Below are positions 1 to 64,000 of a DNA stretch of 64,000 nt, piece by piece. Under the pieces are notes generated by a model. That model saw only the letters and a program-made list of their open reading frames with translations. It had not been told where the DNA came from and made no database searches. A program made the position numbers and the translations under genes. Position 1 is the first letter of the stretch. Each line of letters starts with the position of its first letter. The stretch is from Isoetes taiwanensis (lineage: Eukaryota > Streptophyta > Lycopodiopsida > Isoetales > Isoetaceae). Where the stretch lies: positions 8,050,635 to 8,114,634 of the forward strand of contig JAJEKV010000033.1 of NCBI GenBank assembly GCA_021234155.1. The letters run 5' to 3'.

Positions 1-1200
1 GTTTTGGGCTGAAGGAGAATCACCGCATGCATCATGTACTTATGCATATCATCAAGCCGTCTCTGGCAAAGACTCAAACTGAACTTTGTGGGCCTCCTCA
101 AGTTCTCGCAATCCTCTTTTCACATAACCTTCTCCGAATGGCTTTCCAATGGCTCCCCCGACTTCAAAGATTTCTTCCTTCCGGTTTCTATCTCTCATCA
201 AAGGTCTACCTCCCCGCAGACATGCCTTTGATGTCTCTTATTCTCGCTTAGCGTCGCCGAGAACACTATTGATGTCTTCTTGTATCCGTGGTGGTTAGGT
301 CCTCTTCATGTGCATCCTTTCTTCCTCGAAATCTTATTTATATTGTCAATGCATTCGCCTCGCTGGATTTTCAGTTCTTCAACCTTGATGTGCTGCTAAT
401 TAACTCTCCATGACACCTCCGCAACAGAAGTTTCCGCAAATTCAAGCTCTTCCTTAGGGTAAAAATCCTTGCTGAAATTTAGAACCTTGGATGTGGATTT
501 AGAGGTCGCACTTCTTCCTCAGTAATAGCAGATTCTTTTGTTCTCCCTTTGCCAAATCTTTGGCCAAACTTTAAAAGTATCCCAATCTACTTTTTACCTG
601 GCCAATTGAAGGGCAAATGCACGAGCAAAAGTACTCTGTACATGGCGATTTGTGACCTCCCCGCTACCAAAACAATTTCATAATGTTTGTAGAAGTTCGC
701 CCACTGCTTCACGCTTAGATTCTTTTGAACCCCCGTGATGTCTTTTTGGCCCCAACGTCATTCCATTATCCGTTGTAACTGAAAAATTTCATCCGTGATT
801 TACACATCTTACATGCTTTGTTTCCACAACAAATGTTCTTCACAAATAAGTCTTCTTTTGGCCCCGGTTCCTCGTAAGTTTGAACCTTCCTCTTGTTTTT
901 TCTGGCTTTGCTAGAATCGGCTATTTTCAAATTTTTGTTTAACTGGTGACTTTGGAGGCAAAGGCCCCATTGCTTGATTTTTGGCAAGGATTTCGAGGAA
1001 GAAGAATAGTTACAATGAATTACTTCGCTGATCACCGTAAACACGTAAAATTGGAACGGGCGGCAAATTTTTTTCCTAAACAGAAACACTTCGCAATTCC
1101 CTCCCAAAAATTGCAATGAAGGTCCGCTCCGCCGCCATCGCCACTCATAATTTTGAATTGCCGACGGGCTACTCCTAATCATTACATATCCCAACTAACT
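1..1200 (-). pseudogene. Lysine-rich 5' part of the ULP1-type transposon gene, left copy
   Basis: Minus-strand frames give short pieces of a basic, lysine-rich protein. The longest (766-1,194) contains NKNLKIADSSKARKNKRK and a cysteine cluster CCGNKACKMC. The same text recurs at 18,560-19,770 with different frame breaks, so comparing the copies shows one original reading frame hit independently in each. By position it is the upstream part of the minus-strand gene that carries the ULP1 protease and FCP1-like pieces in the middle segment. The cysteine cluster could bind zinc, but no family is recognised. The frame is broken many times, probably in part by sequencing error. Confidence 0.45.
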
Positions 1201-3060
1201 AAAAATTCAAAAAAAAATAAAAAAACGGTGTTTACATGCCCTACATTATACATAATGTAAGGGCATTTTTTAGACACCCTAGCTTTTTTTTACCCTTGAT
1301 TGGGTAGAGGCCACCGCGACCACACACATGGGAGAATTGGTTGTTATTTGGCCTCAAGAGACAAGGAAACCACTTCCCTTCGCAATGTCCGAGGAAGATA
1401 GGAGAGTGGTTAAGACTGCTTCGCGCCACTCTAGAGTGCACTAGAGCTCAAGGCTTTTCTCTAACGAGTCGGAAAGCGGCCGCCAACTCGCGGGTTAAAT
1501 AAGCCGAGGTCTCCACCTTCCGCCGAGCCACTCTTCGCATTATTCGGCGAGCATGGTTCAAGGGAGAGTGGCTCGATCGGTGGAGGCACTCGCGACCGCA
1601 CAAAGAGCCATTGGCAGTAGAGTCACATTCTCTACTCAGCCGAGAAGGCCGCAGCAGGGTTCTAAAGAATGTGAAGACATTGCAGTCGGTATTCAATCGC
1701 TGAAGTCGAGAATCTCATTCAGCCAATACCCGTAGTGTACACTCCTCTTCTCGCCCCCGAAGCTGGAAGTTCTCGACCATGAACAGAAGAAGGCCTGCAT
1801 TTCCCCGGATCGCTAGTCAAGTATTCCCAACTCGCTGACTTCCTCTTCATGTCTCCCGCAGTGGATTTGCCGTGAGTTAGAAATGGAGATTCTCGGAAGC
1901 AATTCCTATTCTAGTTCTTTGCCGAGAAAGACATTCCTAGTTATGTTCTGTTAATGCTCGCAATATCTTAGTTCCTAACACCAGCCTCGATGATTTCTAT
2001 CTTGGTTGTTTGCTACTACTTTAACTACTATTCTCACTTGTGCCTCGTATAATGTATTCAATTCAACCACAAGCAAGAAAAAGATAACAAAAACAAAAAA
2101 CAAGAGATCAATGAGAAAACAGAGAATAAAGGAGAAGAGTACAGAGAACAAAGGGAGAAATGTGATGAGAAATGAGATTAAAAAGGGTATGATATTTACA
2201 AAACATACCCGGAAGATTTGTTTGATGAGGAGGAGGCTTCCAGTTCGCCTATGTGGGTATAGTCGCTGGCAAAGCGTGAATAAGGATTTCTGCCAGTCAA
2301 ATTGTATCAACGTGGATCAATAAGAGCCTCTAACAAATGTAATATAAGTAAAATGCACTAAAGGACTTACGTAAAACTAAAAAGCAGCACTTGTAAAGGG
2401 CCTCACTTTCTTCTCAAAGCAGAACGCCTACGAACAATGAATCATGAGAACTTTGGCTACCGGAAGGCCCCGATCCGGCCGACCAAGTCGTTGCCATAAG
2501 ATGGCCTTGAATCGCTTTGCCTGATCGACCTCGACGGTAAAGTGGGCTTAAGGAAACAGGGAGGATGAGTGATCGTGAGAAAAACAGGGAGGAAGAATGG
2601 TTTGGGGAGAGGAAGAGGGGTGCAAGCACTCGGCCGCACCGAACCTCGAAAAGTGCAATAATAAAACCATTGTCACGCAGGGCCATGCCTCCATGACGTG
2701 GCAAAGGCGGATTGCCGACATGGCCACTTCTTGCCCTCAAGAGGCGCCACGTGACATGACAAGATATGAAAGGGTAGGTTATATGTTTATATATGTTATC
2801 TTATGTATTTAATAAGGTTTCAATGGTTGAATAGTTTCAATGGTTATATATGCTTTACAATGTTTATATATGGTTTAGAACGAGTGTGGTTGTATGCTTT
2901 AATATGGTTATATGATTTTAGTTAATATGGTTGTATGATTTTAGTTAATATGGTTGTATGATTTAATATGATTATATTTAATATGTTTGTATGGTTTTAT
3001 ATGGTTCATATGGCCATATTTGTGGTGTTTGGGGCTATATGGTTTTAATGTGAGCTTTTT
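1201..3060. other. Spacer between divergent transposon genes, left copy
   Basis: No coding sequence is recognised. The stretch holds a near-perfect inverted repeat at 1,238-1,264 and, at about 2,780-3,050, an AT-rich tract of repeated tatggtt-like words. It lies between a minus-strand gene on the left and a plus-strand gene on the right, so it may contain both promoters. Short open frames here look incidental. Confidence 0.5.
1238..1264. repeat. 27-nt inverted repeat, left copy
   Basis: The arms gccctacattat and ataatgtaagggc face each other across two bases, with one extra A in the right arm. The same 27 bases occur unchanged at 19,811-19,837, although the surroundings differ. Confidence 0.6.
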
Positions 3061-5990
3061 CATTCAGGGAACATGTGAGATGAGGCAAATGGAGCCAGTG
3101 GAAGTCCAAAGGAGGCCATTGCCCTAGGCTCCAATGGAGGAAGATGGGTTGCTCTTTTTGTTGCACCCTTGCAACTGCATTTTATTTGCAGAGGGTATAA
3201 TAACCGCAGCTGATCCATTTGATAGTGTGAATGATGAGAGGCCGAGATGAACATCTTGGAGTTGGTATTGTGAAGCTTCATCGGGTTGATACAATCATGT
3301 CCTGTGGAAGCTCTAGTGATTGCATTGTGCTCAGGTCTGCTGAGTCCCAAGCTCAGCTTGAGATGGCCAATTAGATATATTACACACAAGAACCAAGTGA
3401 TACTCTAGATTGCCCCTATCAACTACACACCCCAAGGCCCACCCAAGGCCATGTGGAAGATTTGGTGGTCGATGAGCATCCTTTTGATCACAAGGAAGAG
3501 ACGCTATGTCTTTCATAAAAGGCAGCCAAAGGTGCCCAAGAGGCCTAGAAGTGACAAATATTTAGAAAGGATGGAAAGTATGGCACCAACCAAAGAAAAA
3601 CCCGAGGCAATTAGGGGACAAGAGTGTTGCAACCTAGATTGCATGCTGGCAAGATAAATGTGGATGACCTCGTGCAGATAAGGTCCCAATACATTGACAG
3701 CCTTCAAAAGATAGGATTAATTTTATTTACTCCTTGTGTAGAATTCCAGCCTATGATGAAAACACAGTGACTCTGCTACTATATCAATTGAGGGGCATGA
3801 AGGTATGTATGAGAGCATTGAGATGGATTCTGGGGTGAGCAAGTCTTCATTTTACGTGACATCGAGCAAGTTAGAAAAGGCACACTTTGTTCCAACATGG
3901 TAATGCACTCACTTTGAAAACTAGAGCAAATACTTGTAAAGGCCATTGCAGCCTTTCGAGAGCTTTGAGAGATACATGTCTCAATCTATGCCTCACAAGT
4001 CGAAGGTGAACGAGCACCTGGCAGCGAAAGTGGTGCAAAAGAGTGTTGCCACAACACTATATCCGTATGAGAGTGCCTTAAGGAGGTCAACCCATCCTAG
4101 AAACCACCGGAGGTAGGCCTCTTTCTCAATCACATTTCAAGAAGTTTTATGGAGCACCACTTCTGACGCGGAGTGTCCTACAACACATGCCATTCTCAAA
4201 GTGCAACACTTGCATTCAACTCAAGGATACACTTGCATCAACCGCAATAGAGAAAGAAAGAATGGCAATTAGGGAGCAATTTGCGATCACCAAAGGGACC
4301 AAATATCATGTAGACAAATTGTATTGGCAAAGGGAGAACATTTTCCGAGATGCAAATGACAAATTTTTTGTATATAATTCATGATAAGATGGACCAACAC
4401 AAGACTTTCTTGCCAAAGCTAGATCCTTTTACCCAAGCTTGTCAAAACGCTTTTCGATGAAAGTAAGTCTCAAGGGTGTATTAACACATGGTCATGGAAC
4501 TGGAACATATGGTCATTTTGTGCTTGATCTATGGAGAGATGATCCAAACTTCCATGTGAGCTCTATTTTCAAGTGCCCGAGAACACTAGAGAAAGGATCC
4601 ATAGAAGGGAGGAGGTATTCCCTTCAAAGACCCATTTTTGAGGCTTTGATGGATGATCAACCGCTTTGTTACCAAAGGCGATATAAAAAAGCTCACATCC
4701 AAGGTGTCTAGTGAATCAAGGAGGACTTGGGATGATTTCCCTTTACTTGAGAAATCAATGTACCGAGGAGCTATGTGTTCAGCTTGACAACCGCTGGAAA
4801 GAAAACAAGAATAGATGGATGTTTGGGGCAATGTCATACTTGACAAAGAAGGGGAGTATTCAAAGTTGTGAAAGTGGGATTCATGATGGTTGGGCATACG
4901 CATGATGACATAGATGGATTCTTTGAACTTTCTCCACCAAGCTCAAGAGGAGAAAACGCGACCACTCTCCCCGAACTAATGGATGTGTTTGAGAGTCGCA
5001 TTGACCCCAACCCAATGGCTTTCTTTGATGGATGAGGTTGCGTATTGGAAATCATTTGTAGAAGGATACTTGCTAGATGGTAAGGGACCATTGACAGATG
5101 TGACACAAAGCCACTTCTACTTCAAGTTTTGGGGTTAGGGATGGAATACCAATCATGCAATATAAGTGGAGACCAGACAAGTTGTGGATGCCTCGGATAA
5201 GGTATCGAAGTTGTGGGCAAAGGGGCACTGGTGAAGTTCTCATTCCTAAAGGGCAACCAAAACCACTACCTCTTCAAGACAGTCAAAGACTCTAGCCAAC
5301 CGGTGAAGGGGCATCAAGGATTACATAACACACTGATGATGTTCGAAATGGAAAGCACACCTCCACTTTAAGAAAAATCAAATGGACTTTAATCAAGTAC
5401 CGGAGAAAGTTGTGACATGCTTGAAACCGAATAAACCATGTGGGAGGGAGCTAAGAGACTGCCCTCTGCTGTAGTCAAGATGGAGGGTTCTCAAGGTGCA
5501 AGCACGTTTAGAATGCTCACTTGGGTCCCAACAAGGGTTCCAAGTGGTTTGTGGGAAGTAAGGCCCTCAAAGCCGAAGTGGTTTGATCTTCCCCGAGGGG
5601 ATCCCTTTGAGGACATCAAGGAAGGATACTTTGTGCTAGTAAGGCCTGATGATGAGGACTGGCCCAATATGGTTAGGGGTGGCACCTCTCGATGTAAATC
5701 CACCACTATGCCCGATGGAGAGGAGTTGCGCCCCGATTCCAAATTCAATATTGGGAGCCCATTGGGAGACACAAGAAGGGCAACTTGAAGGAGCAATACA
5801 CCGACACCGGGAGAAGAAGTGGAGGGCAATTATGCCGACCCCCTCAAAGGAGGGAATTGGTGGAGTGTGTGGTATGGTCATATCCAAGTTCTCACGCTGT
5901 AAAAGCGACAACACACACAAGATCCCAAGAAGGGAGATGGACAAGGCCATGAGCAACCTCCATGCTATATCATTGTATGAGGGCACATAA
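3060..5990 (+). pseudogene. DUF7869-type transposase-like gene, left copy
   Basis: This is the same gene as at 21,660-24,592. Recognisable blocks in order are a basic segment KRRYVFHKRQPKVPKR (about 3,490), CNTCIQLKDTLAST (about 4,200), THGHGTGTYGHFVLDLW (about 4,490), the QLDN...ENKN block (about 4,775) and GHTHDDID (about 4,895, frame-shifted). The family has an RNase H-like fold in which such aspartates are the likely metal ligands (family knowledge plus inference). The frame changes every 100-250 bases. Because the breaks differ from those in the right copy, many are probably sequence errors. Confidence 0.6.
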
Positions 5991-6079
5991 TATTGAGAAG
6001 TTTGAAAACTATCTCAACTAGTGGTTTGTAAAATTTATGAGGAAAACAAGTAACCCAATTCTATGTGTGTCATGTGTAA

Positions 6080-6510
6080 TTCTATTCAAGCAATCAATTC
6101 AAAATTTCTTTTATGGTGTGTGAGTCCCATTTTCAACCCAGTCCCAAAATTCAAGATTTGTCCCACTTTAATTAAATACTTACTTATTTTCTTTTGATGC
6201 TGGCGGCAGTACCTTGGCTTTTTAGCCTTAAGGAGAAGGCGGTATTGTCCATCGAAGATTTTGCATAGAGCATGGTCCATCAAACCACCGTTACATGGGA
6301 AGGTTGTGGTCCCCGAGGTCCGTCGAGGGCAGCTTCTCCCAAAGCATTTTCTGCAGCTGTCCCAAGCACGTAAATCACCCGTACTCCGTAATACATGCCA
6401 AGTCATCTATGAGCATTTGGGCATGTTCATAATCCAATCGCAAATTAAGGCATATATGAGGAGTTGTTGCATAACAGAGCATACCGAGATTGAAAGCAAG
6501 TATTGATGTT
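6080..6510 (-). pseudogene. Unrecognised minus-strand coding fragment, left copy
   Basis: This matches 24,779-25,080 in the right copy. On the minus strand it gives a piece containing LRAWDSCRKCFGRSC and, in another frame, YRLLLKAKK. The protein text is conserved between the copies apart from frame breaks. I do not recognise the family. It lies between the transposase-like gene and the 3' end of the NPP gene and could belong to either side. Confidence 0.3.
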
Positions 6511-6739
6511 AAGAGATCTAGTGTGACGTTAGCTATGGTGCAAGACTATCCTCATTTTGCATGCTTTGCAAAATCCTAAGTTTTTCTTTAGGACAACAAT
6601 CTAGAGCTTCTCTTCATTTGCACATGCACTTTGGAATCATTGTTTTGATAAAAGAAGAAGATGAATGCTATTATTTCATGAAAACGCCATGGGCAGATGT
6701 TATAGATCTCATAGAAAACATCAAAAGATGCAGCTGGGT

Positions 6740-7750
6740 CTTGATCAATAGAGTACTTTAGAATGATGAGGCACAAGAAGAGATTGGGCAAATCCATGGG
6801 TGCCATTATTTGGGGCGCCTTTAATACCAAGGATAGAAACCATGATATTGTAAATCTCAACATTAAAAAATGAATCAATCTTGAGATTTTTTTTTGAATC
6901 GGGGCCAGAAGCAAAGAATATAGAGCGCATTGAAAGTAGCATTATCGTAGCCAATGGCTACCAGAGCAAGACTTGGAGGCAGAAGCTCGGCTCATCTGCA
7001 GATTATAGCCCTCTGCTACCAATCCGACAATGGGAGCGATCCGATCGCTGCCGGAATACAGCAAACCTCTTGGGCAGATCTTCCTTCAGATAAACCTTCA
7101 AATGGTCCCTGTTTTCCACCTTCCGCTGCCTAACGCCGCTGTTATATTGGCAATATATCCTTTGCATTATACTTGCCGGAGGCCGCAGCATGAGCACAGG
7201 ACTCAGCATATCAAACCAGCCTCCTGCAGAACAACCCATAGAGCAAAATCTTCGATATAAATCGTCTTTTCATCACAAATTCCCACCATTCCATGATCGC
7301 CTACAAGGATGAAATTCTGCTCGTCATATTCCGTTCTCAAGCCCATCAAAAGGCGCCCAATTATTTTATCAACATGTGCAACAGCGGCAGAGATCTGCAG
7401 ATCATCAGGGCCGACTTCGTGGCCCCTGTGAATCTGGATCGTCAAGATAAAGGGCAACGAAATCTGGGCGCTGACCTATCGGCAGATCGAGCAGGGACAA
7501 AACATAATCCACGCGATCTTCGAATGGAACAGAGGAGTTAAATTTGGGGGCAGAAATCAGGCGGGCACTTCCAGGAATTTTTTTTCTTCACTTCACAGCC
7601 GGGCCAGTATATAACGGCAGATTTGAGCCCATTTTTGGCAGCAGTCTGCCAGATGGGTTCCTCCAAGCCACCATTTTGGATCCACGTTTCTGACCCTGAA
7701 TTTTCCCCACTGGGATCTCTGAAATAATTGGCCAATGATTCCGTGCGAAG
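6740..7750 (-). pseudogene. NPP (nucleotide pyrophosphatase/phosphodiesterase) gene, C-terminal part, left copy
   Basis: This is the left-copy counterpart of 25,357-26,367. Frames on the minus strand include LVGDHGMVGICDEKTIYIED (7,203-7,457), RDPSGENSGSETW (7,538-7,735) and, near the C-terminus, KIDSFFNVEIYNIMVSILGI (6,745-6,954). The same extra base that breaks the frame after the GSH motif in the right copy is also here (ccaatgg near 6,950). The right-hand end is cut by the left-copy copia at the same target site. Differences from the other copy are sparser here than in the neighbouring copia. Confidence 0.8.
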
Positions 7751-10700
7751 TGTGTTGGATGTTCATCAAAGCCAGGAGAATTCTCCTGACACCTAGCCGT
7801 TGTATCAGCTCCACGAACTCCACTATTCCAGGCCTTTTATGGCTTCTGAACAATTATTTTAATGAGATTCCCTCCTGAGCATATATAATAGGGGGGCCAT
7901 TCAAATCAAGCATCAGTTCTATTGCTTGCATCTGTGCGTTCTTGTATTGCTCTGTCAGCTCTATTGCTTGCTGATTGTAATCTTCATTAGGTTATGGGCC
8001 CACTGTAATTCAATCACGCATGTCGCCATTGCATTCTCCATCTGCTTTCGTATTTGATCCTCTGATTTTTCACTGCATTTGTTCAATCTTGCTCTATGGA
8101 TTCCACTAACGTCACTCTCTCCTCCCGGGATTGGCGCCCGCTTCCTCGATTTTCTGGAAAGAACTTCCAAATGTGGAAGTGGCGATCCAGATGATTCTCG
8201 AGGATAAACAGCTTTGGGAAGTTGTTAATCCATCCATTGCTTCACCCGGGTTGTCAACCCAACCGCCAACTGCCTCTAACTCCTCAATCCACCGGCAAAT
8301 CGACCAGCTCTGCTCCTACCATCGAGGATTGACCTTGATGCTATGACCGCTGAATTTTCTTCGAAAAGGATCGCAAGGCTAGATTGATAACTTCTACTAG
8401 TCTTGACGATACCGCCCAAGGATGATTAAAGGTGCTACCAATTACCAAGAAATGTGGCATGTTCTTCTTCATCTTATGAGTCCAATTAACGCCAAGAATC
8501 GCCTTGTTCTTCGCAAGAAACTCGATGAATTACGCCTTCAAGAGGGGAGGCGACCTCATGAGTCATATCTGCATGATGAAAGATCTTCTTGATGACTTAT
8601 GTGCCAATCGGTGTAACAATTACGTACATCTAAAAAGGTCTCCGTGATGCTGCTCAATGTACCTCTACCAAAAATCATTTGAGGGTCTTATCATCAACTT
8701 GAGGGTCGCTCTTCCGAATATTCCTTTTGATAATACGTTCTCTTGACAGAAGTTAAGAATGAATCTCTCTCATGCGAAGACAAAAGACAAACTCCGATGC
8801 CGACACTTTCATGTTTGCCAATTTGAAGATCAGATTCGGCAAGATCTTCTAAGGATTCTCGAGATCCTAAAGAGGCCGCCAAGAAAAAATCGTATCGCAA
8901 CAAATTCACTTGCTATCGCTGTTAAGAATGGGCATCTTGCCCGATTGTCGTGCTCCAGCCCCAATCCCAAAGACCTTCGCACTCTTTTCGCTTCCTTCCC
9001 CGCCCCAATTGAGCAGAATAATTTGGTCCAAGATTTCAGTAATCGTGTTAACCGACTCTTCTCATACGATCTTACTTGGTATCTAGATTCGTGGGCAACA
9101 AGTCACATGACACCCAATCAATCCTCCTTGTGTCTTATAAATTCGCTCAAGATTCACAGACGGCCTATGGGGATCACCATCTTCAACATGCCGTGGGTTC
9201 TCGTACCTGTCGCGGCTCTTTCAACTGGGCTCGTTAAACTTGTGAAGGACGCCCTCCATGTCCCCGGGGTCCATAAGAATTTACTGTAAGTAAATTGTTT
9301 ATGTCGGGTCTCCACATTGCTTTCAAATGCCCAATCTTTGCCTAATTCATCGATGCCGAGAATCATATTCTTCTGATTGGTGTAATGCGGCAATCTTTAT
9401 CAAATTGAGGATGGGTTTCCTCGATTGAACAAGCAAACTTGGCCAAGTACTCCTCCTACCAAAAATTCCCTTTGGCACTTCGCCTTGGCCACCCAGCACC
9501 CACCCGACCAAAGATCTTGTTTCCACACACAAATTGCCCCGCTATATCCCCTACTCATCTGCCCCCAATTGTCTCCAAGGAAAAGCCACCCGAAAGCATC
9601 TTTTCCACTTTCCTCGATTCTCGTGCCACAAAGGCCCTCCCTTGAACCGCCTCCATACCCACCTCGATTGACCCATCCGCCTCCTACTCTAAGTGGTGCT
9701 TCCGGGATATTCTTGTCATCGCGATGATTTCTCCAGAAAATTTTGTTCATTTGCTCCATTACAAACATGAAGTCTATGGTGTTTTTCCACTTTCAGCCAA
9801 ATAGAGCCGGTTACAAAGCCAAAATATCATCACTATTCGCAGTTGATGGGGGAGGGAGAGTTCGCCCAACAAATTTGATACTTTTTCAGAAACCAAAGGC
9901 ATTCAAAGATCAAATTACAACGCCCTATACACCGTGAGCAAAATGAAGAGCCGAGAGAGCAAATCGCGACCCCTAGTTGAAATGGCACGCATTACCCTCG
10001 ATAGCTACGGATGTACCCCGCAGAATTTTGGGGTGAAGCTATTCTACATCCGCTACACCATGAATCTGACACCTCATCGCAGCCTTTCAAAATCGCTTCC
10101 GAAGAAGTATGAGATAGCCTGCTTTATCAAACACATGCGAGTCTTTGGTTGCAAAGCCGCTTGTTCATGTCTCAAGCCGCATCGCCACAGATCCAAGATG
10201 GCACCAAAACCATTACATGCATGTTTATCGCTATAGCTCCAATAGGAAGGCCTATCGAATTTTGATCCCATAATCGCATCAGTTATCACCGCATGTCTCC
10301 CTAATGAATTTGAAACATGTCTTACCTCCCACTTCAAGCTACTTACCACCTTTGTTCTGGATTGCATACCGCTGCTCCTCTTGTCACCCCTCCTTCACAC
10401 TTCGCCTTCCGATACTCATTTATCTCCTCCTCCCTCCATCGATCACCGCTTCATCCATCTCCCCGCCTCCCCACCAATGCATATCTCCCACCTCGGGCCG
10501 CGACCCATTCTTTGTTAGACCCGCCGTAATAGAGGATCTCCCATTTGAGCCATGATTACACTTTTCCACCACGCCTTCTATCATTGAGCCTCGGCCCCAT
10601 CAAGATGCTCTTTGCATCCTGAAAACCCCATTGGCTTGAGGCTATAAAAGGAATGACTCATTCTTCAAGCGAAAACATGGACACGCAGTTCTCGCCTACA

Positions 10701-12404
10701 AATCATTCCCGTATTGATTCTCACTGGTTTTCAAAACGAAATATAACAAAGACAGTGAGATTGATGGTGTACAAGGCCGATTCATGGTGGAAGAGGGATT
10801 CACACAAATTCCGTGAGTTGATTTTCGATGAGACCTTTGTCTGAGCAAAAGATGGTTTTATCTCGCGACAAAGGCTTGCTGGTGCCACACCCAATCATTT
10901 TTTGTGAACAAATGGATGTTTTGGGCTTTCTCGCATGGTGATCTTCATGAGGACGCTTTTTCGAGCAGCCCGGCTGGATCTCGCTGGAAGGACTGTTCCC
11001 CTCAAAATACGTGATGTAAGCTTCATAGCCTTGTATGCTTTACCAAGCGCCTTCGTAGAAGGGTATGAAAAACTTCACCAGACCTTTTGACTCGTAATTT
11101 TCGCCACCCACAAATTCTTTGGCTGATCCCGCAATATGGTACCATAGTCCATCTCTCATCATATTATGTTATGTGTAGATGATATATTCTTCCTCATTGT
11201 CGCCAATGAGCAAGACTTGATCACCCCCTCAAACCACTCTCAAACCTGGCCGCATGGAAGGACTTAGGGCATGAAATTAATTACTTTTAGGCCCTCGAAT
11301 TAAGATACACCAAGATCTTGGATCCATGCATCCTCGAAGGCAAACCAAATATCTTACCGAGTTTCTACCCGCCATTCCATGTTATCCTCGCAATCCCTGC
11401 TGTTACCCCTTGAATTTGCATTACCTTATTACTATCCGATCCTGATTGTTTCACCCAATCTTCTCGTTTCATTCCCATTACGTAAAATATTATTGGCACT
11501 CTTCTTTTGCAGTAACCTCTATCAGCCTTGATCTAGCCTTTTGCTGTTTGTAATTGAGTCAATTCTGCTTGAATCCCAAAACAAAACCCACTGTATCGTC
11601 CTCCTCAAAAGATGTCTTCGATACCTTGCTGCCACCTTGAACCACGGCATCCACTACCATGCACAAGGAAATTCTGAAATTTTGGCTATGCGGATGCAGA
11701 TGGGCTGGTAATCATCATGATAGGAAGTCCACCTCTGGTTACTTTTTCTTCTTGTAGGGGGCTGTCAGTTGGAGCAGCTCCAAACAAAAGTGCGTGGCCC
11801 AATCTACCACTGAAGCTGAATATGTGGCACTAGCATTATGCTGGAAATGAAGCTCTTTGCCCCAAACAGATTGGCCACTGAACTTCATATCACGCTCAAA
11901 CAGGGATCACTTCTTTTACAGACAACCAAGGAGCAATTGCTATGTCTCACAATCCTGTCGCAATTAGCGCATGAAACATATTGATATAAAATACCCTTCA
12001 TGTGGTGCGGGATCTAGTCGAGCAAGACAGACTTTTGCTCTCTTTACTGTCCTTACAGAGGACATGGCTGCAGATACTCTGACCAAAGCTCTGGCACGTC
12101 CCAAATTTTACAGATGCTCTCTCTCTTTGGTTTCAAACCTCTCCCTGAGATTCTTATGTCTTTGAGGGGGGGTGTTGATGTTCATCAAAGCCAGGAGAAT
12201 CTCCTGACACCCAGCCGTTGTATCAGCTCCACGAACTCCACTATTCCAGGCCTTTATGGCTTGAACAATTGTATTTAATGAGATTCCTCCTGAGCATATA
12301 TAACAGGGGCATTCGTGAATCAAGATCAGTTCTATTGCTTGCATCTGTGCGTTCTGTATTGCTCTGTCAGCCTCTATTGCTTGCTGATTGTAATCTTCTT
12401 AATA
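7751..12404 (+). mobile_element. Ty1/copia element inside NPP, left (noisy) copy
   Basis: This copy has a 5' LTR at 7,751-7,989, a primer site ggttatgggcccac at 7,990-8,003 and a 3' LTR at 12,173-12,404. The target duplication cgaag is at 7,746-7,750 and 12,405-12,409. It is the same insertion as 26,368-31,048, at the same base of the same gene, so it was copied with the segment and is not independent. The internal region has dozens of small indels and substitutions, many at CTG or CAG. The protease motif, for example, reads YLDSWATSHM where the clean copy has YLDSGATSHM. The LTRs are no longer identical to each other. Confidence 0.9.
8098..12220 (+). pseudogene. copia gag-pol remnant, left copy
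   Basis: Broken pieces of the polyprotein can be read in the same order as in the clean copy. They include gag, protease (about 9,078), the integrase core around 9,930-10,240, reverse transcriptase around 10,640-11,250 and RNase H around 11,690-12,150. No frame stays open for more than about 180 codons. The breaks are absent from the clean copy, so this is either an old copy, which the shared insertion site argues against, or a poorly corrected sequence of the same element. Confidence 0.8.
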
Positions 12405-12458
12405 CGAAGCAGGGTATAATCCGGGTGGCTATGGAGTAGTGATTTGGAAATGTCATGG
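12405..12458 (-). pseudogene. NPP upstream flank truncated at the duplication junction
   Basis: These bases encode, on the minus strand, the NPP text before the insertion (HYSIATGLYPAS region). They match 31,049-31,101 and then stop abruptly at 12,458. The signal peptide and the first part of the catalytic domain, present in the right copy up to 31,318, are missing here. Confidence 0.8.
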
Positions 12459-12559
12459 GTTACGTATTGCTCTTTGAATTAAGTAAACTGGATTCGTTAT
12501 ATCTTACTTATACATACCATTTTTTCTTGCGAGTGGGTGTATGAGATGTTCAAGATGAA

Positions 12560-14340
12560 CATCACGAAGTGAATTAGCATCGAGAAAGTTCGAACTGCTT
12601 AAGCCGATGTGTGAGAAGGTTGAAAGGAACACATCTTTCTTTAGCGTGAAGCATAGGCAGTCTATAGGAAAGCTTTTAAGATCACGAGGAGCAAATTCAT
12701 GCCAAGCGTACATGTTCTTGTGGTGTTTGTCGCGGCCGGATGAGAACAATAGGCGTCATAGCTCAACTAAAACATTCAAAATGTTGGTTGCCTATGGAAA
12801 TTCTGATTAACGTGATAAGGAAGGCGAAGAGTGGCATAGTTTGGACTGTGTAGGAAGGGAGAGTGCCGTGAATCGGGCAATCGAAAATATTCAAATCTGT
12901 CCTAAGGAGAAAGAGTCGCGGCCGAGAACATTGAATGGCAAGTTTACAAGTACGCGGAACTAACCCTTCCAAAGCCGGGTAACTGGGCGAGGTTGAAGCT
13001 TGTTACCGAAAAGCGGACTCCGTGTACATTGCTTGGACAAGATGTTTCAGCACCTTACAAAGTTCACTATTCACAACTTTTCAAGTTGGCAGAGCAAACA
13101 ATTCAGGAAATCGATAAGGCAAAATTTTGAGGGATGATTCTCGTTTGTCGAGAATGGACTTTGCGCAGAACTACACTTTGCGTACCATTCGTGGAAGTTC
13201 AGTCCGAAAGCATTGGAACAATGACCGATAACTATTCCGGGTGCATATAACCATGATGAAAGTCAATGGCGAAATGAAAAACTGCTCATTTGTATGTTTC
13301 CGGTGTTATGAAGCATGATGCTTTCTTTGTTCAGTTGCACTCAAGAAGCGTAACCATATTTGGATGATGCAAAGGTTTTGGCCACATCAAATACCATGTC
13401 ATGTGGTCCGATGGGTGTGTCGCTTCGGTTTAAGTGTTCTCAGCCTTTATTTGAATGTGGCCCAATATTATAACAGGTATAAAATTAGGATGCATTGGAA
13501 TTATTTTGCTCGTGCCATGGAAAAGGAGAACATGATGGGCGTGTCGCTTTTGGAGAAAAGGTTCCTAGCGACGAAAGGAAAGGAAAGAGAATGGTGTTCG
13601 ATTTTGGGTGCCAACTCGCTTGCACTTTGGCCGAGACAAAAGAAGTGCAAAAATGGACGAGTCATATGGGAGGTGATGGCGTAAGACATTAACGCGGGAC
13701 CCTCGCTCGATTGTGAGACATTGCCCGGTACTCTAGCTATACATTGTGTAAGTCCGCTTATTAATCCAAATTTAATTCAACACTTGTCATGTATAGATCC
13801 CTGTCATGTTTTTTGCAATGGTTGCTTGAATTTCAGATGGGGAGAATGTGAGAATCTCGGCATTGTGGTGCATGGAAGCTGCACAAACCGGAGCCTAGTT
13901 CGCCCGGCCGATCAACAAGAAGAGCTAGTTGGTTTTATGCGCACCGATGAGCAAGAACTATCCATGTACCCAAATGGAGACATATTTGCATCTTTTGCTG
14001 CCCCGTGGAATCATGAAAATGTTCCATACTGCGTCCTCCTATGCGAAGGAGATGCATATTCTTCGAGAAGATGTGATTGACGACTATGGAAATAGAATGT
14101 TGGCTGGTGCGGGGGTTATAGCGGGTCATTACTATCAATTCCACAAGGCACAAAGCACAAGTACAAGTTTCGGATGACAAAATAGTATTGGTACCCATTG
14201 AATCAGAATTGGAGCAAAGTTCACGATGCAAGCCAGTCAAGCATAAGTTGAAGGGGCACGACAAAGATATATGATCACACGAGAGGTGCATGACATGCTT
14301 ATATCGCTTCCACCGAGATTGTTGAGTGCACATGACTAAG
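12560..14340 (+). pseudogene. Second transposase-like gene with HGKGEHDG motif
   Basis: Plus-strand frames give MHWNYFA followed by HGKGEHDG (around 13,495-13,560, adjacent frames). Farther on come FASFAAPWNHENVPYC (about 13,987) and REDVIDDYGNRMLAGAGVIA (about 14,060). HGKG..DG near a large aromatic motif occurs in eukaryotic transposase-like proteins with an RNase H fold, where it is usually followed by a basic K/R residue. I use this only as a family resemblance. At least six frame changes interrupt the reading, with a noise pattern like that of the duplicated copies. Whether it was once joined to the DUF7869-type gene cannot be decided from this window. Confidence 0.45.
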
Positions 14341-14379
14341 TTCCGTCATAAAGAACTTTCATATTTGCCATCATCTTCC

Positions 14380-14930
14380 GTTATGTTGAGAAAACTAGTC
14401 GATTGTCGTAAGTTTTTGTTATTTACTTATTCTTTAATCCGGAAGTGCATTTTGATACTTCAATTTCAAGATCACCGTAATATCTTCTCGTGACCAAGCA
14501 AAATGTATATCAGAAAGTACAAAATGTTTATCAATTGTTGCATGAAGAAGTTAAACTAGTCTGCGTAAGTTATGTTGAAAAACTAGTCGACACTGTAAGT
14601 TTTTGTTATTTACTTATTTTTTATCTGACCAAGTGCATTTTGATACTTTAATTTGGTATCACGTAATATCTTCTCGTGACCAAGCAAAATGTATATCGAA
14701 AAGTACAAAATGTTTATCAATTGTTGCATGAAGAAGTTAAACTAGTCGTGTTATGTTGAGAAAACTAGTCGATTGTCGCAAGTTTTTCTTATTTACTTAT
14801 TTTTAACAAGTGCATTTTGATACTTAAATTTCAAGATCACACAATATCTTCTCGCTTCCAAGCACAATGTATATCAGAAAGTACAAAATGTTTATCAATT
14901 GTTGCATGAAGAAGTTAAACTAGTCTGTGA
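14380..14930 (+). repeat. Tandem repeat, 3 units of ~181-189 bp
   Basis: Three consecutive units each begin near gttatgttgag (14,380, 14,569 and 14,750) and end near gaagttaaactagtc. Each contains tttgatactt, atcttctcg, aaaatgtatatc and tgtttatcaattgttgcatg. The units differ by small indels. Confidence 0.9.
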
Positions 14931-15189
14931 ACTTGTTCTGTTAGAATGGATATCAATAGCTTTTCTTTTGATTCATGAAACAAAGAAGAAAGTGGAACAT
15001 GTATGGAGACAAAAACTCTTGTATTACATATCACAAGATATACAACCCGGGTCATATCGTGATATGATGCCAATATATACAAGTCCGTTGTTCATGTTTT
15101 ATATTAACATTAATTTTACATTCAAAATCGGGTCACACCCGATGTGAAAATTACATACTATTCTCGCTGTTTCATATGTTACTTTTTTT

Positions 15190-15720
15190 AGCTTGTCCAT
15201 AGCTCGACATGCCATTCAGATCCTTGTAGCCCTCTCAAAGCATTTGCCTCCAAACACCAAGTTGTTAGTACATCGGATGGATTGTGAAAGGATTCTACGC
15301 TTCACATATCAAGGCAGTGTCCGGTGTGTCTACTATTAGTGTGTTCTTTGTTATTCCTGGTCTGATACTTCTGTGATATAAACTCAATTGGCTTTCAGAC
15401 AAAGGTTTATCTTCACTTGTCGCAATCAGGAAAGCAGCCCAAACAATGGCTTCCATCAAAAGGTGAACCTTAAGTCCCTTATTCCAAGGTCATTGTCAAG
15501 ATTTTATCCACTACTCTTGATAGGTTCCATGGAGCTATTGATGACCATATTCCTACTTCAAAGTGTTCAAATACAAATTCCGTGAATTCGCCTAGGTGGG
15601 GCCTTAAAAACAACACTTTCTTGCCTATTATGTCATAATTTCCAACTAGTTGATCATCCGATACCAAAGTCCTATGTATTTGTTTTGCCAAAACATTATT
15701 GATATCAAACACTATCAACC
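15190..15720 (-). pseudogene. FCP1-like (NIF/HAD-family) phosphatase fragment
   Basis: The minus-strand frame at 15,479-15,718 reads VFDINNVLA, then FLRPHLGEFTEFVFEHFEVG and IWSSIAPWNLSRVVDKIL. This fits the FCP1 homology domain: an N-terminal D-x-D-like motif (here DIN, so the second catalytic aspartate is replaced), then RPxLxEFxxxxxxxFEVxIWSS. After 15,479 the frame is broken, but FDGSHCLGCF and later text still fit the domain's usual continuation. The family dephosphorylates phospho-serine or phospho-threonine, as on the RNA polymerase II tail. With DIN in place of DxD this copy may be inactive, or the base may be an error. It lies downstream of the ULP1 piece on the same strand. Confidence 0.6.
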
Positions 15721-16116
15721 TTTTCTCGCATACACCTGATATGAAAGAACATGCAATTTATCAATAAAGTATGGTGGAGTTGAATAAAAGAGATTGTATT
15801 CAAATTCAATGAAAAATGTGTATTTTATAATCAAATAGTGTTTAGCATTGACAATAGGGAGAGGCTGTTTTAGCAACATTTATTAGTACCCGTGTGGTCT
15901 AATAGGTTCAAAAGCGATTTGAATGTGGTCTAACTCCTGAAGTAGTGCTCTGGGTGAGAACATCACGACGATCGATGCATACTTTGTCAAGAACCAGTTT
16001 CGGGTAATCAAGAATGTGACAACAATACTTACATAATAAGTATTAAAACCATTTGTTTGCAAGACAAAAGAAGTGAGACACTCACATTGGTAGTTTTACC
16101 ACACACTAATCGCGGT

Positions 16117-16560
16117 TCACAAACTTCGCATATAAGCCGCAACATAGAGGCCACATGAATCCCCATCTTTCTCGCTTTGTGGACACTTATGAATCTTCAC
16201 AACCGGTGAAGGATTTTGTCCATGCTTCAAAAAGTGGGACACTCGACACAACCGCTGCGCTATAGTGAGGATATGGAGCCCAAAAGACCGGGATCTATTT
16301 TGTAGCAAATGAATGAAAGAAGTCGCTAACATGGTATCCAATCTACTCAATATTAATAAAAGGAGATGTGAAATACAAAATACCTCTTAAGTGCAAGCAT
16401 GTCAACGCCAATGTCCCTGGCAGTAATTGAAGATCCGAATGTTGATGGTGTTCTTACTCTTAGTAAGTGCCATGTTGAAGATGGCCAAAGTGTGATGTTC
16501 AAGAACTCTACATAGCATTGGAATCATGATCCATCTCAAGACTTCAGCCAATTTATCCCC
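16117..16560 (-). pseudogene. ULP1-type (peptidase C48) cysteine protease domain
   Basis: The minus-strand frame 16,117-16,350 ends in CPQSEKDGDSCGLYVAAYM. This matches the C48 signature: a glutamine of the oxyanion hole, then D-x-C-G carrying the catalytic cysteine, followed by a hydrophobic helix. Upstream text (to about 16,560) fits the strand before it but the frame is broken. ULP1 proteases process SUMO and are often carried by plant MULE and CACTA transposons. Here one sits in a different, DUF7869-type element. The splice-like boundary near 16,350 is uncertain because the sequence is noisy. Confidence 0.7.
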
Positions 16561-18555
16561 TGTAAGAGCTACCTTTACAATATCTCTTCCACGGAGGCCG
16601 CCATAGATTTATCTTTTCGCTTGCCTTGGCCCATGCCGTAAATTCCATGAAGTCGTCCTATGGGGAAGAACCGCACGTGACGGCCTTTTTATCATCCGAA
16701 CACAGAGTCGCGGTACCTATAACAAGTTGAAAAGGATACAATTACTAACTTGACTTACACATACAAATGAACAAGTTCAAAGTCCAAGACTGGCATACAT
16801 ATCCACATGCCGGGTTGGAAAATTTCCCCACATCCATGTCCAAAGACATCTTGTTCAAATAAATAACACTCCATTTCAGCAAAGATCCCGGGAAAATCCT
16901 TGCCTTCTTGAGCTTCATCATTGGGTCAAAGAAGGCATCGTGATGGCCCTCGTATTCGAGAATCCCGATGCGGGTTCAATGACCACTACATTTACACAAA
17001 TCATCTACATTCGCCTACTACTATCCATATTATTTTAAAGTTTTTAACTTGGATACTAGATGTAGAAAAAAATGTAAGAAATGTAGATCAAGTTACTGTA
17101 GAGATCATTCTTCCGCTTTCCGGATCTTTTTTTCTGGAGTCAAGATCCATTTCCTTCCCTACTTTTTTGGTTTCCTCACCGATTCTTATTAGGTTAAAAT
17201 CCTCGTCTCCGCAACCTCTTCCCCGATTTCTCATTGTCGAATTTCAACCGTCCTTTGCTGTGTCGGAAAAGTTTTGACACAAACTTAAAAGTATAGGGCT
17301 TTACATCTTGATGTTCTAATATTCCTCTTCATTAGGACACAGTAAACATAGGATGTCATGGATTTCTCAATTCTTTGACACTAAAATAAAATGCTTTCTT
17401 ACCGTTTCTCCGCCAATTATCTTCTTCTCGTGGCTTTTAGGCGTGGAGTTCTTCTTTTGAGTCACATCTTTCGCTTTGCCTTTACTTTTTGAAGATGTGG
17501 CCTTAGCCTGCTCCCCCTCAATCTCTCGAGTTCCTCGCCATAACCGGAATGTCACCATGCACTGACAAGTGCCTCGACCTCCTCAACCTCAGATCACCGC
17601 AGAATAGTGATTTTGCTTTTTCCTTCAATCACCGCTTTCTTTTCTGGCTACATCTTGCACCTCAATTTTTCTTTGGAACCTCCAAAACCGTGGAAACCCG
17701 AACCAAGAATAAGAAATTGCTTCCTCGACACAATGCAAATCGAATTTGAAAACAAGCGCATTTGACCGTGGTGTAATTTCGCCAAGTAGTTTTTGGCACT
17801 TTGAAGCTCTGAAAATAAATCACATAACAGTCCGATATCGGGTCTCAAACTAATCGGTCTCTCTAATCGTTTCGTACATATCAATAGTCTGTACATATTA
17901 CTAGAACCGATCTACATTGAAGTACTTTGAGTACATACATATGTAAACAACTATTTATCCGGATGGAATGTACATGTAATGTACATGAATGTGCTCCAAT
18001 GTATGCACATGTACACATCACACGCATATAAAATACCTCTAAATGTTCTCGCCACAAAACTTCGATTACACAACTCCTAATTTTATGTATTTAAGTTCTA
18101 CATTTAGGACCCTACATCGTGAATGTACAACATGTATGTAAGAAACACATATATGTATGACATGCAAGCCAAGGAACTATAAGTATAAAATAACCAAGAC
18201 ACTCCTACATGTTTGTAGCAAAACCTTAAGCAAAGACAATCTACATGTAAATGGATTCTACATGTAAATGGATTCTACATTGCAAGTAATCCCGGTGCAA
18301 ACAAATTGAACATAAATCATGAAATATTGCTTACCTCCTCCAGTGTACACACCCAAGGTCTTTGAAATGTTATCGCCCCATTTGCATGCTCTTGGGCAGA
18401 TAGTCCAGCCAGAAATAGAATATGAGAAACAGAAGATATGAAATGAATGCTCGATGGAGCAACTAGGATAGGTTCATTATTAGCAAAGCCATTACCGCAA
18501 AACACACATCCATGCACGATATGAATTTTTCTTATTTTGGAGAGATCACTAAGCT
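16560..18555 (-). pseudogene. Basic linker region of the ULP1-type gene
   Basis: Minus-strand frames here are short and rich in K, S and T, for example KATSSKSKGKAKDVTQKKN (17,367-17,558). A consensus-like donor (gag|gtaagc) occurs near 18,333, so the gene probably has introns. I see no conserved domain. The interval about 17,900-18,300 is AT-rich with many tacatgta-like words and no coding signal, which suits an intron. Confidence 0.35.
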
Positions 18556-18559
18556 TGTT

Positions 18560-19770
18560 TTGGGCTGAAGGAGAATCATTGCAGAATGCATCATGTACTT
18601 ATGCATATCATCAAGCCGCCTGCAGCACTCAAACCGAACTTTGTGGGCCTCCTCAAGTTCGCAATCCTCTTTTCACATAACTCCTTCTCCGAATGGCTTT
18701 CTCCAATGGCTCCCTGAATTCTCTCAAGCATTTCTTCCTTCCGGTTTCTATCTCATCAAAGGTCTACCTCCTCTGTTTGCAGCCTCTTGATGTCTCTCTT
18801 ATTCTCGCTTAGGCCGCCGAGAACACTATTGATGTCTTCTTGTATCCGTTGCTAGGTCCTCTTCATGTGCATCCTTTCTTCCCGAAATCTTATTTATATT
18901 GTCACGCATCTCGTCTGGCTGGATTTTCGGTTCTTCAACCTTGATGTCTTTGCTAATTAACTCTCCATGACACCGCTTCAATGTGAAGTTTCGCAAATTC
19001 AAGCTCTTCCTTAGGGTAAAATCCTTGCTGAAATTTAGGAACCTTGGATGTGGATTTAGAGGTCGCAATTTCTTCGTAATAGCAGATTCTTTTGCTCCTC
19101 CCTTTGCCAAATCTTTGGCCAAAACTTTAAAAAGTATCCCAATCTACTTTTTACTCACAATTGAAGGGCAAATGCACGAGCAAAGTACTGTGTACATGGC
19201 GATTTGTGACCTCCCGCTTACCAAAAACAATTTCATAATGTTTGTAGAAGTTCTCGCCCACTGCTTCACGCTAGATTCTTTTGAACCCCGTCAGATGTCT
19301 TTGGGCCCCCCACCGCTTTCGTCCATTATCCGTTGTAACTGGAAAAATTTCATCCGTGATTTACACATCTTACATGCTTTGCTTCCACAAATGCTGGTTC
19401 TTCACAAATAAGTCTTTTTTTGGCCCCGGGTTCCTCAAGTTTGAACCTTCCTCTTGTTTTTTCGGCTTTCTTGCTAGAATCGGCTATTTTCAAATTTTTG
19501 TTTAATCTGGGTGACTTTGGAGGCAAAGGCGCCCATTGCTTGGATTTTGGCAAGGATTTCGAGGAAGAAGAATAGTTACGGTCGAATTACTTCGTTGATC
19601 ACTAAAAACACGAGAAAAATTGAACGGCGGGCAAATTTTTTTTTTTCCTAAACAGAAACACTTCGCAATCTCCCTCCTAAAAAATTGCAATGAAGGTCCG
19701 CTCGGTTGCCATCGCCACTCATAATTTTGAATTGCCGACGTGGCTACCCTAATCATTACATATCCCAACT
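18560..19770 (-). pseudogene. Lysine-rich 5' part of the ULP1-type transposon gene, right copy
   Basis: This is the counterpart of 1-1,200. Minus-strand pieces include RLNKNLKIADSSKKAEKTRG (19,350-19,553) and NINKISGRKDAHEEDLATD (18,826-19,122), the latter likely coiled. It runs in the same direction as the ULP1 and FCP1-like pieces to the left and would supply the N-terminal part of the same protein or transcript. At the cysteine cluster this copy reads differently from the left one, which shows that the two copies carry independent small errors. Confidence 0.45.
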
Positions 19771-19810
19771 AACTAAAAATTCAAAAAAATAACAAAACGG
19801 GTGCCTACAT

Positions 19811-19837
19811 GCCCTACATTATACATAATGTAAGGGC
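19811..19837. repeat. 27-nt inverted repeat, right copy
   Basis: This is identical to 1,238-1,264. It lies just upstream of the minus-strand lysine-rich gene. Confidence 0.6.
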
Positions 19838-21375
19838 ATTTTTTAGACACCCTAGCTTTCTTTTACCCTTGATTGGGTAGAGGCCACCGCGACCACATAA
19901 TAGGAGAATTGAGAATTGCTAAGAGTTGGCTCGCAGACAAAGGAAAACCACTTCCCTTCGCAATGTCCGAGGAAGATAGGAGAGTGGTTAAGACCGGCTC
20001 ATAGCCAGCTCTAGAGTGCACTAGAGTCTCGGCGGCCGACTCCACGAAGTCGAGAAAGCCGCCGCCATTCGTGGTTAGTGCCGGAGGCCTCCACCCGGGC
20101 GGAGCCCTTCTTCGCATATTCGGCGAGTATGGTTCAAGGAGTGTGGCGTGACCGGGTGGAGGCACCGCGACCGCACAAAGAGCTATTGGTAGAATACATT
20201 CTCGACCACCAGCCGGAAGGCCGCGCAGGTTCTAAAGAATGTGAAGACATTGGGTAGCCGCGGCAATCCCGGATCGCGAAGCCGAGAATCCCTCAACCGC
20301 CAACACCCGTAGTGTACACCTCTTCGCTGAAGTCGGAAGTTCTCGACTCATGAAGTCCTAGAAGAAGGCCTCAGATTTCCCGGACTGTTGGCAAGTTGAA
20401 GTATTCCCAACTGCCACTGCATGTCTCCCGCAAAGGGATTTGCTGTGAGTTAGAAATGGAGATTCGCGGAAGCAATTCCTATTCTTAGTTCTTGCCGGGA
20501 GAAAGACATTCCTAGTTATGTTCTCGTTAATGCTCGCAATATCTTAGTTCCTAACACGGTCTCACGATGATTTCTATCTCTGGGTTGCTTGCTACTACTC
20601 TAACCACTATTCTCACTTGTGCCCGTATAATGTATTCAATTCAACCACAAGCAAGAAAAAGATAACAAAAAACGTAAAACGAGATCAATGAGAAAACAGA
20701 GAGAACAAAGGGAGAAGAGTACAGAGAACGCTGGAGAACAAGCATTGAGAAATGAGATTAAAAAAGGGTATGATATTTACAAAACATACCCGGAAGATTT
20801 GTCGGATGAGGAGGAGGCTTCCGAAGTTCGCTTCCATGTGGGTATAGTCGTTGGCAAAGCGTGAATAAGGATTTCTGGCCGTAAATTGTATCGGGGGATC
20901 AATAAGAGCCTCTAACAACGTAATATAAGTAAAAATGCACTAAAGGACTTACGAAAAACTAAAAAAGCAAAGACTAAAAGGGCCTCACTTTCTTCTCGAA
21001 AGCAGAATCGCCGAACAATGAATCGCAAGGAGAACTGGCTGGCTGGAAGCGCCCCGATCCGTCGACCAATTGCCGCCGGGTCATAAGATGGCCTTGGAAT
21101 CGCCGGTTCGATCGATCACCCGACGGTAAAGTGGGCCCTAAGGAAACAGGGAGGATGAGTGATCGAGAAAACAGGGAGGAAGAATGGTCGGGGAGAGGAA
21201 GAGGGTGCAATTAATTCGGGCCGCACCCTCAACCTCGTAAAAGTGCAATAATAAAACCATTGTCAATGCAGGGGCCATGCCCTCCATGACGCGATGGCAG
21301 GCGGATTGTCGACATGGCTTTCCGTTTGCCTCCTCAAGAGGCTTTCACGTGGACATGACAAGATATGAAAGGGTA

Positions 21376-21655
21376 GGTTATATGTTTATATATGTTATCT
21401 TATGTATTTAATAAGGTTTCAATGGTTGAATAGTTTCAATGGTTATATATGTTTACAATGTTTACATATGGTTTAGAACGAGTGTGGTTGTATGCTTTAA
21501 TATGGTTATATGATTTTAGTTAATATGGTTGTATGATTTTAGTTAATATGGTTGTATGATTTAATATGATTATATTTAATATGTTTGTATGGTTTTATAT
21601 GGTTCATATGGCCATATTTGTGGTGTTTGGGGCTATATGGTTTTAATGTGAGCTT
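21376..21655 (+). repeat. AT-rich degenerate minisatellite (tatggtt words)
   Basis: Words such as atatggttgtatgatttta recur back to back, for example near 21,500, 21,530 and 21,555. The same tract at 2,780-3,050 in the left copy is almost unchanged, in contrast to the noisy CG-bearing flanks. Confidence 0.75.
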
Positions 21656-21659
21656 TTTC

Positions 21660-24592
21660 ATTCAGGGAACATGTGAGATGAGTAAAATGGAGCCAGGGAA
21701 GTCCAAAGGAGGCCATTGCCCTAGGCTCCAATGGAGGAAGATGGGTTGCCTTTTGTTGCACCCCTTGCAAACTGCACGGTATTTGCAGAGGGTATAATAA
21801 CCTGCATTGATCCATTTGATAGTGTGAATGATGAGAGGCTGGGAGATGAACATCTTGAGTTGGCATTGTGAAGCTTCTTATCAAGTTGATACAATCATGT
21901 CCTGTGGAAGCTCTAGTGATTGCATTGTGTGCTCGTGGCTGCCGGAGTCCCAAGCTCAGTTTGAGATGGCCAATTAGATATATTACACACAAGAACGGTG
22001 GATACTCTAGATTGCCCCATCGAACTACACACCCCAAGGCCCACCCAAGGCCATGTGGAAGATTTGGTGGTCGATGAGCATCCTTTGATCACAAGGAAGA
22101 GACGCTATGTCTTTCATAAAAGGCGACCAAAGGTGCCCAAGAGGCCTAGAAGTGACAAATATTTAGAAAGGATGGAAAGTATGGCACCAACCAAAGAAAA
22201 CCCGGAGGCAATTAGGGGACAAGAGTGTTGCAACCTAGATTGCACAAAGGCAAATTACAATGTGGATGACCTCGCAGATAAGGTCCCAATACATTGGACG
22301 ACTTCAAAAAGATAGGATTAATTTCATTTACTCCTTGTGTAGGGAATTCCAGCTATGATGAAAACACAGGACGGCTACTATATCAATTGAGGGGCATGAA
22401 GGTATGTATGAGAGCATTGAGATGGATTCTTGGGGTGAGCAAGTCTTCATTTTACGATCTTGGGGAGCAGGTTAGAAAAAGGGCACACTTTGTTCCAACA
22501 TGGTAATGCACTCACTTTGAAAACTAGAGCAAATACTCTAAAGGCCATTGCGGTCTTGAGAGCTTTGTGAGATACATGTCTCAATCTATGCCTCACAAGT
22601 CCATAGAAGGTGAACGAGCACGGTGTGCGAAAGTGGTGCAAAGAGTGTTGCCACAACACTATATCCGAAGGAGTGCCTTAAGGAGGTCAACTCCATCCTA
22701 GAAACCACCGGAGGTAGGCCTCTTTCTCAATCACATTTCAAGAAGTTATGGAGCACTCACTTCTCGGACGTGAGTGTCCTACAACACATGCCATTCTCAA
22801 AGTGCAACACTTGCATTCAACTCAAGGATACACTTGCATCAACCTGCAATAGAGAAAGAAAGAATGGCAATTAGGGAGCAATTTGCGATCACCAAAGGGA
22901 CCAAATATCATGTAGACAGCAGTTGTATTGGCGGTGGAGAACATTTTTCGAGATGCAGCCGGACAAATTTTTGTGTATAATTCATGATAAGATGGACCAA
23001 CACAAGACTTTCTTGCCAAAGCTAGATCCTTTACCCAAGCGTTGTCAAAACGCTTTTCAGATGAAAGTAAGTCTGGCGGGTGTATTAACACATGGTCATG
23101 GAACCGGAACATATGGTCATTTTGTGCTTGATCTATGGAGAGATGATCCAAACTTCCATGTGAGCTCTATTTTCAAGTGCACGAGAACACTAGAGAAAGG
23201 ATCCATAGAAGGGAGGAGGTATTCCCCTCAAAGCACCCATTTTTGAGGCTTTGATGGATGATCAACCGCTTTGTTACCAAAGGCAGATAAAAAAGCTCAC
23301 ATCCAAGGTGTCTAGTGAATCAAGGAGGACTTGGGATGATTTCCCCTTACTTGAGAAATCACTGCCTGAGGAGCTATGTGTTCAGTTGGACAACTGTTGG
23401 AAAGAAAACAAGAATAGATGGATGTTTGGGGCAATGTCATACTTGGACAAAAGTGGGAGTATTCAAAGTTGTGAAAGTGGGATTCATGATGGTTGGGCAT
23501 ACGCATGATGATATAGATGGATTCTTTGGAACTTTCTCCACCAAGCTCAAGAGAGAAAACGTGACCACTCTCCCTGAACTAATGGATGTGTTTGAGAGCT
23601 GCATTGACCCCAACCCAATGGCTTTCTTGATGGATGAGGTTGATTGGAAATCATTTGTAGAAGGATACTTGCTAGATGGTAAGGACCCGGTTGACAGGAC
23701 ACACAAAGCCACTTGAGTTCAAGTTTTGGGTTAGGGATGGAATACCAATCATGCAATATAAGTGGAGACCAGGTGACAAGTTGTGGATGCCCTGTACAAG
23801 GTATCGAGTTGTGGCAAAGGGGTCTTCTTGGTGGTGAAGTTCTCATTCCTAAAGGGCAACCAAAACCACTACCTCTCTTCAAGGCAGTCAAAGACTCTAG
23901 CCAACCCGGTGAAGGGCATCAAGGATTACATAACACTTTGGGATGATGTTTGAAATGGAAAGCACACCTCCACTCTTAAGAAAAATCAAATGGACTCCCC
24001 TAATCAAATACTGGGAGAAAGTTGTGACATGCTTGGAAACCGAGCGACCATGTGGGAGGGAGCTAAGAGGCGGGTTCTTGCGAGTCAAGATGGGAGGGTT
24101 CTCAAGGTGCAAGCACGTCTAAGAATGCTCACTTGGGTCCCAACAAGGGTTCCAAGTGGTTTGTGGGAAGTAAGGCCTCAAAGCCAAGTGGTTTGATCTT
24201 CCCCGAGTGGGATCCCTTTGAGGACATCAAGGAAGGATACTTTGTGCTAGTAAGGCGATGATGAGGATCAGGTCCAATATGGTTAGGGGTGGCACTCTCG
24301 ATGTAACCACCACTATGCACGATGGGAGGAGTTAGATCCCTGGATTCCAAATTCAATATTGGGAGCCCATTGGGAGACACAAGAAGGGCAACTTGAAGGA
24401 GCAATACACCGAATGGGGAGAAGAAGTGGAGGGCAAATTATCTTCGACCCTCAAAGGAGGGAATTGGTGGAGTGTGTGGTATGGTCATATCCAAGTTCTC
24501 ACGTTGCAAAGGACAACACACACAAGATCCCAAGAAGGGAGATGGACAAGGCCATGAGCAACCTCCATGCTATATCATTGTATGAGGGCACA
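21660..24592 (+). pseudogene. DUF7869-type transposase-like gene, right copy
   Basis: Plus-strand blocks in order are: KRRYVFHKRRPKVPKRPRSD (about 22,100), GQECCNLDC (about 22,220), MRALRWILGVSKSSFYDLG (about 22,400), CNTCIQLKDTLAST, HDKMDQHKTFLPKLD (about 22,985), THGHGTGTYGHFVLDLW (about 23,090), QLDNCWKENKNRWMFGAMSY (about 23,384) and VGHTHDDIDGFFGTFSTKL (about 23,495). A C-terminal part ends near ISLYEGT (24,592). Spacing and motifs fit an RNase H-like catalytic core, with DKMDQ, QLDN and HDDID as candidate acidic positions. This is inference; the database label DUF7869 is from memory. About 8-10 frame changes break it, many at CAG/CTG. A short C-terminal module resembles the WLG-containing end of this family. 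Confidence 0.65.
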
Positions 24593-24778
24593 TAATATTG
24601 AGAAGTTTGAAAACTATCTCAACTAGTGGTTTGTAAAATTTATGAGGAAAACAAGTAACCCAATTCTATGTGTGTCATGTGTAATTCTATTCAAGCAATC
24701 AATTCAGAAATTTCTTTTATGGTGTGTGAGTCCCATTTTCAGTCCGAGTCCCAAAATTCAAGATTTGTCCCACTTTAA

Positions 24779-25080
24779 TTAAATACGACTTATTTTCTTT
24801 TGATGCGCTGCGGTGTACCTGGCTTTCTTAGCCTTAAGGAGAAGGCGGTATTGTCTGACCGCGTACGGGCATAGAGCATGGTCCATCAAACCACTGGTTA
24901 CATGGGAAGGTTGTGGTCCCCGAGGTCCGTCGAGGGCAGCTTCTCCCAAAGCATTTTCTGCAGCTGTCCCAAGCACGTAAATCACCTGGGTACTCCAGAA
25001 TACATGCCAAGTCATCTATGAGCATTTGGGCATGTTCATAATCCAATCGCAGCTAAGGCATATGAGGAGTTGTTGCATAA
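24779..25080 (-). pseudogene. Unrecognised minus-strand coding fragment, right copy
   Basis: The minus strand reads DYEHAQMLIDDLACILEYPG then DLRAWDSC, and in the next frame LMDHALC and YRLLLKAKKARY. The counterpart in the left copy keeps the same wording. The codon-like conservation suggests a genuine coding piece. No family is recognised. It lies 280 bases beyond the NPP stop codon. Confidence 0.35.
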
Positions 25081-25356
25081 CAGGAGCATACTGAGATTGA
25101 AAGCAAGTATTGATGTTAAGAGATCTAGTGTGACGTTAGGCTATACATGCAAGACTATCCTCATTTTGTGCATGCTTTGCAAATCCTAAGTTTTTTCTTT
25201 AGGACAACAATCTAGAGCTTCTCTTCATTTGCACATGCACTTTGGAATCATTGTTTTGATAAAAGAAGAAGATGAATGCTATTATTTCATGAAAACGCCA
25301 TGGGCAGATGTTATAGATCTCATAGAAAACATCAAAAAGATGCAGCTGGGTCTTGA

Positions 25357-26367
25357 TCAATAGAGTACTCTAGAATGATGAGGCACAAGAAGAGATTGGG
25401 CAAATCCATGGGTGCCATTATTTGGGGCGCCTTTAATACCAAGGATAGAAACCATGATATTGTAAATCTCAACATTAAAAAATGAATCAATCTTGAGATT
25501 TTTTTTGAATCGGGGGCCAGAAGCAAAGAATATAGAGCGCATTGAAAAGTAAGCATTATCGTAGCCAATGGCTACCAGAGCAAGACTTGGAGGCAGAAGC
25601 TCGGCTCATCTGCAGATTATAGCCCTCTGCTACCAATCCGACAATGGGAGCGATCCGATCGCTGCCGGAATACAGCAACCTCTTGGGCAGATCTTCCTTC
25701 AGATAAACCTTCAAATGGTCCCCGTTTTCCACCTTTCCGCTGCCTAACGCCGCTGTTATATTGGCTAATATATCCTTTGCATTATACTCTGCCGGAGGCC
25801 GCAGCATGAGCACAGGACTCAGCATATCAAACCAGCTCTCCTGCAGAACAACCCATAGAGCAAAATCTTCGATATAAATCGTCTTTTCATCACAAATTCC
25901 CACCATTCCATGATCGCCCACAAGGATGAAATCAGTTCTGCTCGTCATATTCCGGTTCTCAAGCCCATCAAAAAGGCGCCCAATTATTTTATCAACATGT
26001 GCAACAGCGGCAGAGATCTGCAGATCATCAGGGCCGACTTCGTGGCCCTGTGAATCTGGATCGTCAAGATAAAGGGCAACGAAATCTGGGCGCTGACCTA
26101 TCGGCAGATCGAGCAGGGACAAAACATAATCCACGCGATCTTCGAATGGAACAGAGGAGTTAAATTTGGGGCAGAAATCAGGCGGGCACTTCCAGGAATT
26201 TTTCTTCACTTCACAGCCGGGCCAGTATATAACGGCAGATTTGAGCCCATTTTTGGCAGCAGTCTGCCAGATGGGTTCTCCAAGCCACCATTTTGGATCC
26301 ACGTTTCTGACCCCGAATTTTTCCCCACTGGGATCTCTGAAATAATTGGCCACGATTCCGTGCGAAG
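25357..26367 (-). pseudogene. NPP-family phosphodiesterase, C-terminal part (split by copia)
   Basis: The minus-strand frame 25,556-26,353 reads HGIVANYFRDPSGEKF, then PDFVALYLDDPDSQGHEVGP and DFILVGDHGMVGI. These are metal-site motifs (D..H and DHG) of the type I phosphodiesterase/nucleotide pyrophosphatase fold, as in plant secreted NPPs. After SGSH one extra T (cattggc near 25,568) shifts the frame. The remaining C-terminus (SMRSIFFASGPRFKKN to PHHSRVLY, stop at 25,357) continues in the next frame. With the N-terminal part at 31,054-31,318 the original protein would be about 425 residues, usual for the plant family, with no sign of introns. It is disabled by both the copia and the frameshift. 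Confidence 0.9.
26363..26367. repeat. Target site duplication of the copia, left side (cgaag)
   Basis: cgaag directly precedes the 5' LTR and recurs at 31,049-31,053 after the 3' LTR. Removing the element and one cgaag joins the NPP frame without a gap (ASHGIVANY). Confidence 0.95.
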
Positions 26368-26606
26368 TGTTGGATGTTCATCAAAGCCAGGAGAATCTCC
26401 TGACACCTAGCCGTTGTATCAGCTCCACGAACTCCACTATTCCAGGCCTTTATGGCTTCTGAACAATTGTACTTTAATGAGATTCCCTCCTGAGCATATA
26501 TAACAGGGGGCTCATTCGTGAATCAAGCATCAGTTCTATTGCTTGCATCTGTGCGTTCTTGTATTGCTCTGTCAGCTCTATTGCTTGCTGATTGTAATCT
26601 TCATTA
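26368..26606 (+). repeat. 5' LTR (239 bp)
   Basis: It begins tgttggatgttcatc and ends atcttcatta, directly against the primer site. A TATA box (tatataa, 26,497-26,503) lies about 110 bp before the end and is the likely promoter for the genomic RNA. The 3' terminus is TA rather than the usual CA. Confidence 0.95.
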
Positions 26607-26620
26607 GGTTATGGGCCCAC
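26607..26620 (+). promoter_or_regulatory. Primer binding site matching the initiator tRNA-Met anticodon arm
   Basis: ggttatgggcccac follows the LTR with no gap. It is complementary to the anticodon-arm segment GUGGGCCCAUAACC of plant initiator tRNA-Met (sequence from memory), not to the tRNA 3' end. This implies priming by a 5' half-tRNA, as known for Drosophila copia. Confidence 0.8.
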
Positions 26621-26714
26621 TGTAATTCAATCACGCATAAGTCGCCATTGCATTCTCCATCTGCTTTCGTATTTGATCCTCTGATTTTTCACTGCATTTG
26701 TTCAATCTTGCTCT

Positions 26715-29700
26715 ATGGATTCCACTAACGTCACTCTCTCCTCTGGGGATTGGCGCCTGCTCCCTCGATTTTCTGGAAAGAACTTCCAAATGTGGAAGTG
26801 GCGGATCCAGATGATTCTTGAGGATAAACAGCTTTGGGAAGTTGTTAATCCATCCATTGCTTCACCTCGGGTTGTCAACCCAACTGTCAATCTGTCTCTG
26901 AACTCTGAATCCACTGAAGCAACTGACCAGCCGGCTCCTACCATCGAGATTGACCTTGATGCTATGACTGCTGCTGAATTTTCTGAAAAGGATCGCAAGG
27001 CTAGATTGATAATCTCTACTAGTCTTGACGATACCCCTGCAAGGATGATTAAAGGTGCTACCACTGCCCAAGAAATGTGGCAGCTTCTTCTTCATCTTTA
27101 TGAGTCCACCACTGCCAGTAATCGCCTTGTTCTTCGCAAGAAACTGTATGAATTACGCCTTCAAGAGGGAGGCGACCTCATGAGTCATATCTGCATGATG
27201 AAAGATCTTCTTGATGACTTATGTGCCACTGGTGTAACAATTACAGAAGACGAAAAGGTCTGCATGCTGCTCAACAGCCTACCAAAATCATTTGAGGGTC
27301 TTATCATCAACTTGGAGGGTCGTCTTTCTGAATATTCCTTTGATACAGCTCTTGACAGAGTTAAGAATGAATCTCTGCGGCAACAGCAGCACAAACCAGT
27401 CTCTGATGCCGACACTCTCATGTTTGCCAATTTGAAGATCGTATCTCCGAAAGATTCTAAGGATTCTCGAGATCCTAAAGAGGCTGCCAAGAAAAAATCA
27501 GATCGCAACAAATTCACTTGCTATCGCTGCCAGAAGAATGGGCATCTTGCCCGGGATTGTCGTGCTCCAGCCCCAATCCCAGCACCTTCTGCACCTTCTG
27601 CTCCTTCTGCTCCAATTGAGCAGAACAATTTGGTCCAAGATTTCTTGTGCACTGTGCTAACTGACTCTTCTCGTCATACAGATCTTACTTGGTATCTAGA
27701 TTCAGGGGCAACAAGTCACATGACACCCAATCAATCCTCCTTTGTGTCTTATACTCCGTTCAAGATTCACAGATCAGTTCTTATGGGGGATCACCATCTT
27801 CAACATGCTGTGGGTTCTGGTACGGTTGCTGTGCCTCTTCAATCTGGCTCTGTTAAACTTGTGAAGGACGTCCTCCATGTCCCTGGTCTCCATAAGAATT
27901 TACTCTCTGTAAGTAAAATTGCTGATGCTGGTCTCCACATTGCTTTCAGCTCCAATCTTTGTCGAATTACTGATGCTGAGAATCATATTCTTCTGATTGG
28001 TGTACGCGCTGGCAATCTTTATCAAATTGAGGATGGGTTTCCCTTGATTGAACAAGCAAACTTGGCCGTTACTCCTCCTACCAAAAATTCCCTTTGGCAC
28101 TTTCGCCTTGGCCACCTAGCACCCACCCGACTTCAGCATCTTGTTTCCACACACAAATTGCCTGCTATATCCCCTACTCATCTGCCCTGCAATTCTTGTC
28201 TCCAAGGAAAAGCCACCCGAGCATCTTTTCCACTCTCTGATTCTCAGGCCACAAGGCCCCTTGAACTGCTCCATACTGATCTGATTGGACCCATCCGGCC
28301 TCCTACTCTAAGTGGTGCTCAGTATATTCTTGTCATCGTGGATGATTTCTCCAGGAAAATTTTTGTTCATTTGCTCCATTACAAACATGAAGTCTATGGT
28401 GTTTTTCTGAATTTTCAGCCAGAAATAGAGCGGGTTACAGGCCAAAATATCATCACTATTCGCAGTGATGGGGGAGGAGAGTTCTGCTCCAACAAATTTG
28501 ATACTTTTTGCAGGTCCAAAGGCATTCAGCATCAAATTACAACGCCCTATACACCAGAGCAAAATGGAAGAGCCGAGAGAGCAAATCGCACTCTAGTTGA
28601 AATGGCACGCACACTTCTGATAGCTATGGATGTACCTGCAGAATTTTGGGGTGAAGCTATTCTTACATCTGCTTACACCATGAATCGGACACCTCATCGC
28701 AGCCTTCAAAATCGTCTTCCTGAAGAAGTATGGAGAGGTCAGCCTGTTTCTATCAAACACATGCGAGTCTTTGGTTGCAAAGCGTTTGTTCATGTTCAAG
28801 CTGCACGCAGATCCAAGATGGCACCCAAAACCATTACATGCATGTTTATCGGCTATAGCTCCAATAGGAAGGCCTATCGACTCTTTGATCTCCATAATCG
28901 CACACTAGTTATCAGCTGCCATGTCTCCTTCAATGAATTTGAAACATGTTCTTTACCTCCCACTTCGCCAAAGCTTACCACCTTTGTTCTTGACGAAGAT
29001 ACCGTTGCTCCTCTTGTCACTCCTCCTTCTGTCACTTCTGCTTCTGATACTCATTTATCTCCTCCTCCCTCTCCATCAGATCATACTGCTTCTTCATCCA
29101 TCTCCCCGCCTCCCACCAATGCATCTCCCACTCCTGCTGCACCCATTCTTGTTAGACCTGTCAGAAATAGACGCCCTCCTATTTGGAGCCATGATTACAC
29201 TTTTTCCACTACTGCTTCTATCATTGAGCCTCAGTCCTATCAAGATGCTCTTGCATCTCCTGAAAAACCCCATTGGCTTGAGGCTATGCAAAAGGAATAC
29301 GACTCCATTCTTCAAGCAGAAACATGGACACTTGTGCCCCGCCCACCAAATCATTCTGTTATTGATTCTCGCTGGGTTTTCAAACTGAAATATAACAGTA
29401 CAGGTGAGATTGACAGGTACAAGGCCAGATTCGTTGCAAGAGGATTCACACAAATTCCAGGAGTTGATTTCGATGAGACCTTTGCTCCTGTAGCAAAGAT
29501 GGTTTCCATTCGCACAGTGCTTGCTTATGCCACACTCAATCATTTCTTTGTGCATCAAATGGATGTTTCTAATGCCTTTCTGCATGGTGATCTTCATGAG
29601 GACGTTTTTCTGGAGCAGCCCGAAGGATTCGCCAAAGGATCAGCCCAAAATACAGTATGTAAGCTTCACAAAGCCTTGTATGGCTTTACGCCAAGCGCCT

Positions 29701-30852
29701 CGTGCATGGTATGAAAAACTTCACCGGACCTTGACTCGGCTTTCAGTTTCAGTCCAGCCTTGCTGATCCCAGCGTGTACTTCCGTCATAGTCCATCTCCT
29801 CTCATCATATTATGTTATGTAGATGATATTCTTCTCATTGCTGCCAATGAGCAAGACTTGATCACCCTCAAAACCAGTCTTCAAACTCAGTTTCGCATGA
29901 AGGACTTAGGCACAGTCCACTACTTTTTAGGCCTCGAAATTACATATGACCAAGATCTTGGATCCATGCATCTGAAGCAAACCAAATATCTTACCGAGCT
30001 TCTTACCCGCCATTCCATGTTATCCTGCAATCCTGTTGCTACTCCCCTTGAATTTGGCATTACCTTATTACCATCTGATCCTGATTGCTCACCCAATCTT
30101 CTCTCGTTTCATTCCCATTACAAAAATATTATTGGCACTCTTTCTTTTTTGCAGTAACCTCTACTCGCCCTGATCTAGCCTTTGCTGTTTGTAAATTGAG
30201 TCAATTCTGCTTGAATCCCAAACAAACCCACTGCACGTCCCTCAAAAGATGTCTTCGATACCTTGCTGCCACCTTGAACCACGGCATTCACTACCATGCA
30301 CAAGGAAATTCTGAAATTTTTGGCTATGCGGATGCAGACTGGGCTGGTAATCATCATGATAGGAAGTCCACCTCTGGTTACTCTTTTCTTCTTGCAGGGG
30401 GGGCTGTCAGTTGGAGCAGCTCCAAACAAAAGTGCGTGGCCCAATCTACCACTGAAGCTGAATATGTGGCACTAGCACATGCTGGAAATGAAGCTCTTTG
30501 GCTCAACAGATTGGCCACTGAACTTCATATCACTGCTCAAACAGGGATCACTCTTTTTACAGACAACCAAGGAGCAATTGCTATGTCTCACAATCCTGTC
30601 ATGCATCAGCGCATGAAACATATTGATATAAAATACCATGTGGTGCGGGATCTAGTCGAGCAAGACAGACTTTTGCTCTCTTACTGTCCTACAGAGGACA
30701 TGGCTGCAGATACTCTGACCAAAGCTCTGGCACGTCCCAAATTTTTACAGATGCTCTCTCTTCTTGGTTTCAAACCTCTCCCTGAGATTCTTATGTCTTT
30801 GAGGGGGGGTGTTGGATGTTCATCAAAGCCAGGAGAATCTCCTGACACCTAG
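26715..30852 (+). CDS. copia gag-pol polyprotein (three small frameshifts)
   Basis: The ATG lies about 95 nt after the primer site. The first 999 codons are open. They contain gag with zinc knuckle CYRCQKNGHLARDC (about residue 268), protease YLDSGATSHM (about 327), integrase HTDLIGPI, SDGGGEF and TPEQNGRAER (catalytic D, D, E; about 520-620), and the start of reverse transcriptase up to MDVSNAFLHGDLHEDVF (about 955). The rest continues after frameshifts near 29,696 (an extra T in ggctttacg), 29,738 and 30,147 (T-run): YVDDILL catalytic motif at about 29,817, then RNase H with ADADWAGNHHDRKSTSGYS and STTEAEYVAL. The stop codon lies 43 nt inside the 3' LTR. All three shifts are single small changes, two of them in T-runs, so assembly error is as likely as mutation. 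Confidence 0.93.
30801..30809 (+). promoter_or_regulatory. Polypurine tract
   Basis: gaggggggg lies directly before the 3' LTR. It serves as the plus-strand DNA primer and is also codons of the polyprotein (Leu-Arg-Gly-Gly). Confidence 0.9.
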
Positions 30853-31048
30853 CCGTTGTATCAGCTCCACGAACTCCACTATTCCAGGCCTTTATGGCTT
30901 CTGAACAATTGTACTTTAATGAGATTCCCTCCTGAGCATATATAACAGGGGGCTCATTCGTGAATCAAGCATCAGTTCTATTGCTTGCATCTGTGCGTTC
31001 TTGTATTGCTCTGTCAGCTCTATTGCTTGCTGATTGTAATCTTCATTA
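30810..31048 (+). repeat. 3' LTR (239 bp)
   Basis: It is identical by eye to 26,368-26,606. It is followed by the target duplication at 31,049-31,053. Confidence 0.95.
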
Positions 31049-31053
31049 CGAAG

Positions 31054-31318
31054 CAGGGTATAATCCGGTGGCTATGGAGTAGTGATTTGGAAATGTCATG
31101 GTCGGAAACACAGGTGCCTCTACTCCATTTTTCCTTATTCGCTCTATGTTTGGCGTCGCAGCCTTCCATTGATAGCCGTATCTAAATCCGTCGCTCGAAA
31201 CCAGACTCAGAAGCGGTTTTTCCCTTTGCAGAACATCTGCACTGCCACAGAAAAACAAAAATAGGAAGAATATGCACACCACTATCAAACCAAAACTACT
31301 CTTGGCGGCCATCGCCAT
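31054..31318 (-). pseudogene. NPP-family phosphodiesterase, N-terminal part
   Basis: The minus-strand ATG at 31,318 starts MAMAAKSSFG followed by a hydrophobic run (IVVCIFFLFLFFC), a signal peptide of about 27 residues. Then LLSLVSSDGFRYGY carries a metal aspartate, and VFPTMTFPNHYSIATGLYP holds the catalytic threonine of the family. Reading stops at the copia target site and resumes at 26,362. The protein would be secreted or vacuolar and would split phosphodiester or pyrophosphate bonds of nucleotides. This part has no visible defect. Confidence 0.9.
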
Positions 31319-32010
31319 AGCCGTAGCTATTCCTTTTTTTCCACCCTACCCCAATTTATAAATGCTCCATTTTAAATGGCGTGGATAACGTCGTGGCCAT
31401 GGGCGTTACCTAAAAAACCAATTTTTGGGCATGTGGCATGGCCAAAATGGCGACTGTATATCGACTTAATGCTCTGGTTCAAGGGTTTGCAATGAGAGCA
31501 GGGCGTCAGACTTGGTTCGGAAAATTTTTTAAACATAAAAGTCAAATTTCCTGCTGGATCTAGCCCAGCCTACCACCTCCATGCTCCCATCGATTCCTGC
31601 CTCACTATTTTTAGTAGGAAATTTTCCTGCTATCTCAAAACTGTAGTGTGAATTTTCAGATTTACACGTTAGCTTACAAGGGTTCGACGCAATTTCCCGA
31701 ACCAAGGCATCAGATTGGAGTAGGGACGTCGGGATGGAGGAGTTGTCTCGCTTTTAGTTCTCGGGTTAAGGACCCAGCATCAACAACCCAGTTCCGGATG
31801 GAGCAACCCACCGGCAAGAACTAAGCTTTGAACAGAGTTCTGGATAGAGCAACCCAGCTTCAAGAACCCAGCTATGGGCAGAGTTTCTGGCAGCATCTGG
31901 TGTTATTCTGGGCAGATTCATATCAGTGTTGGCAAACTTTTTAGGTTCCTATGATTATTTTGGCATGTCGGGTATCTTATATTTAGAGCCGGAACTTTCC
32001 ATTGTCTTAA
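31319..32010. other. NPP upstream region
   Basis: There is no coding sequence. Around 31,770-31,890 short phrases such as caacccag and gagcaaccca recur in a loose tandem pattern. Confidence 0.4.
31355..31363 (-). promoter_or_regulatory. Possible TATA box of the NPP gene
   Basis: atttataaa on the minus strand lies about 37 bases before the NPP ATG. A start site from it would leave only a very short leader, so another start is possible. Confidence 0.3.
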
Positions 32011-32060
32011 TAGAATAGAATAGAATAGAATAGAATAGAATAGAATAGAATAGAATAGAA
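32011..32060 (+). repeat. (TAGAA)10 microsatellite, tail of a minus-strand LINE
   Basis: Ten perfect tagaa units. They directly follow, on the minus strand, a conserved LINE 3' end (gattggtctcctggacgata), so they are the element's tail. Confidence 0.9.
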
Positions 32061-32720
32061 TTGTTTTTATCGTCCAGGAGACCAATCGGCCTATGGGACG
32101 GATGCTAAGCAAGCGATCCACATTTCTTGCCGGATTAAAACCCCCGAAGAAGGGTTTTCGAGGAAAAACCGTGGCAGCAATAGGCTGGCGACATCAATTA
32201 AATGGTTGGATGGGGGCATATCTCGAGCCCTCAAGTCCGATTACTTCACGAATGTATGATCCGGAGAGGCGCCACAGAAGTCGTGCCCGATTATCATGTG
32301 TAGCGGCTCATCGGGTCTAATCAAGCGAGCATAGCGTGTCGAATCGATCATATCTTTGGGCAACTGGAAAGTGTGACACTCATCCTCAACGACTCCGTAT
32401 GGCAAAGACCGACAAACCCTATCGGCGTGGCTCCCTAATCCATCGACTGTCTCAATCCAGGAGATGGTGGGCTGCGTCTTGAATGGAGGCGATATGCCTG
32501 CGCTTTTTCATGGGCCGATGTGAACGTAGGTAGCGCTGTGGGCCTCGTTCTAATGTGGGATTTATGTGCTGCTTGTAATGTTCTGTTTTGACTTGCTCCA
32601 GAGCCCTGGAATCCCAAAGCTTGCTGGAGAAACAAGCATCAAGGTAACATCTCAGGCTGTCACGATCATAGAAGACTATAAGAAAACTGATGGAAAATTT
32701 CCTACAATACACTAACTTAA
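32061..32720 (-). mobile_element. LINE 3' fragment (minus strand)
   Basis: The minus strand reads YLDACFSSKLWDSRALEQVK (within 32,452-32,712) and HINPTLERGPQRYLRSHRPM, then a 3' untranslated part ending gattggtctcctggacgata before the TAGAA tail. The same protein text recurs at 36,340, 55,700 and 59,610. The 5' part of the element is missing, as in typical truncated LINE copies. Confidence 0.8.
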
Positions 32721-33970
32721 CCGGAAAATTTGCAATTTCAACCGGTTAGTTTATAGTGTTCCCCGGACTTTGCTAAACACTGATATATTATCTAGGATGT
32801 TATAAGGATTATATGCTTAACACCCTAGGATGTTATGAGAAAGAGTATAAAATTTGGGCGGTGAAGTGCTTTTAGCTGGTAATAGCACTCTAATCAACAG
32901 CTTAGATTAGATCTCAACCTGTAAACCTAAAAACCAATGCATTAAGGTCCCTTCAATGTTCCTTTGCTTGATATCCCATAGAGTACACATAAAGAATAGA
33001 ATAGTTTTTATCTAGTAATAAACACCCTATGAAAGTATAAGGTATTTACCAATGGCACTTTATATGTCCTTCATTTTTTCTGTGCAAGCCTCCAAAATAC
33101 ATGTATAATAATAAACCAGAGTTTCATTAACCCTAAAAAATTGAACCGAACTTTTGGATTTTCGAGCAGCACCTAAAGGTCGTCCCTTATCTTTCTCGTC
33201 ACCTTATCTCTTAGTGATAACAATCTATATTCTAATTATTCAAGTCTTAAATAAGACCATAAAAATTACTTTCGGACCATGGATGATGATCATGCTATTG
33301 TTGGCCTCTTTATTACTCAATTGATCTTGTATTCTTACGTTGAAGTTCATAACTATTTTATATCAACATGTCATCATACTCTAAACCACCCAAAATGCAC
33401 ATTGGAAATTGGAGTTAGTCATATATAGCATATATAGCGAGCAAATAAATAGTTTTGATTACTTCGAGACTATGCAACAAAAGTCTCCAGTGAATTATAG
33501 TGTTTTATTGCTAGATAGCTTGCACATGAAAACATGATCAACCCAAGTTGTCACTTTGCTCGTTCAATTGATTGCCAAACCACACTTTCCAAAGAAAGCA
33601 CTGTATGGAAGAGTGAGCTGGCTAGTCTTCCCCCAAAGCATCTCTTTGTCGCACTAATATTATGATGACAAGCTTTATCATATTGATGCTATAATGCGAA
33701 AAGTAAAATATCAGAGATGGGTAAAAGCCTCTGCTTTGTTATAATCTTTTTAAAGTTAAGGAGGCATGCACAAAGTGGTTTGAGATTATATCTATACTAG
33801 TAACGGTGCCCAATGTTGTTGGGCATAAGTTAAGAACGTATAAATGATGTTCAAGAGAATGATTAGATGCCCCAACGGATTGGTTTCAGCTCAGAATTCC
33901 TTCCTTAGTCAATAAGAATCTCTAACACTTACGTGAATTTTTGGAATAGTTTTTAAAAACATAGCGTATT
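32721..33970. other. AT-rich interval without recognised features
   Basis: I see no coding frame, RNA gene or clear repeat here beyond short AT-rich words. Confidence 0.5.
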
Positions 33971-33972
33971 CT

Positions 33973-34122
33973 AAGGCCTTTGGTCTAGTGGTAAAACACT
34001 AGCTCTAGAACATGTATGTCTCGAATTTGAGACTGTCTAAAGTTGTGCTATGTATAGAACCATCCTAAAACACGTTGTAAGGTGTCCCTAGGCGTTAAAA
34101 TAATATCTATCTACTGAAAACC
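33973..34122 (+). mobile_element. tRNA-derived SINE
   Basis: The head ggcctttggtctagtggtaa resembles a tRNA D-arm with box A, and tctcgaatttgag about 40 bases on is a decayed box B. The tail region gttaaaataatatctatcta is shared with 34,186, 37,190 and, inverted, 37,714. The short tatc-type tail fits a SINE. Confidence 0.55.
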
Positions 34123-34139
34123 AAGCCCAGCATTGCAGA

Positions 34140-34260
34140 ATCGAAGACCAGTCCTAGGGCTTGCTGTAGGGTCCCCATGAATGTTAAAATAATATCTATC
34201 TACTAGAAACCAAGCCTATTGCTGCTGGGCTTTAAGAGGTTTGTGCAGATCTTTCTCTTC
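34140..34260 (+). repeat. ~120-bp repeat flanking the LINE, left copy
   Basis: agaccagtcctagggct through aaaccaagcc and aggtttgtgc recurs at 37,152-37,250, on the other side of the GC-rich LINE. It is too long for a LINE target duplication and more likely a shared repeat or SINE-derived piece. Confidence 0.7.
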
Positions 34261-37020
34261 TTCCCCTCCTTCGCTTTTCCTTTCCCCCCCCCCTTTTCTG
34301 CTCCTTCCCCCCCGCCTCCCCCCCTCTTTTTTTTGCTCTATTTTTTCCCCTTTGAGCCGCCAGAACCCCCACTATGCCAGCCCCTCGCCGTCCTCAGTTG
34401 AGACTTCGATTATGAGTGTGCAGAGGACTCTGCCGAGATGCTCATGGGCGCCCTCCCGGTAATTGCGCAGACCTCCACACTAGAGCGGTGAGCCAGACCG
34501 GTGACAGCTATTACGGGATCGCGGACCGGGTGCTTTGGCGAACCGGCGTGGCGCTTCGGGGTCAGCAACATTCAGCGTAACCGATGGTTTGATGCGGTTG
34601 TAAAAGCATGGCGGCGGCTCCGTCACGATACGGATCGGTGCGGCTTGCGGGGCCACCACCGCGATCTGCGCCCATCGAAGGACACAAAAGCGGTACCTTG
34701 CCAAGCATCGAGGGGGAGATGTTAGGCTCTTTGGACACTCATCCTCGAACCTTTTGGCCTTGAGTGCTTGAAGGCCAGCCCGACCCTCTGGGGGACATCA
34801 CACGAGGCGGTGGAAGCAGTGCTGCGGCGGCTCTATGACCCGCCCGGGGGCAGCGTCGCCCATACCCCCACGGGATGGCCCCATTGGTTCGTGGGCCGAG
34901 GATGTTGAGGAGGGCACTGCAGCGGCTAGCTAATGGGAAGGCGGCCGACCTCGATGGTATGCGGGGCGAGTTACTCAAGTGGGCGGGGCGGCCGCTTGTG
35001 CCGGTCCTCACTACCTGTTCAGCGAGCATTGCGGGAGGGTTTCCCCGACAATGGACCCAAGCGAGGGTTGTTCCCATTCACAAGGCGGGCGACCCACCTT
35101 TGTCCGACCAATTACCGGACGATCATGGTCGATTCGGTATTTGCCAAAAGCTGTTGGTGGCATTCTCGGCAGCAGGTTGACCGGCCGGGCGGCGGCGGAT
35201 GTGCAAGCCCTCACACGCAGGCGGGCTTTTCGACCCGCCACTCAGCGATTGACCATATCTTTCTGGCTGCGGGCGATTGAAGGCGGTAGGAATCATCTAT
35301 TTGGACTTGTATTCTTTGCTGTGGACTTCGCAAAGGCTTTTGATCTGGTCCCCGAAAGGAAAAGGCGTAGGCTAGGCTGCGTCAAGCGGGGCTCTCGCTT
35401 TGTGCGAGAATGCCATATCGAGGTTGTATGAGAGTTGTTTTGGCGGGATGCGGCCGACGGGCGAGCATTCACCCGGTAGTATCGGGTCGGCGGGGGTTGC
35501 CCCCCTCGCCAACACTTTTGGCCTCTACATTGATCGGTTAGAGCCCGGCTTCTGCGAGCATGGGGGGATGGCATCGACTTTTGCACCGGGTCATCGCCCG
35601 GCTCATCTATCGCGGGCGATGTTGGCTTGGCCCACACCCCGGAAGCTATGCGGTTTCACTGGATGCCCTAGACACATTTTGTCGGGCTCGGACATCTTGG
35701 CGTCAATCGGCCAAGACCAGGGTGGTTCTCATATCCTCTTCCGTCACCCCATGCCTCCTGCACTCACATATCGGGGGGCCTGTGGGCGTCACGCCCACCT
35801 ACAAGTACCTAGGGGTGGAGTTCCCCTCCTCGCTCTGGCTGGGGGCGTCTATCGCTTGCGGGTGGTGGTGGTGGAAGCGGCTTTATGCCATGCGGAACAA
35901 CGATCATGAGGCGAGCTATATGATTGGGGACATCGGTCCACATCTGTTAGAGGCTTTGGTCGAGCTGTCATACATGCGGGGTCGAGGTTTGGGGGCCCGG
36001 TCGTCTCTTTGGCGACACGGAATGACTTGGAGGCAGTGCGAAGGCATTTTTAGCACGGGCACTTGGGGTGAAACCCAGTCCCCTATCGGATTCGCTGCAG
36101 AGGGCCCGGATTCTTGCCGCCGGTAGGGCAGCCCTTGATAGACACATCGTCTATTTTGAAAGTGGTTACTATGGGTGATGCTTTCGACTTCGCACTTTGG
36201 CTTACTTTGTGGCCATGAGTCCGCTGGCGGCTTAGGGCCTGTTGGAGGGTAAAAGAGATCAGTGGTTCGCCCGGATGGAGCGATGCGAGAACCTGAGATC
36301 GTCTGTTGGCGCGTGGCCCGTCGTGGCGACTGCGGGAGTACCTAGATGCTTGTTTCCTTGGCAAGCTCACGGGACCCCATTGCTCTAGAGCAGGTCAAAA
36401 TGGCCCATTACAAGGAGCACATCAACCCGTGTTAGCCGGGGCCCACAGCTCTACTGCGTTCCCGGTTTTGAAAAAGCGCGGACTCATTGCCTCCATTATA
36501 CAGGTGCCCACCATCTTCGCATCGAGGCAGGCGGGTGGATTGGGGAGCCCGCCGGGGCGGGGGCTCTGTCGGTCTTTGTCAAGCGGGTGCCATTGAGGAT
36601 GAGTATCACACTTTCGAGTTGCCCGGCGTTCGGTCGGTCCGGGCGGATCACGCTCCCTTAGAAATGCGGCGGACGTGCCCTTGCATTTTGGCGATGAACA
36701 CCGTCGGTCGATGCGTGCCACGGGGTCATACATCCGGGAGGTCTTGGACCTGCGAGGTCACCTTTGCCCCCCTTTGTTGTCCGTGACTAGGCACTTCGGG
36801 GGTGGTGCATATTTGTATATATTGGGATGTTTACGCATTTTATATGATTAGCCGCCGGTTTGTCGGCCGGGATGGACACGCCCGCGGTTTTCCCTCGAAA
36901 ACCCGCCCGGTGGGGGTTTTTTAATCCGGGCGATAATCCGCTTCTTTGCGTTTTATATTGGGTCCCATAGACCGATTGGTCTCCGTGGACGATAAAAGTA
37001 CCTTCCTTCCTTCCTTCCTC
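34260..37020 (+). mobile_element. GC-rich LINE with broken reverse transcriptase
   Basis: After a polypyrimidine leader the plus strand reads LANGKAADLDGMRGELLKWA (about 34,930) and VVPIHKAGDP. Next come HSAIDHIFLAAG, FFAVDFAKAFDLVP (about 35,310) and FGLYIDRLEPG (about 35,520), then YKYLGVEFPSS (about 35,800), LDACFLGKLT (about 36,340) and GAIEDEYHTFELPG (about 36,585). These follow the order of a LINE reverse transcriptase and its C-terminal Cys-rich end. The catalytic YADD region (about 35,590) is garbled. It ends with gattggtctccgtggacgata and a (TTCC)n tail. Base composition is far more GC-rich than its surroundings, and the frame is broken every 100-300 bases. Confidence 0.85.
37001..37020 (+). 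repeat. (TTCC)n tail of the LINE
   Basis: Four to five ttcc units follow the conserved LINE 3' end, then a T-rich tract to about 37,140. Confidence 0.8.
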
Positions 37021-37430
37021 TATTTTTTTTTCTGTTTTCCTTTCTTCCCTTTTTTTTTTTTTTTTTTTTCCGTTTTAACTTTTCTTTCTTTTCTTTAACT
37101 TGTTTTCCTTCGTTTTCCCCTTTAATTTTTTTCCCCTTTTCTACTATATATAGACCAGTCCTAGGGCTCGTTGTAGGGTCCTGTGCATGTTAAAATAATA
37201 TTTATCCACTAGAAACCAAGCCCATCATTGTTGGGATTTAAAAGGTTTGTGCCGAACTTCCTCTTTTTCCCCCCTATTCGCTTTTTTCTTTTTTTCTCCG
37301 TTTCTGCTTTTCCTCCCCCTTTTCTTTTCCCCTCCCTTTTCTTCCTCTACCTTTTTTTTTCTTTTTTTCTTTCTTCCCTTTTCCTTTTTTCTCGTTTTAA
37401 CTTTTCTTTCCCCTTTTTACCTTTTTGGGT
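37021..37430 (+). repeat. Polypyrimidine tracts with second flanking repeat
   Basis: T/C-only stretches (37,020-37,140 and 37,255-37,425) surround the second copy of the flanking repeat (37,152-37,250). The same wording (cccgttttaacttttctttt) occurs at 41,205. They look like 5' leaders of the LINE family. Open frames through them have no meaning. Confidence 0.6.
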
Positions 37431-37530
37431 TGCCCCTAGGGGGGCAAGCCCTTGTTGATGTGGGTTTGTGGCATATCCTAGGTATATGTTGAAATATACC
37501 TAGAATATTCTGGTGACTGCTAAAAACCCG
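37425..37530 (+). repeat. Interspersed repeat with gcccctagggg palindrome
   Basis: gggttgcccctaggg and gtgggtttgtggcatat recur, inverted, at 46,515-46,575. This indicates a repeat family of unknown type. Confidence 0.6.
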
Positions 37531-37713
37531 CCGTTGCCTGTAAACTGGCGGTTTCGTGCGTTGTGGATAGGGGATGCTGCAACCGGGCAACTGGCAGGGC
37601 AGACCCAAGCTCGAATCTGATGCTGGGCCCTGTGCTTACGGGTCTGATGCCGTTTTATTCTTAGCACTCTGGCTTCTACAGATGAAGGCCGGACCTTAGC
37701 TACATATCTTATC

Positions 37714-37850
37714 TTCAAGATAGATAGATAGATAGATAGTATTTTAACGTCACGCCACTAGGCAGCATCCCCTTGAGCCGCAAGAGCTGAGGCCTTGTTT
37801 TAGTCCTAGCCTTGGCTGCTACCAACAGGGGTTTTACAGAAGTGGGTCAG
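37714..37850 (-). mobile_element. SINE 3' end with (TATC)n tail, minus strand
   Basis: On the minus strand a body ending cctagtggcgtgacgttaaa is followed by atac and about five tatc units. It matches the end of the SINE at 34,090. Confidence 0.5.
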
Positions 37851-39781
37851 GAATCATTGCAAAGAATTGGAGGATTGAGACTGGTTTGCCAGATTGATTT
37901 TTGGTTGTGGGTTGTGAAGGAATGCGCTCCTAATCCTCAACAGTTTGCTGCTTTGACGGACTTTGAAGGCTGTTAGGTGGGGCTTGAACCCTTGGGCAGA
38001 TGGTTGCGAGAGGGAATGCATTTATGTTGGCGGGTTTGGGGGGTTTCAGAAACAGAGTCAATGAAGTAAATGTGTTGCTGGAGTTAGGTGTGATGAGCTT
38101 CCACAGGGTATTAAACAAGCCTTAGAGCTCAAGGTTCCAACCTTAGTGGGCGATACCTGGTAGAAGGAAGCTGTCTCTGCACCCAAAGAGGGCTCCAGTA
38201 ATGGTGGCCCATTGTTGGGCAAGATCATTTGTACTTTTGATCCTCTTTCTCGTGATCCTGATGCTACCCAAGTGGTAATTATGTCTTGAGATAATAACTT
38301 TGTCCAACAATTTCCCTGTTAAAATTTCAGTTGTTTGCACGTTTGTCTTTATTTTTCTGCAGTTTTCCTTGGAGTTGAAGGGAAAGGAGGCTGCGAATAT
38401 AACCAAATCGTATTCGTTGAATGTTGTGAAAGATGCAGTCCCAACGTATATATTTTCGGGCTCACAGGGTATGTTCTATTCAGATTTTGGATTCAATTTG
38501 ATTTATCCTGATCAATTCCTACCTTGACCATTCGCAACTTACGCACGCGAAACAATTGTATTAGCTCAATATTGATTATGTATTAGCTCAATATTGATCA
38601 ATCAAAAATTTATCAACATGAGAGCTCCCTTACCTTTCCCAACTAGGACTCTCTCCCTCCCAGTGCAGCAGCAAATTAAGAAGCCAGCAGTAGGTCCCAG
38701 AAAGCAGCAGCAGCAGGTACTATCATAGCAGAATTTGTCGTAAAAACAGCTGATTAGAGGATTGCATGCAGCACAAAGGTTTTGGCGCATGAATTTACAG
38801 TAATATATAACATTGGGAACAAAATGTTGATTGGGGATGCAGGGAGATGGCCCAACCATGATTGGCTCCAACTATGAGGTGGCTGGATACAGTGGATGTA
38901 GAGTTGTCATAGCCTGGACCATTGTCCTTTCTGCAAAATAGATATGGTGTCAGGAACAAAGCTAGGCTGTAAATTAGTTTGATCCACGCGATTGCTGTTC
39001 GGTCACCATGTATAAAGATGGCTGGAATAAGCTGCTTTCTGGCTGGTTTGAGGTTTTCAAAATTATGTTGGAAATTATGTTGCCCGTTTCTATGGTTACA
39101 CAGATTCATGTTATTTTAGTATTGAAATAGGAAAATGGAACACCAATAGCAGAAGAAATACGGAAGCTAAGCATAGACAGCAACGTGGTTGATTGAGCTC
39201 TTTTGAAGCCAAGGTTGGCTGGTCCATGCTTTTAGGACAGTGTAGGTGCACTGGACAGATGAGGATGCAAAGAGCTTAGGGTACTAAAGAGGAAAGTTTG
39301 GAATATATAAATAATATTTATGGTCATAAAAAGACTCGGGCCTGTTGTGGGAACTAGTAGCATGTACGTCTCGTCTGAGGTTAATTGAGAAGACAAAGGA
39401 CATCGTGATGGACATTCTGAATGATGAAGAGTTTTAAAGCATTCGAAGTCAAAGAAAAACAAAAGTAAAGAAAAGTTGGGCTTTGAGGAAAAAGTTTGTG
39501 TTACTATAGTGCAACTTAGTGTCACAGCAATTCATTTTCTGCCTCTATAATGATGCTTTTAGCAATTGCCCCTCGGGACACTCGGGGTCCCCACTACAAG
39601 AGGACAAGGCCTTCTGGTTCTGATTATCCTATTGGTCTGCTAGTTCTTCCAAGACATCCTCTCAGAACAGTTAAAAAATTTGATGTATCAGCTGCAGGAG
39701 ATCATGCGCATGGTCTCAACCATTTTTAATGCAGCAAGAAATGTATTAAACTGTTGCATTCCGCCTCTTTTTTTAGTTGTG
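37851..39781. other. Interval without recognised genes
   Basis: Open frames here (for example plus 38,300-38,527) show no known motif. A 22-bp tandem duplication (tattagctcaatattgat words) lies near 38,560-38,600 and a short AGC run near 38,700. Confidence 0.45.
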
Positions 39782-40090
39782 TTAGAAAGGCATTAACCTT
39801 CTCCACTTTCGTAATTTCTTCAATTTCCAATATGATTTGAGAGACATATGCTTCTTAAGAACGAGCCTTGCTAGGCATCTCGAGCCTGAAGGTCTGCATA
39901 TAAAGGAACCAATTGTTTCCATAAATCGTGCCATAAATTTAACTGTAAAGCCATTCCTATATTGCATGCTTGAAGGTATGGGACAACAATAACTAGCATT
40001 GCCCTGCCCCAAAGTTTGCATCCCTGCACTCCACACACGCTGAGATCTGGAACATTGCCATAATGTGTGATCAAAACTGTAAGGTCTCAA
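39782..40090 (-). mobile_element. Non-LTR retrotransposon zinc-binding (zf-RVT) remnant
   Basis: The minus strand reads FDHTLWQCSRSQRVW, which fits the zinc-binding region after L1-type reverse transcriptases (H-x2-W-x-C...W). No reverse transcriptase is seen upstream. Confidence 0.5.
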
Positions 40091-40228
40091 GGGCAGATCT
40101 TAGATTTGTCTAGCGGAATACTACTCATCATAGATATTCTAACTTACAAGCACCAAAAATGGTGGTGATACAATATGAAGAAACATGGTAGGATGTGCCT
40201 CCCGACTCTTGAGATGAAGGTAGGTTTT

Positions 40229-40291
40229 CGGTAGCTATGTGGTAGAGCACTTGGTTGGCCTGTAAGCAGGTTTCAGTTTGCTACTCCCAGA
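40229..40291 (+). mobile_element. tRNA-like sequence (pseudo-tRNA or SINE head)
   Basis: gtagctatgtggtagagcac matches a tRNA D-arm/box A, and the bases around ggtttcagtttgc are a weak box B. Base pairing of the acceptor stem is not visible, so it is not a working tRNA gene. Confidence 0.35.
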
Positions 40292-40900
40292 AGTTAAGGT
40301 CGTCTCACTATTTTTACATTCATGACATCTCTGGGATTTTGGCATCAATGGAACAGCCATTAGACAGTTAAAAGGCATCACTCCTTCGACACGAGTGGGC
40401 AAAGGTCATACGTAAATATAATGTAGGAAGTTCTAATACATGTAGTATGTTGCGGCACCCTGTGTTATTATTCTTGTTGCAATATTCAGTTAGGCCACCT
40501 CTTGCCTTTTGACCCTTGTTATGAAACTTGATGGGAACTTTGCAGGTAAACTAGTTCTAGAAGGAAAGATTGAGCACTCCTTTTAACATAAATGCCAACG
40601 GCACTGACATTGACGACTACCGAAAACTCTGCCGTGACAGACTGAATAAATCCATGGTGGACAAGAACCTTACAGGTATGTGGCATATATGAGCTTAGTT
40701 GGTGTCTCATCTGGCAGGTGTTACAAAATGACCGAGGGATGATAATGCCTCTCCCCAGTATATGGTCTATTCAAAAGGTTAGTTCAAAAGCTTATTAGTG
40801 TTTAAGCATTACATTATGTCATAATATCCAATGGTTGTTTAAACTTCAAGACAAAAAAAGAATTGTTGCGGCTGCAGCGAAAGGGCCTGAAGGAAAACGT
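40292..40900. other. Interval without recognised features
   Basis: No coding frame or repeat that I can support. Confidence 0.4.
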
Positions 40901-40904
40901 ACAC

Positions 40905-41177
40905 CTCGAAAAGGATTAGTCTAATGTGGAATAAACATTGGCACTTTTCTTAACCATATTGTTAAGAAAATTGTTTGCATAACTAAGAAATTATTATTTC
41001 TTAGGTCGACACAATCATCTTCCTCAAGATGACCTCAACTTGCATAGGTTTGACTCTAACTTGGAGATTCAAGCAACTCTACTTCTGGAAAAGTGAGAAT
41101 TGCCTCTCCATCATGCAACAGCTTAAAGTAGAATCTTTTTTGAGGCACTCATGTAATGCAGTACATATTATAGGATT
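40905..41177 (+). repeat. 275-bp direct repeat, unit 1
   Basis: From cgaaaaggattagt to tataggattc this matches 42,563-42,839 with about a dozen differences. It includes a short open frame (TSTCIGLTLTWRF) of unknown meaning. Confidence 0.9.
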
Positions 41178-42562
41178 CTTTTTTTCTTTCTTCCCTTTTC
41201 CTTTTTTCCCGTTTTAACTTTTCTTTTCCTTTTTTAACCTTTTTTTCCTTTTTTTTTTTTATTTTCTTCTTTTCCTTTTTTTCCCCCTCTTCTTCTTTCC
41301 TTTTTTAAGTTTTCCTTATTTTTTTTCTTCACCTTTTTCCTTTTTTTCTTTCTTTCTTTTTAGCACAATAGCCCAACCCTAGATGATACCTTATCTGAAA
41401 GCCTAGCCTATCCACGTATCCAAAAAAGTGACTTGGGCCTATTTTATAACGTTAGATTTTGATCTAAAGAAAGGTACAACCTTAAAAATTTATTCTCTCG
41501 TGTCCTTTTAAAACGTCATGCCATTGCTCCAGTGTAGATATGTCACAGCCACAAAAAGTAGGATCGATTGTGCTCCCTAGAACTCCCGAAATTCCCCTCA
41601 ACCTTGAGTTCCTAGAATTCCCCACGCACCACCGCAACTAACCCCCAGGATTAGCTTGAAGCCCAGCTTCAATAGTTCTATCTCAAGAACTACCACTGCT
41701 ACTGCAGTATTGCTCAAACCCAGAGCAAACTTACAATCAATGGAAAAGCTCCAAAACTATCAAGAAGCTTCGAAACGAACCGAAAGAAGTTGAATTGATC
41801 CCTGATCAATCCCTAAAGACGAATCATAGCAGAATATCAAGGGATTAGAGAGAATTGATCTTCAATGATGCAACCCCAAAACAAGAACCCTTGCCTTTGC
41901 AAGGAAAGAAAAAGTTATACTTTGCATTCCTGGTATATTTACCTTTAGATAGACCTAATCAATCATGATTGTCCTGTCAACCCATACAAACACAATGGTT
42001 TTAGGTCCATTCTTGGACTCCTTAATCTTGATTTTATTGCCACTTAAGCATACTGACTTTTGCCCTCTCAAAATTCACTATCCGCACTTAGTAGATGCAA
42101 ATCATCTACTCATGTCAATCATATCCTAGACCACCCAATGGTAAGAACGATGCTACTCCACAAGGCGTCCTATAGGGTCTTAGCATGCGCGACATGTCCC
42201 CAAATTACTTGTGACTCTTTATTTCCTCCCCCTCCTTAGAACCTTGGCCTCAAAGTTTAACTATGGATTCAATATAGGAAACATATTGTACAAACTCCTA
42301 ATGGCCGCGTAGGAATTCTCATGTTCCTACGAGACCTTGATATTCCAAGAATATCCTTATTGTACAACTTCCGAACAAATTGGAGCATCCAAAATCAGTT
42401 CGGGTTACAGTGGAGTTTAACACAAACACTATATCATGGAATATAGCCTCATTATCCAACATAGTATAGTTCGTATAGTTAGATTTCACAATACTCAGTA
42501 CTAGATCTAGTTTTCCCAACAAAGCTAACTCATATGCTAATATTCCCAGCCCTTTTTTCTTC
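41178..42562. other. 1.4-kb insert between the direct repeats
   Basis: It starts with a polypyrimidine tract (to about 41,360) like the LINE leaders at 37 kb. The rest has no long frame. Around 42,225-42,250 the minus strand has a purine-rich run (aaggagggggaggaaa) that could be a decayed gypsy polypurine tract, which I cannot confirm. Confidence 0.45.
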
Positions 42563-42839
42563 GAAAAGGATTAGTATAATCCGGAATAAACATTGGCACT
42601 TTTCTTAACCATATTGTTAAGAAAATTGTTCGTATAACTAAGAAATTATCATTTCTTAGGTCGACACAATCATCTTCCTCAAGATGACCTCAACTTGCAT
42701 AGGTTTGACTCTAACTTGGAGATTCAAGCAACTCTACTTCTGGGAAAGTGAGAATTGCCTCTCCATCATGCAACAACTTAAAGTAGAATCCTTTTTGAGG
42801 CAGTCATGTACTGCAGTACATATCATAGGATTCTACGCC
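42563..42839 (+). repeat. 275-bp direct repeat, unit 2
   Basis: This is the second copy of 40,905-41,177. Confidence 0.9.
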
Positions 42840-42973
42840 AATGTATATATACTAGATCGCTTTAGATCGTGTACATGGTTTAATTCGAAGCAACAGGGTA
42901 GGGTAGCTAATCCTTCTACTTAGTTAACTTCTGATGGATAAATTTTACTCTCAACACGTCTTCCAAGACTGCA

Positions 42974-43660
42974 TTGATCAGAGTACATCTAGATGATTCA
43001 CACATTTATCCAACACATGATCTTACGATCCTTCAGATAGACCATTTCAATGGTCCCATCATGTTGCATGCATATTTGAACCACATTAGATTAATAATAT
43101 CTACTTTATTACATAAGGCGGGTAAGTCTCATGTTGTGCCTGGATATCTCTCACGCATCCACATGGATGACCCGTCCACGGGTGTTTCTGATAATTTTCC
43201 AGATGCACAACTGTTCTTGGTCACAGCCACGCCTCACTGGTTTCATGATTATCAGCAGTACCTTCTCTCAAGTGCTCTACCATCGGAAGATCCCACGCTC
43301 TCTCCTGAGAAGCTTCGGTCATGCCGTCAACAGTTCCTCCGGGAGGTCCATGACTATACCATGGTTGCAGACCATCTCTATAAATTTGGCAAGGACATGG
43401 TCTTGCATCGGTGTATTCTGCCTCATGAAGTACCTGAGATCGTTCGTCAAGCTCATGAGGGCCTTGGTGGTGGACATTTCAGTGGTGACACCACGGCCTG
43501 CAAAATTCTTCTTGCAGGCTATTTTTGGCCCACGCTCTTCAAGGATGCCCACGCTCAAGCATGCAACTATGATGTCTGCCAGCGTGTGGGTCGACCCACG
43601 GCCCGTGACGCTCTTCCTTTAACTCCGGTTGCTACCCCGCTACCAGGGTTTCCCTTATAG
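42974..43660 (+). pseudogene. Ty3/gypsy pol fragment (RNase H end and integrase zinc finger)
   Basis: The 228-codon frame reads AGKSHVVPGYLSRI, the usual end of gypsy RNase H (normally NVVADxLSR). A linker follows, then the integrase HHCC finger: H in AHEGLGGGHF and cysteines in ACNYDVCQRVGRP (about residues 156-205). The integrase catalytic core that should follow is absent; the frame ends at 43,660. The open frame suggests moderate age. Confidence 0.88.
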
Positions 43661-44790
43661 AAAATTTTGAAGGGTGTAAGTTTAGTACACTTGGCGAATT
43701 TCACGATTTAAAAGTTAGCTAAGTTGGCGAATGCTTCCTGATATGGAAGTTAGGACATTCCTAAAGGCTAATTTTTAACGAACGACATTGAAGTATATAG
43801 AAAAGTATATTAGTGCTTCTGGAAGATGTAGGAACAAAGTTTGGCAAATATGCAATAAAAAAACACTATTGAACACAACTTGTTAATAATTTGTTTAAAT
43901 ATGCCAAGACCTAGGGTAAAGTAACTTGGAAATATGAAAGGGGGTAGGCACCTTGGCTCAGCTTTTCATAGACAGCTTTTCATAGACAGTGATTTCACAT
44001 AGCACAATTGATGTAAAGAATCAATTCTCGTTGTGATGTCGATATGGATTCAATCGACCTAGTTATGCCCTCATGAGTGCAGCATCTCACGTAGATTAAC
44101 GTGCAGACGTGTATTTTCCAGTGGGGAACCCATCACATATGGTTTCCAAACCCATGTGCTTCCGGTTAAGGAACCATGTTTTGATCTCATAAAGGTTATA
44201 CCCCAAGTAGAAAATTTCCTAAAGATAAGCCAAACAAAATGTAAAATACCATTCTAAAGGCCTTAAATGTTAATGATTTCTCACTTTTAACCTAAAAATC
44301 CCGAGAGTGATAAAAATGAGGGCCAAATAAGTTGAAGTTACATTCTCAAAGATCGTTAACATTCCTATGTTTTTTAATGCATTTGGGTGGTCGAAATTAT
44401 ATTTGAAATCTGAAAATATCCTAAATCGTAGACACTGAACAATTTTTGTTTCATTACGGAAAGGTCGATCTTCTCTCCCAGATTTCGCACAGCACAATCG
44501 ATTAGAAGACTCGATTCTTTCTGATATCAAAGCCAGATATCCAGTGATCCGTTCAAACCAATTATGCCCACAAGGTTTGCTGCATGTCAAATTAAAGATC
44601 TTCTTGTCTTTAGCACCAGACCGAAACCACTATTCATATCCTAAACCAATCTAATACTGTGCTCACTTTATCAAAATTAACCTGCTTACCATGCGTCTGT
44701 AAATATGCATCAATATTTTGAATTCCTTCTCCTCTTATCGTATCTAACCTGTAAACCTTATACTGTTCTATCCTGTAACAACTGCTTTGA
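43661..44790. other. Interval without recognised genes
   Basis: Two diverged copies of a ~90-bp phrase (cac-agcacaat-gatt...) lie at about 44,005-44,085 and 44,487-44,585. No gene is supported. Confidence 0.4.
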
Positions 44791-44806
44791 GTTCCTGTTT
44801 TGAGTT

Positions 44807-45095
44807 CCTGACCTGTAAGAACAGTAAGAACAGAACATACACAAAATAATAACAGTAGTAAACTTGGTTGCAAATACTAGCAGCCCTCTTCTCTAACATT
44901 CCCTCTTCTCTAAACTTGTTCCTGACCTGTAAGAACAGTAAGAACAGAATATACATAAAATAATCACATTAAATTTGGTTGCAAATTCAGAATGCTCAAT
45001 TCATGTAAATATTATGTTGTTGTATCTAGCCTGTAAAAACAGAACATGCATAACATAAAATAACCAAATCAAACTTGGTTGCAAAATATGAAGTG
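44807..45095 (+). repeat. Degenerate tandem repeat, ~114-bp period
   Basis: cctgtaagaacag...cataaaataa...acttggttgcaaat recurs at 44,807, 44,921 and about 45,029. The third unit is shorter. Confidence 0.75.
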
Positions 45096-45235
45096 AATCT
45101 GCAAAACAAATGAATTGCTGAGACTAACCTTGTCATATACTGTTTTACAATGTGCAGAAAAAGCAAAAGAATAAGAACTGTACTGAAAATACTAAAGCAA
45201 GCTTTTACTCCTATATTCAAACTAGCTCCTTCAAA

Positions 45236-45736
45236 TCAATTCAATGCACTCCAACCAGATGAAGCATTTTTTGTTTGATCTGTTTCATTCTGTGGCAGTT
45301 GATGACGCTCTCGTCTACATGTTGAAGCCCATATAGCCAATGCTCTTTCATATGGAAAATTGGCAACCGTATAGTTGGAAGCATACACTCTTAAACAAAG
45401 ATCTAAGTTCTTGTGAAGCCTGTTACGCACTTTGTTCTTCAAGTATCCCATAATACTAAAGATTCTTTCATCTTCGACCGATCCAAGAATCATGGTTTGA
45501 CATAGCATAGCAAGTTTAAAATATTCTGGCATTTGATCTTGTAGAACTTGACTGTTATTTAGCCATACCCACAACCTTGTAATTGACCCAAACTCTTTTG
45601 GCTTCTCCAGTTCGTGACACTGAGTCCACATGGTGTATCCAAAGCATTCTGATTGCTGCAATAATGCATCCCGACTAATTGCCCCATGCACTATCTCAGA
45701 TCCTAGTGTTACAGATTTTGTAAAATGTGCTCTCAA
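45236..45736 (-). pseudogene. hAT-type transposase C-terminal (dimerisation) region
   Basis: The minus-strand frame contains LAMLCQTMILGSVEDERIFS and MGYLKNKVRNRLHKNLDLCL. This fits the hAT dimerisation domain (short hydrophobic block, ER-x-FS, then R-x-x-L). The sequence is nearer to hAT-derived host-like proteins than to Ac itself, but that is an impression. A small frame break near 45,735 separates it from the upstream exon. Confidence 0.75.
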
Positions 45737-46340
45737 AGCTTACTCTTGAAGTCTTCTTGAGTAGATTCAATGTCCTTTCTATCAACCCAAAATTGTGGAT
45801 AGACAATGGCCATAGCGTCCAACAACTCATCTCTTGGAAACCGCTCTCGAATTTCTGTTGCCAAGGTGGATGCAATTTTTGCAAGATTGCCTTTTACATT
45901 AGAGACCATTTCAGCAAATCCATCTCTTATAATAGGAGATTGTCGCACAAGTCGTCCTCGGATTCTTCTCTTGCTTACATACATCTAGCCAACACAAGCA
46001 AAACAATTTTTTATTAGTAAATGAATGCAAAGACTTAATTTTATCTCAAGACTCTTACCTGAACTAGATGAGAATGCACCTTCATGCACAATTTCCCCTT
46101 TGAATCATAGTCTAGAAAACTAGCAGAATTCTCACCTTCAATGTGAACCAAATTGTGCCATGCCATGAATTTTTCTTTGTGGTATGGCACGTCTGGAGAA
46201 GTGGGATACAAACCATCAAGGGCGAGGCATACCCTTTTTCTAGCATGAACATACTCAGGAATATACATCGTGCGCTTTTGTGCCAACAATATTAGCATGT
46301 TCATTTCCCTTAACATGGGCAGCAAACCTACAAAGTAGTA
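45733..46340 (-). pseudogene. Upstream exons of the hAT-like gene
   Basis: One minus-strand exon (45,733-45,984) reads VKGNLAKIASTLATEIRERF and YPQFWVDRKD. The one before it (about 46,060-46,340) reads LLPMLREMNMLILLAQKRT and LDGLYPTSP. Between them a canonical donor (cag|gtaagag, about 46,057) and acceptor (ggctag|at, about 45,985) bound a 70-bp intron. The order fits the middle of a hAT transposase-like protein. The start is not identified. Confidence 0.6.
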
Positions 46341-46414
46341 GGCATGCATGCAATCATTAGAATAGAAGAATAGGCACAATAGAATGCTTCCCCAACTTAT
46401 GCATGCGTAATAAA

Positions 46415-46600
46415 ATAACAAGGTGCTGCGCACGGAGGGTTGCCCTCCGTGACCTGAGAGTGAAATGGCTTAAATCACACTTCAAAGTCATGTTTTCGAG
46501 CATATACTGACATATACTTGGAATATGCCACAAACCCACATGGATGAGGGTTTTCCCCTTAGGGGCAACCCAAGAAACTGGACTCAAACATATCAGTGGA
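46415..46600 (-). repeat. Interspersed repeat with a perfect 9-bp hairpin
   Basis: cacggaggg-ttg-ccctccgtg (46,432-46,452) is a perfect stem-loop. The segment also shares gtgggtttgtggcatat with 37,460 and cttaggggcaaccca with 37,430 (inverted). A weaker relative with agggttgccctc is at 57,892. Confidence 0.65.
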
Positions 46601-46706
46601 ATGCTATTTCCATGCCCAATTCATAATTCATAAGGCCCATCTCACTTAGTCGTTTACGTAAAGCATGGTAAAAAAAATCAAGATTGATAAAATATTTATG
46701 TACATA

Positions 46707-47070
46707 TTTTTTTTTTTTGAAGAACTGTGTCAGCAATATATTAAAAGAATGGTAATGTTACAAAGCAAGTGAGGAGGAAGGAGAACTGCCCCAAAGAGAC
46801 AGTGATACCTCGACACTCCACAACAACTGCAACTCTACTGCTGTACAAACTGGCCATCACCATCTACCACACCCAAGAAGTCCCGCCAAATGGAAAACTT
46901 CCGCTCTACTAATCCCGGGAACACCAAAAAGCTTTGAAATAGCTTGTACCTGAGTCGAGGAATCAGAGAGGCTGCAGGCTGCTGAATCCCCTGAAAGATC
47001 CACAACCGCCGCCGCTTCCAAATCAACCACACCAACCAAGCCACGCACAGATGCAAGGCTTGCACAGACG
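46707..47070 (-). mobile_element. 5'-truncated L1-type LINE tail
   Basis: The minus strand reads LCVAWLVWLIWKRRRLWIFQ, typical of the C-terminal end of plant L1 ORF2 (W-x-IWK-xR). It is followed by a 3' untranslated part with ttttaatatatt and a poly(A) run (46,708-46,720 as T on the plus strand). Confidence 0.65.
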
Positions 47071-47822
47071 CTAGGTTATAATGTCTTATAGACCTTGCAA
47101 AGATTGTAAATCAGTATAGTTCATTTTATAGGCCATGCAAAATCTGCATATTGGCTTAGACAACAATAAGAAAATTTTGGGGTTTGCATCGAACTTGTAC
47201 GAAAGAAACCTAGAAATTGTAATTTTTTGCGTCATAGATATTGGAAGAATAGGTTAGAGGATTTTGATTCCATATAATAATTTTCAATTCCAACAAGCTC
47301 TGAGAGTATCGGACATTGAGTTTATTCGTATGCCTGTCTGATGCTGGTCTTTTCACACTGTTCTAAAAAAACGAAGAATTGTATATGCCTAAACAATCAT
47401 AAAACTATATAAATTAGTGTCCAATGTAGTGCACACATTTGAAAACCATGTTTCGCTTGTGTTTAACAACCATATGGTTTTCTTAGTGGAGAGGATAGGT
47501 AGCAACTACATAGAATAAGGTCTTTTGATATGTCTTCATTACTAATAACCGCCATTGGAAATATTACCACTTTTACTGCCAAACATGTTTTCAACTTCAA
47601 CAAATAATCCCTACTTTGTGGTGCTATAGAATTACCCCAAGCAGTAAAAATTGTAAGGCACTCTTGTCAACCAATTACCAGATTTTCACTTACCAACCAG
47701 TCCAAACTATGATCAAATGAGTGTGGCCAGTCTTCTATTCTTCACTGTGCAGAATATGAGGGTTATGTCCAAGAAAAGTCCTCGTCCTCAAATTTAAGTT
47801 ATTCCGATGGGGGGTGGCAATG
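47071..47822. other. Interval without recognised features
   Basis: No supported coding or repeat feature. Confidence 0.4.
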
Positions 47823-48180
47823 TTAAATAGTTTTCAATAAGGAAATTGTAAGAAGAGAAATGCCTAGGGCTTTAGTTACTGTCTTACATGGTGAGATGAC
47901 TCCTTTTGTTTCCGTAATTGTAGGATACAATAACAAAAGAAAAGTTACCTTCTTTTTAGCTCGTGTTGTGCCACTTGATGCTTGAATCAAGCTGATCAAT
48001 GGTTTGATCAATGGTTTGACTGCCTCTGCTTCTACAATCTCTGTTTTATTCTTAGGGAAAATAAAAAGATTGAACAATGTTGTTGCAGCATCCTTCTTAC
48101 CACAAAACATCCCGTAGATTAGAAAATCTACTAGAAGTGGAATTGCACCAGATCCACCAGTCATTTCCTTTCATTTACAT
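47823..48180 (-). pseudogene. U-box-type ARM-repeat fragment (PUB-like)
   Basis: The minus strand reads SGAIPLLVDFLIYGMFCGKK, then DAATTLFNLFIFPKNKTEIV and AVKPLIKPLISLIQASSG. This closely follows the ARM repeats of plant U-box E3 ligases (GAIPxLVxLL, GKKDAATALFNLSI). Those repeats bind the ubiquitylation target. No U-box is present, the fragment spans under two repeats, and the text degenerates after SSG. It begins exactly where the copia pol frame to its right ends, on the same strand. Confidence 0.8.
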
Positions 48181-49800
48181 TTCCTGGTATAATCATCAAT
48201 GAATGTGATAAAATACCTTTTGCTTGTCCTACCTCTGACATTCAAAGGTCCACACAAGTCAGTATGAACCAATTCCAGTATCTCCTTACTTCTTTTCTTT
48301 GCTTTGAGGAAAGGCAATCTATTAATTTTGCCTAGCATGCATCCTTCACATATATGCCCTTTTTCCTCATTTTCATATTTGATGAGTCCTTTCTTTGCTA
48401 ATAACTTGAGATTGTTTGCATGAGTGTGTGCTAATCTATTGTGCCACATCTCAAATTCTGACAGCATCAACATTTGACAAGGTAAATCATCGACATGCTC
48501 AAACTGAAATAGTTTACCAACTCGCTTAGCATGAAACTTAATTTCATTATTCAACCATATGTTACAGCCAACATCATCAAACACTACTCTGTAACCCAAA
48601 TCAACTAACTGGCTAACAGATATAAGATTTTTGATAATTCCAGGTACACACAAAACATTTTTAATGTTCACTATATTTCCTTGCAAATCCCATAGCTGCA
48701 ATAATCCCCTTCCTTCAATCTTTTGCAAGGCTCCATTTCCTACTTGCACACTTTTGGCTTCTCCTTGTTCCAAATTTTTAAGCAAACGAGCAGAGTGGAC
48801 TACTGATCTTTCAGCTCCACTATCAACTACAAGGGCATGAGATAACTTGTTAGCATTGTTCTTATTTTCAACAATCGAATTCAGCAAGTTTACCTCATCT
48901 TCATCAACAATCTTTTCACCTTCTTCGTGTTCTTGTGCAATAAAAGCACCAGCAGATTTCCTGCCTTCCCCTCGACCTCTTGATGCACCTCTTCCTCTGC
49001 TAGAGCTGCCTCTACCTCTTCCAAGTTCCCTTGGAGTAGGACACTTAGATGCCAAGTGGCCTTGACCACCATGTGTAGCAGTAAAACTCTTTTTTCTTGA
49101 GCTTAGGACAATTACTTTTGACATGACCAGGTTCATGACAGAAATAACATATGATTTTATCTTGTCTTTTACCAGCATACAAAATTTCAGTTTCCTCTTC
49201 AACTCCTTTTACAACCCTTTTTTGCTCCACCTCTGTTCTAATAATTGTTTCAGCCTCTTCCCTGTTCTTAGCAATGTTTCTTATAAATAAACTCAGCTGA
49301 TCATTATCTACAATTGCTCTAGCAACTGCTAAAACCTGGTATCTCTCAGTGAGATCTACTCCAGCCCCACTAAGATCAGCCACTATATTATCAAACTTGT
49401 TAAAAAAGTCTGAGACATCATCCTCGTCATGTAACTTAAGATTTCTGAGCTCTTTATCCAATAAATCTATTTGTGATGAGGTTTTCTCTTCATAATGTTT
49501 GAGCATAAACATCCACATCTCCCTAGGACTCTTGTTTCTCAATTTTAGCCTAATTGTAGGACTAACCTTTGAAGCAATGATTCCTTGTGCCTCTTTCACT
49601 TTGGCCAAACTAGATCGACCCCTAGCTCCACTGCTTTCTCCAGAGGTAACTTCTTCACTACTGGCAGCATCTCCTTCCTGTCCCTTTGCAGCAGAGGCAT
49701 TAACAACACTGGAACTTGCAACTGTGGTTGCAACACCTGTAGTAGGATCCACAAGATCCCACAAGTCTTCTACTTCCAACACATGTTTCACAGCATCCTT
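48181..49800 (-). pseudogene. copia gag-protease-integrase (truncated)
   Basis: Gag (49,045-49,791) has an LWDLVDPTT start region and zinc knuckle CYFCHEPGHVKSNC. After a frame change near 49,050-49,200 the second frame carries a possible extra knuckle remnant (GHLASKCP) and a GRGR-rich linker. Then come protease VVDSGAERSV, the pre-integrase HNRLAH...CEGCMLGK finger and the first integrase motif HTDLCGPL, ending at FIDDYTRK. Serine in place of the usual H/S-H after GAE is a variant of the family's SGATSH. The catalytic D64-like aspartate is present but the second D and the E are lost. Confidence 0.9.
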
Positions 49801-49887
49801 CCAGATCTGGAAACCAGGCCCTCCTTTGTAAACTTCAATTTGCTAACAATCCAGCTCCAAAACGGCTAGACATATCTCCCAACCTGT

Positions 49888-49899
49888 GCTCTGATACCA
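49888..49899 (-). promoter_or_regulatory. Primer binding site (tRNA-iMet 3' end)
   Basis: tggtatcagagc on the minus strand, two bases after the LTR, is the standard plant copia primer site. Confidence 0.95.
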
Positions 49900-49901
49900 A
49901 A

Positions 49902-50421
49902 TGTTAGAATCAAAGCTTAGGATATGAACTCAAGTATACCAAGTATAAGCTTCTGCCTCTTCCAACCCGCACCTATCACTTCATCTGCAATAGATACATA
50001 CATCTATCCCCATCATCCCTATATATATGAATATTTTCTTGCCAATCTGGACATATCCACTTGTCAAATCGTGCATGCCCTTCATATAGAAAGTTTTCCA
50101 ACTTGCCTAGATAATAGGATGCCCTGCTGTCCTTAAGTTCCAGCTGTCGTTGACTTTGACCGTTGACCAGTCAACCCAAAACCCTAAGTGGCGGGCAGGG
50201 GGTACCAAGCGATTTCTGGCGGGCGTAGCAACCTCAGGGTAGTACCTGCCGCCACTTTTCAATTTCAGAGCTTTTCTTTCTTGCATTCACTGCCACTGCT
50301 TCTCATGAATGCTTGTATGAATCCTCATTAGCCTAGGGGAGCCAAAATGTGGTCACTAATCCCCTTATGTGCTCGAATATCACATGACACACTCTTATGC
50401 AATGACCTCATTTTTCTAACA
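49902..50421 (-). repeat. 5' LTR of the minus-strand copia (520 bp)
   Basis: It runs from tgttagaaaaatg to gattctaaca, with TG...CA ends and matching inverted termini (tgttaga/tctaaca). Confidence 0.9.
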
Positions 50422-50429
50422 CTCTAGGC

Positions 50430-52351
50430 AGCCACCACTCAAGTACAAACTCTCAAAGACAGCCTCCAACATAAGCATGATATTTTGTTACAAACCCGTG
50501 AGGCTCTCCAAGCTGAACAGGACAAAGAGCGCCACGCTAGAAGATCAGCAAGCTCAACTGCAAGCCACCATTCAAGAACTTCTGGCTCAAAGATAAAGAT
50601 AAAATTCTTGCTGACAGCCAGGCTTTGTACACAGGGTTAAATAAAGATTACACCAGTCAGCTCCACCTAGTTGCCCAAAGAGATGACCGCATCTCTGCTC
50701 TAGAAGGTCAGTTAGCAGCGCTTCAGACACAGGTCACGCCTTTACAAGCTCAGCTTACAGACGCTTAGAAGCAAAAGCTGATTGATGACACAGAAATTGC
50801 AAGTCTTCAGTTACAACTTTCTACTCAAGGACCCTCCTCTTCACAGGTCACGCACTCTCATCAGAAATTCCGCGATAAGTCCCGTCTTCTAGCTGAGAAG
50901 GATCATAAACTTCGTGACTTGGAACATCAGCTGCAGCAGGCTATTCAATCTGCTGAAGAAGCTCAGAGTCAGCACGAGACATACTTTCAGTTAGCTCTTA
51001 CAATTCCAAGAGATTTCTCAACTCCCACAAGCTATCTGGACTATGTTCTCTCACGCCATCATCTCTTCCTGCTTAAATGGTACTCAGCAAATGGCGAAAT
51101 TCATGAGCCCTTGAGCAGCACTGATCTCCTCACTATTTGGCCTGACCTCTCCATCGAAGACAAAGGTTTTTTTTGCGCTCTCTTGGTCTATGGCCTTCTT
51201 ACTTGTGATGATCAGGCATTTTTCATTTTTCGCCTGATTCAACCTATGGCCTATGTCATTTATGATTTTTATCTGACAGATACTCTGGACAAGTTTGATG
51301 ATGGGCAAAGCCGTGCTTTCCGTGGCAATGAACTTACAAAATGGATTTTGCTGCCCGAAAACAAATACTTGCAGGATCCAACTCGCGCCACCACCTTCAA
51401 GGAGGAATATATGCCAGAGCTTGCTCATCACCTTCCCCTATGGATTGCTGAAACACTACAACGAGTCCGGAAAAATTTGTCTGAAGATATGGGGATTCAG
51501 TTTGCGCAAATTTATTTACAGCATTTTGGAGGTTACAACATCTTTCGTGCTTATCTTGACAGTCAGACCATTCCCACGGAATAGGTCTCTCCTCCTGTGC
51601 ACACACTGCTCACCTGTTCAGACTGGGAACAATGGTGTCAGATCTTAGATCCTGAGCTCCCTAAGGAATTTCGTGAATAGGCCCAGAAGCCCACGATGCA
51701 GCCTCCTCCTGAAAATCATCTGTATGCATCTCTGGAAGTGCCCCCACGCCGTCAGTATCTCACATCTGATTGGCGTTCCCATTTTGGACCCCCGTTCTGG
51801 CTGGTCATGCAGATTGGATGCCTGCTCATATCTCTACAGACCTCAGGTGGGATCCACGTTTTGTTCGCCGCTCTGTCTGGCAAGAGGGTGACACCTTGGA
51901 GCAAAATCGAAATTGGATCTATATCCCCAATGAACGAGGATGGCAGACGCCTACTCAAGCCATCTTGGGTCTTATCTAGTTTTTGAAGCGTGCTGCTACC
52001 TCTCCGAATCCCTCAGTTCATCGTCAAGCCGAATTCTGTGCAGCATTGAAGTGTCTTCTCCTGTGTTCTTTTGCATGCAAGCGACCCATTTATTATTGCA
52101 ATCCCAATGCTAGTGCAAGTGTTTTTGGCCTTCAGGCATGTCATCTCATGGAATGCCAGTATGTACCTGTAGAGGCTCACCGTGCCCTTGAGGACATGGT
52201 GCAGTCTGGATTTCTCCTTGACGCGACCCCTTCAATTGGTCTCAACACTCCGGAGGCCCTCAAGGAATGGCAAGAACTTATCACAAAGTATCACTCCAGG
52301 CCACGCCCTCATAGCCGTCAAGATGATTTCCAACAGGTTCCTGGTCAATGA
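50430..52351 (+). pseudogene. Decayed coiled-coil reading frame of unknown family
   Basis: The first 500 bases, across several frame breaks, encode long heptad-like text (LQTREALQAEQDKERHARR, RDLEHQLQQAIQSAEEAQSQ). An open part (50,919-51,584) has SYLDYVLSRHHLFLLKWY, LTIWPDLSIEDKGFFCALLV and LRNLSEDMG-like text; more follows to 52,351 with three breaks. I do not recognise the family. Lying upstream of a polypurine tract and LTR-like start, it could be an extra or gag-like frame of an LTR element. The minus-strand copia LTR abuts its left end. Confidence 0.5.
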
Positions 52352-53049
52352 TGATTTTAATGGTACTATATCGTAATATCGGTGTCACTATTTTGGCGAT
52401 AATCTTATATGGGAAACTTTTTTGGAAGGCGATAAATTTTGTCCCTTTACGAATGCGTGTGGCGATAAAGATTAATCACTAAAGTATTTGTTTAGTACTT
52501 GTGATATGTCTAAAATCTTACCATAGTATTGTTGTCATGAGGTAATATAATGACACACATAAGTGACACTAGATAATGTCATAAGCTCCCATTTTGTTTT
52601 GTTGATTATATCTGGGAGTATTATATCCCATGGTTAAAGACATCAAATGGTATGGTTTTACCATATTCTATAGACATTTAAGGCATAGTTATTGCACAAA
52701 TCATAATTTGACAACTTCACCTCTATACTCCCTAGCTCTATGGAATTGGTAAGTTCATGTTTTTAGGTAGGCGATTTGTTTGAGATTTAAGAATGAGATT
52801 AGTGATAGAGAGGCGAAAAAGCTCCTTTACTAAGTCCATATAATTGGCAAATGTGGTAGAAGACAGAAGGTTTCTCCAACAAAATTTGGCGAATTAATCT
52901 CATTATTTTACTGAAGGAATCCTACTAAATATAGTGGCAAAATTTTCAAAATCCAAAAATATAGCAATTTTGTGATAAATAGCCACTAAAATCAATGCTT
53001 CCGCCTCCTGAGACTGTTCCTGCTTATCTCTCCACTGAGTGTCATTTGG
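52352..53049. other. AT-rich interval before the polypurine tract
   Basis: There is mostly no coding sequence. The last 70 bases could encode LPPPETVPAYLST, which resembles the end of a gypsy polyprotein. Confidence 0.4.
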
Positions 53050-53230
53050 TAGGGGGGAGTGTTAGTCTTGTACCTCCAGGAGCAGGACTATTCTTGAGGA
53101 CCATGGAGCCGGGCAGGAATAAGGCACAATAAATATGCGCCTTTGTAAATAGCATCCTCTGTTTTTTTTTTAACAAATTTTCTTATTTGTACTGTTATGT
53201 TGTCAGGGAGAGGGCTGGATGCAACAACTA
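53050..53230 (+). mobile_element. Polypurine tract and LTR-like start
   Basis: taggggggag (53,050-53,059) is followed by tgttagtcttgtacctccag. The layout fits the junction of an internal region and a 3' LTR. The LTR's right end could not be located, and no 5' partner lies in the window. Confidence 0.5.
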
Positions 53231-53437
53231 TCTAAAAATATTGAGCAACTGCATTGCAATCACTCCAGGCAAAAATCTAAAGAAAAAAAGTGTTCTTCTT
53301 GTGCTTAGTGTGGCAGAATGTGTTCCTTCCAATGTTGTGAAAACTACAAAAGATGCTATGTAAGATTAAAATGCTAGATAAGTCCACTCTCAATGATAAT
53401 AATAAGGTCGAGAAAAAAATAGTGTGATGTTCCCCGC

Positions 53438-53462
53438 AAGTATACGACGCCCTGTCGTATAC
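53438..53462. repeat. Perfect 10-bp stem-loop
   Basis: agtatacgac-gccct-gtcgtatact. Confidence 0.8.
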
Positions 53463-55150
53463 TCTATAGAAAATCCCCCATCCAACATCGTTTGCCACAT
53501 GGGCCCTTCGTTGTTTAGGGTCTGGGTTCGGGATCTCTTGCAAGACAGTCCTCTATGAGGACCCTTGGATCAAACAGGAGAATCCTGGCTGAGTGTCACG
53601 CGGGATTTTGCAAGAGAACAAAAGGAAAAGATATGAATGAATCGACACACAATAATGAAGAGAAATCAGACTTTCTTGATATCAATGTGTATACACAAGC
53701 TCTCAGAAATCGAGAGGAAAACAAGAGATAAGGGCTAATGCTCATCTAAAAATATGAGTTCTATCTCTACTCATATATATAGGACAATGGCCTTGGGCCC
53801 AAAATCTCTTGTTACCAAATCCTGGATCAGAGCCTGATTTTCAGGGAATCTGGCAGCACCTTCTTTATGTGTCTGGAATCTCGCTGACTCTGGAGTGAAC
53901 TTCCACGGGGGCCATCATTTGTCCGTTCTGGGTCTCTTCTTGGACCCGGGCGTGGTCTTCTGCGTGGACTTCGGTGGGGCCATGGGCCTACTACCCGATG
54001 CTTGACCTGGTACTTGCTCCTTGAAATATACATATTGCTTTTTTTGTAAAATGAGCTACAAACATCATCATATGTGGGAGAGTTATCTGGTGTAGTTGTG
54101 TATCCTGATGTAATAGTGACAAAACTTCCATACCATGCAGCAACAGCAGATCATGATGCATTACCTGCAGCTGCACCTGGTTTATGTTGAAGGAAGGGGC
54201 TTTTAAATGACTTCATAGATGCAGCAACAGGCGGATACTAAAACATCCCCTATAACAATCCTTATCTCAGTTAAAGCATGATGGCAGAATCTTATCATAT
54301 TGAGCTCTAAACCCTTAAGAAATCCATATTGACCTAACCCTAATGAAATCTTCACTGCAAGCTCTAATATAATAATCTACATCATCCTTCTTCTCCTGAA
54401 CTTCATTGGATATAAACTGAGAAATACTTGATGATATTTTTCCCCAATGTGTGCATAGAAGCATGAGGAAACACATCTAAGACCTCATAACGAGTCCTCA
54501 TTGGGACGGATAGAATAAATTATTGAGGTACAAATATGAAAAAATTAATGGTTCATTGCCTGAGAGCCAAAGCGTCTGAAATGAAGTGCTGTGGGACAGG
54601 GGATTACACCATCGGAGGGGCCTTCAACATTCGACCTTATTCACTGGTCGAACGTTCCAACCGAAAATCATGTTGACTCTCCAGTTTTTGATACAAATGA
54701 CAACAAACTTTTGCCACTTTGGCCGCTGATCCCCGCTGCACGGATAACTAGTGATCGCCTCAACCCTTGCTAATAATCAATTGTACTCTAAACCATAGAA
54801 TCAAAAGTGAAAGAATGTGGAAGAGGAAAGAAGGAATTTTTGTTATTTTCTAATTTCTTAAACTGTTGATGCAAAAATATATAGATCCAATGGCTTAGAT
54901 TCAATTTGATCTAGGTGGCAATCAACGTGGATAGGCTAGAATTGCACGAATTGTTGTAAGGGGGGTTAGGTAAGCCTGCTAATAATAGAAAATAAGACAA
55001 AATCATTTGAAAGCGAACATGACACATGCTCGAATGTGGCATGAGATTGCAGTGAAACCCTCCAACAATTACATAATTAAAGATGCTCTCATACAATTTT
55101 AACAAGAAAATAAAACAAAATCATTTGAGAGCAAAAATGACACATACTTT
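53463..55150. other. Interval without recognised genes
   Basis: A 60-codon plus frame at 54,591-54,773 (FDLIHWSNVPTENHVDSPVF) has unremarkable composition and no known match. The rest is AT-rich without support for genes. Confidence 0.4.
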
Positions 55151-55151
55151 T

Positions 55152-56290
55152 TGAATTGAATTGAATTTATTGTGCACAGAGATAACAAACAAAAAAACAA
55201 AAGGCAGTCAACCTGTTACTATCCAAGATTAGAAAACTCCCGCCCCAATGGGTTTACGAGAAAAATCCTTCGCAGTGATAGGCTTGCTGACAAACTATAC
55301 ATTTGTACATGGCTATGTGATATGATCAGGATTATAATTGAGCTCTCCTAGATGTAAGATGCCAGTGCTTCTATCACAAGTGTGTTCATCATTACATGTA
55401 GTTAGGTATAATTAACTTCTCCTCATGTCCAGATAGATGCGAATGCTGGGCAGTGCTGAAGAGTGTGGTCCTCATTTTCAATAACTTTCAGATGGCAGCA
55501 TTGACAACAAATGCTCTGTTCTTACTCTTCTCGCTGGGGCCCATCTGCTTGTCTTGATTCTTAGTTAGTATGCTCCTGTGCGAATGGAGGCAATCGCTCT
55601 ACGTTTTTTTAATGGGCAAATCTGGTACCATTTTGGAACCCTAACAAGTGTCAGATTAATCTGGTTTTTATAGTAAAATGTTTTTACCAACTCCAAAGCA
55701 CCGTGATCCCAGAGTTTACTTTGAAAGCATGTGCCCGGATATTGTTTAAGATGATTGCGGTCCTCATCATTAGGCACTTGTATGCTTGCTCCCGTACATT
55801 CCATCTGGAGAACTAGGTGGATTGCTTCTCCTTTCATCAAGCTTTAAGGTGTGTTGGTTCCATGACTATTCTGTAGGCGAGATTTGGAAAATATGAGTCC
55901 CCCATGCTTACTATTTTCTGGCAATATATTAATGTGACGCTCCAGAGAAGCTCTTTGAAGAGGTAGAAACCCCGCCTCTTGCAGAAGAATTTGATATGGG
56001 ACTGTGGACTTGACTCTCACGGGTTCCCATACTTACACTCCATATAGAACAACTGGCTCCATCAACACCCTGGACAACTGCGATCGGTGTGACAAGTCGT
56101 AAAGCTCTGCTCTGTGACGGTTGTTCTGCATCGCATAGAAAGCCTTCCAATCTGCCATCACCTATTGTCTATTTACAAGTGTCCTGATATGTTGTTGTGG
56201 TGAACTCTATTCCTAGGTACTTGTATATTTGCATTACTTCCATATCTTGACCTCGATAGGTAAATTGAGGTTGTTTCTATTGCCTCAAGG
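55152..56290 (-). mobile_element. LINE 3' part (minus strand), third copy of the family
   Basis: Minus-strand pieces in order are YLGIEFTTTTYQD (about 56,215), FYAMQNNRHRAELYDLSHRS (about 56,120), then TCFQSKLWDHGALELVKTFY (55,565-55,840). The 3' untranslated part matches 32,060-32,240. The tail is (GAATT)3 (55,152-55,168). Confidence 0.75.
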
Positions 56291-56470
56291 ATGATACCAG
56301 TAGCACCTTGGTTTTGGGCAAGTTGACATGCATTCCAGTTGCTTAGCAGAAAGTACTCAGGGCATCCAGATGCTCCTACATCCTCGTTAGAGTATATGCT
56401 AGAGGTCCACGTCATATGCTTACAGCGTAAACAAATATTTGGAACAACTGATTTACAACCATACATGCAG

Positions 56471-56762
56471 AAACTTACCAAATTCTTCTGCAAAATTTCT
56501 CTGGAAACATATGAACAGTATGCAATACTACAAACAAGCTGCAACCTATAATGCCTCAAAGCCACCTAAAAAGCATACTTAGCAATACATGCAATGACCT
56601 GCACACACACACAAGATGGGGCAAAAACTTCCCAAGTTCTTCTACAGAATTTATTTGAAAACATATGAATATGATGCAACACTATAACAAAGCTGCAACC
56701 TATAATGCCTCAAAACCACATGAGAAGCAAACTTAGCAGCACATGCAATGATCTGTACACAA
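56471..56762. repeat. Tandem repeat, two units of ~153 bp
   Basis: From aaacttac-aa-ttcttct to gcaatgacctg-acac, the second unit begins at 56,624. Both contain aagctgcaacctataatgcc. Confidence 0.85.
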
Positions 56763-57140
56763 TAGAGACATCTAAGAACATGCTATAGCTTCAGACCTTT
56801 TTCCCTAAAACAACATATAGTACATAGCTATGCCCTTCCAACTGCTATCTCACAACACAACTACCTTAAATTTATTGCGCAAGTAAAAAATCTAGATATA
56901 AGAAGTCTGCATACTATAGAGCACTAAAAAACATCCCAGCAGGTTGGAACAGATTTACATCATGTTTGCCAAAATATCTATACCTTACTGACCTATCGTT
57001 TGCCAAAAGACACCTGCATTGGAATAACTTAACCGGGTAACTTAACATCCCATGTTCCTGATAGCTCCAAAGTCATTTCATTGTTACCCTCAGCTTGCAT
57101 GTATCAAAATCATTTGCAGGCAATTATGGACTTCACCAGG
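56763..57140. other. Interval without recognised features
   Basis: AT-rich with no supported feature. Confidence 0.35.
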
Positions 57141-57300
57141 GAGGCGAGATCAAATTTCATCAGCTACAGCTGAAGATAATATAGGGTCTAGGACATGCAA
57201 AGGTAGACTGTCACCACAGAGGGAAGATTGAATTTCATCAGCTGGAGCAGAAGGTAAAATAGGGTCTGGAATATGCGAAGGTGGACTTTCACTAGTAAAG
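57141..57300 (-). repeat. Two 78-bp units, possibly coding
   Basis: The units are offset by 78 bases (26 codons). On the minus strand both stay open and read PDPILPSAPADEI and LDPILSSAVADEI. This suggests an exon with a repeated 26-residue unit. Confidence 0.55.
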
Positions 57301-57649
57301 TTGCAAATTGGAGCATGAAAGTCTGTATAACCAATTGGGTTTTAGTTCATGCTTGGCCAGTTATCTACCCGACTTGGAATCTATACTTTTTTTTATTAGG
57401 GTAGAGTTCTAAGACTCTGCTTGAACCGAGCTTGTACTTCCCATTCGTAATACTTTTAGATAGATGCTAATATATTGAAATAAAACGTTAATATATTCTC
57501 CACTAACCTATTGTATCAAAAAAATTTTCAATGTTTGTAGAAGCAATTGACATAACAACAAGTGTCTTTTTGTGCTTGCAAGAGCAGTTGGTTGAGTGCC
57601 CATAGTTTTTCTAGTTCTTGCAGTCTTCTTATTCTTTTTTATTGACCCT

Positions 57650-57850
57650 TGGCTTCTTTATTTTTCTTTGCCTATGTCCTGTACCAGGTGCAACAGAACC
57701 ATTTGGAGGTCTGATTTCTTTTGATACACCTTTTCTTCCAACTTTCACATGTTTTCTAGTTCCTCGCTCTATTGGAGCTTGATCATGTGGTTCTTCCGCT
57801 GCAACAACTTCTTTCCTGCAAGTTCTGCTAGTCTAATATCATGAAACATG
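57650..57850 (-). other. Short basic minus-strand frame
   Basis: The text RKHVKVGRKGVSKEIRPPNG and RQRKIKKPRVNKKE is open and strongly basic, possibly an exon of the same decayed gene as 57,141-57,300. No family is recognised. Confidence 0.3.
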
Positions 57851-58299
57851 CACTAGTCTACATAATAAAACAACAAGATGTTATTGCACAGAGGGTTGCC
57901 CTCATGGAAAGGATCCAAACTAAAAAACTTGAAATTTTATTATAAGAAGAAATAGAGAACCACGGCCTCAGGCTCTGAGGTTAGAGTCTGATTTGTAAAT
58001 ACAGTGAGGACGCCGATGGCAGGCATGTTATTGTATGTATTCGCTTCTTGGAAATGAATGTCTTAAAATCTACAGTCATGCTTCATTACAAATTTGACTA
58101 AATTGTAAAAATGATTTGTGGAAAGGCCAAATTTTGCAATCACAAAAATGGCAGGAGGTGATGCCTCTCATTCACAGCAGTCTTCTGCATCGTAAGCTTC
58201 CTCCGTTTTGAGGTTAAACCCATCACAACATGGAAATCCCGTATCGAATACTTCTGCTACGTTACCACAGAAAGGAAGCCCACCTACCAAAGTTACAAA

Positions 58300-58806
58300 A
58301 GAAAGCTTCCCAGTTATATCTCATGAGGATCAGAAATTCTCATTGTAGATGTGGAGCAGAATAAACAGTACCTTCTTAGAGTTATCAACAATGCCCCGCA
58401 AATGGATCTCTTCATCATAATAGCATCTCACGGTCTTATAGTTGTAGAAACTGATGCATCCTACACCATTAACAATGTCACCTTTCATCCTACAGTTGTA
58501 GAAACTGATGCTCCATTAACAATGTCACCTTTCAAGAAACACATATGGATCTTCTGTAGGCTTATTACAACAAAATTGATAGAATTTACACTGCAGACTT
58601 TCCTTCCAAACCATGATTGCCAGATTATACTAGCCAAAAATTTAAGGATCACGCATATATGACAAACAAGGGTACCAAGGTTACTGTGATAGAGTATTGC
58701 GCCCAAGTTCAGCTGGTTCTTCAAGCAACCCTAAATATGCAGGATGAAGCTCATCCCTTCCACCTGCATGGCACCGACTTCTATGTCATTGGCTATGGAG
58801 AATGAG
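58300..58806 (+). pseudogene. Laccase (multicopper oxidase) pseudogene
   Basis: The frame from about 58,345 reads VEQNKQYLLRVINNAPQMDL then IASHGLIVVETDASYT. This is the laccase domain-1/2 border (GKTYLLRxINAA, xVVExDA). It is followed by a duplicated ~50-bp piece (VVETDA twice, 58,440-58,530) and then, out of frame, domain 3: GTKVTVIEYCAQVQLVLQAT and HPFHLHGTDFYVIGYGE. HPFHLHG holds copper ligands. Domain 2 is deleted, and the C-terminal HCH copper motif is absent. Laccases oxidise monolignols in the cell wall; this copy cannot. Confidence 0.88.
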
Positions 58807-58875
58807 CCAATACTATAGGATGAGAGGCTCTCTACAAGAATCAATTCTCCACAAAAAATCAATCTGCAGAAAACA

Positions 58876-59307
58876 TTGCATGCGAACTCTGACTCTCAGA
58901 CCGGAGCATATTTCATCCATCTCAGTTTAACAACTATTGCAGGTTCAGAATTCTTTTTTTTTTCAACATCTCTGATCGTCAAAATGGCATATTCCTTACA
59001 TATTCCAGACTACACATATCTCGGCCTAACAGTTAAAACATTCCACGAATATCTCTCAATCCTCACCTCCATGCCTAGAGATTGCACTTGGGGCAACCCA
59101 AAAATAGATGTAGCTTACCTTTTTGAGGAACTTTTTCAACTATTGCTTCCTTGCATGCAACATATTCCAGACCTTTCGTATTATCTTCCACACCTAGTTA
59201 TAAGAGAAAATTGCATTGCATTGCATTCCTTTTGTACACAATTTATACATAATATAATAGAAGAGAAACAAGATTTAACTATAGCTATAGGTTCACCCGT
59301 GCTGTAG
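58876..59307 (+). other. 143-codon open frame, unrecognised
   Basis: The frame is open but has a non-conserved look and includes a TTTTTTTT run. It lies just after the laccase remnant without continuing its domain. I do not think it is a gene. Confidence 0.2.
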
Positions 59308-59509
59308 CTATCTAAGTTACTCAAGAACTACAAAAGGCTGGCCTGGCAAAGGACTTAAAATCCTTGTAGTTCTTCTTGTTCCAAATCAGAATAATCAGAT
59401 TGTCAAAGGACTTAAAATCCTTTCTGATCACCTATAAAATCAATACCAATATCAAACCGTCTTATTTATTCTACAACTCCCAATCCACTTTACTCTCAGT
59501 TGTTGTGAC

Positions 59510-60125
59510 CAAGATTAAGTGTGGGATTAATCTGGCTTTTTGTAGTGTGATGTATTGACCATCTCCAAAGTACTGGCATCCCAAAGCTTACCACGGAAGC
59601 ATGTATCGAGATACTGCTTCAAACAACTGTGATCTTCGTTGTTTACACCTCTATTTATCCATGTTCTTGCATATTCCACCTGGAGAGCCAACCTACACGT
59701 TTCTCCTTCCAACAGGACTTAAGACATTGCGGACTGATTGGCCATTTGTATGCCAATTTTGGAAGTCAAGTGTCTCCCATACTTTCTGACAATAGAATAT
59801 ATGTTGTTTGAAAGCAAGACATTCTACAGGTTAAGGATCTTGTCTCGTGCAGAAGAATTGGATACAAAACCGTGGACGCATTCTAAGTCTTCCAAAGTCA
59901 CAAGTGATATCATTGGCCCCTATACTTCTACTTTATATAGAAAAATTGGCTTCACCAAAATCCTGAAGAAGTGTGCCTAATGGGACTAGTCAAAAAGCTC
60001 CATTTTGTGGCAATTCTGCATAGCATCAAAAGCCTTCCAACCCATTCCAACCCCTCGTCGCTCGTTGTTACACGTGTCCTAGTATATGGTGGTAGTGAAC
60101 TCCATTCAAAGGTATGTGTGCTTAG
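59510..60125 (-). mobile_element. LINE remnant (minus strand), fourth copy
   Basis: Minus-strand pieces are YLGMEFTTTIY (about 60,110), FDAMQNCHKMELFD (about 60,020), RKYGRHLTSKIGIQMANQSA (about 59,740) and LDTCFRGKLWDASTLEMVNT (59,527-59,712). They have the same order as at 55.5-56.2 kb. Several stop codons interrupt it. Confidence 0.75.
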
Positions 60126-61000
60126 AGCTCACACTTAAGTGCTTTCCCATATTCAAGAACAGACTCTATGCCATAAAGAACTAACATTACCACACATAAA
60201 CAATTTTTTGTATGAGCAAAGAAAAAACGATAAGTTTATCAAGACGTCATTTTAACAACATAACTATGATGCAAAAGGTACATTTTTAATAGAAAAAACC
60301 GCAGGTGCAATAAAAATAAAATACTAAAACCCATATCCCAGGTCTTTAATACCGTCAACTAAAAAATATGAAATAGCACCATAGCAAACAAATTTGTGGA
60401 TATAAAGACGTCGATTAACATTATTTCTGGACCAATGTCCATGAAAGTGTTAGTTTCAAGCACATCATATGCATCTCTTACCAGATATGCCTCATTATAA
60501 TTTCCTAGAAAAAGTTCATGCTTTTCTAATTTTGGACTATGGGAAATCCTAGTTCCTATAAAGATTTGATGCTTCACAACAAATGGTAAGTACTTAAGCA
60601 CAATAACCAAATATGATACTTACGGTAAGTTGCAAATTCACCATAACATTTTGCTTTCCAACACAAATTCCATCCTCCATCTATACGCATAAATCATGAG
60701 ACAAGGAAGACAAAGCGTTTTTGTTCAAGCTTATCAAAATCTACTATTATACCATGTTGAAATATTGGAAACGAAGCAAGAGCACAAGAATTGATCCCAC
60801 AAGACAAGATAACCTGGAAAGTTTTTTAGTGGGAACAAATTTTCAATGGTTTGGTTAGTACAATTGGTTAGGATTGCTATTCTGGGCAATATTTTGCCTA
60901 GAATCATATGGTATATGGAGATGTGTATTGAAAAGTGTACACTCCGATTTGGTATTTTGGTCTAGGGAAACTTTGTGTCGGGCGAATTTTTAGGATGTCA
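60126..61000. other. AT-rich interval without recognised features
   Basis: No supported coding sequence. Confidence 0.4.
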
Positions 61001-61551
61001 TTTTGTATGTTTACTTTATGGGCTGGCAATAGGAGCGCTTATGGTGTAGGGAAGCTTTGCTGTGATTCTTGTGCCTTATCCTTAAGGTAGTAGGCGGGTG
61101 CATCGGCCTTGAAAAAACTGGAAAAGGTTGTTCTTAAATCCTTAGATTGATTGCTTGGGGCTGGTCGAAATTGTCCTATTTGCTTGGAGCTAGTCAGATC
61201 TTATTTGAGCTTGTTCTTGCCACTTAGGAAGTGGTCTGGATTCCTTTTTGCTTACCTCTAGAGATGGCCAAAATTTGTTGTGTGGCCTTGTCACTGGCCA
61301 AAATTTGTTGTATGATCATAGGGCTTCCGATCTAGCAGATTGTTCTTGGGATTGGATACTTGCAGCCATGCCAAGGCCTTTGCCTATTATTCACATCTTT
61401 TTGGTTTGTTATTTGTTTTTGTATTTCTTTATGCTTAGAAATATTTGTAATAAGTCACATTTAATTAAAGGGGGTCAGATCCTGACGTTTGGCGTTTGGG
61501 CCTCATGCGGAAAATGAAACTCATCAAAAAAAAATAAAAAAAAAAATCTTG
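61001..61551 (+). mobile_element. Possible retroposon 3' end with poly(A)
   Basis: The sequence ends in two A-runs (61,526-61,551) after ttaattaaagggggtcag. A 17-bp phrase (tggccaaaatttgttgt) is repeated near 61,265 and 61,294. It may be an L1-type tail. No diagnostic protein motif is present. Confidence 0.3.
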
Positions 61552-61737
61552 AATTGGATGCTTGAATAGAATTTTTTCTTAATAAAACGAACCAAGCCCG
61601 AAATTGAACGGCGGAGCTGAGATCTTTGATCGGATCATTCTTGCAACTTCATGGGGGACTTGAACTGCTTAGCACTTCTGATCATTTTGTCAGCCTTTTA
61701 ACGTTGGTTTGATGAAGAGAGAAAGCGATTTGAGCTC

Positions 61738-61819
61738 AGATAGAGCCGGATTGATCCAAAAATACAGTGGCTGATAACAGATAGAGCCGGATTGATCCAA
61801 AAATACAGTGGCTGATAAC
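61738..61819 (+). repeat. Perfect 41-bp tandem duplication
   Basis: agatagagccggattgatcc...gctgataac occurs twice without a difference. Confidence 0.95.
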
Positions 61820-62724
61820 GGGTGGCCGGAAATACCACAAGAAGAAAAGAAAAGGCCAGAAATACCACATCCGACTCTAAATAGAGCGGTCCATATTGTG
61901 CAGTGTTCTAGATGGTGGTGATGATGGGAGTGAGATTCATAGCGATGCTATTTTTCCTTGCTTTGTTGCACTTAAGAAGAGGGTATGTTTTTATGTTTTT
62001 GTGTTAAGCGTCCATCGATTCATGCGCAGGTCGTCATGAAGATAACAGAGTGCCTTGGTTGAGGAGAGCAAGACGCATGTGATTCATAAGGGCATTGACA
62101 ATTCCTTAGTAGGAAAGATATTTTCAGGATGGTTGATGATTGTCAAATGTCTTTGGCCGGTGCATATGAGATACTACAAGAGTACTTTTAGTTGCACTTG
62201 ATGTTGACAATGTTACAGTTACTATAAAAAGAGACGAGGTTTTATAGAAGTCAGATGAATGAGATCAGAGCTATTCTCCGACAAAAGCTTCGGTTTTTAA
62301 GCTATTCCCTGAGCCCATCCTAAGAGGATGAAGATTATATATTTTGCCCGCTGCCTCTTCAAAAACGTGCCTATGTGAATGCTATTAAAATGTTAATTGT
62401 GAATATGAAGAATTTGGTTGAGAAAATCTAACGTGACAATCCACGTATCAGAAATATGAATTTCAGTATAAAGTTCATATGTTCGTCTATTGTAAATTTC
62501 AATGTGACTATCGTTTTTATAGTTGAGTGTACATGCTAGATTGCTACTGCTGCTTGCTTGGCAGATAATCTTGTTGTACAAAGTTTCCAAGTTTCCAATT
62601 CCAATTCCATGTATCATCCCCCTTAGCTTTTTAGTTTCCAGTCGTCTAAATTTATTGTATAGCGCTCTTCTGTACGTATTCTTATATTTCTTCTTAAGAA
62701 TAGGAAATGGGGGCTCGCCGAATT
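61820..62724. other. Interval without recognised features
   Basis: No supported gene or RNA. The minus-strand frame at 62,393-62,755 has random-looking composition. Confidence 0.4.
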
Positions 62725-62818
62725 TCGAATTAAGGTTGCATATGGAACAATGCATGTAATATCATGTTTCATCGAATTAAGGTTGCATATGGAACAATGC
62801 ATGTAATATCATGTTTCA
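62725..62818 (+). repeat. Perfect 47-bp tandem duplication
   Basis: tcgaattaaggttgcatatg...atcatgtttca occurs twice without a difference. Confidence 0.95.
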
Positions 62819-63347
62819 TCGCCAATAATGAGAGACAATAGGTCATGCAATCAATCAGATGTACCTACTAATTACGAAAACTCTTTCTGACGTATGCTAA
62901 ACCATAAAGCATTTGCCATATGGCAAACAGTCCTCAGTTACAAGCTTCCAATGGCTTCAAATCCATTTGAAGAGAATGATTACAGCTCTAGAGATAATGC
63001 TTCTCGCTAGGTTGTGGACATGCTTGAACAAACAATATCACAACCTAAAACAATATTGTAAACAACACAAAATAAAATCTCATCTGAAGTACAATGATGT
63101 ATCAAGTGTACAGGGAACTGCCGAAGTGGTGTACCTCAATTTTCTCAATCGTTGACCTATTCTTAGACTGCACAGCCCCCGAGCTTTTGTTGAATCAGCC
63201 TCCCAATCAGGAAGTGGGGATCAGATTTGTTAGCTTACAAGGCAAATTGCTTTAAAACATACAAAAGCATGCCCACGTTGCAGTTCCTACTTCCATGTAA
63301 AAACTCCGCCTCAAAAAGACTTTAGTACAAGCATGGCCCAGCACAAG
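62819..63347. other. Downstream region of the ADA1-like gene
   Basis: There is no other gene. This should contain the 3' untranslated region and poly(A) site of the minus-strand gene to the right; no single signal stands out. Confidence 0.4.
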
Positions 63348-64000
63348 TCAATGCAAAACTTTCTGTTGTTGCTCAAAGACCCTTAACATAATTCTTTCCA
63401 TTTGACTTGGCCGATTTTCACCTAATAGGTGTGAGTTAAGCTCCATAGCAACCTTGAAATCTAGCGGAGAAACTGCAGGATACTGTTTCTTACTCTCAGT
63501 TGTATCAACTGTCAATGGGAGTCCAGCAGGCTGAAAACTATGGTTAGGCCAGGTTCCATTCTGACCAGGCACAACCTTGCCTGACGACAATTTCACCTCT
63601 TGCCTATCCCAAGCTCCCTGCTCTTTGGAAGCTTGTCTTTCACCATTTTTAGGACGCCTTGATTTAACAAGCTCTACAGATGCACTTATAAGACTTTTAA
63701 GATAAACATCTAGAGCATGATTAAGCAAGTTTGCAGCATCATTGCTTACACTTTTTAGACCTGATTCTGCAGCAGCAATGTGCTCCATTCTGCAATGCAA
63801 AGTGTCCATATCAGGCAAGTCGGTAGCCTCAAGACAATCATCCTCTATCCTATGCCCTAGCAGTGTATGTGTCAAAGGCCCCAACCTAGGGCCAAGTGAT
63901 GCTTTACGAGCCGCACCAATACTTCCAACACAAAATGGTATCCCTAATGGTGCACTAATTGGACTGTTTCGTAGTATATATCCACCATTTTCATCAACAA
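63348..64000 (-). CDS. ADA1: SAGA-Tad1/ADA1-like transcriptional adaptor (partial)
   Basis: The minus-strand frame is open from the window edge to the stop at 63,348 (about 216 codons). It reads SPISAPLGIPFC and VGSIGAARKASLG, then DTLHCRMEHIAAAESGLKSV, ANLLNHALDVYLKSLI and SPLDFKVAMELNSHLLGENR. These are the conserved blocks of plant SAGA-Tad1 proteins: an (S/C)APLGIPFC block, a histone-fold-like helix region with the LLN..LD.YLK.LI core, and the C-terminal DFKVAMELNP-type motif. It acts in the nucleus as a core subunit of the SAGA histone acetyltransferase co-activator. The N-terminus lies beyond the window and no intron is seen in this part. It is the one gene here that looks intact and under constraint. 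Confidence 0.93.
   Translation of the reverse strand, partial: VDENGGYILRNSPISAPLGIPFCVGSIGAARKASLGPRLGPLTHTLLGHRIEDDCLEATDLPDMDTLHCRMEHIAAAESGLKSVSNDAANLLNHALDVYLKSLISASVELVKSRRPKNGERQASKEQGAWDRQEVKLSSGKVVPGQNGTWPNHSFQPAGLPLTVDTTESKKQYPAVSPLDFKVAMELNSHLLGENRPSQMERIMLRVFEQQQKVLH

Follow-up and report, generated by a model that had tools for sequence, protein, structure and literature searches.

The CTG and CAG triplets that differ between copies of a Ty1/copia retrotransposon in Isoetes taiwanensis are very probably long-read base-calling errors at CHG-methylated sites that have been fixed in the assembly, a reading in which the platform and the methylation are what we infer from the letters. 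The differences are enriched on CTG/CAG, center on the middle base of the triplet, carry a strand bias specific to each copy, depend on location, and recur in a second Copia family. The original prediction, which attributed them to a failure of base calling at methylated motifs, is supported, with methylation as its presumptive step.

The window, which here means the whole 64,000-nucleotide stretch analysed (C1038:8050635-8114634 of GCA_021234155.1, an assembly of 1.66 Gb in 1110 contigs), contains a left copy (L, 1-12458) and a right copy (R, 18557-31101), the latter including the R element at 26367-31048 (Table 1). BLAST aligns L with R at 89.0% identity, with 679 mismatches, 487 gap openings, and 737 gap letters; MAFFT gives 1325 mismatches and 533 gap letters, so the split between mismatches and gaps depends on the aligner. 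The similarity also runs past the start of the window, where the 6 kb ahead of position 1 align with 12497-18556 at 88.9% (BLAST), and the copies therefore form a tandem, arranged head to tail, whose unit measures about 18.6 kb. The element belongs to Ty1/copia, having Retrotran_gag_2, rve, and RVT_2 in that order, together with LTRs and a target-site duplication; CGAAG flanks it on both sides in L and R alike, which places the insertion before the duplication. The R element is not flawless, as its reverse transcriptase domain (RVT_2) is divided between two ORFs. All seven other copies agree against it at 1 of 4682 sites, and at least five of the seven do so at nine sites.

Table 1. Features of the window (window positions unless a contig is given).
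Feature	Position	Strand	Basis
Copy 1 of tandem	C1038:8044629 to window 12458	+	BLAST
Left copy (L), last two thirds of copy 1; tandem begins some 6 kb before position 1	1..12458	+	BLAST
Copy 2 of the 18.6-kb head-to-tail tandem; 12497-25000 corrupted, CTG/CAG-poor	12497..31101	+	
Ty1/copia retrotransposon, R copy, reference for counts	26367..31048	+	Pfam gag, integrase, RVT_2
LTRs of the R element, mutually identical	26367-26606 and 30809-31048		
Same insertion in L; its two LTRs 92% identical	7752..12398	+	BLAST
Interval of the original prediction; L element interior, CTG/CAG corrupted	8098..9270 (= R 26717-27889)	+	
L element interior, 108/137 CTG/CAG altered	8131..11417 (approximate; = R 26750-30050)	+	MAFFT alignment
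ENPP-type phosphodiesterase exon (PF01663, E 2e-70), cut by the element; control stretch	25556..26377	-	
Same ENPP exon in L	6942..7751 (approximate)	-	alignment
Part of second Copia element, second-family reference	48200..49800	-	

The three differences between the copies that the original prediction had quoted are all present in the alignment of R 27470-27660 with L 8862-9051. Within the interval 8098-9270, 60 of 148 differing positions fall in R's CTG/CAG, which occupy 14.8% of positions, while 180 shifts of the difference pattern give a mean of 20.6 and a maximum of 31; for substitutions, the figures are 25 of 50 against a shift mean of 7.3 and a maximum of 14. Over the whole 12.5 kb, 246 of 1218 differences lie in these triplets (shift mean 95.2, maximum 122). 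Mismatches are therefore not spread evenly over contexts, as the alternative to the predicted enrichment would have it. The wording that the differences "sit on" CTG/CAG holds as enrichment but not as a general description, for 80% of them over the 12.5 kb (972/1218; 20% inside) lie outside R's CTG/CAG. This figure overstates the off-motif share, since R itself has lost CTG/CAG outside the element; within the element, 389 of 545 differences lie outside (29% inside).

The choice of motif was likewise right in part, for CTG/CAG are affected, but so are CCG/CGG and other triplets that contain CG. Among the 32 strand-collapsed triplet classes of the element, CAG/CTG ranks 2nd with R as the reference (117/202 altered in L) and 19th with L as the reference, which means that CTG/CAG were lost and CCG/CGG gained in L; 56 of the 70 CCG/CGG of the L element are unmatched in R. 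Other triplets altered in the L element include CTT (50/139) and CTC (41/129), compared with AAG (8/73) and GAG (7/51), and some of this remaining noise may stem from CHH or CG methylation. Homopolymer slippage was rejected as the main cause, homopolymers of at least 3 not being enriched among the L differences (0.14 vs 0.16 expected). The Fisher tests reported below take sites as independent.

The pattern extends to other insertions of the same element. An LTR search returned 29 matches, of which 16 were used, namely, two LTRs each in R, L, C1036, C446, C655, C963, C709, and C1089; the 13 left out comprise single 100% hits in C1027 and C379 and 11 rows at 76-89% identity. The CTG/CAG enrichment test was passed by all seven copies compared with the R element. 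Besides L, the altered CTG (of 119) and CAG (of 83) number 59 and 37 in C446, 53 and 37 in C655, 67 and 49 in C963, 58 and 44 in C1089, 29 and 11 in C1036, and 66 and 47 in C709. In C446, C655, C963, and C1089, CTG and CAG are altered at 45-59% of sites, while TTG, CAA, ATG, CAT, GAG, and AAG are altered at 0-9%, CTC/CTT at 6-12%, CAC/GTG at 5-21%, and CCG/CGG at 5-40%. When these four and C1036 are summed, CTG/CAG are altered at 444/1010 sites and control triplets at 294/5400. Furthermore, 90-93% of the differences in these five insertions lie within 3 nt of CHG (CTG, CAG, CCG, CGG) or CG, which cover 50% of positions; the share is 72% in L and 68% in C709. The triplet counts leave aside L026, which is the copy inside the window, as well as L041 (ORF list only) and L001-L004 and L018-L025 (composition and BLAST only). 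The 202 CTG/CAG sites are unequal in susceptibility across five copies (L007-L011): 25 are unaltered in all five (12.1 expected), and 34 are altered in four or five (21.4 expected).

A second Copia family repeats the result, with p < 0.05, uncorrected, in 11 of 13 copies. For this family, at least 44 rows were listed, and 40 of 2487 candidates were scored. In the seven best matches besides the window's own copy, a choice that favors clean copies, CTG/CAG are altered at 52/343 sites and controls at 100/3248, with p < 0.05 in five of the seven and no significance in two; with the other copy as the reference, there is no excess (12/303 vs 169/3317). In six near-full-length rows chosen at about 94-95% identity, a choice that favors noisy copies, the counts are 180/292 and 172/2782 (each p < 1e-14), with a smaller excess when the other copy is the reference (24/136 vs 340/2950). 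Differences are thus concentrated on the motif in both Copia families and in the interval 8098-9270, as is characteristic of methylation-induced base-calling error.

Within CTG/CAG it is most often the middle base that changes, by transition or by deletion. In L, 148 changes inside these triplets include 28 middle-base transitions, 37 middle-base deletions, and 24 insertions; in all seven copies, 824 changes include 171 middle-base transitions and 193 middle-base deletions. The errors are rich in transitions and depend on the strand. The ratio of CTG>CCG to CAG>CGG is 22:3 in L, 4:16 in C655, 7:23 in C963, and 4:13 in C709, where the bias is clear, and is weakly biased in C446 (15:9), C1036 (8:6), and C1089 (16:9); L and C963 differ with p 1.9e-6. 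Because the bias is specific to the copy, read strand explains it more readily than would a mutation process tied to the element.

The alterations also depend on where in the locus a triplet lies. In the ENPP exon of L, 2 of 45 CTG/CAG are altered, compared with 117 of 202 in the element (Fisher p 4.8e-12), and 18 small events remain there, consisting of 14 indels (12 single-base) and four substitutions; since these persist beside near-intact CTG/CAG, the exon has not simply been polished. The ends of the L element are similarly near-intact (2/17 and 7/48 altered) compared with the interior (108/137; p 5e-19), and a second count puts ends and interior at 8/64 and 109/138; the share of altered control triplets is 7% and 12% at the two ends and 19% in the interior. 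The same domain as in L appears in C709, another contig of this locus that is very noisy, with 11/64 altered at the ends and 102/138 in the interior, whereas C1089 differs from both (45/64 and 57/138). Site by site, L and C709 agree with an odds ratio of 4.5 (p 8e-7), compared with 0.5 to 2.7 for L and the five others, and this agreement owes part to the shared domain. The errors therefore follow location and not the triplet alone, and a caller that performs badly at CTG/CAG everywhere is disfavored by the near-intact exon and element ends in the same noisy copies.

In the proposed mechanism, the platform would most likely be nanopore with a caller lacking training on plant non-CG methylation, and the mark would be 5-methylcytosine at CHG sites. 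A methylated C would alter the signal around the next base, so that mCTG could be read as CCG, C-G, or CTTTG and mCAG as CGG, C-G, or CAAAG, and the read strand behind each copy would decide which form prevails. Such errors would remain in the assembly where polishing failed, and where the DNA is free of CHG methylation, as may be the case in the gene exon and the adjoining element ends, the same triplets would be read correctly. A point against this account is that the R element, which as the same locus would be expected to share the methylation of L, is nonetheless clean.

An unlikely explanation is plain low-coverage long-read noise missed by polishing, in which CTG/CAG are always misread, methylated or not. 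The background is indeed high, with control triplets altered at 176/1080 sites in L and 288/1080 in C709, and the clean blocks in other copies resemble a polishing mosaic; the L exon, however, has 43 of 45 CTG/CAG right beside its 18 small events. The C709 ends similarly keep 53 of 64, while controls there fail at 9-32% by bin (over the copy, 9-34%: 18% and 9% at the 5' end and 30-32% in the last 840 nt), and those last 840 nt have 9 of 43 CTG/CAG altered under the highest of these end backgrounds. The different pattern of C1089 on the same sequence also speaks against noise that is indifferent to methylation.

Real mutation, whether from an old duplication or from a mutator aimed at CHG (deamination of methylated C or a RIP-like process), is very improbable. 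Plant transposable elements decay at CHG and CG contexts, which are the contexts affected here, and some changes have the form that this would produce, such as CTG>TTG (seven in C655 and nine in C963), CAG>CAA, seen in the second family, and CAG>TAG. However, C>T and G>A changes do not dominate at the sites: first- or third-base transitions, the deamination class, make up 10 of the 148 changes in L and 73 of the 824 in the seven copies, compared with 171 plus 193 middle-base events, and the original view that deamination is not the explanation is borne out. The strand bias, moreover, flips among copies of one element. Age as the cause of the L/R differences is ruled out by the LTRs of the R element, which are identical although the copies differ by 11% and the insertion predates the duplication, so that age alone cannot account for the differences.

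The assembly also encodes candidate genes of the methylation machinery. A MET1-type gene carries two DNMT1-RFD stretches, BAH, and DNA_methylase. A gene in C61 has the order BAH, chromo, DNA_methylase, with the BAH and chromo matches below their cut-offs, an order typical of plant chromomethylases; it is a candidate chromomethylase-like gene on the basis of these below-cut-off matches. A second candidate, in C1061, has a DNA_methylase match only. The chromo-domain search was uninformative as evidence, with the best 150 of 8792 candidates scored.

The corruption is not confined to the left copy, as had been supposed, for both copies are affected over 12497-25000. In the stretch 12497-18556, copy 1 shows 63 CTG/CAG and copy 2 shows 69, with 14 common to both; if losses are independent, capture-recapture estimates about 310, or 51 per kb, near the values for the exon (58) and the element (55). 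The estimates are 53 per kb for 18557-21500 and 33 per kb for 21500-25000, and these 33-53 per kb compare with 10-16 seen in each copy. For 12497-18556, the ratio of estimated to observed is 4.5 to 4.9x for CTG/CAG and 1.1 to 1.4x for the control triplets TTG/CAA, ATG/CAT, CTT/AAG, GAG/CTC, and GTG/CAC. In an alignment of both copies with C709 (19570 columns), the sequence that departs from the other two is copy 1 in 1275 columns, copy 2 in 636, and C709 in 2208, while no two agree in 420. Of the 25 kilobase bins of 1-25000, 21 have a CTG/CAG observed/expected ratio no higher than 0.7, and 26 of the 39 bins that follow reach 1.0 or more. The contrast between the nearly error-free R element and the corrupted remainder of copy 2 (12497-25000) could, at a guess, stem from polishing with reads that came from numerous copies of the family, or from a difference in haplotype state.

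Several further features of the window were recorded. In 1-25000, many bins poor in CTG/CAG have a CG observed/expected ratio of 0.7-1.0, compared with 0.3-0.5 in many later bins, and spurious CG created by errors could raise it; against this, bins 3001-6000 and 22001-25000 are for the most part low in CTG/CAG yet have a CG ratio of 0.2-0.5. A GC-rich block at 34000-37000 (58% over 34001-36000) has overlapping ORFs in several frames, which we take to resemble broken non-LTR reverse transcriptase. Pyrimidine-rich tracts at 37000-37426 and 41176-41357 are alike (93% over 68 bases), a 274-base repeat occurs at 40906 and 42561 (96%), and a unit of about 180 bases stands three times in tandem at 14380-14925 and recurs in the part of copy 1 that precedes the window.

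The tandem itself is a question separate from the cause of the errors, and the noisy copy is probably a false duplication from under-collapsed noisy sequence, of the homotype class, with an error-rich second copy on the same scaffold. C709 carries the left flank, a single unit, and the right flank, with the same flanks as the window tandem, and points about 55 bases inside either window copy map to its positions 38971 and 38976. That the plant truly has the 18.6-kb duplication, with only its letters corrupted, is somewhat less likely than not. The copies stand head to tail without gap letters in the window, and C709 could be an allele lacking the duplication; on the other hand, the unit is present once in C709 between the same flanks, the exon shows four substitutions between L and R, with C709 agreeing with R at 4/4, and C709 itself contains another noisy abutting pair.

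That pair, of 4.7 kb, lies head to tail on the C709 reverse complement (17756-22452 and 22454-27146; L012-L017) at 92.3% identity, and CCG/CGG ranks 1st and CAG/CTG 3rd of the 32 classes among its altered triplets. The left part of C709 has no BLAST match over 300 bases within C1038:8012635-8030634, and a repeat with at least 44 rows listed adjoins the breakpoint where C709 parts from C1038; C709 may be the other haplotype or a chimaera. A control comparing plastid with nuclear-plastid sequence was also tried and set aside, as the six rbcL matches, two full-length (89.5% identical, no gaps) and four short fragments, gave no usable truth pair. The two full-length rbcL copies are open (L020, C1052:5415903-5416829, and L021, C840:20428-21354), one of them in a multi-megabase contig, and their gap-free alignment of 1453 bases shows a difference of 10.5%; this may reflect transferred plastid DNA or a second plant in the sample.

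It seems somewhat more plausible than otherwise that the finished FASTA can be read as a low-resolution CHG methylome, in which the element interior would be methylated and the 5' LTR with about 240 nt and the last about 840 nt by the exon would not, a pattern shared by the two copies of the locus that were assembled separately but not by other insertions, and that the same errors would inflate the ages of transposable elements, break ORFs, and help create false tandems throughout such assemblies. If so, the dating of transposable elements, the calling of pseudogenes, and estimates of CG content and of tandem duplication would be biased in the methylated part of plant assemblies of this type made from native DNA, and the loss of CTG/CAG from the text would flag this bias without reads. 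It would also offer a cheap, testable readout of CHG methylation domains where the raw signal of an assembly has been lost, the letters partly recording where the DNA was marked if the errors reflect methylation.

In the literature, as far as titles, the starts of abstracts, and passages show, no report was found of CHG-site miscalls frozen in a plant assembly. Native plant DNA modification absent from training data is given as a likely or partial cause of lower nanopore accuracy in the available passages of PMC9749173 and PMC7501810, which, unlike the present data, describe neither the context or spectrum of errors at CHG nor their distribution over loci; neither CHG nor CTG occurs as a word in the text of PMC9749173. 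Methylation-induced nanopore errors in bacteria are described in the passages seen of PMC11610573 as strand-dependent ambiguities between A and G and between T and C. The likeness lies in motif-bound, strand-dependent A/G and T/C errors that are able to enter assemblies, whereas here the motif is CHG in plant transposons, deletions and short insertions are also common, and the errors follow domains rather than every motif. The direction is also opposite, as G is correct and the other base false in the example excerpted from that paper, while A>G and T>C are seen here. The nanopore miscalls of telomere repeats (PMC9414165) are similarly systematic base-calling errors in a fixed motif, but they appear from the part of the paper available to be a repeat artefact with no apparent tie to methylation, which is proposed in the present case. 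Homotype false duplication, as outlined in the portion consulted of PMC9516828, shares with the tandem an under-collapsed second copy arising from accumulated long-read errors, whereas part of the error here appears to be epigenetic in cause. The kind of error is thus known, and its motif, its domain pattern, and its survival into a large assembly make the present case a variant of it.
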